64,000 nt of DNA from Cafeteria roenbergensis (Eukaryota; Sar; Bigyra; Bicosoecida; Cafeteriaceae), in assembly GCA_008330645.1 (NCBI GenBank), contig VLTN01000040.1, forward strand, positions 248,001-312,000, given 5' to 3'. The notes below the pieces were generated by a model, which saw nothing but the letters and a program-made list of their open reading frames with translations, was not told where the DNA came from and did no database searches. A program made the translations under genes and the position numbers. This document shows, one piece after another, positions 1 through 64,000 of this stretch (positions within the stretch are counted from its first letter, which is position 1; the number at the start of each line of letters is the position of its first letter).

Positions 1-379
1 GGCTAGGGGCGGCATGCAGGTCACAGGCCGCACTCGCTGGCTGTGCGCGGCTCGTGGGCGGAAGCCCCGCGAATCCTAGCACGTGTGTTCACTGAGTGTC
101 TCGCTGCGACCCCCCCCCCCCCCCCCGTACCCCTCCGTCCCTCCCCGCGGGCGCACCGGCAACGGCTGCCGTTCTCGTTCACGCAATACGAGCAGAGGCT
201 TGAGCGTGGAGCAGTCGCCCTCGAGCACCCATGCACACGAGCAGAGCCGGGGCTACCGCCCGCGCCCACACAAACAAAAGCTGGAGCTCTTGATCGCACT
301 GCAACTGCAGGCCGGGCAAGCGGGGCAACCCGCCAGCTGCTTCTTGGCGCGGCAGAGAGCCTGGCTGGGCCACACGCGC
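1..379. other. 3' flank of TTLL9-like gene, no gene seen
   Basis: I see no supportable gene here. The stretch lies downstream of the stop codon of the minus-strand tubulin ligase gene. It holds a homopolymer of 17 C at 110-126. The open frames that cross it have low-complexity, arginine-rich translations and no recognisable domain. Confidence 0.5.
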
Positions 380-3212
<2,833 letters not shown>

Positions 3213-3349
3213 GGGGCGATGCGCCGCTCGGAACTGCCCCCCCCCAACAGCAGTAGCCGCGCCCAGTGCGCGATGTTGGCGGGCGGTTGCCTTGGCAGAG
3301 CCTTGCCGTCTTTGGCTCATCGCATCGCGCGAGCGGCACTGAGGCGGCA
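3213..3349. promoter_or_regulatory. Shared divergent promoter TTLL9 / TAF9
   Basis: About 137 bp separates the inferred start codons of the minus-strand ligase and plus-strand TAF9, so both promoters must overlap here if the starts are right. No TATA-like sequence is visible. The over-represented 9-mer GGCAGAGCC lies at 3294-3302, 48 bp before the TAF9 start codon. Confidence 0.45.
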
Positions 3350-4156
3350 ATGGACAAGGACCCTCAGACGCTGCGGTGAGCCGGGCGCGCGCCCAGCTGC
3401 GTTGCGATCTCGCTGGTTTCCGTGGGGCGGGGGCGGCGCAGCTTTGGAGGGTGCGGGTGAGGCGCTTGTCCCGACTTGCCAGGCCTTGCGTGCTTGACCG
3501 GTTCTCGCAGCGCGGTCCGGGCCATCCTGCGGGACATGCGGGTAGAAGATTACGACCCCGAGGTCGAGTCCATGCTGCTCGACTTCACGATGGGGCTGGC
3601 CACTCACATCTCTCACCGGTGCGACGTTTTGCGCAAGCATGTCGGCTCCGCCACTGTGACTGAAGGACTGGCCACGGCAGCATGCGCTGTCGTCGAGTCT
3701 GAGGGCTTCGAGCCGCCCCTGCCGGTCGAGGACATTCTGAGCGAGGCCACGTCGTTCAACAGCAAGCCCCTGCCGCTCTCGATCTCTCCCGGGCTCGAGC
3801 TTCCGCCTCCGGACCAAAGGCTCACCGCGCCCGAATTCGAGCTCACGCTCCAGAGCGCTGACAGCCAGGCCCCGCCTCTGGCGTCGTCCATGCCAGTTCC
3901 TGCCGTCCCCAGCCCGCCCGCAGGGGCCCTCCCGCCAGCAGCCCCAGCGGCGGCAGCAGGGAATTTGAGCGTGCCACCCCCAGCCGCCTCCTCCTCGTCG
4001 TCGTCGTCGTCGTCGTCGTCATCGTCCTCTTCGTCCTCCTCGACGGCTGCCGGGACAGCCGCGGGATCCGCGCCAGCCCCCACCGGCCCGCCCGTGGATG
4101 TGCCTGGATTCCCCAGAGGTTCAGTCACAGCCGCGCCGCCCCCCCCGTCGGACTGA
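3350..4156 (+). CDS. TAF9: TFIID/SAGA subunit TAF9
   Basis: Histone-fold subunit that pairs with TAF6 in TFIID and SAGA. Two exons, 3350-3375 and 3511-4156, give 223 residues; the join completes an Arg codon. The N-terminal histone fold reads AVRAILRDMRVEDYDPEV, then MLLDFTMGLATHISHRCDVLRKHVG in short form, followed by the family-typical segment PLPLSISPGLELPPPDQRLT and APEFEL, which corresponds to the conserved PLPLIK...LPPDRYCLTAP region after the fold. The C-terminal half is Pro/Ala-rich and holds a serine homopolymer encoded by a TCG/TCC microsatellite at about 3988-4042. The first exon is only nine codons and would be missed without splicing. Confidence 0.93.
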
Positions 4157-5208
4157 CTGACAGGTGGCACGGCGCCCGCTGGTCTGCATGTGCATGTGTG
4201 TGTGCGTTCAGTGGCTGTCCTCCTCATGCTCTCGGGTGCTTCAATAGTTCGACGGATCGCTCCAACTGAGGTTGGTGCAGTCAGTCATATATGTACGCGC
4301 ACAAAGATTCAATTCGACGGTGGTTCCGCCTCGAGAACAGCGAGAGCGCTGCTCACGACTCCCCCCTTGCCCGCCCAGCACAGCCATCGAGTGGGTGACC
4401 GGATGTTGCACTGCCACGGCGCCCGCTGCCGCAAAAGCAACATTGATATGAAGGGAATGCAAGCCGACGCACGCACGCCAGAGAAGCGGGCGAGGGCGTT
4501 CAGCAGAACCGTTGCCCAATCGCCTGCCCGTGAGGGCAGGCGTGGGCAGCAGCTGCGCGGCTGTGGGTTCGGATTGCGCAGGTCGGGGTCGGGTCGCTGG
4601 GGCGGGTCGCATGAATGTGGAAGGATCGGCAGAGCTGGCGATGGAGAAGCCAGCTCAAACTGCTGCGGAAGATGGGAAGCCGCGCTTCCAGCCTTTCCTG
4701 CGGATGCCAGCAGAACAGGGGCGAGAAGGGGCGACATGGTGGTGGTGGGGGGGCGGCATGGGCATGGAGGACGAGGAGGAGAGATCTGGCGGAGGGCGTG
4801 GCAGCGGCAGCGACTGCATTTGCGCCGCCTGCGCAGCCACCCCGTGCACCGTGAGCTGGCCGGTCAGCCCACCGTCCCAGCGCGCGCCCGCCCTCTCCCA
4901 GCGCACCGGCGGCTGAGGCGGCGACGGTGGTGCGCGCGCGAGTTTCAGGGCTCACATGCGCACGCTCCCGCGCGCCGGCCGGGCGGACGACACGGTGTCG
5001 GTCGAGGGGGAGGTGGGGGCCGGCGGCGGCGGCGGCGGCGGCTGGGACAGGTCTGGCCGCAAACGTGCCGCTGCTGGTGCAGTCGCGACCGGGCCCAGGC
5101 AAGGCCACGCCACGCCGCGCCACACCACACCACGCCACGCCACGCCACGCCACGCCACGCCAGGGGAAGGGGTTCCCAGGCTGAGCGAGCGCCCGATGTG
5201 CTGCGCAA
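4157..5208. other. Convergent intergenic region TAF9 / P2X
   Basis: About 1.05 kb between two convergent stop codons. It contains a GGC microsatellite near 5021-5041 and a CCACG-type tandem repeat at 5101-5161. An open frame at 4512-4916 on the + strand includes a methionine-led acidic stretch from 4611, but there is no domain, splice support or neighbour logic, so I do not call it. Confidence 0.5.
5101..5161. repeat. CCACG-type short tandem repeat
   Basis: Imperfect tandem copies of CCACGCCACGC and CCACACCAC variants between convergent genes. Simple sequence, no coding potential. Confidence 0.8.
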
Positions 5209-7166
5209 CTAGATGCTGGTGCCGTACCCGCGAGCAGCTGACCTTGGAGCCGACGATGCGGCGGCGGGGTTCTCGCCCCAGGCCACGATCTCGGGAGAGC
5301 GGACGCTAGTGCCCGTGGTGCCGGAGCCCTCGTCGCTGTCGACGTCGTCGACTTCATCGACCAGCCCGGAGGCTGGCCCCATGCCGCCGTAGTAACCGGC
5401 CTGCTTGGCGGGGGCGGGCGCCGAGGTCATCTGGCGGGGCTGGCCCTCCCCCGAGGTGACGCCACCCGCACCTTGGCCAACCTGCTCGAAGATCGCCGGT
5501 CGGGGGTTGACCAGGTCCTCGGCCACGAATCGGTTTAGGTCGGACTGTTTGATGGCCGCAATGTCGCTGAAGTCCACGGACTGCGGGTGTGGCACGCAGG
5601 GGCGGGAGCGCGGCAGGATGCCGAGGGGCAGGAGAGGCACAGGGTCGAGGGAGGCGTGCGGCGGGCCTGCGCTCAGGAGCGAGGTGGATCAAGCAGGCAG
5701 GCATGCGAAGCGGGGGCAGCGCAACTGGGGCAGCGCGATTGAGGCGGCAGGGGGACGCGGGGCGGGGCTCACAGTGACCGTGCGGTACTGCGCGTAGATG
5801 TGACGCATCTTGAGGACGTTCATGGCCACGCCGTCCACGATGCTGGAGGAGACGGCGAGGAGGCCCATGGAGGTCACGAGCACGATGAGCAGCTGGCTGA
5901 CGGCGAACCGGCCGATCTTGCCGCCCTGCGTGATGACGATGCGGACGCCGTGGCGGTCGATGATGCGGCGGGTGGTCTCGTCGATGCCTGGCCCGGGGTT
6001 GATTTCCTCCGCCTTGAAGTCGGCGTCGGGCACCAGCTTGGAGGTGAGGATGTACTGAACCTTGTTCTCGTCGTAGCTGAAGTAGTTGTCATAGTTGACA
6101 GTCACGATGAGAACTATGCCGGCGTAGCGGAAGGTCTCAGATGTGAACTTGCCGATGTTTCCGGCCCGCTCGTCCAGCGAGCGGACGTCGGCGGCCTGGA
6201 ACAGCGTGTCCAGGGCGATGATGTCAGCCGCGTCCTGGGTGCCAAAGGTGATCTCGAAGCCGGCCCCGTTGGCGAAGGTGGGGCAGAGGTAGCCACGGCG
6301 GGTGTACGCGTCGCAAGGGTTGACCTCCGTGCCGTTGGTGTACTCGATCCTGCCGGTCATGTCGAGGGAGGACTTTGAAAAGTCGAGCGACGGCACCGAC
6401 ATGGTGTGGTCGATGAGCAGCGTGACCAGCTCCGTCCCTGGCACGAAGTACGTCTCCACCGAGGTGGTCTCGTAGCGGCAAGACGGCCTGGGCAGGTCGG
6501 TGCAGTTGGGGGGCAGCTGCTGCAGGGTGTCGTTCACCCGCGTGGAGATGAACAGAGCTTGCGCCTCCACGGGAGGGTACACCGTGTCGAACGTGTCCAG
6601 GTACCGGCACTCGAAGGCAGGGAGGTCCGGAATGAGGCCGTCGGAGCTGGTGTACGTGCGGTTCTTGCCGTCAATCATGCAGTACCGGTGCCTGGACGAG
6701 TTGCGCAGGTACTTGAGGTCGGGTGCGCGAGGCTGCAGGCGGGCCGTCCCCACGACGTCGCCCTGCACCTTGTACCCCATGAGGAGAATCACATTGTACA
6801 CCACCACGTACACGAAAATGAAGAACTTGAACAGCGTGTTCAGCATGCCGAGGCGCCGATCCCTGATCTTCACAAAACGAGCTGAGAGGCGGAATCGGGA
6901 AGCGAAGCGAGGCCTCGAGCGATGGCTGGGGCGCGCCGGCGGCGCCGTGCAAGCGACGCGACGCATCCGCGGCGCGCGGGCACCGCGGCAGCGAGGAGCA
7001 GGCCCGGGCGCGCGGGGGGCGGACGCGGCCGTCGTTGCTCTCGGCGGCTCCTCGAATGTTCCGGTTGCCAGACGGACCCGGGCACCACGTCGCGCGACTC
7101 ACGGGTGCTGTAGGCGAAGACATTGTCAAGGTCCATGTTGCCGCAGCATCCTGAGCCTTTCGTCAT
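5209..7166 (-). CDS. P2X: P2X-type ATP-gated cation channel
   Basis: Trimeric ligand-gated cation channel opened by ATP; in protists it may sit at the plasma membrane or the contractile vacuole. Exons 7166-7103, 6881-5773 and 5580-5209 give 514 residues. The first splice junction completes the P2X hallmark YSTPRFVKIRDRRLG (residues 19-33), which is strong support for the model. TM1 is about 33-57 (MLNTLFKFFIFVYVVVY). A Cys-rich ectodomain with several N-x-S/T sites follows, then GVRIVITQGGKIGRFAVSQL and TM2 at about 345-373. Just after TM1 the KVQG segment resembles the conserved ATP-binding lysine region. The cytosolic tail (392-514) is longer than the minimal family tail and has an acidic Asp/Glu/Ser patch. 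Confidence 0.93.
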
Positions 7167-7433
7167 GGTGGCAGCGGCCGCTTGGGAGCTGGGCCGCGCC
7201 TGCTTGTGTGCCAGTTGACGACGCGCGGTCCTCGATACGGGGCTCTGCCCGGCGTTTCCGGGCGGCGCAGATTCGAGCAGGGGCGCCGTGCTCATGCAGG
7301 GGCACGCGAGGCGCCCCGGCAGAGACAGGGTGCGCCGCTTCGGCACGCTTTGACCAAGTCAGGGACGGGGCGCGTGTGGGGGTGTGCCGGGTGCGGGGGC
7401 GGTTCGAGCGGCGAGCCGGCTCTTGGCTGAAGC

Positions 7434-9560
7434 TCACAACTCTGCATACAGTCCCATGGAGGCGCGCAAAGACTCCACGGCCTCAACAACAAGCTCGCCC
7501 TCCACGCCGTGCCGCTCCAGCCAGTGGACGTATGCCCCCACGGACAGCTTCGCGTGCGCAGTTTCGGCGATGAGGCCGACGCGCGGAACGATGCTCGACG
7601 AGTTGCACGCCAGCGTGACCGACCGCCGCACGCCCGCCGCCAGCGCGAGCGGGGCCCGGCTGGTCACGACCGACGACCGCACGTCCTGCCGGAACCGGGC
7701 CGCGGCGCCTTGCTGCTGCGCCTGCCGCCGCGGGACCGCTGCCTCGAGCGCCTTGCGGCACTGCGCCCAGTCCGCCGCGCCGGCCCCCTCCGGGAGGTCG
7801 CCCCACAGCCCGGCACCAGCGCTGCCAGCGTCCCGCGCGCCCCGCTTCGACGCCGTGGCTGCCGCGCCGCGCCGAACCCTCCTCCCCATGCTCACGGGAG
7901 TGACGCCACCCGCCGACCGACCCGGCCGTCGCTCGGCCGCTGCAGCGCCGGCCGGCGCCAGCTCTGCCCCGGTCACGCCCCGCACCCACACCCGCGCGGC
8001 GGACCACGCGGCGCGGTCCCCCGTCGACCCCCTGTCCGTCGTCCGCAGCCCGCGCCCCACGCCGCGCGCCAGCCATCCCCACGACACCGCGCTCGCCGCG
8101 CCTGCCGTGAGGCCACGCCCGCCCCCCCCGCGGACGCCTCCCGAGGCCACGCCCGGCGTCAGGCGGGCCGCCTCGCACGGCACGTACTCGGGCGGAGGCC
8201 GCCGTAGCAGCCCCAGGCACGCCTCTCGCATGGCAACCGCGGTGGCCACCCTGTCCTCAGGCCGGGCCAGCGGCGAGACGAGGCTCGCGGGCAGCCCGCC
8301 AGCCGGCCTGCCCGCCCCGCGCCGGGCACGGCCCGCCACGGGCGCCGCGTGGCTTGCGTAAACGGATACGAAGTTGAGCCGCGGCGTCGGGCACAGCTGC
8401 TCGGCGAACTCCGTGGCGTTGAACGGCACCAGGCCGCCCGCCCCCGCCCCCAGCGAGGCGGGGCCGTCCCCCGCGCCACCGCTGCCGCCGCCGCCGCCGC
8501 CGCCGCTGCCGGAGGAGGAGGAGGTTAGCACCGGCCACAGCGCGCCCGCCAGCGACTGCGTGAGCACGTCGTTCATATCCGCCAGAGACAGACCAGCCCA
8601 CCCGGCCCCGGACAGCCCGCCCCCCCCCGTCCGGGCCGCAGCAGCGCCGCCGCCAGCTGCGCCTCCGCCAGCTCCCGCCATGGCTTGCGCCGAGAGCTCC
8701 ATGAGGTCGTCGTTGGCGGCCCACACCACAGCGTCGCAGTGCTCGTGCACGCTCCTGAGAGCCAGCGCCGCGTTGTAGCACTGCAGCGGGGAGCCCCCTG
8801 ACTCGAAGGGCAACACGCTCACCGCCAGCCGGGTGGCTCGCGGATACGCGTCCGCCAGCGCCTCCACGACGCGCGACCCGAGGCCGGACCCCGTGCCGCC
8901 CCCGGTGGAGTGCAGCATGCAAAACGCGAACCCGCCGTCGCGCCGGCCGGGCGTCCCCGCCACCTCAAGCCGCCGCCGGATCAGCTCACCTGCCCGCTCC
9001 CACAGTGGTCCCACCGAGCGCTCCTCCGCTGAGTCCCAGGCCGCCGCACCCTGCCGGTCGCGGGCCTCAACGTGCATGTACCCCGCCGCCCAGCAGTTCT
9101 CGCGGCCGTGCCTGTCCGTCACCGTGTTCCAGTCGGGCACCAGGCAGCTCAGGCGGGGCATGAGCGAGCGCGCTGCCGCAGCTGTGCCGCGCCCCCCGGC
9201 TCGGGCCTCGCCCCGGGCGCTGCGCTCGTCTGCCGGCCGCATGGCCGACCGCACTGCCTTGGTCTCCGAGTCCACAAGCAAGCAGCGGGCAGCAAAGCGC
9301 CGGTCGAACATGCTTTCGCTGCGCCGGCCCTCGTCCGCGCCGCCAGAACGTGCGTCCTCCCCCTCGTCGGGATCAAGGGGCGCAATTGTGCCATCCCACT
9401 CGGGGGGGCTGCTTTCCTCGCCGCCCGGGCGGTCGTGCTCCGGCTCGCTCGGCGCGTGCGCGTTCGCGGCCTCCTCGCAGATGAACGGGTCCCGCTCGGC
9501 CAGCTGCCACAGGGAGGCCGACAGTTGGCACCCAGCCTGCCCAACGCCCAGGTGCAGCAT
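7434..9560 (-). CDS. TUBD1: Delta-tubulin-like protein
   Basis: Tubulin-superfamily GTPase; delta-tubulin is needed for triplet microtubules of basal bodies. One exon, 708 residues against about 450 in animals. The N-terminus LGVGQAGCQLSASLWQL matches the tubulin GQCGNQIG region. RCLLVDSE matches the VLVDMEP strand, GRENCWAAGY the NNWAxGY loop, and STGGGTGSGLGSRVVEAL (about 214-231) the tubulin signature. The C-terminus LSVGAYVHWLERHGVEGELV ends in MGLYAEL, closest to the SYCNL ending of delta-tubulin. The excess length is Gly/Ala-rich inserts (8460-8660 and 7800-8350). The start is the ATG immediately before the GTP-binding N-terminus; a longer frame upstream continues through unrelated sequence. 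Epsilon-tubulin is the main alternative. It sits near a TTLL9-like gene, another ciliary tubulin gene. Confidence 0.75.
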   Translation of the reverse strand: MLHLGVGQAGCQLSASLWQLAERDPFICEEAANAHAPSEPEHDRPGGEESSPPEWDGTIAPLDPDEGEDARSGGADEGRRSESMFDRRFAARCLLVDSETKAVRSAMRPADERSARGEARAGGRGTAAAARSLMPRLSCLVPDWNTVTDRHGRENCWAAGYMHVEARDRQGAAAWDSAEERSVGPLWERAGELIRRRLEVAGTPGRRDGGFAFCMLHSTGGGTGSGLGSRVVEALADAYPRATRLAVSVLPFESGGSPLQCYNAALALRSVHEHCDAVVWAANDDLMELSAQAMAGAGGGAAGGGAAAARTGGGGLSGAGWAGLSLADMNDVLTQSLAGALWPVLTSSSSGSGGGGGGGSGGAGDGPASLGAGAGGLVPFNATEFAEQLCPTPRLNFVSVYASHAAPVAGRARRGAGRPAGGLPASLVSPLARPEDRVATAVAMREACLGLLRRPPPEYVPCEAARLTPGVASGGVRGGGGRGLTAGAASAVSWGWLARGVGRGLRTTDRGSTGDRAAWSAARVWVRGVTGAELAPAGAAAAERRPGRSAGGVTPVSMGRRVRRGAAATASKRGARDAGSAGAGLWGDLPEGAGAADWAQCRKALEAAVPRRQAQQQGAAARFRQDVRSSVVTSRAPLALAAGVRRSVTLACNSSSIVPRVGLIAETAHAKLSVGAYVHWLERHGVEGELVVEAVESLRASMGLYAEL

Positions 9561-9952
9561 CTCCTCTGGTGGGGGCGCTGGCGCACCGTGCAGCCGTCCA
9601 ACCAGTGGCAACCGGTGCGGCGCAGCGCAGCCCGCCGGAAAGACGGGTCTCCAGGCCGCGCGCGCCGGCCGCCTGGCGCGAAAGCTCCTCCTCCTCCTGG
9701 GCGCGTGCGCCTGAGCGGGCGCTCCTTTCCCCCTTTCCAGCGGGTGTGGCGCAGCGCATGCGAGAGGCGGCGCGCGTGTGTCGGGCTCTGCTGGTTTCGG
9801 CCGAATCAAGCCTTGAGCGATGTGAGCGCTGGTGTCGAGCAGGCAGCGCGAGGGCGCAGCACCCCTTCCCACTGTCCGCCGCAGGCCCACACAATTCCGC
9901 AGGCAAGCCCAGACCCCTGCCACGTGGGTGCGCGGGGGACTGCGAGTGTCGC
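9561..9952. other. Intergenic, upstream of delta-tubulin-like gene
   Basis: 392 bp between the start of the tubulin gene and the stop of the YbaB-family gene, both on the minus strand. It must contain the tubulin promoter. The minus-strand frame stays open across it, but the translation has no domain. Confidence 0.45.
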
Positions 9953-10429
9953 TCAGCGGCGGTCGGAGGAGGAGTTTCCGAGCCCCGGGAAGAGGCCCTT
10001 GAGGGCGCCTCCCATGCCGCCAGACTGCGCAGGCGCACCTGCTCCCCCGGGGGCTGCCCCTGCTCCGCCGCCGCCGAACATACCCCCGCCCATGGACGCC
10101 ATGGCTTGCTTGGCCATCTCTGTCATTGCCTCCTTGGACATGCGCTCCACCTCGGGCTGCACCTTGTTCAGCGCCTCGTTCACCGTGTCGCGGAGCATCA
10201 CCTCCTGCAGGGCCTTGGGCTGCTTCAGGAACGCGTCCTCCATGCGCACTTCGGAAATGCGCATGTCGCCGCGCGCAGTCACGTGAACCAGGTTCCCCGA
10301 GCTCGCCGCCGTCGCCGACACCTGCTTCAAGCGCTCCATCAGCGCACGGGCCGCGTCCGCGCCGCGACCACCACCCCCACGCGCAGACATCATGTTCGCG
10401 AGCATGTTTCCGGCGCCCATTCCCGCCAT
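9953..10429 (-). CDS. YbaB/EbfC-family nucleoid-associated protein
   Basis: YbaB/EbfC proteins are small dimeric DNA-binding proteins of bacteria and plastids. Here SSGNLVHVTARGDMRISEV followed by a pair of helices (DTVNEALNKVQPEVERMSKE) fits the family core, in which a Gly-Leu-Val-beta segment is followed by an AVNDA-type helix. The C-terminus is Gly/Ala-rich (MGGGMFGGGGAG). The called start is the ATG at 10429. A good acceptor, TTCCGCAG at about 10441, lies upstream and a matching GAGAAG/GTGAGG donor is near 10560, so a 5' exon, perhaps with a targeting peptide, probably exists; I could not find its ATG. Divergent from TM9SF. The assignment rests on motif pattern alone. Confidence 0.6.
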   Translation of the reverse strand: MAGMGAGNMLANMMSARGGGGRGADAARALMERLKQVSATAASSGNLVHVTARGDMRISEVRMEDAFLKQPKALQEVMLRDTVNEALNKVQPEVERMSKEAMTEMAKQAMASMGGGMFGGGGAGAAPGGAGAPAQSGGMGGALKGLFPGLGNSSSDRR

Positions 10430-10696
10430 GGTGCCAATGACTGCGGAACGCAAGCACGCAAACGACTCTCGGCCTCAGCGACCGTCGCCTCGCCGCTCCT
10501 ACCGCACCGCCCACTGCACCACTCCACTGCGGCAACGCCGGGGCGGCAGGGCCCGGCTCCTCACCTTCTCGTTCGAGTGTCGCGCGGGCCAGAGCCGCTC
10601 CGTGGGCGAGGCCGCAGGCTCTGCCAGCGTCGTCGGTTTGCGGCCCGACGCCGCGACAGCGCCCGGGCCCACAGCGGCCCACGCAGGCCAGGCGGG
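10430..10696. promoter_or_regulatory. Divergent region YbaB-family / TM9SF
   Basis: Sequence between two divergent genes. It includes the likely 5' exon and 120-bp intron of the minus-strand gene and the promoter of TM9SF. The 9-mer GGCTCTGCC is at 10617-10625, 72 bp before the TM9SF start. Confidence 0.4.
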
Positions 10697-13180
10697 ATGC
10701 GGACAGCGCTTGTCGTGGTTGCCCTCTGGGGTGCCCACGCCTTTGGGGACCAGAAGGTTACCTTTGCGCTGCACGACCGCGTGCCGCTGGTTGCGAACAA
10801 GGTGCGTTCGCACGGATGCGCCGCCAAGCCCCCGCCGCGGCGCAGGCTTGCCTGGGGGCCGGGTCGCGTGCGTTTCCGGAGCAATGCGGCCCCAGTACTA
10901 GCCTTGCCCAACAGAGCGGCGGCCGGGCCCTGCCGCACTGCGCCGAGAAACCAGGCATTCTGCGCCGCTTGCTGCGGCTCGCGCCACCCCGCAGGTTGGG
11001 CCCTACACGAACCCGAGCGAGACATACAGTTATTACTCCTTGCCGTTTTGCGCGCCCGATGAGGTCGCGCACCAGGGGCACAACCTCGGGGAGTACCTCA
11101 GCGGCGACCGCAAGGTTTTGACTCCGTACGATCTGCGATTCCGCAGTGAGCACGGTGCTTCCGGCTCCGGAACCGAGCACAGCGGGCGGCTCGGCGCGAA
11201 AGGGCAGCACTCAAAGTCTTGGCCGCACCTGCGGCTGTGGCCCCGACGGCCGCAGGACGGCGTTTTGGCCGCATTCATCGCTGCGCCGCCGCCGGCAGAA
11301 CGTTTCGCGCCGCCTCCGCGCCCTGCCACTCCGCTCCGTTCCGCTCCCCTGCCCGGCTTGTGCCCTCGCAGCCAACGTGGACTGGGCCGCGCTCTGCGAC
11401 GCCGAGCTGGACCAGGCGCAGGTGCAGCAGCTGGCCAACGCAATCGAAGAGGATTACTTCTTCGAGTTCTTCCTAGACGGCTTGCCGCTCTGGGGCTTCG
11501 TGGGCGACTCGGACGAGACCGACCCCATTCTCGCGGACGTCAGCGGGGAGGCCAGGCACACGTACCTGTACAAGCACCTCCATTTCTCCATCGCCCACAA
11601 CAACGGCAACATCGTCGGCGTGAACCTCACCACCGACGCCTCCAGCAGAGAGCTGCTGAAGACGGACGACCCATCGGGCATGTCCATCACCTTCAGCTAC
11701 AGCTCCGAGTGGCACGCCGTGGACACCCCCTGGGAAGATCGCATGACCACCTTCGACGAGCGCCACCAGCTGCCCACCCCGCTGGAGGTGCACTGGCTCT
11801 CGATCATCAACAGCCTCGTCCTCGTCGTCCTCCTCACCGCGTGTCTCGCCATCATCCTCCTGCGCATCGTGAACCACGACTTTGCCATTGCGGGCGAAAT
11901 GGAGAGCGGTGAGGCCATCGAGGACGAAATTTCCTGGAAGTTGCTCCACGCCGACGTCTTCCGGCTCCCCTCCGGCCTGAACCTCCTCACCGCCTTCGTG
12001 GGCGCCGGCTCGCACCTCTTCGCCACCACCCTCATCATCATTGTGGCGGCCGTTACCGGCATCATTCACGTCTCCCGCCGAGGCGCCGTCATCTCCTCCT
12101 TGGTGGTCGTCTACACCCTCACAACCGCGATCGGAGGCTTTGTCAGCGCGCGGCTCTACCGCAAGCTGCGCGGCGACGCAGGGCACTCATGGGCCTGGAA
12201 CATCCTCCTCTCAATCCTCGTCTTCCCCGCAGTCATCGGCACCGCCTTTGTCGCCGCGAACTCCACCGCCTTCGCCCATGGCTCCAGCCAGGCCGTGCCT
12301 TTCGGCACCATCCTCCTTGTGCTGGGCGGCTTCGTGGTCATCGGTGTGCCCCTGGGCGTCGTCGGAGGCGCAGTCGGCCGTCGCACGCTCCCATACAAGC
12401 CCCCGGCCCGCCCCTCGGCCCGCGCCCGCGCTATCCCCTCCCCGCCTATCTGGCACTCCTTCCCCGTGCAGCTCTTCCTGGCAGGGTTCCTCCCCTTCAG
12501 CGCAATCAGCATCGGTAAGTCGCCTCGCCGCGCGCAAGCTGGGCATCCCGCCCAGCCAGTCAGCGAAACCAGCCAACGTCGCCAGCCAACGCCGCCAGCC
12601 AACGCCGCCAGCCAACGCCGCCAGCCAACGCCGCCAGGCAAGTCTGCGGCACTGCCCCGCTGGCCAGTCGGCGCCCCCTGTCGCCTCCGCGTTTCGCCAT
12701 CGCTGCCCGAGGCAGCGCAGCGCGCCTTGCCCGCTGCCCCTGCGCTTCCGCTGGGCGACCCAACCAGTTCTCGCTGCCCTGCCGCTGCCCCGCCGCGCAG
12801 AGCTGCATTTCTTGTTCGCGGCCGTGTGGGGCCACAAGGTGTACACGCTCTTCGGGATCCTCCTCATCGTCTTCGCCCTCCTCACGGTGGTTTGCGCCAG
12901 CATTGTCGTTGGCCTCGTCTACTTCCAGCTCGCTTCGGAGGACTACCGCTGGTGGTGGCGTTCCTTCCTCTGCGGCGGCATGGTGGGCGTGTTCATCTTC
13001 GCCTATGCCGTCTTCTTCTACCATGGACACACGGATATGACAGGACTCCTCCAAGCGTCCTTCTTCTTCGGGTACATGGCCTCCGTCGCCGCGGCCTTCT
13101 TCCTCATGTTCGGGGCAGTGGGCTTCACGGCGGCCTTCGCCTTTGTGCACACCATCTACGGCCTCTCCAAGAGCGAGTGA
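10697..13180 (+). CDS. TM9SF: Nonaspanin, TM9 superfamily
   Basis: Nine-span endomembrane protein (TMN/TM9SF) acting in Golgi and endosomal sorting. Exons 10697-10801, 10995-11145, 11372-12514 and 12801-13180 give 592 residues, the usual family length; all junctions are GT/AG with closed phases. A signal peptide (RTALVVVALWGAHAFG) leads to DRVPLVANK joined to VGPYTNPSETYSYYSLPFC, the family's luminal signature, with DRKVLTPYDLRFR and EEDYFFEFFLDGLPLWGFV after it. Then come TM segments with IPLGVVGG-like and LASEDYRWWWRSF signatures. The last residues are KSE, a K-x-D/E tail used by the family for COPI-dependent Golgi retention. Intron 3 contains a 13-bp tandem repeat. Confidence 0.95.
12571..12635. 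repeat. 13-bp tandem repeat in TM9SF intron 3
   Basis: Five head-to-tail copies of AGCCAACGCCGCC, the first with one change. It lies within the intron between the exon ending in SAISI and the exon starting ELHFLF. No coding role. Confidence 0.85.
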
Positions 13181-13570
13181 CGGGTCGCCGCTGCGCGGCA
13201 CCCCGCTTGCATGAAGCTCCTGACGGTGGGTGCCTCGCAGCCCAGGTCGGGCCGCATGGGCCAAGAGCCAGTGGCTTTGGCGGGCATGCGATTGAGACTG
13301 GGAAGGGCTGGTGGCTCTCGGGCTTGCATAGCATGGCTGGGGCGTGCTTCGGCTAGGCAAGGCAGGGCCGCTGCACTGCGTCCGCCTGCCCGAGCCGCGT
13401 GCGCGTGCGTGGAGCGATGACGACGGAAATCGCAAGGGCGGGTGACGACCGTGCGACGTCCGCGCACAGGCCGGCCAATAGTCATCAACAGCTGTTCCTG
13501 TCACGCGCAAGCGCTGCCACTGCAGAGCCAGCCAGCCAGCACTCAAGCCCTGGCGAGTCACAAGCACGCG
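13181..13570. other. Convergent intergenic TM9SF / C2 gene
   Basis: 390 bp between two convergent stop codons. It is somewhat less GC-rich than its neighbours. No domain-bearing frame, no structured RNA recognised. Confidence 0.5.
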
Positions 13571-16500
13571 TCACTCGGCAGGGTCCCCGACGCGCACACA
13601 AAGCCACAGCCGCAAGCGCTCGCTCTCACTCGCGGCCCCCTCCCCTTCCGAATCACGGCCACCGGCACCTGCAGCCTCGCTTGCGGCCCCGGCCGCCTTG
13701 AGCAGCAGTCCCTCCTCGCCCCCAACGCGCATCCAACCCTCCCCGCAGGCCGCATCCTCGATGTCCACCTGCCCGCTGCCCAGCAGGTCGTCTGCGGATA
13801 TGAAGTCGTAGTCGAACACCGACACCCGAAGCCGCAGCGGAGATCCAGCGCCCACGGCCACCGGCTGCTGGCCGATCGCAAGCACGGCATCCCACTCGGG
13901 AGCGAGTGAGCCGGACACGTGCTCCGTCCTTGCCTTGCCGATGGCGGTCCACGTATCGCCGTCTCGGGCCAGAGCCTCCACTGCCACGTAGGGGTCCGGG
14001 TTGCCGCCCATCCAGCCGTCGCCGTTGGGCTTGATGCCGGACGCCCGCTCCACCTTGACGCGCAGCCGCCCCGTCGCCACGGGCGGCACCGTCGCAGACG
14101 CAGGCTCCGGCTCCTCTGTCCCTGCAGATGGTGCTGGTGGCGACTGCGGTTCTGTCTCAGAGGCCGAGCGGGGTGCTGTGGCGCCGGCCGACGCGCTGGC
14201 CGGCTCTGCCCCGAGCACATCACGCAACAGCGCATCCACATCAACTGGAGCAGCAGCTGTCGGAGTGACTGCAGCCTCCTGCTCGGCCCTGGCCGCCTCC
14301 TCTGCCGCCTTGGCCTCCTGCTCGGCCCTGGCCGCCTCCTCTGCCGCCTTGGCCTCCTGCTCGGCCCTGGCCGCCTCCTCTGCCGCCTTGGCCTCCTGCT
14401 CGGCCCTGGCCGCCTCCTCTGCCGCCTTGGCCTCCTGCTCGGCCCTGGCCGCCTCCTCTGCCGCCTTGGCCTCCTGCTCGGCCCTGGCCGCCTCCTCTGC
14501 CGCCTTGGCCTCCTGCTCGGCCCTGGCCGCCTCATCTGCCGCCTTGGCCTCCTGCTCGGCCCTGGCCGCCTCCTCTGCCGCCTTGGCCTCCTGCTCGGCC
14601 CTGGCCGCCTCCTCTGCCGCCTTGGCCTCCTGCTCGGCCCTGGCCGCCTCCTCTGCCGCCTTGGCCTCCTGCTCGGCCCTGGCCGCCTCCTCTGCCGCCT
14701 TGGCCTCCTGCTCGGCCCTGGCCGCCTCCTCTGCCGCCTTGGCCTCCTGCTCGGCCCTGGCCGCCTCCTCTGCCGCCTTGGCCTCCTGCTCGGCCCTGGC
14801 CGCCTCCTCTGCCGCCTTGGCCTCCTGCTCGGCCCTGGCCGCCTCCTCTGCCGCCTTGGCCTCCTGCTCGGCCCTGGCCGCCTCCTCTGCCGCCTTGGCC
14901 TCCTGCTCGGCCCTGGCCGCCTCCTCTGCCGCCTTGGCCTCCTGCTCGGCCCTGGCCGCCTCCTCTGCCGCCTTGGCCTCCTGCTCGGCCGAAGCGAGCT
15001 CCGCGCTGCTCTCTTGCTGACCGTCGTGCACGGCCGCTCGCTCCCCCAGCCCCCTGGTGGCCTCGCTCCCGTGCCGCATCAGGCGGAACGCGCTCACCCG
15101 CTGCGACCTGCCCGTCTCACCAGGGGCGTCAGCGCCGGAGGGCTCGCCGGTCCCTGCCTCGGACGTGCCGCCGCCAGCTGCTGGCTGCCAACCAGCCCCA
15201 CCCTCCCAGCCTTCCCTCGTCGACGGTGGCCCGTTCTGCCTCGTCCGCTCGCTCTCGCCCCCGCCCCGACCACTGGCAGCCTCACCACCTGCACGTCTGC
15301 CGGAGCCTTCCAGCGACGACGGTGGCGCCTCCAGCACCTCTGCCGCTCCGTCGCCCTCCCGTGAACCGCCCGTGACGAACCCACGGATTCCGGATTCGGG
15401 AGCTGACCGCCCAGTGAGCCTACTGGCGTCCACGGGCGAGGCTGGGGGCAACCCTGTCGCCCCGCCGCTGAGTTTGCTCTCACCTGACCGCCCGGTCCCG
15501 TCGAAAGGGCTCTGCCCGCCAAACTGGCTCTGCCCGCCAAACTGGCTCTGCCCGCCAGCCTGCGAGGGAGACCGCCACCCGGCCTTGAGCAGCTGGGAGG
15601 GCAGCATGGATACCTGGGATTGCTGCTGCCAGCCCTGTGCGTCCGTGGCCACGCTTGGCTCCGCCTCTGCCGAGCTTGGGGCTGGGCCGCCGAGGATTGC
15701 CAGCTCTGCTGGGGACACACCGAGGGCAGGCGCCAGCTCGCGCAGCCTGGCAATCTCAGCCGACTCAATCATTGCCGAGGCCTCAGCGGCTCGAAGCTTG
15801 CGCCATGTGCCCGGGCGCATCGGCGCAGGAGCGGCTGCCGCTGCTGAGAGCGACTGCCGTCCGGGGCGGCCTCCAGTCGCCGCAGCAGCATCGGCGGCGG
15901 CGGAGGCATCGTTCCTCGTGCCGGCAGTGGTGCCCGGTCGAGCCACGTTGCCCAGCGCACGCGGAAGAGACGAGGGTGCGGCGTCGAACTGCCCGTCGTG
16001 GACGGCTGGCTGGGAAGCTTCAGCAGTGGCCAGGCCGGAGGCCAGCGACGCCTCTGTCAGCTGGTCAGCGCCTCGGCCCCCCTGCCACTGGCTCTGCCCA
16101 CCGGCGTGCAGGTGCTCCTCGCTGCTATCGCCAGGACCGCGGCTGGTCGCACTCACACCCGCGCCCGTGGCCTCAGTCTGGCCGCCAGCGACGCAGCTGC
16201 GGGCGCCGTCTTGCAGCGCCCGCTGCTGCGTCATGGCTGCGCAGCGCTGCAGCTCTGCCAGCGACGCAGAGTCGCGGAGCGAGAAGGCCGGGGCGGAGGC
16301 TCGAAGGCCGGGCCGCGGCGGCGAACCGCTAGAAGAGGCTGCCCCGGGAGCCGCGTCGGCTCCGCCGCGCCGATGGCGCCGCGCGGCCAGGACCGGCCCG
16401 AGGGGCTTGAGGCCGCCTGACGCCGACGTGACTCCCGGCCGACTGGATCCCGATGCGTGGGTGACTGGACCGCGGCGGCTCCCAGTGCCTGACCTGTCGA

Positions 16501-17830
16501 GACGCCGGCGGGCCGTGGTCGTCGGGCTCGCCCGAGCGCCGGCTCTTCCCAGCGATCCTGCCGAGGCCGCCATTGGCGCCGAGGACGCCAGCCTGGCCCT
16601 GCGGCGGGCGCGTTGCTCCATGCGTCGCTCAGCGGCGGCTGTTTCTTCCGCCGCTGCCACCGCTGATCCGTCGAGCCGCGCAGACGACTTGTATGCTGCT
16701 GCGCCGATTGCCGTGAGGCGGCAAGCAGGGGGCTTCACGGCCCTATAGGGCACGCCTCCCGACGCCAGGGTGCCCTTGACAAGCAGCACGGCCGTCTGCC
16801 TGTCCACCGCTGCGCCCGCTGCCACGGCTGCGGTGCAGGTTGGGGTTCTGGTGAGGAGCACCCTGCTGGAGGGCTCCACGCCGAACAGGTGGCCGCTGGT
16901 CGTCGGCCTGGCTGGCTGGGTTGCCGAGTGGGCGCCAGCCATCGTGCTGGGACGGGCTCCTGCGCCTGCGCCGCCGCTGCCCGCCGGGGCTGCTTGCGAC
17001 ACCGCGCCCGCCTCGGCCCTGGACCTCGCCGGTGCAGGCGCGGTCCGGTTTCGGATGGGCGATGCGCCCGTGGCTGGCCCGCTCATCGACGTCGGCGCAG
17101 CAGGGGCCATGGCGCCGCGCGGGCGTGGCAGCGAGGGCGGCGACGACGTGGCCGCCGGCGGCGACGCGTCCCGCTGCCCGCCACGAGCCCCTGCTGGCAC
17201 AGCGAACCCCGCCTGGTGAGCAAAGCCGGCTGAGCTGTGCGGAGCAGAGCTGGAGCCAGCCGGCGGCGAGACGTCGCGGGCGTCAGCGGACATGGCGCCG
17301 GGCGCCGAAGAGGGGCCGGCCGCCTGCAGCACCGACGAGCTGCGGCTGGCGACCAGTAAGGACGCCTGGCGGAAGAGGGCCCTGCTCCTCTCCAGCTCGC
17401 GCTGCCGGTCCATGTCGAAACGGGTTTGCGTCTCGTCAAACGCGCCGAGCTCCGCCTCGGTGAACTTGAGCGGCTTGGAGATCTCTCGCCGCACAACGGA
17501 GGTCACCCACTCCGCGCGCTCTGCCGTGCGCTCCTGCTCGCTCGCGCGGGTGCGGATCACATCGTCCTCCTGCAGCAGGCGGGCGCGCGCAAGAGCGGCG
17601 CGCACCTGGCGCTCGGTTTCCTTCCTGCGTGCGCCCAGCTGGGCCAGCTGCCGCTTGAGCTGCTTCAGACGCTTTGTCTCCTTGGGCTGCAGGTCAGGGA
17701 GCTCCGTCACCCCCAGCGGCAGCCCGGGGCGCGAGCGTTGCGAGCCTGCGCTTTTGCCGGCGCCTCGCTTTCGCGTGCGCCCGCTGCGACGAGGCGCCGC
17801 CGTGTCGGGCCCAGGCGGCGAGCCAGGCAT
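13571..17830 (-). CDS. Large low-complexity protein with C-terminal C2 domain
   Basis: Single exon, 1419 residues from the ATG at 17830; an in-frame ATG at 18109 would add 93. The N-terminal region (about 17450-17700) is a basic coiled coil (KETKRLKQLKRQLAQL and following). A long Ser/Ala/Pro-rich disordered stretch follows, including FGGQSQ-type repeats near 15500. Then come eighteen copies of a 13-residue helical repeat (EEAARAEQEAKAA), and finally a C2 domain at 14065-13640 with NPDPYVAVEAL and FDYDFISADDLLGSG, which carry the acidic loop residues expected for Ca2+/phospholipid binding. The layout suggests a membrane-recruited scaffold with a rigid helical spacer; that role is inference. 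I know no named ortholog. The next gene upstream on the same strand is the HDAC. Confidence 0.75.
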   Translation of the reverse strand: MPGSPPGPDTAAPRRSGRTRKRGAGKSAGSQRSRPGLPLGVTELPDLQPKETKRLKQLKRQLAQLGARRKETERQVRAALARARLLQEDDVIRTRASEQERTAERAEWVTSVVRREISKPLKFTEAELGAFDETQTRFDMDRQRELERSRALFRQASLLVASRSSSVLQAAGPSSAPGAMSADARDVSPPAGSSSAPHSSAGFAHQAGFAVPAGARGGQRDASPPAATSSPPSLPRPRGAMAPAAPTSMSGPATGASPIRNRTAPAPARSRAEAGAVSQAAPAGSGGAGAGARPSTMAGAHSATQPARPTTSGHLFGVEPSSRVLLTRTPTCTAAVAAGAAVDRQTAVLLVKGTLASGGVPYRAVKPPACRLTAIGAAAYKSSARLDGSAVAAAEETAAAERRMEQRARRRARLASSAPMAASAGSLGRAGARASPTTTARRRLDRSGTGSRRGPVTHASGSSRPGVTSASGGLKPLGPVLAARRHRRGGADAAPGAASSSGSPPRPGLRASAPAFSLRDSASLAELQRCAAMTQQRALQDGARSCVAGGQTEATGAGVSATSRGPGDSSEEHLHAGGQSQWQGGRGADQLTEASLASGLATAEASQPAVHDGQFDAAPSSLPRALGNVARPGTTAGTRNDASAAADAAAATGGRPGRQSLSAAAAAPAPMRPGTWRKLRAAEASAMIESAEIARLRELAPALGVSPAELAILGGPAPSSAEAEPSVATDAQGWQQQSQVSMLPSQLLKAGWRSPSQAGGQSQFGGQSQFGGQSPFDGTGRSGESKLSGGATGLPPASPVDASRLTGRSAPESGIRGFVTGGSREGDGAAEVLEAPPSSLEGSGRRAGGEAASGRGGGESERTRQNGPPSTREGWEGGAGWQPAAGGGTSEAGTGEPSGADAPGETGRSQRVSAFRLMRHGSEATRGLGERAAVHDGQQESSAELASAEQEAKAAEEAARAEQEAKAAEEAARAEQEAKAAEEAARAEQEAKAAEEAARAEQEAKAAEEAARAEQEAKAAEEAARAEQEAKAAEEAARAEQEAKAAEEAARAEQEAKAAEEAARAEQEAKAAEEAARAEQEAKAAEEAARAEQEAKAADEAARAEQEAKAAEEAARAEQEAKAAEEAARAEQEAKAAEEAARAEQEAKAAEEAARAEQEAKAAEEAARAEQEAKAAEEAARAEQEAAVTPTAAAPVDVDALLRDVLGAEPASASAGATAPRSASETEPQSPPAPSAGTEEPEPASATVPPVATGRLRVKVERASGIKPNGDGWMGGNPDPYVAVEALARDGDTWTAIGKARTEHVSGSLAPEWDAVLAIGQQPVAVGAGSPLRLRVSVFDYDFISADDLLGSGQVDIEDAACGEGWMRVGGEEGLLLKAAGAASEAAGAGGRDSEGEGAASESERLRLWLCVRVGDPAE
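14282..14983 (-). repeat. 18 x 39-bp coding minisatellite
   Basis: Exactly 18 head-to-tail 39-bp units encode a 13-residue Ala/Glu/Lys/Arg repeat. I see one base difference among all copies, changing one Glu to Asp near 14533. Such homogeneity implies recent expansion or ongoing unequal exchange. Confidence 0.9.
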
Positions 17831-18288
17831 GGAAAGCGGACCGCAATCGCTGCGCCGGTCGCTGTGTGCTCCCAGCTGCCCAAGGTCGGATGCGCGCGAC
17901 CTTGGGCTGGTCACCGGATTCCTGATGTCCGGCTCTGCCGGCACCGCAAAATTGCGGCTGTGACCGCAGCAGGCTGAAAGCCGCGTCGGGCGCCCAGACC
18001 CGTGAGACCAAAAGTTCACAGGTGCATGGCTTGTGCTGGATGGCTTGGCAGCGTGGCCACGCGCCCGGTAGCTTGCCCCCTGCGCGCCCGCCTGTGGACG
18101 GCTCGGCATGCAGTCGGTTTCAGTTCGCGCAACCAGCCTCCCTCGAGCACCGCTTGCTCGAGTCCTATGGCTTGCGAGCCGTGGTGCGAGCGCACTTTGT
18201 AGCATCGCCTGCTGAATGTGTGCCTTGCGCAACTCGTGGAAGCATTGCGCAAGGGAACGCCTCGGCAAAAGACACAAAACATGCGTGC
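17831..18288. other. Intergenic or N-terminal extension region
   Basis: 458 bp between the C2-protein start and the HDAC stop, both minus. The C2-protein frame stays open through it, with an ATG at 18109, so part may be coding. GGCTCTGCC occurs at 17931-17939. Nothing else is recognised. Confidence 0.4.
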
Positions 18289-21200
18289 TCACAGCGGCCC
18301 GCGGTGCACCGGCCCGGGACCATCCACCATGGCGCGCAGGTGGGCAGTGCAGCACGCGGCAAGCACGTCTCTCTCAATCACGTACCTCCTCTCTGGGGCA
18401 GTGGACTCCAAAGCGGGCTCGGCGCCTGCGCCAGCCGCCGCGAGTGCTGGCGGCTCCGGCCCCGCATCGCTGTCCTCGCTCTCAGATTCCTCGCCGACGG
18501 ACCCGTTTTCGTCGCCCGCCTCAGCCGCCTCTGCGCCCCGCTGCGCCCTGCTGGGGCTGGCCAGGCGAAGCTTGACCGCGGTGGGGTCCGGGGCTGCGGC
18601 AGCGCTGCGCGGCCGCTCAGCCGCCGGCGACTCAGCCGTCGACGTCGGCCCGCCGCCCGCGACAAAGCCCCCCGAAACGCCCGCATCGGCCGCAGCCGCA
18701 GCCGCAGCCGCAGCGGCCTGAGCTTGGCGGCCAGAGCGGCCCCTCACTGGAGTCGACGGGGCAGCGCTGGCAGTCGCATCGTCGGCTCCCGCCTTCCTCC
18801 TCGGTGACCGCCTGCGGCTCTGCCTGCCGGTTGACCCGCCAGCAGAGCCGTCTGCCGTCGGCACGTCCTCGCCAGCAACGCCCACCGCCTCCTCCATGGC
18901 GGCTTCGCTGTCCGTCGGCTCCGAGCCAGCCAGCATCCTTGCTGCCCTGGTGACCGCCGCCACGGCGGCAGCGCGGCGGCTGGAGCGCCGGGCGGGCGCG
19001 TGCGGCAGGGGCGCGCTTGACGCCCGAGGCGCCTCCCGAAGGGCCCAGCGGCCGTAGCCGCCCTCGAGGAGCGACACCACCCGGCCTGGGCAGCACTGCT
19101 GCGCCACTGACAGCACCATCCTCGTCATCTCCATGTAGTCCTCCGGGAGAAGGTCGCTTCCTGCGTCGGCAGAGCCGTCGTTTCGCGTGTTGCCGACGTC
19201 GGCCTTTCCCGCGTCGAACCCTGCGCTGATGATGATCAGGTCGGGGCCGAAGGCTCGAAGGGCCGGCAGAACTTTCTCCCGCATGCCTGCCAGGAAGGCG
19301 TGCCTGCCGCTGCGAGGGGGCTGGAGAGGCGTGCCGCCCGGCTGCACGGGGGCGCCCTCGAGCAAGAGCGAGCCGGGGCGCTCCCGCTGCGCCGCTCGCA
19401 TCGCTTGGTCGTACTGCTTTCGCGCCCGCGAGGCTTGCAGCGCTGCAGCTCTGCCGCTCCCAGCCTCCCTCCAGAAGGGCGGGATGGGCACGTTGAGAAC
19501 GTTGGCGTGCAGGCAGGGCGCGGCTCCTGACCCGGGGTAGAACGCGTACGACACCTCCGTGTCCGGGCCCACCCGCATGCCCTGCTCGAGGCAGCGCACC
19601 GTGCCTCCCGTGAGCCTAAGGCCGCCCTGCCTGGTTGAAGCGGCGCCCCGAAACAGCAGCGACGACTGGACCCGCGCTGCGCTGCCTCTGGAGGTCAGGG
19701 GGAGCCACCGGCCGCTGCCGGTGCCGGTGCCGGTGCCGGTGCCGGTGCCGGTGCCGGTGCTGGTGTTGCCTGTGCCGGACGGGCCCTCTGTCTCCTCGCC
19801 CCCGCTCTGCGATGTCGCTAGCAAGGGCATGCTGTCCCCGAGCCAGGCGACGGCTCTGTCAGCCTTGAAGGTGGCTTGGCTCGACAACGCCCCCACGCTC
19901 CCTGCAACAGACACCGCGTCCCAGCCCCTGCCGGCGCCTCCCGAGGCTGAGGCGGCGGTTGCGGAGGCAGGCATCCCCACCGACGACGGCGCCTGGGTCA
20001 CAGGCAGAGCAAGGCGCCGCGCCGCCCTGGGAGGGCCAGCGGTGAGCTGATCCGCCAGCGCGTCTCCGGGCCCCGCAGCGCCGCTGGCCAAGGCGCCTCT
20101 GGCGTTGAGGTGGCCGGCGCTGCCCGCCGGTGCCGGATCTCCACCCGCAGCGGCGGCAGAACGACACGCCTGAGCGCGGGCAGCTTCCGCCCACGGGCTC
20201 GGGGGTCCGCTGCCGCCGCTGCCGCCGCCACTCCGGAGTCCGAACGCGACGCCAACCTCGCCGCGAGACCCCCGCAGCGCCGGCCCGCCCCCTGACGACA
20301 CAGCCCGCTGCATCGAGGGGCGTCCGAGCGCCAGGCCGACGTCCCCCGCCCGCGCGCCTCCAGCCCTAGTGGGGGGAGGTGCGGCCGCTTGCCACGCACC
20401 TGAGGGCGCCAGATCCGTCGCCGGGTCACCGCTTAAGTCGCTCGCAGCCCGAGCCAGGCGGGGGCGGCAGGGCAATGCCTCCGAGAGCGACGCTCCCGAC
20501 GACCTTCCCACACCCAGCGGCGCCTCGGCCTTGACGCCGACGGCCCCTTGGGCGCCGCTCGACAGCTCAGCGCTGCTGCCAGCCTGAGCCGACGCGACAC
20601 CCGACGAACCGGCCTCAGCCACCGGGCGGTCCGGGGTGACGACGCTCACCAGGCCGACGATGGAAGCCCCCTCCACCGCGCCAGGCAACTTGGGCTCTGC
20701 CAGCAGAGCCGTCCCGGGCGCGGGGAGTCGAATCGCGTGGCCGTGCTGGAAGGCGGAGGCGAGCGGCGACGCCGCCGGCTGCATGGACAGGCGCGTGGGC
20801 ACGGTGGGGGACGACGCCGCTGACAGCACCAGCGCCGACGAGGAGGAGGAGGAAGAGGAAGAGGAGGAGGGGGCTGTTTGGCCTGAGGTCGAAGCCCCAG
20901 GCGCAGCCGCAGAGTGTGGAACCGCGGCGGCCGGCGGGGCCGCCGCAGCGCTCGGCCCGGGCGCGCCAGTGCCACGGAGGCTGAAGCCTGCTGCGGATCC
21001 AGCCGGTCTGCGGCGCTGCGGGGCCGTGGCCGCCCCGCTTGAGGCCCAGTCGAGGATCGGGTCCGCGTTGGCGAAGCCGGGGGTCGCGAATCGCACGTTG
21101 GAGCGGGAAAGCCGGTCCGGGGTCACAAGGGTGGCAGGGACTGTGCCCGACCTGCCGGCGATAGGGGCGCCAGGACCGGCGGCCGATGGACCACCGGCCG

Positions 21201-23640
21201 CTCCGGGCGTGTGTGGGCCCGGCGGGAGCGTGAGCGCAGTGCTCGCCCCTCCAGCGGCAGGCGGCGCTGGCGGCATCGTCGGCGACGGCATCGGCCGAAT
21301 GATACCGGCCCTAGTGCCGGCTGGGACACCAACAACGGCAGAGCCAGCGGCGGAGGCTGACGACGAGTCCAGTGTCGCGGTGGCCGGACCTGCCGTCGGT
21401 GCCCCATTCACAGGCATGATATGGGCAGAGCCGCCAACTGGCCCGTGCTCACGCAGTGCAGACGTCGGCGACGCGTCGCTCGGAACTGACATCCGTCCAG
21501 CGTCCGAGCCTGCAGAGCCAAGCGATCCTGCCAGCCGCGACCGTTTGGCCGGAGTCCCGACCCGGCTCGCAGACGAGTGGGCCGCGATGGAGGCGGAGCG
21601 AGGCTTCTGGCCCGGAGACGGGGCGGCAGCGGCAGCGGCAGCGGCAGCAGTGAGCTGGCGCGCAGGGTCCGCGCCGACGCCATCGCCGGCCGGCCCTCGA
21701 GCAGCGGTCCCGGATTCCGACGAGGGCGTGCCCAGAGACCCGTGGGTCCGTGCCCGCTTCCGTCGGGACTCGGGGCGCGAGCGACCCTGAGGGAATGGCG
21801 AAACCGCCGCACCACTAGCAGGCGAAACTGCTGCGCCGTTGGCAGCGACGTCACCGTCGCCATCGCCTCCCCCGCCGTTCCCGACCCTCGCCGGGGCAGC
21901 ATCAGACGTCGCCGCCGCGCTCCGGGAAGCAGGGCGCGTCGACGCGGCGGCAGCGCCCCGACGCCGCCGCCCACGCGACCCGCTGCCGCTGCCCGCTCCC
22001 TTCTCGCCGCCGTCGCCGCTGCACGACCCTTCCGTCGATCCTTCCGGATTCGCGTCGCACTTTTTCGTTTCCACATCGAATATATGCAACGACGCAAAGA
22101 ACAGGTCCCGGCTGCGGGACGGGTTGGCGGCGGCCCACGCCCTGACAATCTCCTCCGTGCCGTTGCCGTGGTGGGCGTCGAAGTCTACGACGGCAACTCG
22201 GCGAACTGGCTGCAGCGGCGGGGGCCGGGCTGCGGGAAGCTCTGCCGCCTGGCCCGCCGTCGCGCCCCGCGGCGCCTGCGCCTGTGACGCCGCGTCGGTC
22301 GCGCCCTCATCCCCGGCAGCGCTGCCCGAACGCGGCACGGCCCGACCTGCCGCCTCTGCCGCCGCTGCCGCTGCGGTTGTTGCTGCTGCTGCCGCCGCCG
22401 CCGCGTCCGCTGCTGCCAGCGCTGCGCCCCCCGGCACCCACGTGTCAAGGGCGTGGAGAGCGGCCACGGCCGCGGTGTTGAAGACGCAGAAGCCGCATGA
22501 GGCAGAGCAGGCCGCTCCTTCCAGAAGTCCGTTGATGCCGGCGTGGTGGCCCGGCGGCCGCACTACGCAGAGCGCGTGGCGGCACTCGCCCGTGACCACA
22601 GCGTCGACGGCGCGGATGGCCGCGCCTGCGGCTCGCGAGGCCGCCATGAACGTGCCCGGGCTGAAGGAGGTGTCCGAGAGGCCTGCCTTGGTCTCCGTGG
22701 CCGACGCCCCGCCGACTGTGCGCTGCAGCACCGGCGTGAACGGGATGGGTGCCACGGCGTTGGCCACGGCGGCGGAGAGCGACTGGACCAGCTCCACGTA
22801 CTGGAGGGAGTGCGCGCGCGTGAGCTGGTGCACCGATGCCCGCGGGAAGCCCGAGTCCACGATATCGAGCAGAGCTGGGGCGACGTCGCCGGCCTCGCGG
22901 ACTCGCTTGAGGATGGCGGTGATGCGCTGGGGGGCCTCTTGGTGGCCCTCCCTGGTGGAATGGAGGAGGCAGTCGGTGTGGGTGAAGAGCCTGCAGCGCA
23001 GGCGCGGGCACTTGCCCACCAGCGCGGCCCGCACCAGCGACGCGGCCTTGTCGCTCACGGCGCCGTCGAGGCTGCCCGCGACGTCGAAGGGCGTCTCCAT
23101 GGCGTGGTTGCGGTGCAAAGGGTCAGCCCCGAGGGCGAGAAGGGCCTTGCAGGTGTGCAGGCGGCCCACGCGCGCTGCGCGGTGCAGAGGCGTTTCCCCA
23201 GCGTCAGACTCGGCGTCCACGGGGGCGCGCCCCTCCCCGACCAGCAGGCGCACGAGGGCGGCGTCCGCACATACGGCCGCCCAGTGCAGTGCCGTGAAGC
23301 CGTGCCCGTCCTGCGCCGCCACGCTGGCGTGCTTGGCAAGCAAAAACCGCGCACAGGCCAGGCGCGCGGGGGCCTCGGGCAGCGTGCACGCCAGCATGAG
23401 AGGCGTGAAATGGTTTTCGTCGTGCATGTCGATGCACGTGGCGGCCTGTGCCGGGCCCTGGTCGCTGCAAAGGCTGTTCCAGGCGGCCTGGAGGCGAGCG
23501 TGAATTGGTTGACCTGCTCCGTTTCCGGCCGCGCCGCTCGAGGCGTCCCGCGGGGGCGACTGCGACAGCGCCTCGTGCAGCGTCGATGAGCCGCGGCGCC
23601 GATGCAGCCGGGCGGCCAGCAGCGGCGTTCTCAGCCTCAT
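18289..23640 (-). CDS. Class II histone deacetylase with N-terminal ankyrin repeats
   Basis: Zn-dependent lysine deacetylase. Single exon, 1783 residues, start at the first ATG before the ankyrin block. Ankyrin repeats at about 40-170 include NHFTPLMLACT, GHGFTALHWAAV and AGETPLHRAARVGRL. The deacetylase domain begins near residue 290. Catalytic elements are present: RPPGHHA (about 361), FDAHHGNGT (about 485), SAGFDAG (about 1470) and LEGGYG (about 1524), so His-His, the Zn-binding Asp/His/Asp and the Tyr are in place. Between SLHIFD and FYPGSG, adjacent in ordinary class II enzymes, lies an insert of about 820 disordered residues with Ser and Thr-Gly runs. The C-terminus has basic RRRSPRRK-type patches suited to nuclear import. 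An ankyrin-HDAC arrangement is also known in apicomplexan HDA1. It shares a divergent promoter with FAM50. Confidence 0.9.
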   Translation of the reverse strand: MRLRTPLLAARLHRRRGSSTLHEALSQSPPRDASSGAAGNGAGQPIHARLQAAWNSLCSDQGPAQAATCIDMHDENHFTPLMLACTLPEAPARLACARFLLAKHASVAAQDGHGFTALHWAAVCADAALVRLLVGEGRAPVDAESDAGETPLHRAARVGRLHTCKALLALGADPLHRNHAMETPFDVAGSLDGAVSDKAASLVRAALVGKCPRLRCRLFTHTDCLLHSTREGHQEAPQRITAILKRVREAGDVAPALLDIVDSGFPRASVHQLTRAHSLQYVELVQSLSAAVANAVAPIPFTPVLQRTVGGASATETKAGLSDTSFSPGTFMAASRAAGAAIRAVDAVVTGECRHALCVVRPPGHHAGINGLLEGAACSASCGFCVFNTAAVAALHALDTWVPGGAALAAADAAAAAAAATTAAAAAAEAAGRAVPRSGSAAGDEGATDAASQAQAPRGATAGQAAELPAARPPPLQPVRRVAVVDFDAHHGNGTEEIVRAWAAANPSRSRDLFFASLHIFDVETKKCDANPEGSTEGSCSGDGGEKGAGSGSGSRGRRRRGAAAASTRPASRSAAATSDAAPARVGNGGGGDGDGDVAANGAAVSPASGAAVSPFPQGRSRPESRRKRARTHGSLGTPSSESGTAARGPAGDGVGADPARQLTAAAAAAAAAPSPGQKPRSASIAAHSSASRVGTPAKRSRLAGSLGSAGSDAGRMSVPSDASPTSALREHGPVGGSAHIMPVNGAPTAGPATATLDSSSASAAGSAVVGVPAGTRAGIIRPMPSPTMPPAPPAAGGASTALTLPPGPHTPGAAGGPSAAGPGAPIAGRSGTVPATLVTPDRLSRSNVRFATPGFANADPILDWASSGAATAPQRRRPAGSAAGFSLRGTGAPGPSAAAAPPAAAVPHSAAAPGASTSGQTAPSSSSSSSSSSSALVLSAASSPTVPTRLSMQPAASPLASAFQHGHAIRLPAPGTALLAEPKLPGAVEGASIVGLVSVVTPDRPVAEAGSSGVASAQAGSSAELSSGAQGAVGVKAEAPLGVGRSSGASLSEALPCRPRLARAASDLSGDPATDLAPSGAWQAAAPPPTRAGGARAGDVGLALGRPSMQRAVSSGGGPALRGSRGEVGVAFGLRSGGGSGGSGPPSPWAEAARAQACRSAAAAGGDPAPAGSAGHLNARGALASGAAGPGDALADQLTAGPPRAARRLALPVTQAPSSVGMPASATAASASGGAGRGWDAVSVAGSVGALSSQATFKADRAVAWLGDSMPLLATSQSGGEETEGPSGTGNTSTGTGTGTGTGTGTGSGRWLPLTSRGSAARVQSSLLFRGAASTRQGGLRLTGGTVRCLEQGMRVGPDTEVSYAFYPGSGAAPCLHANVLNVPIPPFWREAGSGRAAALQASRARKQYDQAMRAAQRERPGSLLLEGAPVQPGGTPLQPPRSGRHAFLAGMREKVLPALRAFGPDLIIISAGFDAGKADVGNTRNDGSADAGSDLLPEDYMEMTRMVLSVAQQCCPGRVVSLLEGGYGRWALREAPRASSAPLPHAPARRSSRRAAAVAAVTRAARMLAGSEPTDSEAAMEEAVGVAGEDVPTADGSAGGSTGRQSRRRSPRRKAGADDATASAAPSTPVRGRSGRQAQAAAAAAAAAADAGVSGGFVAGGGPTSTAESPAAERPRSAAAAPDPTAVKLRLASPSRAQRGAEAAEAGDENGSVGEESESEDSDAGPEPPALAAAGAGAEPALESTAPERRYVIERDVLAACCTAHLRAMVDGPGPVHRGPL

Positions 23641-24110
23641 GGACCTGCGGCGCGCAGCACCACGAGCGCAACTCTGAATGTGGGCACCCTCCGCGCAGCC
23701 CGCCGCAGACGAAGCAAACCGGCCAAACGTCGGCACCCGCGAATGCGAGCAGGAAGCTCCGCGCCCCGTGAGAACCCTCCCAGCCCCCGTGCGCGGGACT
23801 GTCGTCGCGGCGGCTGGGCCGCGCGCGCGGTGCGGCGCAAGGCATGCCCTCACTGGAACGCCAGGAACCCGTCCAGCTGTTCCGGAATCCCAATCGTGAG
23901 CCCGGGGCTCGCCATCGCAGCAGGCTGGTGTTTCGTGCTCCCTGGGCCGGCGCGTCCCGGTGCCGGGGCCTCGGCAAGCACTGCCTCGCCGCGGCAACTG
24001 GCTGTGGCCGAAAATCGATAGCCTGCAGAGCCGGGCGCGGGGAGCCGCTCTTGCAACCGGCGCCACGCCCGCCGCGGCTGCCACCCCCGCGAGGCCGCGG
24101 GCAGGGGGCG
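23641..24110. promoter_or_regulatory. Divergent promoter HDAC / FAM50
   Basis: 470 bp between start codons of two divergent nuclear regulators. Composition is less extreme than in the flanking coding DNA. No core element recognised. Confidence 0.4.
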
Positions 24111-25334
24111 ATGTCGTCGTCCTTCAGGTACGCCGACCCAGGCGTGGTTGCGCAGGACGGCTCCAAGTCGGGCGCGAAGGCTGCTCATTTCGCCAAGCAA
24201 AGGCAAGAGCGAGCCGCTCAGTACGAGGCCAAGCGCGCCGAGCTGCAGCGGCGCACCACGGACGCGGCCATGGCAATGCTCGGCCCTGAGCTCGAGACGG
24301 AGGTGGTGGAAGCGGAAACGGCCGCGCCTGCCGGCACGCGGTACGGCGTCGAAACCAAGGAACACCGGGAGGCCGCGCGCCAAGCAGCAATTGAGGCAAA
24401 GGCCCGGAGCTCCATGGGCCTTGCGCCCGTCGAGGCGGGAAAGCCCGGCGGCGCAGCTCCAGAGGGCTCGCCGGTTGCCGCGGGAGGCGCCGCTGCTGCC
24501 AGCAGCGGAACTGCCGCGCCGGAGCCGTCGCAGCCGAAGCGCCGGCCCGCCAAGCGAGCGCGCGTAGCAGTGTCCTTCACGGAGGAGGACGACGACGAGG
24601 GTGACGATGACGAGGGCGGGGATGCTGGGAGCGCAAGGGGGTTCGGATCCCGACTGGCGACCCGCGGGGCTGGTGCCCCCGCCTCCGCCCCCGCCTCCGC
24701 CTCCGCACCCGCTACTGCCGGCGCCGCTGCCGGCGCCGCTGCAGGTGCTGCCACAGCGAGCAAGCGCCCTCGCTTCGAGAAGGACCCCACCGCCAACGCA
24801 TGGTTCCTGGCCACGCCCCACACGGAGGCCGGCCTGGAGGCCGCGCGGCGGCAGCTTGCGGCGGAGTGGGAGGCCCAGCAGGAGGCAATCAAGAAGCAGA
24901 AGATCGAGGTCACCTACTCGTACTGGGACGGGTCGGGCCACCGGCGCCGGATGATGGTGCCCAAGGGGGCAACCATCAGCAAGTTCCTCGACTGGGTCAG
25001 GGAGGACTTGCTCAAGGACTTTCCGGAGATGCGTGGGACATCGTCGGGCGACCTGCTCTTCATCAAGGAGGACCTGATTATTCCCGGAAATTGCTCCTTT
25101 TACGACCTCATTGCCTCCAAAGCGCGAGGCAAGAGCGGGCCGCTCTTCACCTTCGCGGCGCAGGACGAGGTGAGGGTCGTGGACGACGCCCGCGTGGAGA
25201 GAGAGGACTCCCACCCCGGCAAGGTGGTCCAGCGCCACTGGTACGACAAGAACAAGCACGTGTTCCCGGCCTCCAGGTGGGAGCTGTACGACCCCACGGT
25301 CAACTACGCCGAGCGGTACCGGGTCAAGGGGTGA
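24111..25334 (+). CDS. FAM50: FAM50 / XAP5 family nuclear protein
   Basis: XAP5-family protein (XAP5 CIRCADIAN TIMEKEEPER in plants, FAM50A in animals), a nuclear factor tied to splicing and transcription. Single exon, 407 residues. The N-terminus MSSSFRYADPG and FAKQRQERAAQYEAKR is the helical arginine/glutamate region of the family. An acidic linker (EEDDDEGDDDEGGDAG) and Ala-rich spacer follow. The XAP5 domain starts at about 223 (KDPTANAWFL) and includes VTYSYWDGSGHRRRM, LLFIKEDLIIPGNCSFYDLI, KARGKSGPLFTF, and ends KNKHVFPASRWELYDP. The start is the ATG just before the conserved N-terminus; longer open sequence upstream is not conserved. Confidence 0.95.
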   Translation: MSSSFRYADPGVVAQDGSKSGAKAAHFAKQRQERAAQYEAKRAELQRRTTDAAMAMLGPELETEVVEAETAAPAGTRYGVETKEHREAARQAAIEAKARSSMGLAPVEAGKPGGAAPEGSPVAAGGAAAASSGTAAPEPSQPKRRPAKRARVAVSFTEEDDDEGDDDEGGDAGSARGFGSRLATRGAGAPASAPASASAPATAGAAAGAAAGAATASKRPRFEKDPTANAWFLATPHTEAGLEAARRQLAAEWEAQQEAIKKQKIEVTYSYWDGSGHRRRMMVPKGATISKFLDWVREDLLKDFPEMRGTSSGDLLFIKEDLIIPGNCSFYDLIASKARGKSGPLFTFAAQDEVRVVDDARVEREDSHPGKVVQRHWYDKNKHVFPASRWELYDPTVNYAERYRVKG

Positions 25335-26034
25335 TTGCGCGCCCGTCAGGGTGCCTTTGCAGGCAGGCGGGCGCGCCTCAACCGCGCTGCAGCAGCGACT
25401 GGCTGCGCAGGCGCCTGTTCAGCCGTGTTGCGCAGTTGCAGCGAGGGCGAGGGCGAGACAGGGAGAGTGCGGGCGAGTCAGGGAGAGACAGGGAGAGGGC
25501 GAGGGCGAGGGCGAAGGCGAGGGCGAGACAGGGAGAGACAGGGCGAGACAGGGAGAGTGAGAGGGAGACAGCGAGAGCGCCAGAGAGAGCCAGATCGTGC
25601 GCCACCCCAATTTGTTTGTCTTCGATTGTGCTTCGTCTGGGGGCGACTTGTTTTGGATATGGTGGCGGGAGGGCTGGGGCTGCGTCCGACTGACTGCGTA
25701 AAAGACGGGCCATCGCGCTGAGTGCGTGTGGCGGCGGGCGGCACCTGACAAGCGCCACCGGCTTGGCCAAACCACCAACAGCGCTGCTCTGGGGCGCAAG
25801 CCGCCACTCAGTCGGCGGCACCACACGCGCGGTCCCACAAGCGCCGGCCTGTAGCCCGAATTTCACGGGCGCGCGCTGATGCCAGCGCGCGACGACTGAG
25901 GCGGCCGCGCGTCCCGGGGGACACGCCGGCGCTGGATACGCTGTGGCAGGGGAGGCAGGGCGCGCGGCGCCAACGCAGTCTCGAGGCAGTCTAGTCACTG
26001 TCGCGAGCCAATCAGTTCGCAATCGTGGCGGCGG
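25335..26034. other. Convergent intergenic FAM50 / Cys-cluster gene
   Basis: 700 bp between two convergent stops. The first third is a purine-rich imperfect repeat (listed separately). The middle (25600-25690) is unusually AT-rich for the window. No gene recognised. Confidence 0.5.
25440..25570. repeat. GAGGGC / GACAGG purine-rich imperfect repeat
   Basis: Interleaved 6-bp words GAGGGC and GACAGG with GAGAGT variants, almost free of pyrimidine runs on the + strand. It lies at the 3' end of FAM50, where it would be transcribed into a purine-rich tail. Confidence 0.8.
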
Positions 26035-27455
26035 TCAGCCAAACGCCCCGTCGTCCGACCCAAACGACCCCCGTGGCACCCACGCGTCGCCACCGTCACT
26101 GGCAGGGCCCCCAGATCGAGGCGAGGCCCCTGCGGCCGCCCCGCCGCCAGTCAGCCGCCGGCCGTGCCCACTGCCGCCGCTGGACCGCCTGCTGTGACCG
26201 GCGCTAGACCGCCTCCCGTGGCCAGAGGAGGAGGAGGAGGCTGCGAGGGGGTCCCCACCGGCCGGAGCCGCCGCAGGGCCGATGGAGAGCGGGTCTGCGT
26301 CGGGCGTCTCGGCGCTGTCGTTGCGGCCGCTCGCTCCGGCAGAGCCAGCCGACGACGGCGACGGCGATGCCAGCGTCCTGTACCCTGTGCTGCTGCCGCC
26401 GCCGCTGCCTGTGTGGCGCGGGGAGGCGGCGGCCCTGGAGGCAGCAGCCTTCTGCTTGGCCTTGAGCTTGATGCTGGCGCTGGCAGAGCCGTCGTCCATC
26501 CAGCAGCATCCGCAGCACAGCGTCCAGAGGCAGCATGCGGCGAGCGCGGACCGCTTAGGGAGGCGGCCCGCCGTCTTTGGCAGGCGCGACTGGACCTCCG
26601 CGAGCTCCTCTGTGGCCTCGAACAGCGTCTTGAACATGGCGGAGGCATCGGCGCCAGCGTGCACCTCAACAACGCGGTACTCGCGGGTGGCGCGGCGGAC
26701 GCTGATGCAGATAGCGTCGGCCACGGCGCGGCGGTGGCGCGCAACGATGGTTGCCCGTGCCGTGCAGCCTGCGGGGAAAACGGCGCGAGCGCGGGGGCGA
26801 GGCCAGCGGCAAAGCGCCGGACTGGTGGCTGGGAGAGGACTGGCCCGGGGAGGTGGGCAGTGGTGTGGTATTGGCTGCGCGGGCGCGTGCGGCTCGGGCA
26901 AATTGCCCGCCGAATGCGACGCCCCCGACTCGCCAGGCAGCAACAGCGGGGCAGACGGCGGGCGGGTAGTCCCAAGACGCATTTCAGCTCACAGGGTAAG
27001 CACGCGAACGCCCTCTGGCATCGGCTCTCGCCGCTGCCCATTGTCAGGACGTGCTCCTGCACGCTCTCGCACTGCGCAGTGTAGTAGCGCAAGTGGCCGC
27101 GCAGGGTGGCCAGAACCCGGTCGCGCTTGGCATCAACGTTCCTCGAAGTCGTTTGCGACCCCATTGCCCTCCGGGGAGCGCCCACCGATGCCCGGACGTC
27201 CTCGCGACGAGTCTCCAGCAGGCGGAGAAGGCGCTGCGCCACTCGCGAGCACTCGAGCATCGCCTGCTCCACCGTCAAGGTCTCGCGCCGCCGAAAAGCA
27301 GTATTGAACATGGTGCTCGTAGCCTCCCGCCTCCGAAAGCCAATCGCGTCCAGCGCCGCGGAGGACTTGCTGGCACCCGTGGCGCCGTAGCTTGCCTTGC
27401 GGGCGGGGCTGTCTCGCTGAGGGAAGGACACGAGGAGCGAGCGGCTCTCGGCCAT
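26035..27455 (-). CDS. Unrecognised protein with Cys cluster, hypothetical
   Basis: Two exons, 27455-26993 and 26768-26035, 398 residues; the junction forms two Cys codons and phases close. I do not recognise a family. Exon 1 has a basic N-terminus, then a helical region from about 58 (TLTVEQAMLECSRVAQRLL) to about 145. Exon 2 continues with a predicted alpha/beta stretch (ADAICISVRRATREYRVVEV), a helix, and then LAACCLWTLCCGCCWMDDG, a Cys/Trp cluster typical of S-acylated membrane-proximal sites. The C-terminal third is Ser/Gly-rich and disordered. A peripheral membrane protein with a palmitoylated patch is possible, as inference only. Confidence 0.65.
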
Positions 27456-27916
27456 TGCTGCCGGTCGGTGGGTGGTGTCCAAGCGCGGCTCCTACTCCAG
27501 ACGCGCAAGTGCGCGGGCGGGGGGGAGCGCCTCGGCTCGCGGGCGCAAGCGCAGCGACAGGACGGGGCAGTGTGTTGTTGAGCTTGGCTCTGCCGCGGCC
27601 GTCGAACGCGGAGGCTGCCACATCGCCGCCACCCGCGCAACGCTTCGACGTGGTGAAGCAGCCGAGCGCTGGAAGCGTGCGCTGAGGTCCGATCGGCGGC
27701 GGCGAACCGCTTTTGCGGCGATGTGCTCGGCATCTGGGCGCCGGCTCGGAGCAATCGGGGCGACGGTTGGGCCAAGGCGATGACGCACACGCTCACGCAC
27801 ACTCTCAGCGAACAGCGGCCCACGGCAAGCCTCCACCGCAGCTGAGCGCGCTTGCCGGGCAAGCCGCAAGTCCGCCGCCGCGGCCACCTCCGACACGCCC
27901 GCGCCGCGTGGTGCCG
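27456..27916. other. Intergenic, upstream of Cys-cluster gene
   Basis: 461 bp between the start of one minus-strand gene and the stop of WDR82. GGCTCTGCC lies at 27586-27594, 131 bp upstream of the inferred start. No other feature seen. Confidence 0.45.
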
Positions 27917-29347
27917 TCAGGCGCTCGGCTTGGCCGCGGCTGCCGCCGTTCCCGCGCCCGCGGTCGCCGCAGCGCCCCCCTCCCCTGCCGCCTTTCCAGA
28001 CGCACCCACAGACTTGTGGATGGGCGGGGGCGTCCAGAGTGCGGCGGCCTTGGCGCTGAAGGAGAGCACGAGCGCCCTGGTGGGGTGCATGACCACGCCG
28101 ATGATGGGGTCGGCGTGACGAGACTCATCCGAGCCCCCCGCCGCCTCGCCCAGCAGCGCGCGGGGCAGCTTCCCGGCGTCCACGCGGTCAAAGGGCTTGC
28201 CAGCCTCCATGGAGGCGAAGGCCCCCAGGAAGATAGCCTCCGGCCGGCCGCACGCCGTGGGGCGCACCAGGCAGGAGCCGCAGGGCGAGAAGGCGGACGC
28301 GGCCATTGCCGTGCCGTCGGGGCGGCCGAGAACAGTCGGCGTGGCCGCGGCGGGTCCGGCGCCGGCCGTTGCCTCCGCGCCCGCCGCTGCCCCGGCAGCC
28401 GCCCCCGCCGCGCCGGCCGGAATCTCCGTGTGCTCTGGGACGTCGGCGAGGATGGTTAGGTCAAAGGCGTTGAGCAGGTGCACAGCCCCGAGCGACGTGG
28501 TCAGGGCGAGGATCTTGCCGTCAGGGGAGCAGGCCAGGTGGGTCCACCGCTCGTCGTGCTCCTCCACGGACCCACCCCCGCGCGCAGACGACGAAGCGGG
28601 TCCGGCGGAGCCGGAGTCTGCGCCGGCCGCGGCCGCGGAGGCCGCCCCGCGATCTGACCCTGCCGGCACGATGGCCGCCCTCACGCGCTTCCTGAGCAGC
28701 GCAGCGGGGGCCGCCGACGTCTTGAATGGTCCCATCATGAAGCTCGCGACGCTGTAGAGCGCCACGCCGCAGTCCGGCCCGGCCACGACGAACACGGTGC
28801 CGGTTGCGTCGAAGCAGGTCAGGTTCGCCGAGGAGCCCACCCGGGTGGTCGCCACGGCGTTGCACGCGCCCATGTGCCACAGCATCACGTTGCCGGCCTC
28901 GTCCGTGGACGCGAAGATGTCTCTGGTCGGGCACACGCTGACGCAGACGACCCTGGTCTCGCCGTGCGCCGAGTGCATGCGCGTCGCGGTGTTGTCGTGC
29001 AGCCGGTGCTGCACGATGGTCCCGCTGCGCGTGCCGATCGACTTGCCGGCAGCGTAGACAATGCTGGCGCTGTGGTGGGTGAAGGTCATGGCGCGCACGC
29101 CGAAGGCCTCGTTGCGGTGCAGCGCTTGCAAGTAGCCTCCCGCCGGATGAATGGCGTGCAGCTGTCCGTCCGTGGTGGAGACCACCGCGCGCTCGCCGGT
29201 GCCCGACATTGCCGCCCCCGCAAACCACTGGAGCTCCCGCGCCTCGGGCGCACTGTCGGGCGGCGTTCTGGGAACGAACGTTTTCGACGGCGCCCAGCGG
29301 CGCATCGACTCGGGCGTGAGCACGAGGGCCTCGCCGTCAGCTGCCAT
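27917..29347 (-). CDS. WDR82: WDR82/Swd2-like WD40 protein
   Basis: Beta-propeller subunit of the COMPASS/SET1 H3K4 methyltransferase and PNUTS-PP1 complexes. Single exon, 476 residues against about 313 in animals. The N-terminus EALVLTPESMRRWAPSKTF fits the WDR82 start. Then come FGVRAMTFTHHSASIVYAAG, HRLHDNTATRMHSAHGETR, DIFASTDEAGNVMLWHMG, FDATGTVFVVAGPDCGVALY and SFMMGPFKT, which follow the WDR82 order (FTHHP, LHDNKYIRYFKGH, RLWDLR, YDQQGLVFAVA, KGPFDTF). Ala/Gly-rich inserts separate late blades and extend the C-terminus. The start is the ATG directly before the conserved N-terminus. Confidence 0.85.
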   Translation of the reverse strand: MAADGEALVLTPESMRRWAPSKTFVPRTPPDSAPEARELQWFAGAAMSGTGERAVVSTTDGQLHAIHPAGGYLQALHRNEAFGVRAMTFTHHSASIVYAAGKSIGTRSGTIVQHRLHDNTATRMHSAHGETRVVCVSVCPTRDIFASTDEAGNVMLWHMGACNAVATTRVGSSANLTCFDATGTVFVVAGPDCGVALYSVASFMMGPFKTSAAPAALLRKRVRAAIVPAGSDRGAASAAAAGADSGSAGPASSSARGGGSVEEHDERWTHLACSPDGKILALTTSLGAVHLLNAFDLTILADVPEHTEIPAGAAGAAAGAAAGAEATAGAGPAAATPTVLGRPDGTAMAASAFSPCGSCLVRPTACGRPEAIFLGAFASMEAGKPFDRVDAGKLPRALLGEAAGGSDESRHADPIIGVVMHPTRALVLSFSAKAAALWTPPPIHKSVGASGKAAGEGGAAATAGAGTAAAAAKPSA

Positions 29348-30238
29348 CACCCAAGGCGCGCAGCGGAGGCGCGACTGCTCCCCACACGCAGACAGCCAGG
29401 GAAGCCAGCCGCGAGCTCGCCGGGTTGTGCTGTCCCGCCGACCGAGGGAGCTTTGCCCGTGAGCCGGGTTGGGCTCTGCCCTGAGCTGCTCGCCTGGCAG
29501 GCCGTTCCGCGCGCCACCCGGACCACCGCTTTCGCTCGCGGCCTCCACTGCGGAAGCCAGCTTCGGCCCTCTCGCGCGCGGGGGCGGGAGGGTGCGGCGC
29601 CGCCGTCGTGGCGCCGGGGCCGCATCCGTTTCGTCGCAAACCGTGTCAAAGCGGGGAGGCGCAATTGCCTCCAGCCGGCGGCAGCCTCGGTAGCAGGGCA
29701 GGCTCCGGCCACGACGAGGAGCAACAGAGCGCACTCACCGTTGGCTGGCGCCCGCGCCAGGCCTGCCGGACAAGCTGTGTGTGAATTGCTCGCAGGGGCA
29801 GCATCAGCATGCTTTTCGCGTTGCTGAAGCGCTGCTCAACCTCGCCTGCGCATTCAGGCAGTGCCATAAGAAGCCCCCGCACCCCGAAGGTTGAAGTCGG
29901 CCAGAGGAGTGGGGCACGGCTGGCGCAGTCAACTGCCCTGCTCGCCGATTCCCTACTCGGCCTCTGCTGTGCAAACGCCGAGCGTCGCGCGGTGGGAGGG
30001 GCGATGTGTGCGAGCAGGGCGCGCCACTTCTGGCGTGGACACGCAGCGCTGCCACATGCTCTCGGTGGCGGCTTGCCAATCCGGCAACTCAGCGGCGGCG
30101 AGATGTGGCAGGCTGGCGGACAGCCAATCGTCGCGGTGGCACCCGCAGCCTCGACCCCAAGCCTGTAAGGATGCATGCCTCGATTCGTGCTTGACGAGGC
30201 GGGTGCAGCAAGAGCCTTGTCTGGCTCAGAAGGTGCGC
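29348..30238. other. Intergenic, WDR82 promoter side
   Basis: About 890 bp between the WDR82 start and the stop of the ankyrin gene, both minus. GGCTCTGCC is at 29472-29480, 125 bp upstream of the WDR82 start. Short open frames exist on both strands, without domains or splice logic. Confidence 0.5.
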
Positions 30239-33200
30239 TCACTCAAACATGTCAACGGTCACCTCGACCCATGCCTTCATGCCGCGCCACCGTTCGGCCT
30301 CGCTGGGAGTGGCAGCGCCGTCGGCAAGCGCCCTCAAATGCGCACTCAGCACCCACGTGCTCTGCCTGATCCGCTGGCGATGGACAGGGTCACCCGTGGA
30401 CAGGGCACGCACGAGCCACGACACGCCAGTCTGCGGACGTGGCAAGATGCAACGAGCGACGCAGAAAAGCAATGAGGCACGGGGCCTGCGCGAAAGCAGA
30501 CCTGTGCTGGTTGAGCAATGAGAACCCGCACCTGGAAGAGCTGCGAGCCTGCTGGATTCCCGGGGCGATGCTCGACGCTGCTCACAGCGTCGGGGACTTT
30601 GAGAGTCGCGCCGCAGTCGATGAGGAGCTGCACCACATCCGTGTGGCCCGTCATGGCGGTCAGCGTCAACGCCGTGTCGCCATTCTGCGATCACGCATCG
30701 GCCGACCAGCCACACCGCCCCGCATCGACCCCCACGCGAGAGGCACCGGCCCCGCTCCCCGCCCTACGTCGCGCCCTCCCGCCAGCCGACCCCGCTCCGA
30801 CCCGACCCCCGACTGGGCAGTGACCCGCCGCTTCCCCAGACCGACGGCACGGGGGGGCGCGGCACGCCTCCCCCGCACGCCCGCCCCCAATCATCGCCAC
30901 CCACGCGCCCATCCCCCCGGCCCGGCCCCCGCCCGCCCCGCGCCTCCCCGAGCCCTGATCCGACCGCCCGGACTCGGACCCCACGCGGGGGCGGGCCGCC
31001 CGCAGCGGTGCCTGGTCGCTCGCACGAGGGCGACACGGGCGGGTCAGTGGTGTCGCGCTGCGCGCCGCGCTCTCACCTTGTCGGCGGCCTCGATGTCGGC
31101 GCCGCGGTCGATGAGGAGCTGCACCACGTCCATGTGGCCCCGCACGGTGGCCATCGTCAACGCGGTGCGCCCATCCTGCGATCACGCATCGGCCGATCAG
31201 CCACACCGCCCCGCATCGACCCCCACGCGAGAGGCACCGGCCCCGCTCCCCGCCCGACGTCGCGCCCTCCCGCCAGCCGACCCCGCTCCGACCCGACCCC
31301 CGACTGGGCAGTGACCCGCCGCTTCCCCAGACCGACGGCACGGGGGGGCGCGGCACGCCTCCCCCGCACGCCCGCCCCCAATCATCGCCACCCACGCGCC
31401 CATCCCCCCGGCCCGGCCCCCGCCCGCCCCGCGCCTCCCGAGCCCTGATCCGACCGCCCGGACTCGGACCCCACGCGGGGGCGGGCCGCCCGCAGCGGTG
31501 CCTGGTCGCTCGCACGAGGGCGACACGGGCGGGTCAGTGGTGTCGCGCTGCGCGCCGCGCTCTCACCTTGTTGACGGCCTCGATGTCGGCGCCGCGGTCG
31601 ATGAGCAGCCGCACCACATCCGTGTGGCCATCCATGGCGGTCAGCGTCAACGCGGTGCTCCCATCCTGCGATCACGCATCGGCCGACCAGCCACACCGCC
31701 CCGCATCGACCCCCACGCGAGAGGCAACGGCCCCGCTCCCCGCCCGACGTCGCGCCCTCCCGCCAGCCGACCCCGCTCCGACCCGACCCCCGACTGGGCA
31801 GTGACCCGCCGCTTCCCCAGACCGACGGCACGGGGGGGCGCGGCACGCCTCCCCCGCACGCCCGCCCCCAATCATCGCCACCCACGCGCCCATCCCCCGG
31901 CCCGGTCCCGCCCGCCCCGCGCCTCCCCGAGCCCTGATCCGACCGCCCGGACTCGGACCCCACGCGGGGCGGGCCGCCCGCAGCGGTGCCTGGTCGCTCG
32001 CACGAGGGCGACACGGGCGGGTCAGTGGTGTCGCGCTGCGCGCCCGCGCTCTCACCTTGTCGGCGGCCTCGATGTCGGCGCCGCGGTCGATGAGGAGCTG
32101 CACCACGTCCATGTGGCCCCGCACGGTGGCCATCGTCAACGCGGTGCGCCCATCCTGCGATCACGCATCGGCCGACCAGCCACACCGCCCCGCATCGACC
32201 CCCACGCGAGAGGCACCGGCCCCGCTCCCCGCCCGACGTCGCGCCCTCCCGCCAGCCGACCCCGCTCCGACCCGACCCCCGACTGGGCAGTGACCCGCCG
32301 CTTCCCCAGACCGACGGCACGGGGGGGCGCGGCACGCCTCCCCCGCACGCCCGCCCCCAATCATCGCCACCCACGCGCCCATCCCCCCGGCCCGGCCCCC
32401 GCCCGCCCCGCGCCTCCCCGAGCCCTGATCCGACCGCCCGGACTCGGACCCCACGCGGGGGCGGGCCGCCCGCAGCGGTGCCTGGTCGCTCGCACGAGGG
32501 CGACACGGGCGGGTCAGTGGTGTCGCGCTGCGCGCCGCGCTCTCACCTTGTTGACGGCCTCGATGTCGGCGCCGCGGTCGATGAGCAGCCGCACCACATC
32601 CGTGTGGCCATCCATGGCGGTCAGCGTCAACGCGGTGCTCCCATCCTGCGATCACGCATCGGCCGACCAGCCACACCGCCCCGCATCGACCCCCACGCGA
32701 GAGGCAACGGCCCCGCTCCCCGCCTGACGTCGCGCCCTCCCGCCAGCCGACCCCGCTCCGACCCGACCCCCGACTGGGCAGTGACCCGCCGCTTCCCCAG
32801 ACCGACGGCACGGGGGGGCGCGGCACGCCTCCCCCGCACGCCCGCCCCCAATCATCGCCACCCACGCGCCCATCCCCCCGGCCCGGTCCCGCCCGCCCCG
32901 CGCCTCCCCGAGCCCTGATCCGACCGCCCGGACTCGGACCCCACGCGGGGGCGGGCCGCCCGCAGCGGTGCCTGGTCGCTCGCACGAGGGCGACACGGGC
33001 GGGTCAGTGGTGTCGCGCTGCGCGCCGCGCTCTCACCTTGTTGACGGCCTCGATGTCGGCGCCGCGGTCGATGAGGAGCCGCACCACATCCGTGTGGCCA
33101 TCCATGGCGGTCAGCGTCAAGGCGGTGCTCCCATCCTGCGATCACGCATCGGCCGACCAGCCGCACCGCCCCGCATCGACCCCACGCGAGAGGCAACGGC

Positions 33201-36200
33201 CCCGCTCCCCGCCCGACGTCGCGCCCTCCCGCCAGCCGACCCCGCTCCGACCCGACCCCCGACTGGGCAGTGACCCGCCGCTTCCCCAGACCGACGGCAC
33301 GGGGGGCGCGGCACGCCTCCCCCGCACGCCCGCCCCCAATCATCGCCACCCACGCGCCCATCCCCCCGGCCCGGGTCCCGCCCGCCCCGCGCCTCCCCGA
33401 GCCCTGATCCGACCGCCCGGACTCGGACCCCACGCGGGGGCGGGCCGCCCGCAGCGGTGCCTGGTCGCTCGCACGAGGGCGACACGGCGGGTCAGTGGTG
33501 TCGCGCTGCGCGCCGCGCTCTCACCTTGTTGACGGCCTCGATGTCGGCGCCGCGGTCGATGAGCAGCCGCACCACATCCGTGTGGCCATCCATGGCGGTC
33601 AGCGTCAACGCGGTGCTCCCATCCTGCGATCACGCATCGGCCGACCAGCCACACCGCCCCGCATCGACCCCCACGCGAGAGGCAACGGCCCCGCTCCCCG
33701 CCTGACGTCGCGCCCTCCCGCCAGCCGACCCCGCTCCGACCCGACCCCCGACTGGGCAGTGACCCGCCGCTTCCCCAGACCGACGACACGGGGGAGCGCG
33801 GCACGCCTCCCCCGCACGGCCGCCCCCGCACCGTCACCACCCACGCGCCCACCCCCCCCGGCCCGGCCCCCGCCCGCCCCGCGCCTCCCCGAGCCCTGAT
33901 CCGACCGCCCGGACTCGGACCCCACGCGGGGGCGGGCCGCCCGCAGCGGTGCCTGGTCGCTCGCACGAGGGCGACACGGGCGGGTCAGTGGTGTCGCGCT
34001 CCGCGCCGCGCTTTCACCTTGTCGGCGGCCTCGATGTCGGCGCCGCGGTCGATGAGCAGCCGCACCACGTCCTTGCGGCCATCCATGGCGGTCAGCGTCA
34101 AGGCGGTGCGCCCATACTGCGATCACGCATCGGCCGACCAGCCACACCGCCCCGCATCGACCCCCACGCGAGAGGCAACGGCCCCGCTCCCCGCCTGACG
34201 TCGCGCCCTCCCGCCAGCCGACCCCGCTCCGACCCGACCCCCGACTGGGCAGTGACCCGCCGCTTCCCCAGACCGACGGCACGGGGGGGCGCGGCACGCC
34301 TCCCCCGCACGGCCGCCCCCGCACCGTGACCACCCACGCGCCCACCCCCCCCGGCCCGGCCCCCGCCCGCCCCGCGCCTCCCCGAGCCCTGATCCGACCG
34401 CCCGGACTCGGACCCCACGCGGGGGCGGGCCGCCCGCAGCGGTGCCTGGTCGCTCGCACGAGGGCGACACGGGCGGGTCAGTGGTGTCGCGCTGCGCGCC
34501 GCGCTCTCACCTTGTTGACGGCCTCGATGTCGGCGCCACGGTCGATGAGCAGCTGCACCACATCCGTGTGGCCATCCATGGCGGTCAGCGTCAAGGCGGT
34601 GCGCCCATCCTGCGATCACGCATCGGCCGACCAGCCGCACCGCCCCGCATCGACCCCCACGCGAGAGGCACCGGCCCCGCTCCCCGCCTGACGTCGCGCC
34701 CTCCCGCCAGCCGACCCCGCTCCGACCCGACCCCCGACTGGGCAGTGACCCGCCACTTCCCCAGACCGACGACACTCGCGGGCGCGGCACGCCTCCCCCC
34801 GCATGACCGCCCCCGCACCACCACCACCCACGCGCCCACCCCCCCCGGCCCGGACCCCGCCCGCCCCGCGCCTCCCCGAGCCCTGATCCGACCGCCCGGA
34901 CTCGGACCCCACGCGGGGGCGGGCCGCCCGCAGCGGTGCCTGGTCGCTCGCACGAGGGCGACACGGGCGGGTCAGTGGTGTCGCGCTCCGCGCCGCGCTC
35001 TCACCTTGTCGGCGGCCTCGATGTCGGCGCCGCGGTCGATGAGGAGCCGCACCACATCCTTGTGGCCATCCATGGCGGCCAGCGTCAACGCGGTGCTCCC
35101 ATACTGCGATCACGCATCGGCCGACCAGCCGCACCGCCCCGCATCGACCCCCACGCGAGAGGCACCGGCCCCGCTCCCCGCCTGACGTCGCGCCCTCCCG
35201 CCAGCCGACCCCGCCCCGACCCGACCCCCGACTGGGCAGTGACCCGCCACTTCCCCAGACCGACGACACTCGCGGGCGCGGCACGCCTCCCCCCGCATGA
35301 CCGCCCCCGCACCACCACCACCCACGCGCCCACCCCCCCCGGCCCGGACCCCGCCCGCCCCGCGCCTCCCCGAGCCCTGATCCGACCGCCCGGACTCGGA
35401 CCCCACGCGGGGGCGGGCCGCCCGCAGCGGTGCCTGGTCGCTCGCACGAGGGCGACACGGGCGGGTCAGTGGTGTCGCGCTGCGCGCCGCGCTCTCACCT
35501 TGTCGGCGGCCTCGATGTCGGCGCCGCGGTCGATGAGCAGCTGCACCACGTCCTTGCGGCCATCCATGGCGGCCATCGTCAACGCGGTGCGCCCATACTG
35601 CGATCACGCATCGGCCGACCAGCCACACCGCCCCGCATCGACCCCCACGCGAGAGGCAACGGCCCCGCTCCCCGCCCGACGTCCCGCCCTCCCGCCAGCC
35701 GACCCCGCCCCGACCCGACCCCCGACTGGGCAGTGACCCGCCACTTCCCCAGACCGACGACACTCGGGGGCGCGGCACGCCTCCCCCGCGCTGGGCCGCC
35801 CCCGCACCACCACCACCCACGCGCCCACCCCCCCCGCCCTGGCCCCCGCCCGCCCCGCGCCTCCCCGAGCCCTGATCCGACCGCCCGGACTCGGACCCCA
35901 CGCGGGGGCGGGCCGCCCGCAGCGGTGCCTGGTCGCTCGCACGAGGGCGACACAGGCGGGTCAGTGGTGTCGCGCTCCGCGCTGCGCTCTCACCTTGTTG
36001 GCGGCCTCGATGTCGGCGCCGCGGTCGATGAGGAGCCGCACCACATCCTTGTGGCCATCCCAGGCGGCCATCATCAGCGCGGTGCTCCCATCCTGCGATC
36101 ACGCATCGGCCGACCAGCCACATCGCCCCGCATCGACCCCACGCGAGTGGCAACGGCCCCGCTCCCCGCCCTACGTCGCGCCCTCCCGCCGGCCGACCCC

Positions 36201-39200
36201 GCTCCGACCCGTCCCCGGCCTCGCCGGCCCCGCCGCTGCCCCCGACGACACTCGCGGGCGCGGCACGCCTCCCCCCGCATGACCGCCCCCGCACCACCAC
36301 CACCCACGCGCCCACCCCCGGTCCCGCCCGCCCCGCGCCTCCCCGAGCCCTGATCCGACCGCCCGGACTCGGACGTCACGCGGGGGCGGGCCGCCCGCAG
36401 CGGTGCCGCATCGCTCGCACGAGGGCGACACAGGCGGGTCAGTGGCGTCGCGGTACGCGCTGCGCTCTCACCTTGTTGGTGGCCCCGATGTCGGCGCCGC
36501 GGTCGATGAGGAGCTGCGCCACGTCCCTGTGGCCTTTCCAGCCGGCCAGAATCAAGGTCTTGCTCCCATACTGCGATCACGCATCGGCCGACCAGCCACA
36601 TCGTCCCGCATCGACCCCACGCGCGAGGCAACGGCCCCGCTCCCCGCCCTACGTCGCGCCCTCCCGCCAGCCGACCCCGCTCCGACCCGTCCCCGGCCTC
36701 ACCGGCCCCGCCGCTGCCCCCGACGACACTCGCGGGCGCGGCACGCCTCCCCCCGCATGACCGCCCCCGCACCACCACCACCCACGCGCCCACCCCCGGC
36801 CCGGCCCCGTCCGCCCCGCGCCTCCCCGAGCCCTGATCCGACCGCCCGGACTCGGACGTCACGCGGGGGCGGGCCGCCCGCAGCGGTGCCGCATCGCTCG
36901 CACGAGGGCGACACGGGCGGGTCAGTGGCGTCGCGGTACGCGCTGCGCTCTCACCTTGTTGGTGGCCCCGATGTCGGCGCCGCGGTCGATGAGGAGCTGC
37001 GCCACGTCCCTGTGGCCTTTCCAGGCGGCCAGTAGCAGTGCGGTGTTCCCATCCTGCGATCACGCATCGGCCGATCAGCCGCACCGCCCCGCATCGACCC
37101 CACGCGAGAGGCAACGGCCCCGCTCCCCGCCCGACGTCGCGCCCTCCCGCCAGCCGACCCCGCTCCGACCCGACCCCCGACTGGGCAGTGTCCCGCCACT
37201 TCCCCAGACCGACGACACTCGGGGGCGCGGCACGCCTCCCCCGCGCTGGGCCGCCCCCGCACCACCACCACCCACGCGCCCACCCCCCCGGCCCGGCCCC
37301 CGCCCGCCCCGCGCCTCCCCGAGCCCTGATCCGACCGCCCGGACTCGGACCCCACGCGGGGGCGGGCCGCCCGCAGCGGTGCCTGGTCGCTCGCACGAGG
37401 GCGACACAGGCGGGTCAGTGGTGTCGCGCTCCGCGCTGCGCTCTCACCGTGTTGGCGGCCTCGATGTCGGCGCCGCGGTCGATGAGCAGCTGCACCACAT
37501 CCGTGTGGCCATCCCAGGCGGCCATCATCAGCGCGGTGCTCCCATCCTGCGATCACGCATCGGCCGACCAGCCACATCGCCCCGCATCGACCCCACGCGA
37601 GTGGCAACGGCCCCGCTCCCCGCCCTACGTCGCGCCCTCCCGCCGGCCGACCCCGCTCCGACCCGTCCCCGGCCTCGCCGGCCCCGCCGCTGCCCCCGAC
37701 GACACTCGCGGGCGCGGCACGCCTCCCCCCGCATGACCGCCCCCGCACCACCACCACCCACGCGCCCACCCCCGGTCCCGCCCGCCCCGCGCCTCCCCGA
37801 GCCCTGATCCGACCGCCCGGACTCGGACCCCACGCGGGGGCGGGCCGCCCGCAGCGGTGCCTGGTCGCTCGCACGAGGGCGACACGGGCGGGTCAGTGGT
37901 GTCGCGCTGCGCGCTGCGCTCTCACCGTGTTGGCGGCCTCGATGTCGGCGCCGCGGTCGATGAGGAGCTGCGCCACGTCCTTGCGGCCTTTCCAGCCGGC
38001 CAGAATCAAGGTCTTGCTCCCATACTGCGATCACGCATCGGCCGATCAGCCACATCGCCCCGCATCGACCCCCACGCGCGAGGCAACGGCCCCGCTCCCC
38101 GCCCTACGTCGCGCCCTCCCGCCAGCCGACCCCGCTCCGACCCGTCCCCGGCCTCGCCGGCCCCGCCGCTGCCCCCGACGACACTCGCGGGCGCGGCACG
38201 CCTCCCCCCGCATGACCGCCCCCGCACCACCACCACCCACGCGCCCACCCCCGGCCCGGCCCCGTCCGCCCCGCGCCTCCCCGAGCCCTGATCCGACCGC
38301 CCGGACTCGGACCCCACGCGGGGGCGGGCCGCCCGCAGCGGTGCCGCATCGCTCGCACGAGGGCGACACAGGCGGGTCAGTGGCGTCGCGCTGCGCGCCG
38401 CGCTCTCACCTTGTTGGTGGCCCCGATGTCGGCGCCGCGGTCGATGAGGAGCTGCACCACGTCCGTGTGGCCTTTCCAGGCGGCCAGTAGCAGTGCGGTG
38501 TTCCCATCCTGCGATCACGCATCGGCCGATCAGCCACACCGCCCCGCATCGACCCCACGCGAGAGGCAACGGCCCCGCTCCCCGCCCGACGTCGCGCCCT
38601 CCCGCCAGCCGACCCCGCCCCGACCCGTCCCCGGCCTCGCCGGCCCCGCCGCTGCCCCCGACGACACTCGCGGGCGCGGCACGCCTCCCCCCGCATGACC
38701 GCCCCCGCACCACCACCACCCACGCGCCCACCCCCGGCCCGGCCCCGTCCGCCCCGCGCCTCCCCGAGCCCTGATCCGACCGCCCGGACTCGGACCCCAC
38801 GCGGGGGCGGGCCGCCCGCAGCGGTGCCGCATCGCTCGCACGAGGGCGACACGGGCGGGTCAGTGGCGTCGCGCTGCGCGCCGCGCTCTCACCTTGTTGA
38901 CGGCCTCGATGTCGGCGCCACGGTCGATGAGGAGCTGCACCACATCCGTGTGGCCATCCATGGCGGTCAGCGTCAACGCGGTGCGCCCATCCTGCGATCA
39001 CGCATCGGCCGACCAGCCGCACCGCCCCGCATCGACCCCCACGCGAGAGGCACCGGCCCCGCTCCCCGCCTGACGTCGCGCCCTCCCGCCAGCCGACCCC
39101 GCTCCGACCCGACCCCCGACTGGGCAGTGACCCGCCACTTCCCCAGACCGACGACACTCGCGGGCGCGGCACGCCTCCCCCCGCATGACCGCCCCCGCAC

Positions 39201-41881
39201 CACCACCACCCACGCGCCCACCCCCGGCCCGGACCCCGCCCGCCCCGCGCCTCCCCGAGCCCTGATCCGACCGCCCGGACTCGGACCCCACGCGGGGGCG
39301 GGCCGCCCGCAGCGGTGCCTGGTCGCTCGCACGAGGGCGACACGGGCGGGTCAGTGGTGTCGCGCTGCGCGCGCGCTCTCACCTTGTCGGCGGCCCTCGA
39401 TGTCGGCGCCGCGGTCGATGAGCAGCTGCACCACGTCCTTGCGGCCATCCATGGCGGCCATCGTCAACGCGGTGCGCCCATACTGCGATCACGCATCGGC
39501 CGACAAGCCACACCGCCCCGCATCGACCCCCACGCGAGAGGCAACGGCCCCGCTCCCCGCCCGACGTCCCGCCCTCCCGCCAGCCGACCCCGCTCCGACC
39601 CGACCCCCGACTGGGCAGTGACCCGCCGCTTCCCCAGACCGACGACACGGGGGAGCGCGGCACGCCTCCCCCGCGCTGGGCCGCCCCCGCACCGTCACCA
39701 CCCACGCGCCCATCCCCCCGGCCCGGCCCCCGCCCGCCCCGCGCCTCCCCGAGCCCTGATCCGACCGCCCGGACTCGGACCCCACGCGGGGGCGGGCCGC
39801 CCGCAGCGGTGCCGCATCGCTCGCACGAGGGCGACACGGGCGGGTCAGTGGTGTCGCGCTGCGCGCCGCGCTCTCACCTTGTCGGCGGCCTCGATGTCGG
39901 CGCCGCGGTCGATGAGGAGCCGCACCACATCCGTGTGGCCCGTCATGGCGGTCAGCGTCAACGCGGTGCGCCCATCCTGCGATCACGCATCGGCCGACCA
40001 GCCACACCGCCCCGCATCGACCCCCACGCGAGAGGCACCGGCCCCGCTCCCCGCCCGACGTCGCGCCCTCCCGCCAGCCGACCCCGCTCCGACCCGACCC
40101 CCGACTGGGCAGTGACCCGCCGCTTCCCCAGACCGACGACACTCGCGGGCGCGGCACGCCTCCCCCGCACGCCCGCCCCCGCACCGTCACCACCCACGCG
40201 CCCATCCCCCCCGGCCCGGACCCCGCCCGCCCCGCGCCTCCCCGAGCCCTGATCCGACCGCCCGGACTCGGACCCCACGCGGGGGCGGGCCGCCCGCAGC
40301 GGTGCCGCATCGCTCGCACGAGGGCGACACGGGCGGGTCAGTGGTGCGCTCTCACCGTGTTGGCGGCCTCGATGTCGGCGCCGCGGTCGATGAGGAGCCG
40401 CACCACATCCGTGTGGCCATCCATGGCGGTCAGCGTCAAGGCGGTGCGCCCATCCTGCGATCACGCATCGGCCGACCAGCCACACCGCCCCGCATCGACC
40501 CCCACGCGAGAGGCACCGGCCCCGCTCCCCGCCCGACGTCGCGCCCTCCCGCCAGCCGACCCCGCTCCGACCCGACCCCCGACTGGGCAGTGACCCGCCG
40601 CTTCCCCAGACCGACGACACTCGCGGGCGCGGCACGCCTCCCCCGCACGCCCGCCCCCGCACCGTCACCACCCACGCGCCCATCCCCCCCGGCCCGGCCC
40701 CCGCCCGCCCCGCGCCTCCCCGAGCCCTGATCCGACCACCCGGACTCGGACGTCACGCGGGGGCGGGCCGCCCGCAGCAGGGCCACGTCGCTCGCACGAG
40801 GGCGACACGGGCGGGTCAGTGGTGTCACGCTCCGCGCCGCGCTCTCACCTTGTTGGTGGCCCCGATGTCGGCGCCGCGGTCGATGAGGAGCTGCGCCACG
40901 TCCTTGTGGCCATTCCAGCCGGCCAGAATCAAGGTCGTGTCGCCCTTCTGCGATCACGCATCGGCCGATCAGCCACACCGCCCCGCATCGACCCCACGCG
41001 AGTGGCAACGGCCCCGCTCCCCGCCCGATGTCGCGCCCTCCCGCCAGCCGACCCCGCCCCGACCCGTCCCCGGCCTCGCCGGCCCCGCCGCTGCCCCCGA
41101 CGACACTCGCGGGCGCGGCACGCCTCCCCCGCACGGCCGCCCCCGCACCACCGCCACCCACGCGCCCACCCCCGGCCCGGCCCCGTCCGCCCCGCGCCCG
41201 CCTCGAGCCCTGATCCGACCGCCCGGACTCGGACGCCACGCGGGGGCGGGCCGCCCGCAGCAGTGCCGCATCGCTCGCACGAGGGTGACACGGGCAGGTC
41301 GGTGGCGTCGCGGTACGCGCTGCGCTCTCACCTCGTTGGTGGCCTCGATGTCGGCGCCGCGGTCGATGAGGAGCTGCGCCACATCCGTGTGGCCGTTCAT
41401 AGCGGCCAGCAGCAACGCGGTGCTCCCATCCTGCGATCACGCATCAGCCGATCAGCCACATCGCTCCGCATGGCCCCACTTGCAGTCGCCGAGGCAGCAA
41501 TTTGCTTGGTGTCTGTCTCTGGTCTTTGCCTTTGATCCATGAGTCAGCATTGCCGGGATGGAAAGTTGACATCAACCCGGCATCTTCACTAACCCGGCAC
41601 CCACCCGTCATCAGAGCACCACCCGCCAAGCCCACGGCTCCAGCCCTCCGCGAGCGCCGCTGTCCACGGCCATGGTTCACAGTCGGCTACGTTTCAGTAA
41701 GCACTGCGGAGCGCCCTCCCGTCACAGGCCGCAGGCGCTTTGAGGCTTGGGGCCGCAGCGCAAGCTTGCTGCTCGTGCTCACACCGAGTCGCTCGTTCAC
41801 GTCGTGGCCGTCATCCAAAGCCTTTGTCACCGTCTCCACGTCGCCAGCAGTGATGGCAGCCTCAAACGCAGCCAATGCCAT
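30239..41881 (-). CDS. Ankyrin-array protein, one repeat per exon
   Basis: 25 exons by hand. Exon 1 (41881-41783, 99 nt) encodes a cap, MALAAFEAAITAGDVETVTK and DVNERLG. Then 23 exons follow, 22 of exactly 99 nt and one of 100 nt (39482-39383); each encodes one 33-residue ankyrin repeat of the type DGRTALTLTAMDGHTDVVQ plus LLIDRGADI and EAVNK. The terminal exon (30430-30239) encodes TGVSWLVRALSTGDPVHRQR and ends VEVTVDMFE. Every intron is phase 0 with GTGAG donor and GATCGCAG acceptor in the array. The sum is about 855 residues, one base off frame because of the 100-nt exon. The protein would be a solenoid with very conserved LLIDRGADI loops and variable first-helix residues, so a binding scaffold is likely; the ligand is unknown. 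No transmembrane segment or enzyme domain is visible. Splicing is inferred from sequence only. Confidence 0.85.
30586..41430 (-). repeat. 23-unit exon-intron tandem array, 478-495 bp period
   Basis: Exon coordinates in gene order: 41430-41332, 40947-40849, 40454-40356, 39976-39878, 39482-39383, 38991-38893, 38508-38410, 38024-37926, 37546-37448, 37053-36955, 36570-36472, 36092-35994, 35597-35499, 35103-35005, 34609-34511, 34116-34018, 33623-33525, 33135-33037, 32645-32547, 32154-32056, 31665-31567, 31175-31077, 30684-30586. The introns between units are about 380-396 bp and nearly identical. They fall into two families: one with a GACTGGGCAGTG-type core, the other with a CGGCCTCGCCGGCCCCGCC-type core. 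Confidence 0.95.
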
Positions 41882-42374
41882 GCTACTTGTGGCGCCTAGG
41901 ACTGCGGTGTGGTGCTTCTGCGGGCGGTTTGTTGTGGCTGGGAGTGGCGATCTTTCGTTCGCTCTGGTCAAAGCAGATTTCGTTCCATCTGCGCGGCGAC
42001 TCTGCTGCCCGCAAGCGGGGCCAATGACGCGCGTGTCCCGCCATTCCTCCAGCTCGGGCCTTCATTTCGAAACGTGCCCTCCCTCGCTGGGGCGACCGTT
42101 GGGCAGCGCAGCTCAAGCACCGCGTGCTGCGGGCGCGACGACGCTTCTGCGCGCTCTTTCTCCGCGGGGCTCAGCAGACACACCGCCATTGGTTCCAGTC
42201 TCGCTTCACACACACCAGCACTCGGACGCAACGCGCGCTCCGCAGCGTCGGCTGGCCACCGGGCACGCGCTCTCGCCTGCAGCTGCAGTTGGGCTGCTCT
42301 GCGCGCCATTCCAGGCAAAGCGGAAGGGGCAGTCGGCGTCCACACAATTTCTTCCTCCACCGGCGGGGCTGGCC
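41882..42374. promoter_or_regulatory. Divergent promoter, ankyrin array / EF-hand gene
   Basis: 493 bp between two divergent start codons. It is clearly less GC-rich than the array next to it and carries none of the array intron sequence. No core promoter element recognised. Confidence 0.4.
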
Positions 42375-42848
42375 ATGGCTGCCAAGGAGGGGGCCGTGAT
42401 GTTGCGCAGCGCAACGGGCCGGGCTGCAGCCACCCACCGAGAGGTTGCGCCGATGATTGAGCGCGTCCTGGCTGTGGTGGACGCCGACGGCTCCGGCGCG
42501 GTCGAGCTTTCCGAGCTTTGCGCCTACGCGAGCAATGTGTTTGCGGGGGCGATTCACGACCCAGGCCTTTGCAGGCTCTTTTCGGCGTTCGGCGTGGCGG
42601 GCGACGCCGCAAGCCTGGAGCGCCTGCGCGCGCTGTGCGGCACGGTGGGCGCCGGCGCTAGCGACAGGCTGACGCGGGACGAGTTCTTCGCGCTGCTTGT
42701 GGTTTTCAGTGCCGAAGACGAGGCTGAGCGGGCTCGGGCCCAACTTTCGTCCGGCTTCCGAGCCGGCTTGGGCCTTGGCGTGGCGGTGGCAGCGGCGGGC
42801 GCCACGCTGGCGTGGTTTGCTTTTCAGGCAGTGCAGCAACGGAGGTGA
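42375..42848 (+). CDS. Tail-anchored EF-hand protein, hypothetical
   Basis: Single exon, 157 residues. One canonical EF-hand loop, DADGSGAVELSE (36-47), has Asp at 1 and 3, Ser at 5, Gly at 6 and Glu at 12. A second degenerate EF-like region (SDRLTRDEFFALLVVF) lies near 95-115. The C-terminus has one hydrophobic segment, GLGLGVAVAAAGATLAWFAF (about 131-150), followed by QAVQQRR, so the protein is probably tail-anchored in an organelle or ER membrane with the calcium site in the cytosol. I know no named ortholog. The frame is open further upstream, but coding quality begins at this ATG. Confidence 0.72.
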   Translation: MAAKEGAVMLRSATGRAAATHREVAPMIERVLAVVDADGSGAVELSELCAYASNVFAGAIHDPGLCRLFSAFGVAGDAASLERLRALCGTVGAGASDRLTRDEFFALLVVFSAEDEAERARAQLSSGFRAGLGLGVAVAAAGATLAWFAFQAVQQRR

Positions 42849-43170
42849 CGCCCGCCCCCGTCGCGGTCTGCACGCGGCTGGGCGAGACCCGTGGGTGCCA
42901 GCCGCTGGATTGCAAAGCCCTCCCGGCCGGCCTCTTCCCTGCCCGTGTCTCCGCCCAGGGGCGAGTTCGCTGCGGGCGTTTCCGGCGCCGCGCTGTTGTG
43001 CGATTGAGCCCCCTTGCCCTCTGCCACCAGTTCAACTTGCCGCAGCATCAACTTGAGTCGTGATCACGCGCGCGTCGCCAGCCGATGGGACTCCCACTCG
43101 CGCAGCTTCCGTCGCCGCCACACCCAATCGGCGCTCAGTTCCCTGCCCATATCTTGCCCAGAACGTCGCC
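42849..43170. other. Intergenic, tandem plus-strand genes
   Basis: 322 bp between the EF-hand stop and the DsbA-like start. No feature recognised. Confidence 0.5.
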
Positions 43171-44090
43171 ATGCTCGGAATCGCCGCCGTCGTCGCGGCC
43201 GCCCTCGCTGCTACCGCTGTCGCACAGGTTCCAGTGCCCGCACGTCCCGACGGCTACCGCTACATGCCGCTGCCCAACCGCTCGGCCCCGCTGCAGCTGC
43301 ACGGGTACTTTGACCTCACATGCCCGGACTGCAAGGTGAGCCGCGCGGTGCCTGCGCCGGCTGGCGGGCACGGGGCGCAAGGCCGCACCTTCAACCCGAG
43401 GTCCGCAGCGCGTGCGGAGCCAACTTGAACCTCTGCGCGCCGCACCGACGCGGCGCGGGTGGGTGTGCGTGTGTGTGTGTGCGGGGCGACGCAAGCAGCG
43501 GCACCTGTGCGGGAGGCCAGTGCTGTGGCTGTCGAGGCGTCCCCCTCAGCCCCGCCACGCTGCCAGGGCCCACCGCGGTCTCGGGCGCTTTGCGTTGTCG
43601 CGGCATGTGTGCGCAGGACACCTGGGGCCCGCTCAAGGCGGCGCTCGCCGAGTTCAACTCGGCGCAGATCGGGTTCACCATGCACACCTTCTCGCTGGCC
43701 AACCACCGCTACGGCTTCACGGCGGCGTCCGGCGCCCACGCCGCGGAGAACGCCCACAAGGACCCCTTCGCGTGGATGGAGGCCATGTTCGCCAACCAGG
43801 ACAAGTTCTGGGACGAGCCCACCGACAACCTGACCGGCACGCAGGTGTTCGAGCTGTTCGGTCAGGTCGCCGAGGACGCCCCAGGGCTGCGCATCCCCAA
43901 GGACGAGTTTGTGGCGGCTCTCAAGTCGCGCCCCGTGAACCTCGCCACCCGCACGACGTGGAAGCTTGGGTGCGCCAACGCCGTGTCCAGCACCCCGACG
44001 TTCTTCGCCAACGGGGCCCGCTTCGCGGCCGACGATACCTGGACCAAGGCTCAGTGGGTGCAGTTCTTCAACCAGGTGCTGTCGCAGTAG
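43171..44090 (+). CDS. Secreted DsbA/thioredoxin-fold protein
   Basis: Exons 43171-43335 and 43617-44090, 212 residues, phase 0 junction with GTGAG donor and GCGCAG acceptor. A signal peptide (LGIAAVVAAALAATAVAQ) precedes HGYFDLTCPDCK, a thioredoxin-type C-x-x-C (Cys51, Cys54) right at the splice junction. An all-helical insert follows (about 90-165), as in DsbA-like folds, then SSTPTFFANGARF with the cis-proline at about 180 and a C-terminal amphipathic helix. It is likely an oxidoreductase of the secretory pathway or cell surface. The intron carries a GT-rich run near 43462-43482. Confidence 0.82.
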
Positions 44091-44666
44091 CTGCGGTTCC
44101 CTGCCCATGCACCCCCGCCGGCCGTGGGCCGCTCGGCCTCGCGTCCCTGCGCTCGCGCCTCCACTCCGCTCCCCTGCGTGGCCCGCCTTGCCGAATTTTG
44201 CCCTGTGATGTTGCCCGAGGGCGGCAGCACCAGCCAGCGCGCCGCCGCGCAGGCGCACGCACCTCCCCTCGCAAGTTCCCGGCGGCGCGCGCCAAAGCGG
44301 CAAGGCAGCCGCACAATAGCAAACACGCGAGGCACACGAAACCAGAAACCGCTGCCGGCGGTGAGGTGCCAGCCGTGGCGTGTGGAGGCGGGCGGCTGGA
44401 GTTGGCTCTGCCGCGCCCTCGGTGTCGGCGCCCAACCACACAGCTCGCGTCGGGCAAGCCACTCCGGGTTCCGGGCCAGGCGGGTGCTCAGCCGTCGCGC
44501 GCTCGCCCAGTGGCCCGAGTTGGCGTTGCCCTCTGCGAGAAGCCAATCGCCTGCGCCGGGAAGCGTTGCTCACAGGCTGGCGGCCGGCGCAGTTGAGAGC
44601 TCGAGGCCAGGCGGACCAGCTGCCGGTGCCAAGAGCTGCCCCTGCCGAGGCAGGAGGCGCCGCGTA
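44091..44666. other. Intergenic, upstream of giant disordered protein
   Basis: 576 bp. The frame of the downstream gene is open throughout, but its translation lacks an ATG that looks like a better start than 44667. GGCTCTGCC lies at 44404-44412. Confidence 0.4.
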
Positions 44667-47600
44667 ATGTCAAGCGCCCCATCGGCGTGCGCTGCGGTCG
44701 CTAGCGACGCGGTAGCCGCGTTGCCCGGGATGCCGACAGATTGCCGCTCGTTGCTTGCGGATGCGACATCTCCTCAGCAGCTGATTGCGGCCCTGGAGGC
44801 CGTGTCTTCGTCCCTGCGGCGCCATAATGGGCACTTTGTGCTGCTGCCTTCAGTTCCTCCGCCATCTGCCGAGGGCTGGGCAGGGGTTGAGGACAGTCCC
44901 GCGGACAGGCTGCGACGGCTGCAGAGCAGGGCGTTCCGGCTTCGGCAGCGCGAGCTCCAGGCTCTGGCGGAGGCTGCCCGCGAGATAGAAGCCAAGGGAA
45001 TTGCAGTGCTGTCGCCGGGGCGGCGGGAAGGGCAATCGGCGCAGGCAGCTGGCCCTTTGCGCTCATCGCACACCGCCCCGCAGGCGGTGGCCTCTGCGCT
45101 CGCCCCGCCAGCCAAGAGTGTGCCCCCAGCAGCCAGCGACCCGCCATCGTCGCTGCCGCAACCAGAAAACGACTCTCTGTCGGGCTCGTCCGCGCCCTCT
45201 GCGCGGAGCGCGGCGGGCAGCAGTCCAGGCCGCGCGGCGCGGGGCGTGCCGGCCCCGGAGCCGGCGTCAGCGCCCGCTCCTCGTGGGCTCGTGCCTCCCC
45301 GATCGGACGGCGCTCCTGCCCGGCCCTTGGCGGCTGACGACGTTGGCAGGGCTCCCCGAGGAGCTGGCCCAAGCTTCGGCCCACGTTCCCAGCAAAAGGG
45401 CTCTGCAGCTCTGCCGGATCCTGCCACCAGCTCAGGCGCTTCCGCGAAGACGGCCAGCGACTCTGTTGGTGGCGCCACCACGACGGCGTGCGCAGCGCCT
45501 GACGGGACGGCGACCACTGTCGCCGGCGTGCCCGCGCTCAGCACCCTGCCCGGTGCTGCGCTATCGGGGCTGGGGTCCGGCGCGGGCTCGGCTCCGCAGT
45601 CCGCCCCAATGACGCCCAACACGCGTCTGATGGCGCAGCAGTCGGCCCGCATCCGGGAGGTCACCATGAAGCTCGCAGCGCTGCAGCGCAGCCCGATGCC
45701 AGCGCCGCCCCCGACGCCGCCCGCGTATCGGCTTGCGACCATGGCGTCTGGCTCTGCCACGCTCTTCGCAACGTCGCCCGCGACACCGGCCCCTGTTGCA
45801 GGCGCGCAGCAGCCGTCCCAGCCTCGCCCTCATCGCTCCCAGCCCGCTCCTGCAACGGCGCCGTCCCCGCCATCAGCCCTCGAGCCAACGCAGCCGCCGG
45901 CGCTCGGCCGCTCCGGCAATCTCGCGAGCCCGCCCCGGCACCGCCAATCCCACGAGTACGACCCTCCAGGCGGCCCGCCCGGGCTTCCAGCAGCCGCGCA
46001 GCCCCTTGCTCTGCCGCCCGCTGGCCACCGCCCGGCCCGGGGCCTTGAGCAAGCGCCGCCCGGAGTTGTCCGCGGCGAGACGCCCGGCCCTCGGCCTGCC
46101 CCTCAGGCAGCGGGGCCCCCTAAGCTGCCCCCGCATCCAGAGACTGTTCGTGGCCACGGGCGGGCCACTCCCGGCCCAGAAGCCGACGGCTCCGTCGTGG
46201 ACGGCTCTGCCGTGGACGGCTCCGCTCAGAGCAAGAGTGCGACGAACCAAGCCTGTGGCCCGCTTGTGATCGGACAAGCGAGCGAGCCCCTGCGCCACGT
46301 CCCGTCTGTTCGCTCTGCCGGTGACTCGAGTGGCGACAATGTTGCTTGTGGTGCTGGAGCTGGATTCGGTGCGAAATCTGTGGCTGGCTCTCATCCTCCT
46401 TCTGCTTCAACTACTTCTGGTCCTGGTGCTGGTGCTTCTGGTGCTGGTGTGCCAGAGGTTCCGCCTCTGGAGCCGCCTCCACGGCTGCTTCCACAGCGAA
46501 CGACACCGACGGCGCCATGGCCAGCAGAGCCGGCGACATCAGATGCGCAGTGGCCGCCTCCTCCACTGACGCACGCAACGCCCCCGCCGACCGCCCGGCA
46601 AGCAGCGGCGCTGGCAGTAGCGCCGGCTCCGGTGTCAGCCGCGCCTGGCGTGGCCACTGGCCCGCCCTCTGCAACTGCTGCGTGGCCACCTGCAGCCGTA
46701 GCAGCCAGCGCAGCACCACCGGCTCCGGTGGCCTCAGCTGTCCACCAGCCAGGGCCACTGGCCACTGCGGCCTCTCTGCCTCAGCGGGGGGCCGTTGCCC
46801 AGCATGCGGTCCACGCCTGGCCTCACGAAGCAGCAGCGCCTGGTGTGACGGCTTGGCCGGCGGTTGCTGGCGCGTGGCCCCCCGCCCCAGCCCAAAAGTC
46901 TGACGCCGCCGAACCGCCCAAGCCAGCTGTGGATTCAGAACCGGCCTCAGCGTCGTCAACGGCGGCTTGGCCACCGCCCCCAGCACCATCACCAGCACCA
47001 GCACCAGCACCAGAGCCAGCGCCTCTTGCAGAGGCTTGGCCACCGGCCCCGCCAACCACGGTTTGGCCACCGACGTCACAGACCGCTGCTCTCCCGGCAA
47101 CCGATTCGGGGCCTTCAGCGCTGCACGTGGAGCCGCGCCATCTGGCCGCCGCCCCGCTGCCGTCCTCGGCGCCACTGGGGACCGCAGGCCATGCTGCAGC
47201 ACCCGCCCGCATGCTCGCCCAGCCGCGCGCCTCTGGGACCGGCCCTGCCAGCTCTGCCGACGGTCGGAGCAACACGGCCCTGCTGAGCGAGCTTCAGTCC
47301 AGCATCGCCATCGCAAACACGCTCCTGGACGGGGCAGGCGCCCCCTTCACCACGCCTCCCCTCTCGCCAGCCGGGCTCGTGCGCCAGGCGCGAGCAGCCA
47401 ATGGCCAGAGCAGTCGGCAGGAGACGTCCGATGGCAGCGGCCAGAGCCGGCAGAACCAGCAGGGGCGCTGGCAGACGGAGACTCAGCAGCACCAGCAGCA
47501 GCAGCAGCCGCAGCACCCGCAGCACCCGCAGCATCACGGTGCGCCGTCGCGGCCAGTGGCGTCATCAGGCCTCGTGGTCTCTGTGGCGCGCCACCACCCA

Positions 47601-50600
47601 CTTGGCGGCACGGCTTCGGGTGCAGACGCGTTGGCCGTGGACGGCGCGACGCAATCGGCGTGCGCGTCGCCAGTGCCCCGAAACACTGCGCCGCCGGCAC
47701 CAGACCGGGCCCCCGCCGCGGCTCCGGGGTGGCACCATCCGTACTCGACCGCGCAGGCAGGACTCGCAGGTGCCCCCCTGGCAGCGCGGGGCACGGACGA
47801 ATCAGCGGCGGCGTCCTCGGCAGGGCTCACTGCGTCCGCTGGCGCAGCCGCTGAGCCCGCCGCACGCCCCTCTGCTGTGCAAGGCAGCCAGCCCCAGGCT
47901 GCCTGGCCGCCGCCCCCGCGCGGCTTCGGTGCCCACGCCTTCGCCAGCCGCGCTCGAGCAGACGCGGCGGGCGACGAGGCGGGCCCCCACAGCCCTCCTG
48001 CGAGCCCTCGCCCCGGCAAGCTCCCTGCCTCTTCCTCGTCGCCCTCGGCCTCGGCCCCGGCCTCGCCCACAGCCCGGCAGCCCCGCTGGACCTCCGTGGA
48101 GACCACTCGCGAGGAGGCCCGTGCCATGCACCGCCTCATCAGACGGCTCACCATCCTCACCGACCCCACCGCGGTGGCCGCGGCGCCTGCTCTGCCGCAG
48201 ACGCAGCCGCAGACAGCCCCGGCGCCCGCGTCGTCTCGAGCGCCTGACGGCGGATTTTCCACCACTCGCGGGTCAGGTGCCCACCAGAGCCGCATCACTC
48301 GCGCGCCGGGTCGCCAGCTCCGGTCGCAGCCTGGAGGCGGCCTAGCGGGCAGTCCAGGCGGCGAGCCAGCAGGACAGCAGCCCGGCCGGCATGACCGGCG
48401 CCACGGCGAGCCAGCGGGTGGGGCTGCTAGGGGCGATGCCGCCGGCACGCACACGGATGATGCCGACCCCGACATCAGGGAGGACGGCCACACCGACGCG
48501 GGCAGCGACCTCATTGAGACCGCATACCAGCGGTTCCAGCAGAGTCTCGCAGAGGCCACACACGCAGCTGCGGTGCCCCCCGGGGCGTGGCCGCCCATGC
48601 CAGCAGCTGGTCCCATGGCGGGCCCGGCGTCGGCCCGACCCGCTGTCTCTCGGGGCGGCGGTTCAGCCCCGGGAGAGCCGGCGTCGAACAGTCGCCCATC
48701 TCACCAGTCGCAGCAGGGACACCGTGCCTGGCAGAGCCATGCGGGGTTGCAAGACCGGCACGGCAGCAGCGCGGCGCTCCCAACCGGCGACCGCGCCCCG
48801 TCGTCCGCGCAGATTCGGCACATCGGAGGACCAGACGGCGCGTGGCCAGCGCGCCCCGACGGCGCCCTGGTCAGGTCTGTGAGCTCCGCCGGCCGCACGC
48901 CGGTGGACTGGCCCGTGCTCGAGGGGCCGGGGGGGCGCGCCGGCGGGCTGGAGTCCCGTCCGCCTCTGCCCCCCCCCTCAATGGCTGGAGACAGCCCTGT
49001 GGGGCCTGGCACGGGGGCCGTCCCCGCGCCAGGGGTTGCTTTGCACCCGCCAGCCGCCTTGGTCCCCGCCGCGGCGTCCGTCACGTGGCGAGTTCACGGC
49101 GGCACGCTCGTGGTGCAGGAGCAGGAATGGGAAGAGGCGCCACCCGCCGCCGCTCACCGCATCCCGCAAACGCGGCACATTGGCAGCTTTGCGCCGGCGG
49201 TGGCTGCCGCCACTGGGTACGGATACCCCTCCCACGAGGGCCTGGGCGGACATGCTGGGTACGGCCCTGCTGGCGGCGCCACCAGCGCGCCTGCGAGAGG
49301 CAGGACCGGCAGAGCCCCGGACGGAAGAGGCGCGGGGGCGGGGGCGGTCCCCGTGAACGAGGCAGTTGCAGCTCTGTCCCCGAGCGGTCGGCGCGGCCGC
49401 CGCAGAGGCGGGTGGCAGGAGGTATTGGCTGAGCGTCGGCAGAGCTCGGAGACCCTCACTGTTCGTCCCCCCACGCGAGCGCTGTCGCGATCGCGATTGC
49501 GTATTCTGGCGGAGCCAGCGGCGTCCGGCTCTGCCGGATCAGAGGCCGGCTTCTTTGCCACCGCCACGGCCACGCCCGCTCCGCCAACGGCACCGCTGTC
49601 CCGCGCGGGCGGAGTACGCGGCAGGCGAGAGCGAGGCCTGTCTGGCGGCGGGTGGGTCGAGCACGAGGCGACGGAACGGGCAGCCGGCGGAGGCGGCGGC
49701 GGCGTCGGTGGCCGTCCCCCCATTGGAAGGCTAGCAGGCGACGGTGTGTCGGATCCCGACGGCGGCCGCCACAGGCGGGGGGGCGGGTCGTCGTGGGGCC
49801 GGGGGAGCGCAGGCGGGCTCGGCGGCTCGGCCGACGGCTCGAGAGCAGGCGGTCATCGCGACTTGGGGGACGTGCGCGACGGGCCGCGCAGCGCACGCGC
49901 CCCTGCTGAGGCAGGGGACCGCTGGGGCAGAGGCGGCGCGCGTGGAGGCTACGTGAGCGGGGGCGTCGGAGGTGGCGGCCGCGGTGGCTGGCCGGTGACC
50001 GGTCAGGCCACTCCAGCTGCTCTTTCCCAGCCCAGAGGTCAGACACGGACACTGGCACAGGCTGCCCCTGCGCCTGTCCCTAGCGCTGGCCCTGGCGCTG
50101 GCGCTGGTGCAGCTGGCGACGACGGCGGCAGCTTGCCGGGTCGCGACGCCTATTTTCGCGGCGGGCCGCCTTTGCGCTCCGGTGCCCAGGCGCACCACCT
50201 GCGAGGCGGCAGCGACGAGGACGAGTGGCTGCCCACGTCCTCGCCGAGCGTGACCCTGCGCGTTGTGCGCGGCGCGCACGCCTCGGCGTGGGGCCGCGAT
50301 GCAGGGAGCGTTGGCTCTGGCTGGCACTCCGACGGGCTCACAGATGCCCGCGGGGACGGGCACTCGCAGCGGCCGGCCAGCCCTCGGGCTCAGTTCGGGG
50401 GCGGTACTGCGGGTCCGGCAAGTGCGGGAGAGCAGCGTCTGCCCGACTACGGGCCGGCAGTGGCATGGCCGGCGACCGGCGAGCGCCTGGATGCTCCGAC
50501 TCGCGGCCAGCACGCCGAGGGGCGCTGGCACCAGGGCCGTGCCGGACACGACGCCAGCGCCCGTGGCGGAGCCACAGACGCCGGGCTGGAGATGCCCGCT

Positions 50601-50816
50601 ACTGACCGGCAACTGCAGCGTGGGGGCAGGGCGCAATCCCCGCAGCGCCGCCAATCGACTCAGCCGCAGACTACCACGCTGGACCCGCGGGGACGAGACT
50701 CGCGCCCAGCCCGCAGGGCGGGCGGGCCGACTCGCTCAAAGTCCCGCTCGGGCGCAAGCGAGGCTCGGGGCCGCCTCATGCCATGGGAGCTAGCTCGCGC
50801 CAAGCGCGACTGGTGA
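44667..50816 (+). CDS. Giant disordered protein with Trp-Pro-Pro motifs, hypothetical
   Basis: Single exon, 2049 residues from the ATG at 44667. The N-terminus (about 20-130) is helical (SPQQLIAALEAVSSSLRR and ADRLRRLQSRAFRLRQRELQ), the likely folded part. The rest is Pro/Ala/Gly/Ser-rich. Short helices recur: SARIREVTMKLAALQRS, LLSELQSSIAIANTLLDG, EEARAMHRLIRRLTIL and LIETAYQRFQQSLAEA. Eight W-P-P motifs in Ala/Pro context, about 15 W-P pairs in all, and two RHIG motifs are spaced along it. The later half is Gly/Arg-rich (RGG-like), ending LMPWELARAKRDW. RGG-type and Trp motifs suit a condensate or RNA-granule protein, but that is inference. No family recognised. A 46-codon patch near 46320-46460 uses unusual T-ending codons. 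Confidence 0.7.
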   Translation: MSSAPSACAAVASDAVAALPGMPTDCRSLLADATSPQQLIAALEAVSSSLRRHNGHFVLLPSVPPPSAEGWAGVEDSPADRLRRLQSRAFRLRQRELQALAEAAREIEAKGIAVLSPGRREGQSAQAAGPLRSSHTAPQAVASALAPPAKSVPPAASDPPSSLPQPENDSLSGSSAPSARSAAGSSPGRAARGVPAPEPASAPAPRGLVPPRSDGAPARPLAADDVGRAPRGAGPSFGPRSQQKGSAALPDPATSSGASAKTASDSVGGATTTACAAPDGTATTVAGVPALSTLPGAALSGLGSGAGSAPQSAPMTPNTRLMAQQSARIREVTMKLAALQRSPMPAPPPTPPAYRLATMASGSATLFATSPATPAPVAGAQQPSQPRPHRSQPAPATAPSPPSALEPTQPPALGRSGNLASPPRHRQSHEYDPPGGPPGLPAAAQPLALPPAGHRPARGLEQAPPGVVRGETPGPRPAPQAAGPPKLPPHPETVRGHGRATPGPEADGSVVDGSAVDGSAQSKSATNQACGPLVIGQASEPLRHVPSVRSAGDSSGDNVACGAGAGFGAKSVAGSHPPSASTTSGPGAGASGAGVPEVPPLEPPPRLLPQRTTPTAPWPAEPATSDAQWPPPPLTHATPPPTARQAAALAVAPAPVSAAPGVATGPPSATAAWPPAAVAASAAPPAPVASAVHQPGPLATAASLPQRGAVAQHAVHAWPHEAAAPGVTAWPAVAGAWPPAPAQKSDAAEPPKPAVDSEPASASSTAAWPPPPAPSPAPAPAPEPAPLAEAWPPAPPTTVWPPTSQTAALPATDSGPSALHVEPRHLAAAPLPSSAPLGTAGHAAAPARMLAQPRASGTGPASSADGRSNTALLSELQSSIAIANTLLDGAGAPFTTPPLSPAGLVRQARAANGQSSRQETSDGSGQSRQNQQGRWQTETQQHQQQQQPQHPQHPQHHGAPSRPVASSGLVVSVARHHPLGGTASGADALAVDGATQSACASPVPRNTAPPAPDRAPAAAPGWHHPYSTAQAGLAGAPLAARGTDESAAASSAGLTASAGAAAEPAARPSAVQGSQPQAAWPPPPRGFGAHAFASRARADAAGDEAGPHSPPASPRPGKLPASSSSPSASAPASPTARQPRWTSVETTREEARAMHRLIRRLTILTDPTAVAAAPALPQTQPQTAPAPASSRAPDGGFSTTRGSGAHQSRITRAPGRQLRSQPGGGLAGSPGGEPAGQQPGRHDRRHGEPAGGAARGDAAGTHTDDADPDIREDGHTDAGSDLIETAYQRFQQSLAEATHAAAVPPGAWPPMPAAGPMAGPASARPAVSRGGGSAPGEPASNSRPSHQSQQGHRAWQSHAGLQDRHGSSAALPTGDRAPSSAQIRHIGGPDGAWPARPDGALVRSVSSAGRTPVDWPVLEGPGGRAGGLESRPPLPPPSMAGDSPVGPGTGAVPAPGVALHPPAALVPAAASVTWRVHGGTLVVQEQEWEEAPPAAAHRIPQTRHIGSFAPAVAAATGYGYPSHEGLGGHAGYGPAGGATSAPARGRTGRAPDGRGAGAGAVPVNEAVAALSPSGRRGRRRGGWQEVLAERRQSSETLTVRPPTRALSRSRLRILAEPAASGSAGSEAGFFATATATPAPPTAPLSRAGGVRGRRERGLSGGGWVEHEATERAAGGGGGGVGGRPPIGRLAGDGVSDPDGGRHRRGGGSSWGRGSAGGLGGSADGSRAGGHRDLGDVRDGPRSARAPAEAGDRWGRGGARGGYVSGGVGGGGRGGWPVTGQATPAALSQPRGQTRTLAQAAPAPVPSAGPGAGAGAAGDDGGSLPGRDAYFRGGPPLRSGAQAHHLRGGSDEDEWLPTSSPSVTLRVVRGAHASAWGRDAGSVGSGWHSDGLTDARGDGHSQRPASPRAQFGGGTAGPASAGEQRLPDYGPAVAWPATGERLDAPTRGQHAEGRWHQGRAGHDASARGGATDAGLEMPATDRQLQRGGRAQSPQRRQSTQPQTTTLDPRGRDSRPARRAGGPTRSKSRSGASEARGRLMPWELARAKRDW

Positions 50817-51143
50817 GGCGCGGCCAGGCGAGCCTTGGCGATTGATCTGCCGCGCGGCGCGACGGGGGCAAGGGACAGACACAGCGACTCCTCATGCGCA
50901 GCCAAGTGTCAATGTGTTGTGCTGCATTGCGTCTGTTTGCGTGGTCACGACCGATTGCCGGGAGCGCAACATTGTTGTTCAGCGCACGACGCTTCCTGCG
51001 CCGGCTTTTGGTCAGAGAGGCAAGCAGTGTGTGCGCATCACGGCAGGCACCGCTGACCCTGGGCCGGGCACGCACGCAAGCGAGCCGCCGGCTCACAAGG
51101 CTCGGGTTTGCGCCGGGCCTGACGCAAGCGTGTGCACAGCTCA
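50817..51143. other. Convergent intergenic
   Basis: 327 bp between convergent stops of the giant disordered protein and the histidine-phosphatase gene. No feature recognised. Confidence 0.5.
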
Positions 51144-52292
51144 TTAAAACACTGCATCCAGGGGGCCAGACGCGGCCGCTGGCTCAGCACTGGCAGCAGC
51201 ATCCATCTCGTAGCCCCCTGGGGCGTCGTCGTCAACGGGCATGTCGTCGTGGCCCTTGGGCGAGGCCTCGCCCTCGCCGGCCTCCTTGCCCAGGCCCTCC
51301 GCCGCCTCCTCGGCCACCGCGTCTGCGGAGGGCGGGCCCTCGAGGTGGTCCTTCACCCCCCACGCCCCGATCCTCCAAGATCCCCCCAAAGCGACCACGT
51401 GGGGGGGGCAGAGCACCGCGAGGGCCTCGAGCTCGTCGCGGCTCATGCGCCCGTATCTTCCGCAGCTGGGGTCTGCCAGGGCCGCGCCTTCAGCCGCCGC
51501 CGCCGCACCAAGCGTACCAGCCGCGCCTGGCAAAGGTGCAGCGCCCCCTGGCGGGGATGCTGCTGCTGCCGGCGCTTCTGCTGCGGCTCCAGGTGCCGGA
51601 TCCGACGCCGCCCGCAGCGGGCCCAGGGCGCGGTGCACCGCTGCGGGGCAGAAGCGGTCCTCGTCATCCGCACACTCGTCTGTGGAGTGCACAAGGATGT
51701 TAATCGCCGCGTTGGGTCGGCGCATGCGCGTGCTGTTGGGCGGCGCGATGCCCTTGGCCAGTCGGGCAAGGTCTCCTAAACAGCCCCCGTGCGTCACCAG
51801 GAGTGCGGAGCCTCCTCGCGCCCGCGCGACCGCCTCGCACGCAACGGCCGAGACCCGCGCGAAGCGCTGGCGAAAGCTCTCGCCGCCGCCCGAGGGCTGG
51901 CAGTCCACGCCGCGCTCCCAGGCCTTGGCCGCCTTGCCGTCGCGATTCATCACCATGTCCCACGTCCAGCCCTGCCAAGAGCCAAGGTGGGTCTCGCGCA
52001 GCCGCTCGTCGCGCGTCAGCGCCAGGGGGCCAGCGGTGCACACCCCGTGCCGGTTGAGCGTCCCAACGATGGCGTCGGCCGTGCAGGCGGCGCGCCCAAG
52101 GTCGCTGCTGGCCGCGAACTGAAGGCCTCCCACCACCACCCGCCACTGCAGGTCCTCCGCAAGCCTTGCCGCAGTCCTTGCAGCTTGCCAACGACCGACA
52201 TTGTTGAGGGGTGTGTCGATGTGCCCCTGGAGCCTCCCGGCGACGTTCCAGGGGGTCTCCCCGTGGCGGATGACGACCACCGGAGTTTCCAT
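51144..52292 (-). CDS. Histidine phosphatase (phosphoglycerate mutase-like)
   Basis: Branch-1 histidine phosphatase superfamily. Single exon, 382 residues. VVVIRHGETPWN at residues 5-16 carries the catalytic RHG. LQGHIDTPLNNVG, a SSDLGRA-type arginine segment, LRETHLGSWQGW with the acid Glu, GGGESFRQRF and LLVTHGG with the second catalytic His all appear in the usual order. The first 230 residues form the enzyme domain, similar to bacterial and plant cobC/GpmB-type phosphatases. The remaining 150 are Ala/Pro/Glu-rich and probably disordered. Substrate cannot be told from sequence; 'phosphoglycerate mutase' is only the family label. Divergent from the next gene. Confidence 0.88.
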   Translation of the reverse strand: METPVVVIRHGETPWNVAGRLQGHIDTPLNNVGRWQAARTAARLAEDLQWRVVVGGLQFAASSDLGRAACTADAIVGTLNRHGVCTAGPLALTRDERLRETHLGSWQGWTWDMVMNRDGKAAKAWERGVDCQPSGGGESFRQRFARVSAVACEAVARARGGSALLVTHGGCLGDLARLAKGIAPPNSTRMRRPNAAINILVHSTDECADDEDRFCPAAVHRALGPLRAASDPAPGAAAEAPAAAASPPGGAAPLPGAAGTLGAAAAAEGAALADPSCGRYGRMSRDELEALAVLCPPHVVALGGSWRIGAWGVKDHLEGPPSADAVAEEAAEGLGKEAGEGEASPKGHDDMPVDDDAPGGYEMDAAASAEPAAASGPLDAVF

Positions 52293-52583
52293 CAGTCACG
52301 GGCGCTGCTGCGGCCAGCCCCGTCGCCCGATGTCGCAGCTCGGTGGCAGCCGGCGGGCCAAGCGTGCCCAGGCTGGCGCCAGCGGGGTGCTGCAGGGGCC
52401 CTCCGGGCGCCTGGTGCGAGGTCACCGGCTCGCGCGGCCGCGGAGGCTGTGCCACGTGCCCGGTGCGTTGTGCTCTGCCCTTCGGCCGACGCCTGCTGCT
52501 CTCTGGCAACCGCGGCCGGCACTCTCGGGACCGCTTCCGGCGCCCCGCAGCCGGAACACCCCCCCTCCGCATCCTTGCGAGCA
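52293..52583. promoter_or_regulatory. Divergent promoter region
   Basis: 291 bp between divergent start codons of the histidine phosphatase and the acidic two-exon gene. No core element recognised. Confidence 0.35.
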
Positions 52584-54514
52584 ATGGCAGCACCCGCATC
52601 GCGCGCAGACTCCCGGGCCCCGAAGCGGGCGCGGGAGGACGCGGAAATGCCGGACGTTGAGGTTGACAGGAGTTGCGCTGGAAACGCGTTTGCCGCAGCC
52701 AAGCGGCCGCGCGTCGGCTTCGGCTCCGGCACCAAGGCCTGGGACGGCCTCAGCAAGGTGAGACGGCCGCTGCTCTCCCCCGACCGGGGCGCCCTGCCCC
52801 GCGCGGCCCGCCCCGTGGCGGCGCGGAGAGGTTCGTCAGCCTCGCTCCAAGGTGCAACATGCGTTGACACCGAGCAGCATGACACGCACCCACCCCCAGC
52901 GCCGGGTGTTCCGGCCACCGCGGCCCTGGCCTCGGCGCGCACCGGGACGGCTCCGCCGTTGGCTAGCCCCGCGAAAAGTGTCCTCGCGGAGTCGGGGTCA
53001 AGGTGCGGCTGACCGGAAGCATGGCGGCAGGTGGCACGCGAGTCCAACTCCCTCCCCGCGTGTCGAGCGCACCAGTCGCCAACCTTGGGCCTCGTGGGCC
53101 GGCGCCCTTTGCCTCGGGCAACCGCTGCGTGGGGCGCCCCCGCCCCGCTGCCTCTAGGCCGATAGCCCGGCGAAGGGTTCCTTGACGGAACGCTGACGCT
53201 TGCCGCTGACTCCTGATGGCTGCGCTTTGGGCGGGATCCGTCTCGCGCTCCCACCTCGCGCTCGCTCCGCGCGGTGCGGGGCCGGCGATTGGCCAAGCCC
53301 CCGTCGCCAAAGGCTCCCTTGTCGGGGCGCGGGGGCCTGTGAAGGCGAATCGGGCCGCGGCCAACGCAGCATGCGGGCGTTGAAGTTGCGGCCGGAGATT
53401 GCTCCGGGGCTTTCTTCCCTCGCTCGTCGCTGAGGCGTTATTTTCCCGCCCGCTCGCCCTTTTCCGCGTCGTACGCTTGCCGCGGCGGCCTCCAGGGCCT
53501 TGCCCCGCCCCGCCCCCCGCCCCCAGCCCCCAATGGCAACCCGGCGCCCCCGCTGGCCCCGCCCCGCCGTCTGCTCGTGTCCAAGGCGTGCGGGGGGTTG
53601 CCGCCTTGAGGCGCATGTCGCGTGGCACGCGCCTGTGCCGCTGCTTCCCCCGACGGCCGGCGCCGCTGCCGGCCCAGGGACCGGCCCCGTGCCCAACCCG
53701 TTTCGCTGCCAGGCCACGAAAGCGCTGCATCGCGCGCGCTTTGGCTGGGCTCGTGCTTTTACCCCCCGCAACGCTTTCGTTTCTCCGATGAATTCGCCCC
53801 GAGTCGCAGCCTAGTGCCGTGCTTCATGACATCTTCATCGACCTTCTCCGCTCTGGCTTGTCCGTGTGCTCCGGCTCGACCCTCATGGCTGTGGTCCAGC
53901 GGCGCTGTGTCGGAATGGATTCGCGCGGCGTCGCGGTCGTCGGGCGGCGCATCGCCGACCTGGTCGAGCGGCTCCACGACTCGATGCTCTCGGCGGCAAC
54001 TGAAGCAGCCGCGCCCCGCCGAAGGGGCATGGCTGCCGCCCGCGGAGACCGCCGCGAGGCGGCTGCCCCCCCAGCTGGCGCCGCCAGTGGCGCAAGCGCA
54101 GCCTCGGCCGCCGACTCGAGGCAGCGGGCAGACGCGCGCCGCGCCCGGGACTCGGAGGAAGAGGACGACGCTGCGGGCGGAGACCCTGGAAGCGACTCAG
54201 AGAACTCAACGAACAGCGAGGAGACGGCGGATACTGAGGAGGCCGGCTTCGAGGAGGACTTTGCGGCGGCGGAGGCCGAGCAGCCCCCGGCACCCCGCCG
54301 GCCAGCAGCAGTACCCGTGCTGCCGCGCGGGGGCGGGCTGGCCCTCAAGGTCGGCGCTCCCGCCCTCCCGTTGCTCCAGATGTTGCTGCAGCAGGTGGCT
54401 GTGCTGCATGCCGCGATGGTGGACTGGGAGGCTCGGCACGCGTTCCTCCACGCCAAGGCCCCGGGCTCGCACCCGCACGAGTCTAGCGCCGCTGCGCCGA
54501 CGCCAAGGACCTGA
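52584..54514 (+). CDS. Acidic two-exon protein, hypothetical
   Basis: Proposed exons 52584-52757 and 53810-54514, 292 residues, phase 0. Exon 1 has a basic KRARED motif and KRPRVGFG, candidate nuclear localisation signals, and ends WDGLSK before GTGAGA. Exon 2 starts after GAGTCGCAG with PSAVLHDIFIDLLRSGLS, continues as a helical region (RRIADLVERLHDSM) and then an acidic Ser/Glu/Asp tract (EEEDDAAGGDPGSDSEN). A hydrophobic helix (LPLLQMLLQQVAVLHAAM) lies near the end. The 1052-bp intron is long for this window, so the two exons might belong to different transcripts or an exon may be missing. No family recognised. Confidence 0.55.
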
Positions 54515-55210
54515 TTCGCTCCTGCTGCAGCCCGGGCGCAGGGCTGTGGCTCCCTCGGCCGCCGTCCTGATCCGTTTGCCGTCGACCTGCGCTTGTCAGG
54601 CGGCCCCTTCCCGTCCTCGTCGTGTCCCTACCGTTTCGTCTCGTCAACTGCGCCCAGACGGCTTGGTCCCTTGCCCCGCCCGAGCCTTCGATTGGCTTTG
54701 CGCGCGGGGTCGCAGCGGGGCGCAGTTGTTTGCATATGTTTGTCGTCTCAGTTGTTCCAGACCGCCTCGGCAGCTGCCAAGTGCCAGGATGGCCCCGTGC
54801 TGTGAAGACTGCTTCAATGTGGCTCTCACACGGGGGCTGTCGCTGGCTTCCTTTTTCTCGACGGCCTCTGGCCAAGTTTCCAGATGTCGGCGTCGCGAGT
54901 TTTTTTCGCCCAGTTTGCCTTGAGGTTTGCTCTTGCAGTGGAGTTGTTCCGTTTCCCCCCGCTGGGTGCGTGCCTTGCCGCGCGTGTTGTGCTCCAGGGG
55001 CAGCCTGCGCATGCAGTGCCCCCACCCGCGTGGGAAATGCCGCTTGATACGCCCACGTCGCCTCGCTGCGGCAGCCGCGTGCTTCCACCCAGCGACTCGA
55101 CCCGAACAGAGCACCAGCGACCGCCATCGCCAGGACTGCGCTCCCCCCTCTGTGCCGAGGGGAGCACTCCCGCCCGACCACAGCAGGCAACCACGGCCCG
55201 CCAGGACATA
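54515..55210. other. Intergenic, T-rich for this window
   Basis: 696 bp between two plus-strand genes. It is notably richer in T runs than its surroundings (54590-54990). An open frame at 54622-55047 gives a Cys-rich translation without a domain; I treat it as promoter/UTR sequence. Confidence 0.5.
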
Positions 55211-56767
55211 ATGGAAGGCACCCTGTTCAAGCGGGGAGGCGGGACGAGCCTCTTCGGGCGCAAGAACTGGAAGGAACGCTATTTCGTGCTTGGGTCGGAT
55301 GCTGCGCTGCGCTACTACGAAAGCGAGGCCGCGTACAAGGCCAAGCCCGAGTCTCCGCTCAAGATGAAGGCCATGAGCGTCAAGGGCGCCGAAGCGCACC
55401 GCATCGAGGGCGATGACCTGGCTGGGCTCCCAGACGGCGCCGATCCGAGTCAGGGCTTCTCCATCGACACCGCGTCGGGGCGGACCTTGCTCATGATGTG
55501 CGCCCCGACGGGAAGCCCCAAGTCCGCCCAGCTGTGGATGCGGGCGTTCAAAGCATCGGGTGCGTCTGCCGCGGGGGTGGCGCCGCCCCCCCCGGTCCGC
55601 AAGCCGCGGCCGGCCGCGCCGCCCGGCGAAAGCGGAGACGCGAACGGCGCGCCAACCGCGGCCCAAGTGGCCGCAGCCGAGGCCGAGGCCGAGGCCAAGG
55701 CCGCCGCCGAGCAGGAGGCGGCGGCCGCAGCGGCCGCGGCGTTGGCTCTCGAGGAGGCGGCACGCCAGGAGGCCGCGGCTGCTGCTGCGGCTGCTGCTGC
55801 GGCTGCTGCCGCATCCGCGCAGGCAGCCGAGGCGGCCAGGGCCGAGAGCGAGATTCCCTCGCCGCCCCCGACCCCGCCGCCCGCTGCCACCCAAGCGCCA
55901 GAGACCCCGGCCGACGCCCAGCACGGGGCTGCCTGCGCCGAGGCCGAAATCGAAGCCGAATGCGATTCTGAAGACGAGGCCGTGGCCGAGGCAAAACTTG
56001 CGCTCGAGCTGTCGAAACTGCCCGAGCCGCCCTCGGAGCGCGATGACTCTGACCTGATGGAGTGCTCCCGCGCAAACGTGGAGGCTATCTTCCGCTGGGT
56101 GGACGTGAACAACGGTGAGACCGTCAGCAGTTGCAGATCACGGTGCTTGGCCGGTGCCTGACGTTGCGGTTTTTCGGGCCGCGCCTCCCTCCGCACCAGC
56201 CTTGCTCCTGGCGGCAGGCGCGCAGCACACACTGCCGCGCGCAGGCGCAGCACGAGCCCCTGGCAAGCCAACGCGCCCGAGCCTCGCGTCTGCGACCTCG
56301 ACGTGCGCGCAGATGGCGAGATCCAGGTGGTTGAGTTCACCAACGCGGCCTCGGGCAAGCACCGCGTGACCATGCGCAAGGCGGGCGTCTCACTCAGCAA
56401 GCGACACAGCTACAAGATGTGAGCTCGTGCGGTGCGCGCGCAGAGGGGGGCTCTCGGTCCTGTTCTTGCCTGCGCAGCCTGGCCTGTCGCGGCAGCCCGC
56501 GCGGCCGCGTGCCATGGTTTCGTGAACCGAGTTTCGCGTCCCCTCTCCCACGGTTGCAGTCCGGGCATGGTCATGCAGATTTCCGACTTCCAGAAGCTGT
56601 CGCTGTTTCAGTCGTTGGACATTGACGGCAACTCCAGCATCAGCCTCGAGGAGTGGGTGCTTGCGTTCGAAAACTCCAAGAGCCGCGAGTTCCAGGTCTG
56701 GATGTCCGAAATTCTCAAGCAGATTCGCGACATGGAAGGGGGCTTTCGGCCTCTGCAGCGGGTCTGA
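55211..56767 (+). CDS. PH-domain protein with two EF-hands
   Basis: Exons 55211-56114, 56313-56418 and 56560-56767, 405 residues, phases closed. An N-terminal PH domain (1 to about 118) starts MEGTLFKRGGGTSLFGRKNW, followed by KERYFVLGSDAALRYY, and ends SAQLWMRAFKAS with the invariant Trp. An Ala/Glu-rich helical linker (about 150-225) follows, then a Pro-rich and acidic stretch. EF-hand 1, DVNNDGEIQVVE (298-309), is created exactly across the first splice junction; EF-hand 2, DIDGNSSISLEE (357-368), lies in exon 3. A phosphoinositide-binding, calcium-responsive adaptor is a fair inference. No named ortholog known to me. Confidence 0.85.
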
Positions 56768-57377
56768 TGCGCCGCGCCTCTCGGAGCGTGCTTGCCCTGG
56801 CCCTCGCTCAGGCATGCCCGCTGTGTCGCGCCGGCTTCGCTCGAGGAGTGGACTCGGCTGCATGTCCCTGTTGTTTCCGGCCCGATGCGTTTTGGTGACT
56901 CCTTTGTGAACCCAGCTGCCGGGCCTGCCAGCTGCGCGGAGCGATCGGATTCGTCTTCCGCCGGCGTGGATGCCCTGCGCATCCGTCGCAACGCCCGCAC
57001 CTCGCGGGCTTTCCTGCTGCGCGCGGATGCTTCCTGCCCGTCCTGACGGGCAGAGCCCTATGGCCGGCGATGGCAACAGCGCCAAGGCATTTGACTGCAG
57101 CTCGTGGCTGCGTCAGCCGGCCGCGCGCGCTGGTGCACACCCCAGCCCCCTCCGCCGCCCGATTGCTCCTGCACCCTGCAGCGACTACACTTGGCTCGAG
57201 TCGTGTGCGAGCCGCGAGGAATTGCCCCATTTTCGTTTGCAGCGGAGCAGCGCCTTTGCAGCGCGGAGCCACGGCGCTCGGCTTTTCGCGGCGACGCCTG
57301 GCGCGAGCGCAGACACGCGCACCCACCCGCACGCGAACGCACTCACTGCGCCGACCGCTTGCGCGCCCTGGTCACGC
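56768..57377. other. Convergent intergenic
   Basis: 610 bp between two convergent stops. GGCAGAGCC is at 57049-57057. No gene recognised. Confidence 0.5.
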
Positions 57378-58564
57378 TCAGAAGAAGTGCATGACATCGA
57401 CGACAGGCACCTGGGGATGCGGCACGACCCGAATGCGTCTGGCCAGCACGGGGGCGAGCATGCCGTCCACGAGCACGGGGAAGCCGGCCACGCCCTTGGC
57501 CCACCCGCTGGACCAGGCGTTGGGCTCCGACCCGCGCCGCCCGCCCCCCGCTGCGCCCGCCGCTACCCTCACGTCAAGCGCAACCGCCAGCGCCTCCCGG
57601 CTCCCGGTGGCATCCGCCGCCGCCACAGCCTCGCGCTCAGCCCGCCCGAGGGACGCCGCGTCGGTCCAGCGCTGCCCACGCGTCTGCAGCGCCGCGGGCG
57701 GGACGCAGCGCAAGCGCGCCCACGACTCAGCGGGGCTGGGCAGCGTGTCAGCCTGTCCTAGCCACGGCGCCGTCCCGCTCAAGAGCCCGCCGCCCACGGC
57801 CGCCGCGCCCCCGATGCCAGCTGACACTCCAGCCGGCCCGCCTGCAAGTCCCGCGTGGGCAAGCGGGTGGAGGCGGCCGGCCACGCCGGCAGGACTGGCG
57901 CCTGATGCCCGGCTGACAGCCTCGGCGACCCCCGGGGCAGCCCGGTGGTGCACCGGCCCGCCTCCCGCCGCCGCCTCGTCGTCCTCGTCCTCCGACTGGC
58001 GCGCCTGTCTGGCCCGCTCGCTGTCTGCCAGATCGTCGGCGCACGGCACGTTGGTCAGCCGCAGCACGCCCACCTTGCAGCCCTGCAGCAGTCGGCACCC
58101 GAAGCCCGGACCGGAGACCAGCGCGCCCGCGCCCTCGCCGTCGGCGCCGACGCCTCCCTCCGCCGCGTCAGCTGACGCCATGGCTGCGGCCATTGCAGCC
58201 GCAGCGCCGGGCGTCAAAGCGCCGGCCTCTTCGGCGGCAAATTGGTCCGCCGACTCCGCGCCCGCCCGCAGCGCCGCTCCAGCGCCTCCGGACACCCCGC
58301 CCAGCGCTCTCAACCCGCGGCTGCCGTTGCGGCCGCCGCCGCCGCCCACCGCCCCCATCTGACCTGCCCCCGTCCCGCCGGCTCCGGGCGCCGACCCCGC
58401 CGGAACAGCAGCTCCGAAGGACACGTCCACGGGAACGGTGTGGCCGCCCCCCGCCCGCCCGAACCGCGCCTCCCCCGCGACTGCATCCCACGCAGGAGCG
58501 CTGCGCTCAGCGTCGGCTGGGGTCCACGCCTTTGGGGGACGCAGCCGCGTCTGCGTCCTGACTG

Positions 58565-58595
<31 letters not shown>

Positions 58596-60683
58596 ACCGC
58601 CGCTGTTGCTGCTGCTGCTCCCGGCCGCATCGGCCGCCGCCGCGGCCCCCGCTGCCGCCGCCGCCCCGAAGCCCGAGGCGAGCCCCTCCCCTCCGCGCTC
58701 AGCGGCGCCCGACGACGACGTCGGCTGCGGCTGCACGATGAGCATCGGACGGGTGGTGCCATTGCCGGGAGACTGGTCTCTGCGCGGCGCGGCTCTGCCG
58801 TGACCCGTCGCAGCTGCCTGGTCCGACAGCGCCGCGGCGATGGCATCGTCCCTCGCAGCCACAGAGGCCGCGGCAGCCATCGCCGCCTCCACCTCTGCCT
58901 GCCGCCACGCAACGTTGGCTCGCACGCCGAGCTCCAGTGAGGCCACCATCACCATCACCACGGGGTCCGGCTCCACAATCGTTCTGGACGACAGGGCCGT
59001 CGCCTTGTCGGCCGCGCTGTCCAGGGGCGGCAGAGCCGGCCACAGCTCTACCTGGAACACTCGAAGGGGAAGCGACCTTCGCGCGGACGCGAGGTACTCG
59101 TGGATGAGCGACACCGTGAGAGACGACGGCGAAACCACGTCGGCACAGAGCGCGGCGGCGCTGCGGCGGGAACCCGGAGGCAGGAGAGGGCCTCCCACGC
59201 CCAGGCCCTCGCCGTCCTCCGCCTCCTCCTTTGCAGAGCCGCTCGCAAGGAGCCCCTGGAGCGTCACATCGGACCGGGGGTCGGGCGAAGCCTGCGCCGG
59301 CGGCCGCGGTCGCCGGGCCGAGCGCGAGCCGGCGAACGGCGAGGCGGAGGTTGGCGGCCACGCCCCGCCGAGCTCGGGCGGAAGCAGCGGCGAGAGCAGG
59401 CGGGGCAGCACCGGCGCCGCGCCGTCCATCGCAGCGAAGACGCTGCGCCTGTACCACGCGTCGTGGGCCGCGAGCCAGACGGCCAGGGACGACTGCGAGC
59501 GGACCAGGCGCGCACATCGCAACGCCGACGTCTCCGGGGAGGGCACGCAGCTGCCCACGAAGTGATGGATGCCGAGCGCACTCGGGGCCGCTCCGGGGGC
59601 CGCAAGGGGGGGCAGCGGCGCGCCCCAGCGGGACGTGAGAGACGCCCCGTCGCCAATCAGCTGCGCGCCCATCATGTCGCTGAGCGCGGCGTAGGCATCG
59701 CGGGAGCCAGCAGCAGCGGCCCCGGGCGCGCAGCCCGACCACCACGACACTGGGCCGGCAGCCTGCCACGCGGCAGAGCCGACGGCGGGATCGCCTGGGC
59801 GGGCCGTCGCCACGGACGGTGCCGCGGCGCTTGCAGCGGGCGCGCCGGACGAGGCGCCGTCTCCGCCGCCAGCAGCGTGGCTCACCGTGGAGGAGGCTGC
59901 TGCCGCCGCGGCCGCCGCTGCCTGCCTCATACCGGAGAGCGCACCCAGGCCCGGCCTCGCCACTGCGGCCAGCACCTGCACCGTGCGGTGGACTGGAAAG
60001 GGGGCGAGGCTGTTTGTCGTCGGCACAATGTAGAGCCGAGGACGGATGCGGCGCATCGCTGGGCCGTGCGCGCGACGAGCCGCCGCGATTCCAGCGATGG
60101 CCGCCGCCAGGGACGCGTCCCCGCCGGCCACCACGATGCGCTGGGCCACGGGCGCGCGCGGGGGACGGGGCACGGTGTGGGCCGCGCGCGCGCGATCAGG
60201 CTCGGCGCCGCTGAGCGACATGGCAGAGCCGGCCTCTGAAGGCGAGGCGGGGGGGTGCGGAGAGGGCAGCCGCCCAGACCCCGACGCTGTGCCGGCGGAA
60301 TGATTGGCCGACCCGTCCCCGCCCAGCGAGGGCCGTTGAACCGTGTGCGCGCCGAGTCTCGCCTGGGCAGCCTCGGCAGCCACAAGCGCTGCTTCAACGG
60401 ACACGTGGGCTACGTCGGCGGCCTGCGCGTCGGTGGCCAGGGCAGCGACGCACCCCGCCACGGCGCCCCCGGCCGCGGCCACGGCCGCGGTTGGCAGGCC
60501 AAGCGGCGCCGTCTCGAGGGTGGGGGCTGCCGGAGCGCCCGTGCCCTGCAGAGCCCGCGTGGCGCCCCCGCCACGAACCAGCGAGGGGGGCGATGCCTTC
60601 CGTGCACCAGGACTGGCAGGCGGGCCGCGCGCGGGGCCATTTCCGGCTGCGCCAGCGGCTGTGGGGAAGGCGCCGCCGCCGCC

Positions 60684-60721
<38 letters not shown>

Positions 60722-63700
60722 CTGCCCCGGCCATGCGCCCGGCAAGCCCGAAAGCGCCGCCTCCCATGTCACCGCCCCCCTGCGCCGGCATCCCCGGCGC
60801 CTCGCCCGTGGCGCCGTCGCCGCCGAACGACGCGGACACCCTTGCCGCCTCTGTGGCCTGCGAGTCCGGGTCCGACTCGACCGCACCCCCCCTGCTCCCG
60901 CTCACAGACCGCCGCCGGCGGTCCGACACGGGGATGGTCGGCCGCTCCACGCGGGACATCGCCGCCTGGTCCACGCCGTCCGCAGTAGACAGCACGGGCA
61001 GGAGCGTCGGCTCCGCGCCGCACGCCCCCGCGCCGCCCACCCACAGCGGGGCCGGTTCGTCCTCGTCCTCCTCGTCACACAGCTCCTCGCCCTTCGCGGG
61101 CGGCCGGGCCCCGGCTCCGGGACCAGACCCCTCATCACGCTCCAGCACACCCAGGCGTGTCGCGCTGGCGCCGGCCCGACGACCCCTCCCGCCCTCACCG
61201 CCGCCTCCGCCTTCACCGTCCGAGCCAGAGAGAGAAACGCCTCCGCGCGCAGGTTCCCCGCCGGCACTCGACGCCGCTGCTCGGACCGCGGCAGCTGCCA
61301 TGGCCACTGCCTGCGCCCGCGCCCGCCGAGCGTGCGCCCTTCTCGTCCCCGCGCTGAGCGACGACGCCTTGGTGAACCACCGGCTCTCGCCCTCCACTAC
61401 AGACCGTGCGGCGCGCAGCCGGGCCGCTGACGGAAGCAGCTGCCCCACTGACGCGTCGCTCGGCCGGAACGGCAGGCAGAGCCACCCTTGCGGCGCCTTG
61501 TTTGTCCGGAGCATCGCCGCTGCAACGTCGTCCTGCCGCTTTGCGTTGCGCAGCTGCACCGCGTGGCGCGGCTGCGGAGCGGCGGCCCTCTGAGCCAACG
61601 GTCCGGCAGAGCCGAACTCCGCGGCGCTGTCGTCCTCCTCTTCGCTGCTGCTGCTGTCGCTGTCGCTGCTGCTGTCGCTGCTGTCGCTGCTGCTGCTGCT
61701 AGTGCTCTTGCCAGTCGCAGCAGCTTGCGAGCGCAGCGTCCTTCGCCCCACCACCGCACGGCCCCGGCCCGCTCCGCCCGATGCACCCATCGTGACGGCG
61801 CCTGTGGTCCCTCGCCTGCCTGTTGCCGCAGCAAGCTCGTCGCCCGTCCACGACGAGTCGGAGTCGTCACCAGCGCCGCTGCCCCCACCGCCAGCGTCGC
61901 CCGTCTCGGCCGCTTCGTCGCCGCTGCTGGCAGAGCTGTCGCCCGCCGTGTCCCAGTCGCTGTCAACGCGCCGGAGCGGAGACGCAGCGGCTTTATCGGC
62001 GGCGGAGGTCTTCGGGCTGCCAGGAGCAGCACGCGGCTGGCGAGGCCGGTCGCCGTGGCGACTGCGCCTGGCCGCGCGGCGCTTCGACTCTTTCCTGCGC
62101 GCCCGCGACGACAGCATGACGTCGCTCACTAGGCGCAGCAGGAGGGGCAGTCGCCTCCGGTGGGCGAGCACTGCCGCCGCCAGCGGGGACGGCGCAGGCG
62201 GCGCAGGCAGCCCGCTCTGCTCTGCAATCACCGGAGTGTCAAGGGCGGCCTTGGCGCGGGCTTGGGCAGCGTGGTCGAGCGATGCGCCGCCTGACTCCAA
62301 GCTATCAGCAGCCGCGAACGCTCCTGGCTGCAGCGCTGAGTCGGCAATGTCAACCGCCGCTCCTGCCCATGCGGCGAGGCGGACGTGGTCAGCTGACTGT
62401 AGCCGCCTCCGGACGGCAGCAACGTCGACGTCCAAGTCGCTCAGCAGCACTGACAGCACGATCAAGCGGCGTGCCTCGGCCACAGCCGCCGTGGGCTCGT
62501 GGGACAGCGGCCACAGAGCCCCGCCCGGACCGACGCACGGCAGGCCCGGCAGGGGGCCCGCGAGCGCGCTGGAGGCCTCCGATGACACGCTCGCCTGGTC
62601 GCTCGATGGCTGGGGCTGGCTTGCGGCTCCTTGAAGCCTCTCTGCGCCTAGACTCGCGGCGAGGCCGCCGGGCCCGCCCCCGAGCGCGCGCTGGCGCGCG
62701 GGCGAGGACGCACCTTGCGGCAGCCCTGGCGCAAGTGGCCGAGAATGACGAGGATGCTGAGAATGCTGAGGCGGGGGCAGGGCAGGAGGAGGAGGAGGAG
62801 GAGGAGGAGGAGGAGGGGGCGGCGGTCCGGCGTTGATGACGGCCTGCCTGGCTGCCACTGCCTCTGCGAGCGTGGCCGCACCGCCGTCCCAGGCGCTGCA
62901 CAGGAGCGGCACGGTCCGCACGCCGCACGCCCAGGCGTGCAGCGCGGATACGGCCCCTGCGTCTGCCGCCGCATCCCCGAGCGTCCCCCCGGCCTCCAGA
63001 CTGAGAATTCCCGGACGGCCCTTGAAGGGGCCGGCGCTGGCGGGGCCGCTCCCCGCGCCGGCGGCTCCGGCGCTGCCGGCCCCGGCAGCTCCGACCCGCT
63101 TGCCGGGGGGACTGCCTGCGAATGCGGCGGGCGGCGGCGGGTCCCCCCAGCAGGGCCCCCATAGCAGCTGCTGCCCGGACCCACAGCCGGCCAGAGCCCC
63201 GGGCACGTGCGAGAAGAGGGTCCGGCGAAACCCAAAGCCGGGCGACACCGCCTCCGTCTCGACCAGCGTGGCAAGCGCCGCCGCCTCGGCTGCGAGGGGC
63301 TGCTCCACGGCAAGCACCAGCGCGGCCAGCGGCGGCAGCGCCTCCAGGAGGAAGCCGGGGTCTGGCACCGGGGAGCTGTGCAGCGACGAGGTGAGGAGCA
63401 TCACGGCTGCTCTGGCGGCAGAGCGCGCGAGGCCGGGGTAGAGCTGCTTCACAGAGGGCATCTGCAGCAGCAGCGCGATGCCCGTGTCCCACACCGCCTC
63501 GGAGCGGAGGCCGAGACGCGTCTCCGCCGCGACGAGGGGCAAGGCCCACGCGTGCGGGGAGGGCGCGAGGAGGCGGCGGCGGCCGCTGTGGCGGCCGGGA
63601 GCCCCCACCGTGGGCCCGCTTCCAGCGCCGATGACGAGCGTGTGAATAACAAGCAGTCGCAGGGAGTCGTCCCCGCCGCTGACCCGCCGCGCGAGGAGGG

Positions 63701-64000
63701 CGCACGCCAGCGACTCGCCCGACACGAGGGCGCCCCGCTTCCGCGCCCCCTTGGCCTCGAGCGCCTCGCGCCACTGCCCGATTGCGCGCTCCAGACGGCC
63801 GCCGTCGGCGAGCGTGCAGCGCGGCGTGGCGTGCGCCGCGCCGATCAGCTGGATCGCGTGGACCACAGCCTCGAGAGCGGCCTGTTTGCGCAGCGCGCTG
63901 TTCACGGCGGCCGAAGACTTGGCAAGCTCGGCTGCCTTGAGGTCCCGGGCAAGCTCCTGCCGAGCGTGCCGGTCGGTGCAAATGCCGATGAGGACGCGCA
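57378..64000 (-). CDS. Giant PI3K class IB p101/p84-like regulatory subunit, partial
   Basis: The frame is open to the right window edge, so the 5' end is missing; more than 2200 residues are present and no intron is needed. Several blocks follow the order of animal PIK3R5/PIK3R6. An N-terminal helical part contains EAVSPGFGFRRTLFSHVPGA. Later come QRIVVAGGDASLAAAIAGI and RRIRPRLYIVPT (about 60150-60020, like VVFGTD...FFYVPV), HDAWYRRSVFAAM (59470-59430, like DPWYERNVLGLM), LASARRSLPLRVFQVELW (59090-59040, like LLQVYQTEL) and MVASLELGVRANVAW (like HSLELG). A C-terminal FPVLVDGMLAPVLARRIRVV aligns with FAVCLDQDERKILQSVV. Between them are disordered inserts with Pro, Gly and Ser homopolymers (62767-62822, 60667-60723, 61620-61710). 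Known members bind p110gamma and G-beta-gamma at membranes. The match is from memory of family motifs. Confidence 0.6.

Follow-up and report, generated by a model that had tools for sequence, protein, structure and literature searches.

Genes in which each exon encodes one repeat are already known among LRR genes. In brown algae, the LRR genes of the ROCO family contain one repeat per exon in exons of 72 bp that are in phase 2 and undergo shuffling and alternative splicing (PMC11378527). In Tetrahymena, LRR genes contain tandem 90-bp phase-2 exons, which are copied together with their introns, and this has been attributed to unequal crossing-over (PMC6564038). The ankyrin repeats of fungal NLR proteins are internally alike, undergo concerted evolution, and are polymorphic in repeat number; in one fungal NLR, selected sites of the ankyrin repeats map to the inner helices and the hairpin with one exception (PMC4986451). 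In designed ankyrin libraries, defined surface positions are randomised (PMC8683736).

Here, we present an analysis of a predicted ankyrin gene at 30239-41881 on the minus strand of a 64,000-nucleotide stretch of DNA (the window). This gene model has the general features of one-repeat-per-exon arrays, i.e., exons of repeat length, a constant phase, and a tandem arrangement that includes the introns. Similarly to this locus, ROCO genes have fixed-length, one-repeat exons of constant phase, which are tandem and shuffled (PMC11378527; Zambounis et al. 2012, as reported in citing text), and their variable sites are on the concave face; for ROCO, a recognition role has been proposed (PMC11378527). 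However, ROCO genes encode LRRs in 72-bp phase-2 exons and are tied to a ROC-COR part, whereas the locus encodes ankyrin repeats in 99-nt phase-0 exons; a ROC-COR part had no match in the cap exon or the terminal exon, which form the predicted ends of the gene. Near-identical introns are a feature of the locus, and the available text of PMC11378527 makes no mention of them for ROCO genes. The Tetrahymena arrays share with the locus that an exon has exactly the length of one repeat and is copied together with its intron. They differ from it in encoding LRRs, in the length and phase of the exons, in comprising thousands of genes, and in their link to a retrotransposon (PMC6564038); because their exons are in phase 2, a repeat is split across exons. 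Altogether, the locus works like the ROCO and Tetrahymena families, yet lacks their defining features (repeat type, exon length, phase, and ROC-COR).

The fungal NLR ankyrins resemble the locus in having internally alike repeats with concerted evolution, of which block duplication, alike neighbours, and mosaic units are present here. However, in those proteins the repeats come after a NACHT or NB-ARC part, neither of which was found in the cap exon, the terminal exon, or the 17 scanned ORFs (of 87 listed in the window). Moreover, the word "intron" is absent from the main text of PMC4986451, so that no exon-per-repeat layout is described there. The gene model contains no signalling domain, and nothing at the locus ties the gene to immunity. 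In the designed binder 5leb_A, three printed internal units differ at ten positions, i.e., as at the locus they vary at all six positions that we tested (see below), plus four others; such DARPins are engineered proteins without a gene layout. Solved structures matching the repeats were those of animal ankyrins, with ANK1 and ANK2 among the top matches, and designed ankyrin binders. Vertebrate ankyrin genes have 99-bp repeat exons, and ANK1 and ANK2, which form long ankyrin solenoids as the locus would, are multi-domain proteins; to our knowledge, their repeats are not a homogenised exon-plus-intron array. Among the matches listed in the open-licence literature, there was no ankyrin array with one repeat per exon. 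A 19-mer acceptor motif gave no find in a viral contig collection, a four-repeat protein gave one unconfirmed peptide-pattern match and otherwise nothing in the same collection, and a 25-mer gave no find in a genome contig collection that holds prokaryotes only. An earlier note on this DNA had likened the gene to the modular logic of variable-repeat recognition proteins; our data bear out the layout, phase, and copied introns described there.

The gene model comprises a cap exon, 23 internal exons, and one terminal exon, all on the minus strand and in phase 0. The cap exon (41783-41881; 99 nt) has its ATG at 41881, encodes an N-terminal half-repeat-like sequence (MALAAFEAAITAGDVETVTKALDDGHDVNERLG), has no Pfam match on its own, and is followed by the donor GTGAGC. 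Intron 0 (41431-41782; 352 nt) resembles the array introns only in its last ~50 nt (86%). Each internal exon encodes one 33-residue ankyrin repeat, and 22 of the 23 have a length of 99 nt, i.e., exons 1 (41332-41430), 2 (40849-40947), 3 (40356-40454), 4 (39878-39976), 6 (38893-38991), 7 (38410-38508), 8 (37926-38024), 9 (37448-37546), 10 (36955-37053), 11 (36472-36570), 12 (35994-36092), 13 (35499-35597), 14 (35005-35103), 15 (34511-34609), 16 (34018-34116), 17 (33525-33623), 18 (33037-33135), 19 (32547-32645), 20 (32056-32154), 21 (31567-31665), 22 (31077-31175), and 23 (30586-30684), while exon 5 (39383-39482) has a length of 100 nt. Exons 20 and 22 are of a divergent type inside near-identical introns, and exon 23 is the most diverged repeat. 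The 22 array introns between exons 1 and 23 (within 30685-41331) are 379-396 nt each and have the form GTGA...CAG. Exon 23 is followed by intron 23 (30431-30585; 155 nt), the composition of which is unrelated to that of the array introns, and by the terminal exon (30239-30430; 63 codons and a stop, phase 0), which has a single sub-threshold Pfam match (E 0.032). The start of the terminal exon is uncertain and represents a choice because, of the 18 AGs listed, those at 30430, 30373, 30361, 30298, 30274, and 30262 all reach the stop at 30239; others lead to different stops. Read unspliced, exon 23 runs to a stop at 30346; a layout in which the 23rd repeat is part of the terminal exon was ruled out based on the donor at exactly 99 nt. 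In this way, we reproduced the coordinates and counts of the layout originally proposed (a cap, 23 one-repeat exons in phase 0, of which 22 have 99 nt and one 100 nt, and a terminal exon), and between successive exon starts we measured the same period of 478-495 bp.

Several lines of evidence support that the array is a spliced gene with this exon structure, which we consider highly likely, with splicing predicted from the DNA sequence. First, the acceptor TCGCAG precedes all 23 internal exons, the donors of these exons are GTGAGA in 21 cases, GTGAAA in one (exon 16), and GTGAGC in one (exon 23), and the splice dinucleotides are intact throughout. The window contains 23 copies of the acceptor 15-mer GATGCGTGATCGCAG, whereas 100 shuffles contained none. 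Second, there are 20 distinct gap intervals in the array introns (18 of which have lengths not divisible by three) versus one in the exons (Fisher test against variable columns, P 0.007; against all alignment columns, P 0.09), and 19 of the 22 array introns have their first in-frame stop no later than codon 11, while it is far in for two and absent from intron 5; these gaps and stops, the latter mostly one inherited site, are largely inherited copies rather than independent cases. Third, the repeats match Pfam Ank (PF00023) with an E-value of 1e-51 and 170.4 bits versus a cut-off of 21.1, with six stretches matched in the six joined repeats scored (exons 15-20 of 23). Fourth, codons 20-28 have zero replacement differences among the first 22 repeats, while synonymous differences are present (pS 0.092); exon 23, which is outside this count, carries three replacements in these otherwise invariant codons. 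With respect to the docking/selector pairing of Dscam-type exon choice, the best complementary match, which pairs intron 0 with an array intron, had an E-value of 2.4.

The array consists of closely similar units that include exon and intron. Tandem Repeats Finder reported 22.2 copies of a 494-bp unit with 93% matches, and the 22 exon-plus-intron units (478-495 bp) have a mean identity of 91.3% (range 84.4-99.6%). Neighbouring units are more alike than under shuffled order (P 0.0002). The block of units 7-8-9 is duplicated as 10-11-12 (identities of 0.971-0.975 for the pairs 7-10, 8-11, and 9-12) and the block 19-20 is duplicated as 21-22 (0.996 for 19-21 and 0.980 for 20-22). Exon distances correlate with the distances of the downstream introns (r 0.51) and of the upstream introns (r 0.55), arguing that the units were copied whole. 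For pairs of informative sites, all four gametes are present in 83 of the 253 pairs within exons, 354 of the 903 within introns, and 546 of the 989 that combine an exon site with an intron site, counts that recurrent mutation could inflate, and r2 is 0.30 within 25 columns and 0.12-0.20 beyond. The four-gamete and r2 pattern agrees with a combination of unequal crossing-over and short conversion tracts, and we regard unequal exchange with short-tract conversion as very probably the recombination history of the array. The duplicated blocks and mosaic units substantiate the earlier proposal of recombination among the repeats; similarly, the near-identical introns and the correlated distances agree with the claim that the introns were copied along with the exons. 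Among the exons, exon 23 deviates most. Among the introns, it is intron 1 that deviates most (mean distance 0.087), while intron 22 at the other end does not stand out (0.047), and we count this one-sided edge effect against our best explanation.

The array also has an unusual base composition. The GC content is 72.6% for the window and on average 80.0% for array introns 1-22 (lowest, 79.5%) versus 62.5% for intron 0 and 62.6% for intron 23; at third codon positions, 21 array exons have a value of 0.91, compared with 0.85 for exon 23 and 0.67 for the cap. The high GC content of the array introns may result from GC-biased conversion; a GC-rich founder unit would equally yield it.

We found that the exons are more diverse than the introns with which they were copied. 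Nucleotide diversity (pi) is 0.130 in exons versus 0.054 in introns, i.e., 2.4-fold higher in exons, and within the exon it is 0.182 in codons 1-19 and 0.024 in codons 20-28. Among 498 circular 99-column windows along the unit, the exon window ranked top with one tie, and the best exon-free window reached 0.102. Thus, the description of the array as homogenised is correct for the introns and incorrect for the exons, which are kept different. The sharpest contrast is seen for units 19 and 22, whose exons have 14 mismatches in 99 bases, 12 of which replace residues in 10 codons, while their introns differ at 1 of 392 bases downstream and 4 of 390 bases upstream. Between units 6 and 7, the exons have 17 mismatches in 99 bases, compared with 5 in 384 bases of the downstream intron and 22 in 383 bases of the upstream one; for units 6 and 15, the pattern is reversed, with 2 mismatches in 99 exon bases and 28 in 383 bases of the downstream intron. 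Using thresholds that we set ourselves, nine of 231 unit pairs combine an exon distance of 10% or more with intron distances below 2%; because eight of these nine pairs involve the exon-20/22 type, they correspond to approximately two cases rather than nine. This discordance argues that exon and intron histories have been uncoupled by tracts approximately as short as an exon. At synonymous sites, exon diversity (0.117) is likewise higher than intron diversity, so that unusual homogenisation of the introns could explain part of the contrast; the synonymous excess fits hitching to replaced tracts as well as stronger homogenisation of the introns.

To relate this diversity to ligand binding, we analysed six positions in the exon frame (1, 3, 11, 12, 31, and 33), which we take to be those randomised in designed ankyrin libraries. 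Mean entropy is 1.33 bits at these positions and 0.41 elsewhere (permutation P 0.0002), i.e., the diversity is position-specific, and constraint on the remaining positions would also be expected to leave these six more variable. The six positions have 18 replacement and two synonymous events, a ratio that is higher than at the other 27 positions with 17 and 10 events, respectively (Fisher P 0.036), and that is not in excess over the neutral share (P 0.35). The pN/pS of 3.8 that the six positions show was rejected as proof of positive selection because it rests on ~2.9 synonymous sites and two synonymous events and given the fit to the neutral share. It is mainly the contrast with the introns that suggests positive selection, and we lean slightly toward selection on the binding face of the repeats.

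The same data bear on the strongest alternative, namely that the gene encodes an ordinary ankyrin scaffold without changing partners, the array of which drifts by exchange and conversion with a constrained framework and free exposed positions. The neutral share of events at the six positions is consistent with such a scaffold, as are the overall pN/pS of 1.15 and the lack of replacements in codons 20-28 among 22 units. However, free drift predicts equal diversity in exons and introns, while exon diversity is 2.4-fold higher, and the exon-confined differences between units 19 and 22 and between units 6 and 7 fit poorly with it. We therefore consider the scaffold unlikely, albeit less so than the other alternatives.

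Exon 5 raises the question of whether the allele is intact. It is identical to exon 13 except for one extra G inside a G run and, as written, puts the downstream exons out of frame, so that in-frame products must lack either exon 5 or its extra base. Three explanations are conceivable: the extra G is erroneous, exon 5 is skipped, or the allele is defective. Consequently, the idea that any set of exons can be skipped or included applies to 22 of the 23 internal exons and breaks down for the 100-nt exon 5, the inclusion of which disrupts the frame. The intron after exon 5 (38992-39382, minus strand) is the sole array intron of 22 without an in-frame stop. Furthermore, the joined exons downstream of exon 5 (30239-39482, minus strand) stay open in the shifted frame throughout the rest of the model, which probably reflects the scarcity of stops at such a GC content; for the same reason, we rejected a meaning for this open frame. 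If the extra base were a lesion, the array would be a decaying or silent allele that once was coding and now drifts, and the shifted frame of the later exons as well as the three replacements of exon 23 in codons 20-28 would be in line with this. By contrast, length, frame, and splice sites are kept in 22 of the 23 exons, and an extra base in a G run of an otherwise exact copy of exon 13 is also the kind of mistake that sequencing or polishing commonly introduces, arguing that decay is improbable.

Two further alternatives are very unlikely. Neighbouring units that are up to 98-99.6% identical might have led an assembler to create the copy number or order of the units, but 18 distinct exon sequences among the 22 units together with many intron variants distinguish the units, the array ends join the unique cap and terminal exons, and a wrong copy number would not produce the contrast between exons and introns. 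Similarly, introner elements, i.e., like introns inserted at the repeat junctions after the repeats had diverged, would account for introns that are more alike than exons, but not for correlated exon and intron distances or for blocks duplicated whole, and outside the array the window has no good match to the intron (best, 50 bases at 76%, E 0.002).

We therefore favour as the probable explanation a spliced, modular ankyrin binder that has been diversified by recombination. According to this model, a nuclear gene of a GC-rich eukaryote would encode a near-pure ankyrin solenoid in which a maximum of 23 internal repeats lie between a cap and a short tail. Unequal crossing-over together with short-tract, perhaps GC-favouring, conversion would resize the array and erase differences between introns, while selection, or the repeated import of exon-length tracts, would hold the binding faces of the repeats different. 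The near-identical introns would be the sites of the recombination that adds, loses, and mixes repeats in the DNA; given the phase-0 introns, such changes would leave the frame intact. Exon skipping could likewise change the set of repeats in the RNA. The protein would then most likely be a modular binding rod, the length and specificity of which shift by gain, loss, mixing, and possibly skipping of exons, and its partners would most plausibly be foreign or variable molecules. A recognition role, which we draw by analogy from genes with the same logic rather than from this locus, is a tentative suggestion that we would not place at even odds. It is more doubtful still that the gene functions as a natural DARPin-like generator, in which conversion confined to exons and yielding new binding faces, homogenised introns as recombination handles, and a repeat number varied by splicing would give rise to strain- or individual-specific recognition repertoires.

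The genes around the array are eukaryotic, with matches to tubulin, EMP70, and histone deacetylase, and the window has no Rfam or tRNA match. Its GC content is close to the 73.25% of the haptophyte Diacronema lutheri (PMC8379373), one of several GC-rich organisms with which it may be compared. Directly downstream on the same strand, a WD40-like ORF with weak matches (27917-29734, minus strand) looks like a separate gene. A long ORF at 18289-24084 (minus strand) joins ankyrin repeats (approximately residues 240-326) to a histone deacetylase domain. A 39-bp tandem repeat at 14274-14990 (18.4 copies, 99% match) sits in a 1594-residue minus-strand ORF, the end of which matches a C2 domain, and an ORF at 5689-6966 (minus strand) matches the P2X receptor family (E 1.5e-15).

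Since every unit offers both an exon and an intron for comparison, the array contains an internal control that separates homogenisation from selection. The array also predicts that strains differ in the number of repeats and in the binding face. If the gene is expressed, then diversification by one exon per repeat would reach beyond LRR receptors to include ankyrins and, probably, a further lineage; this would suggest that the one-exon-per-repeat layout arises repeatedly.
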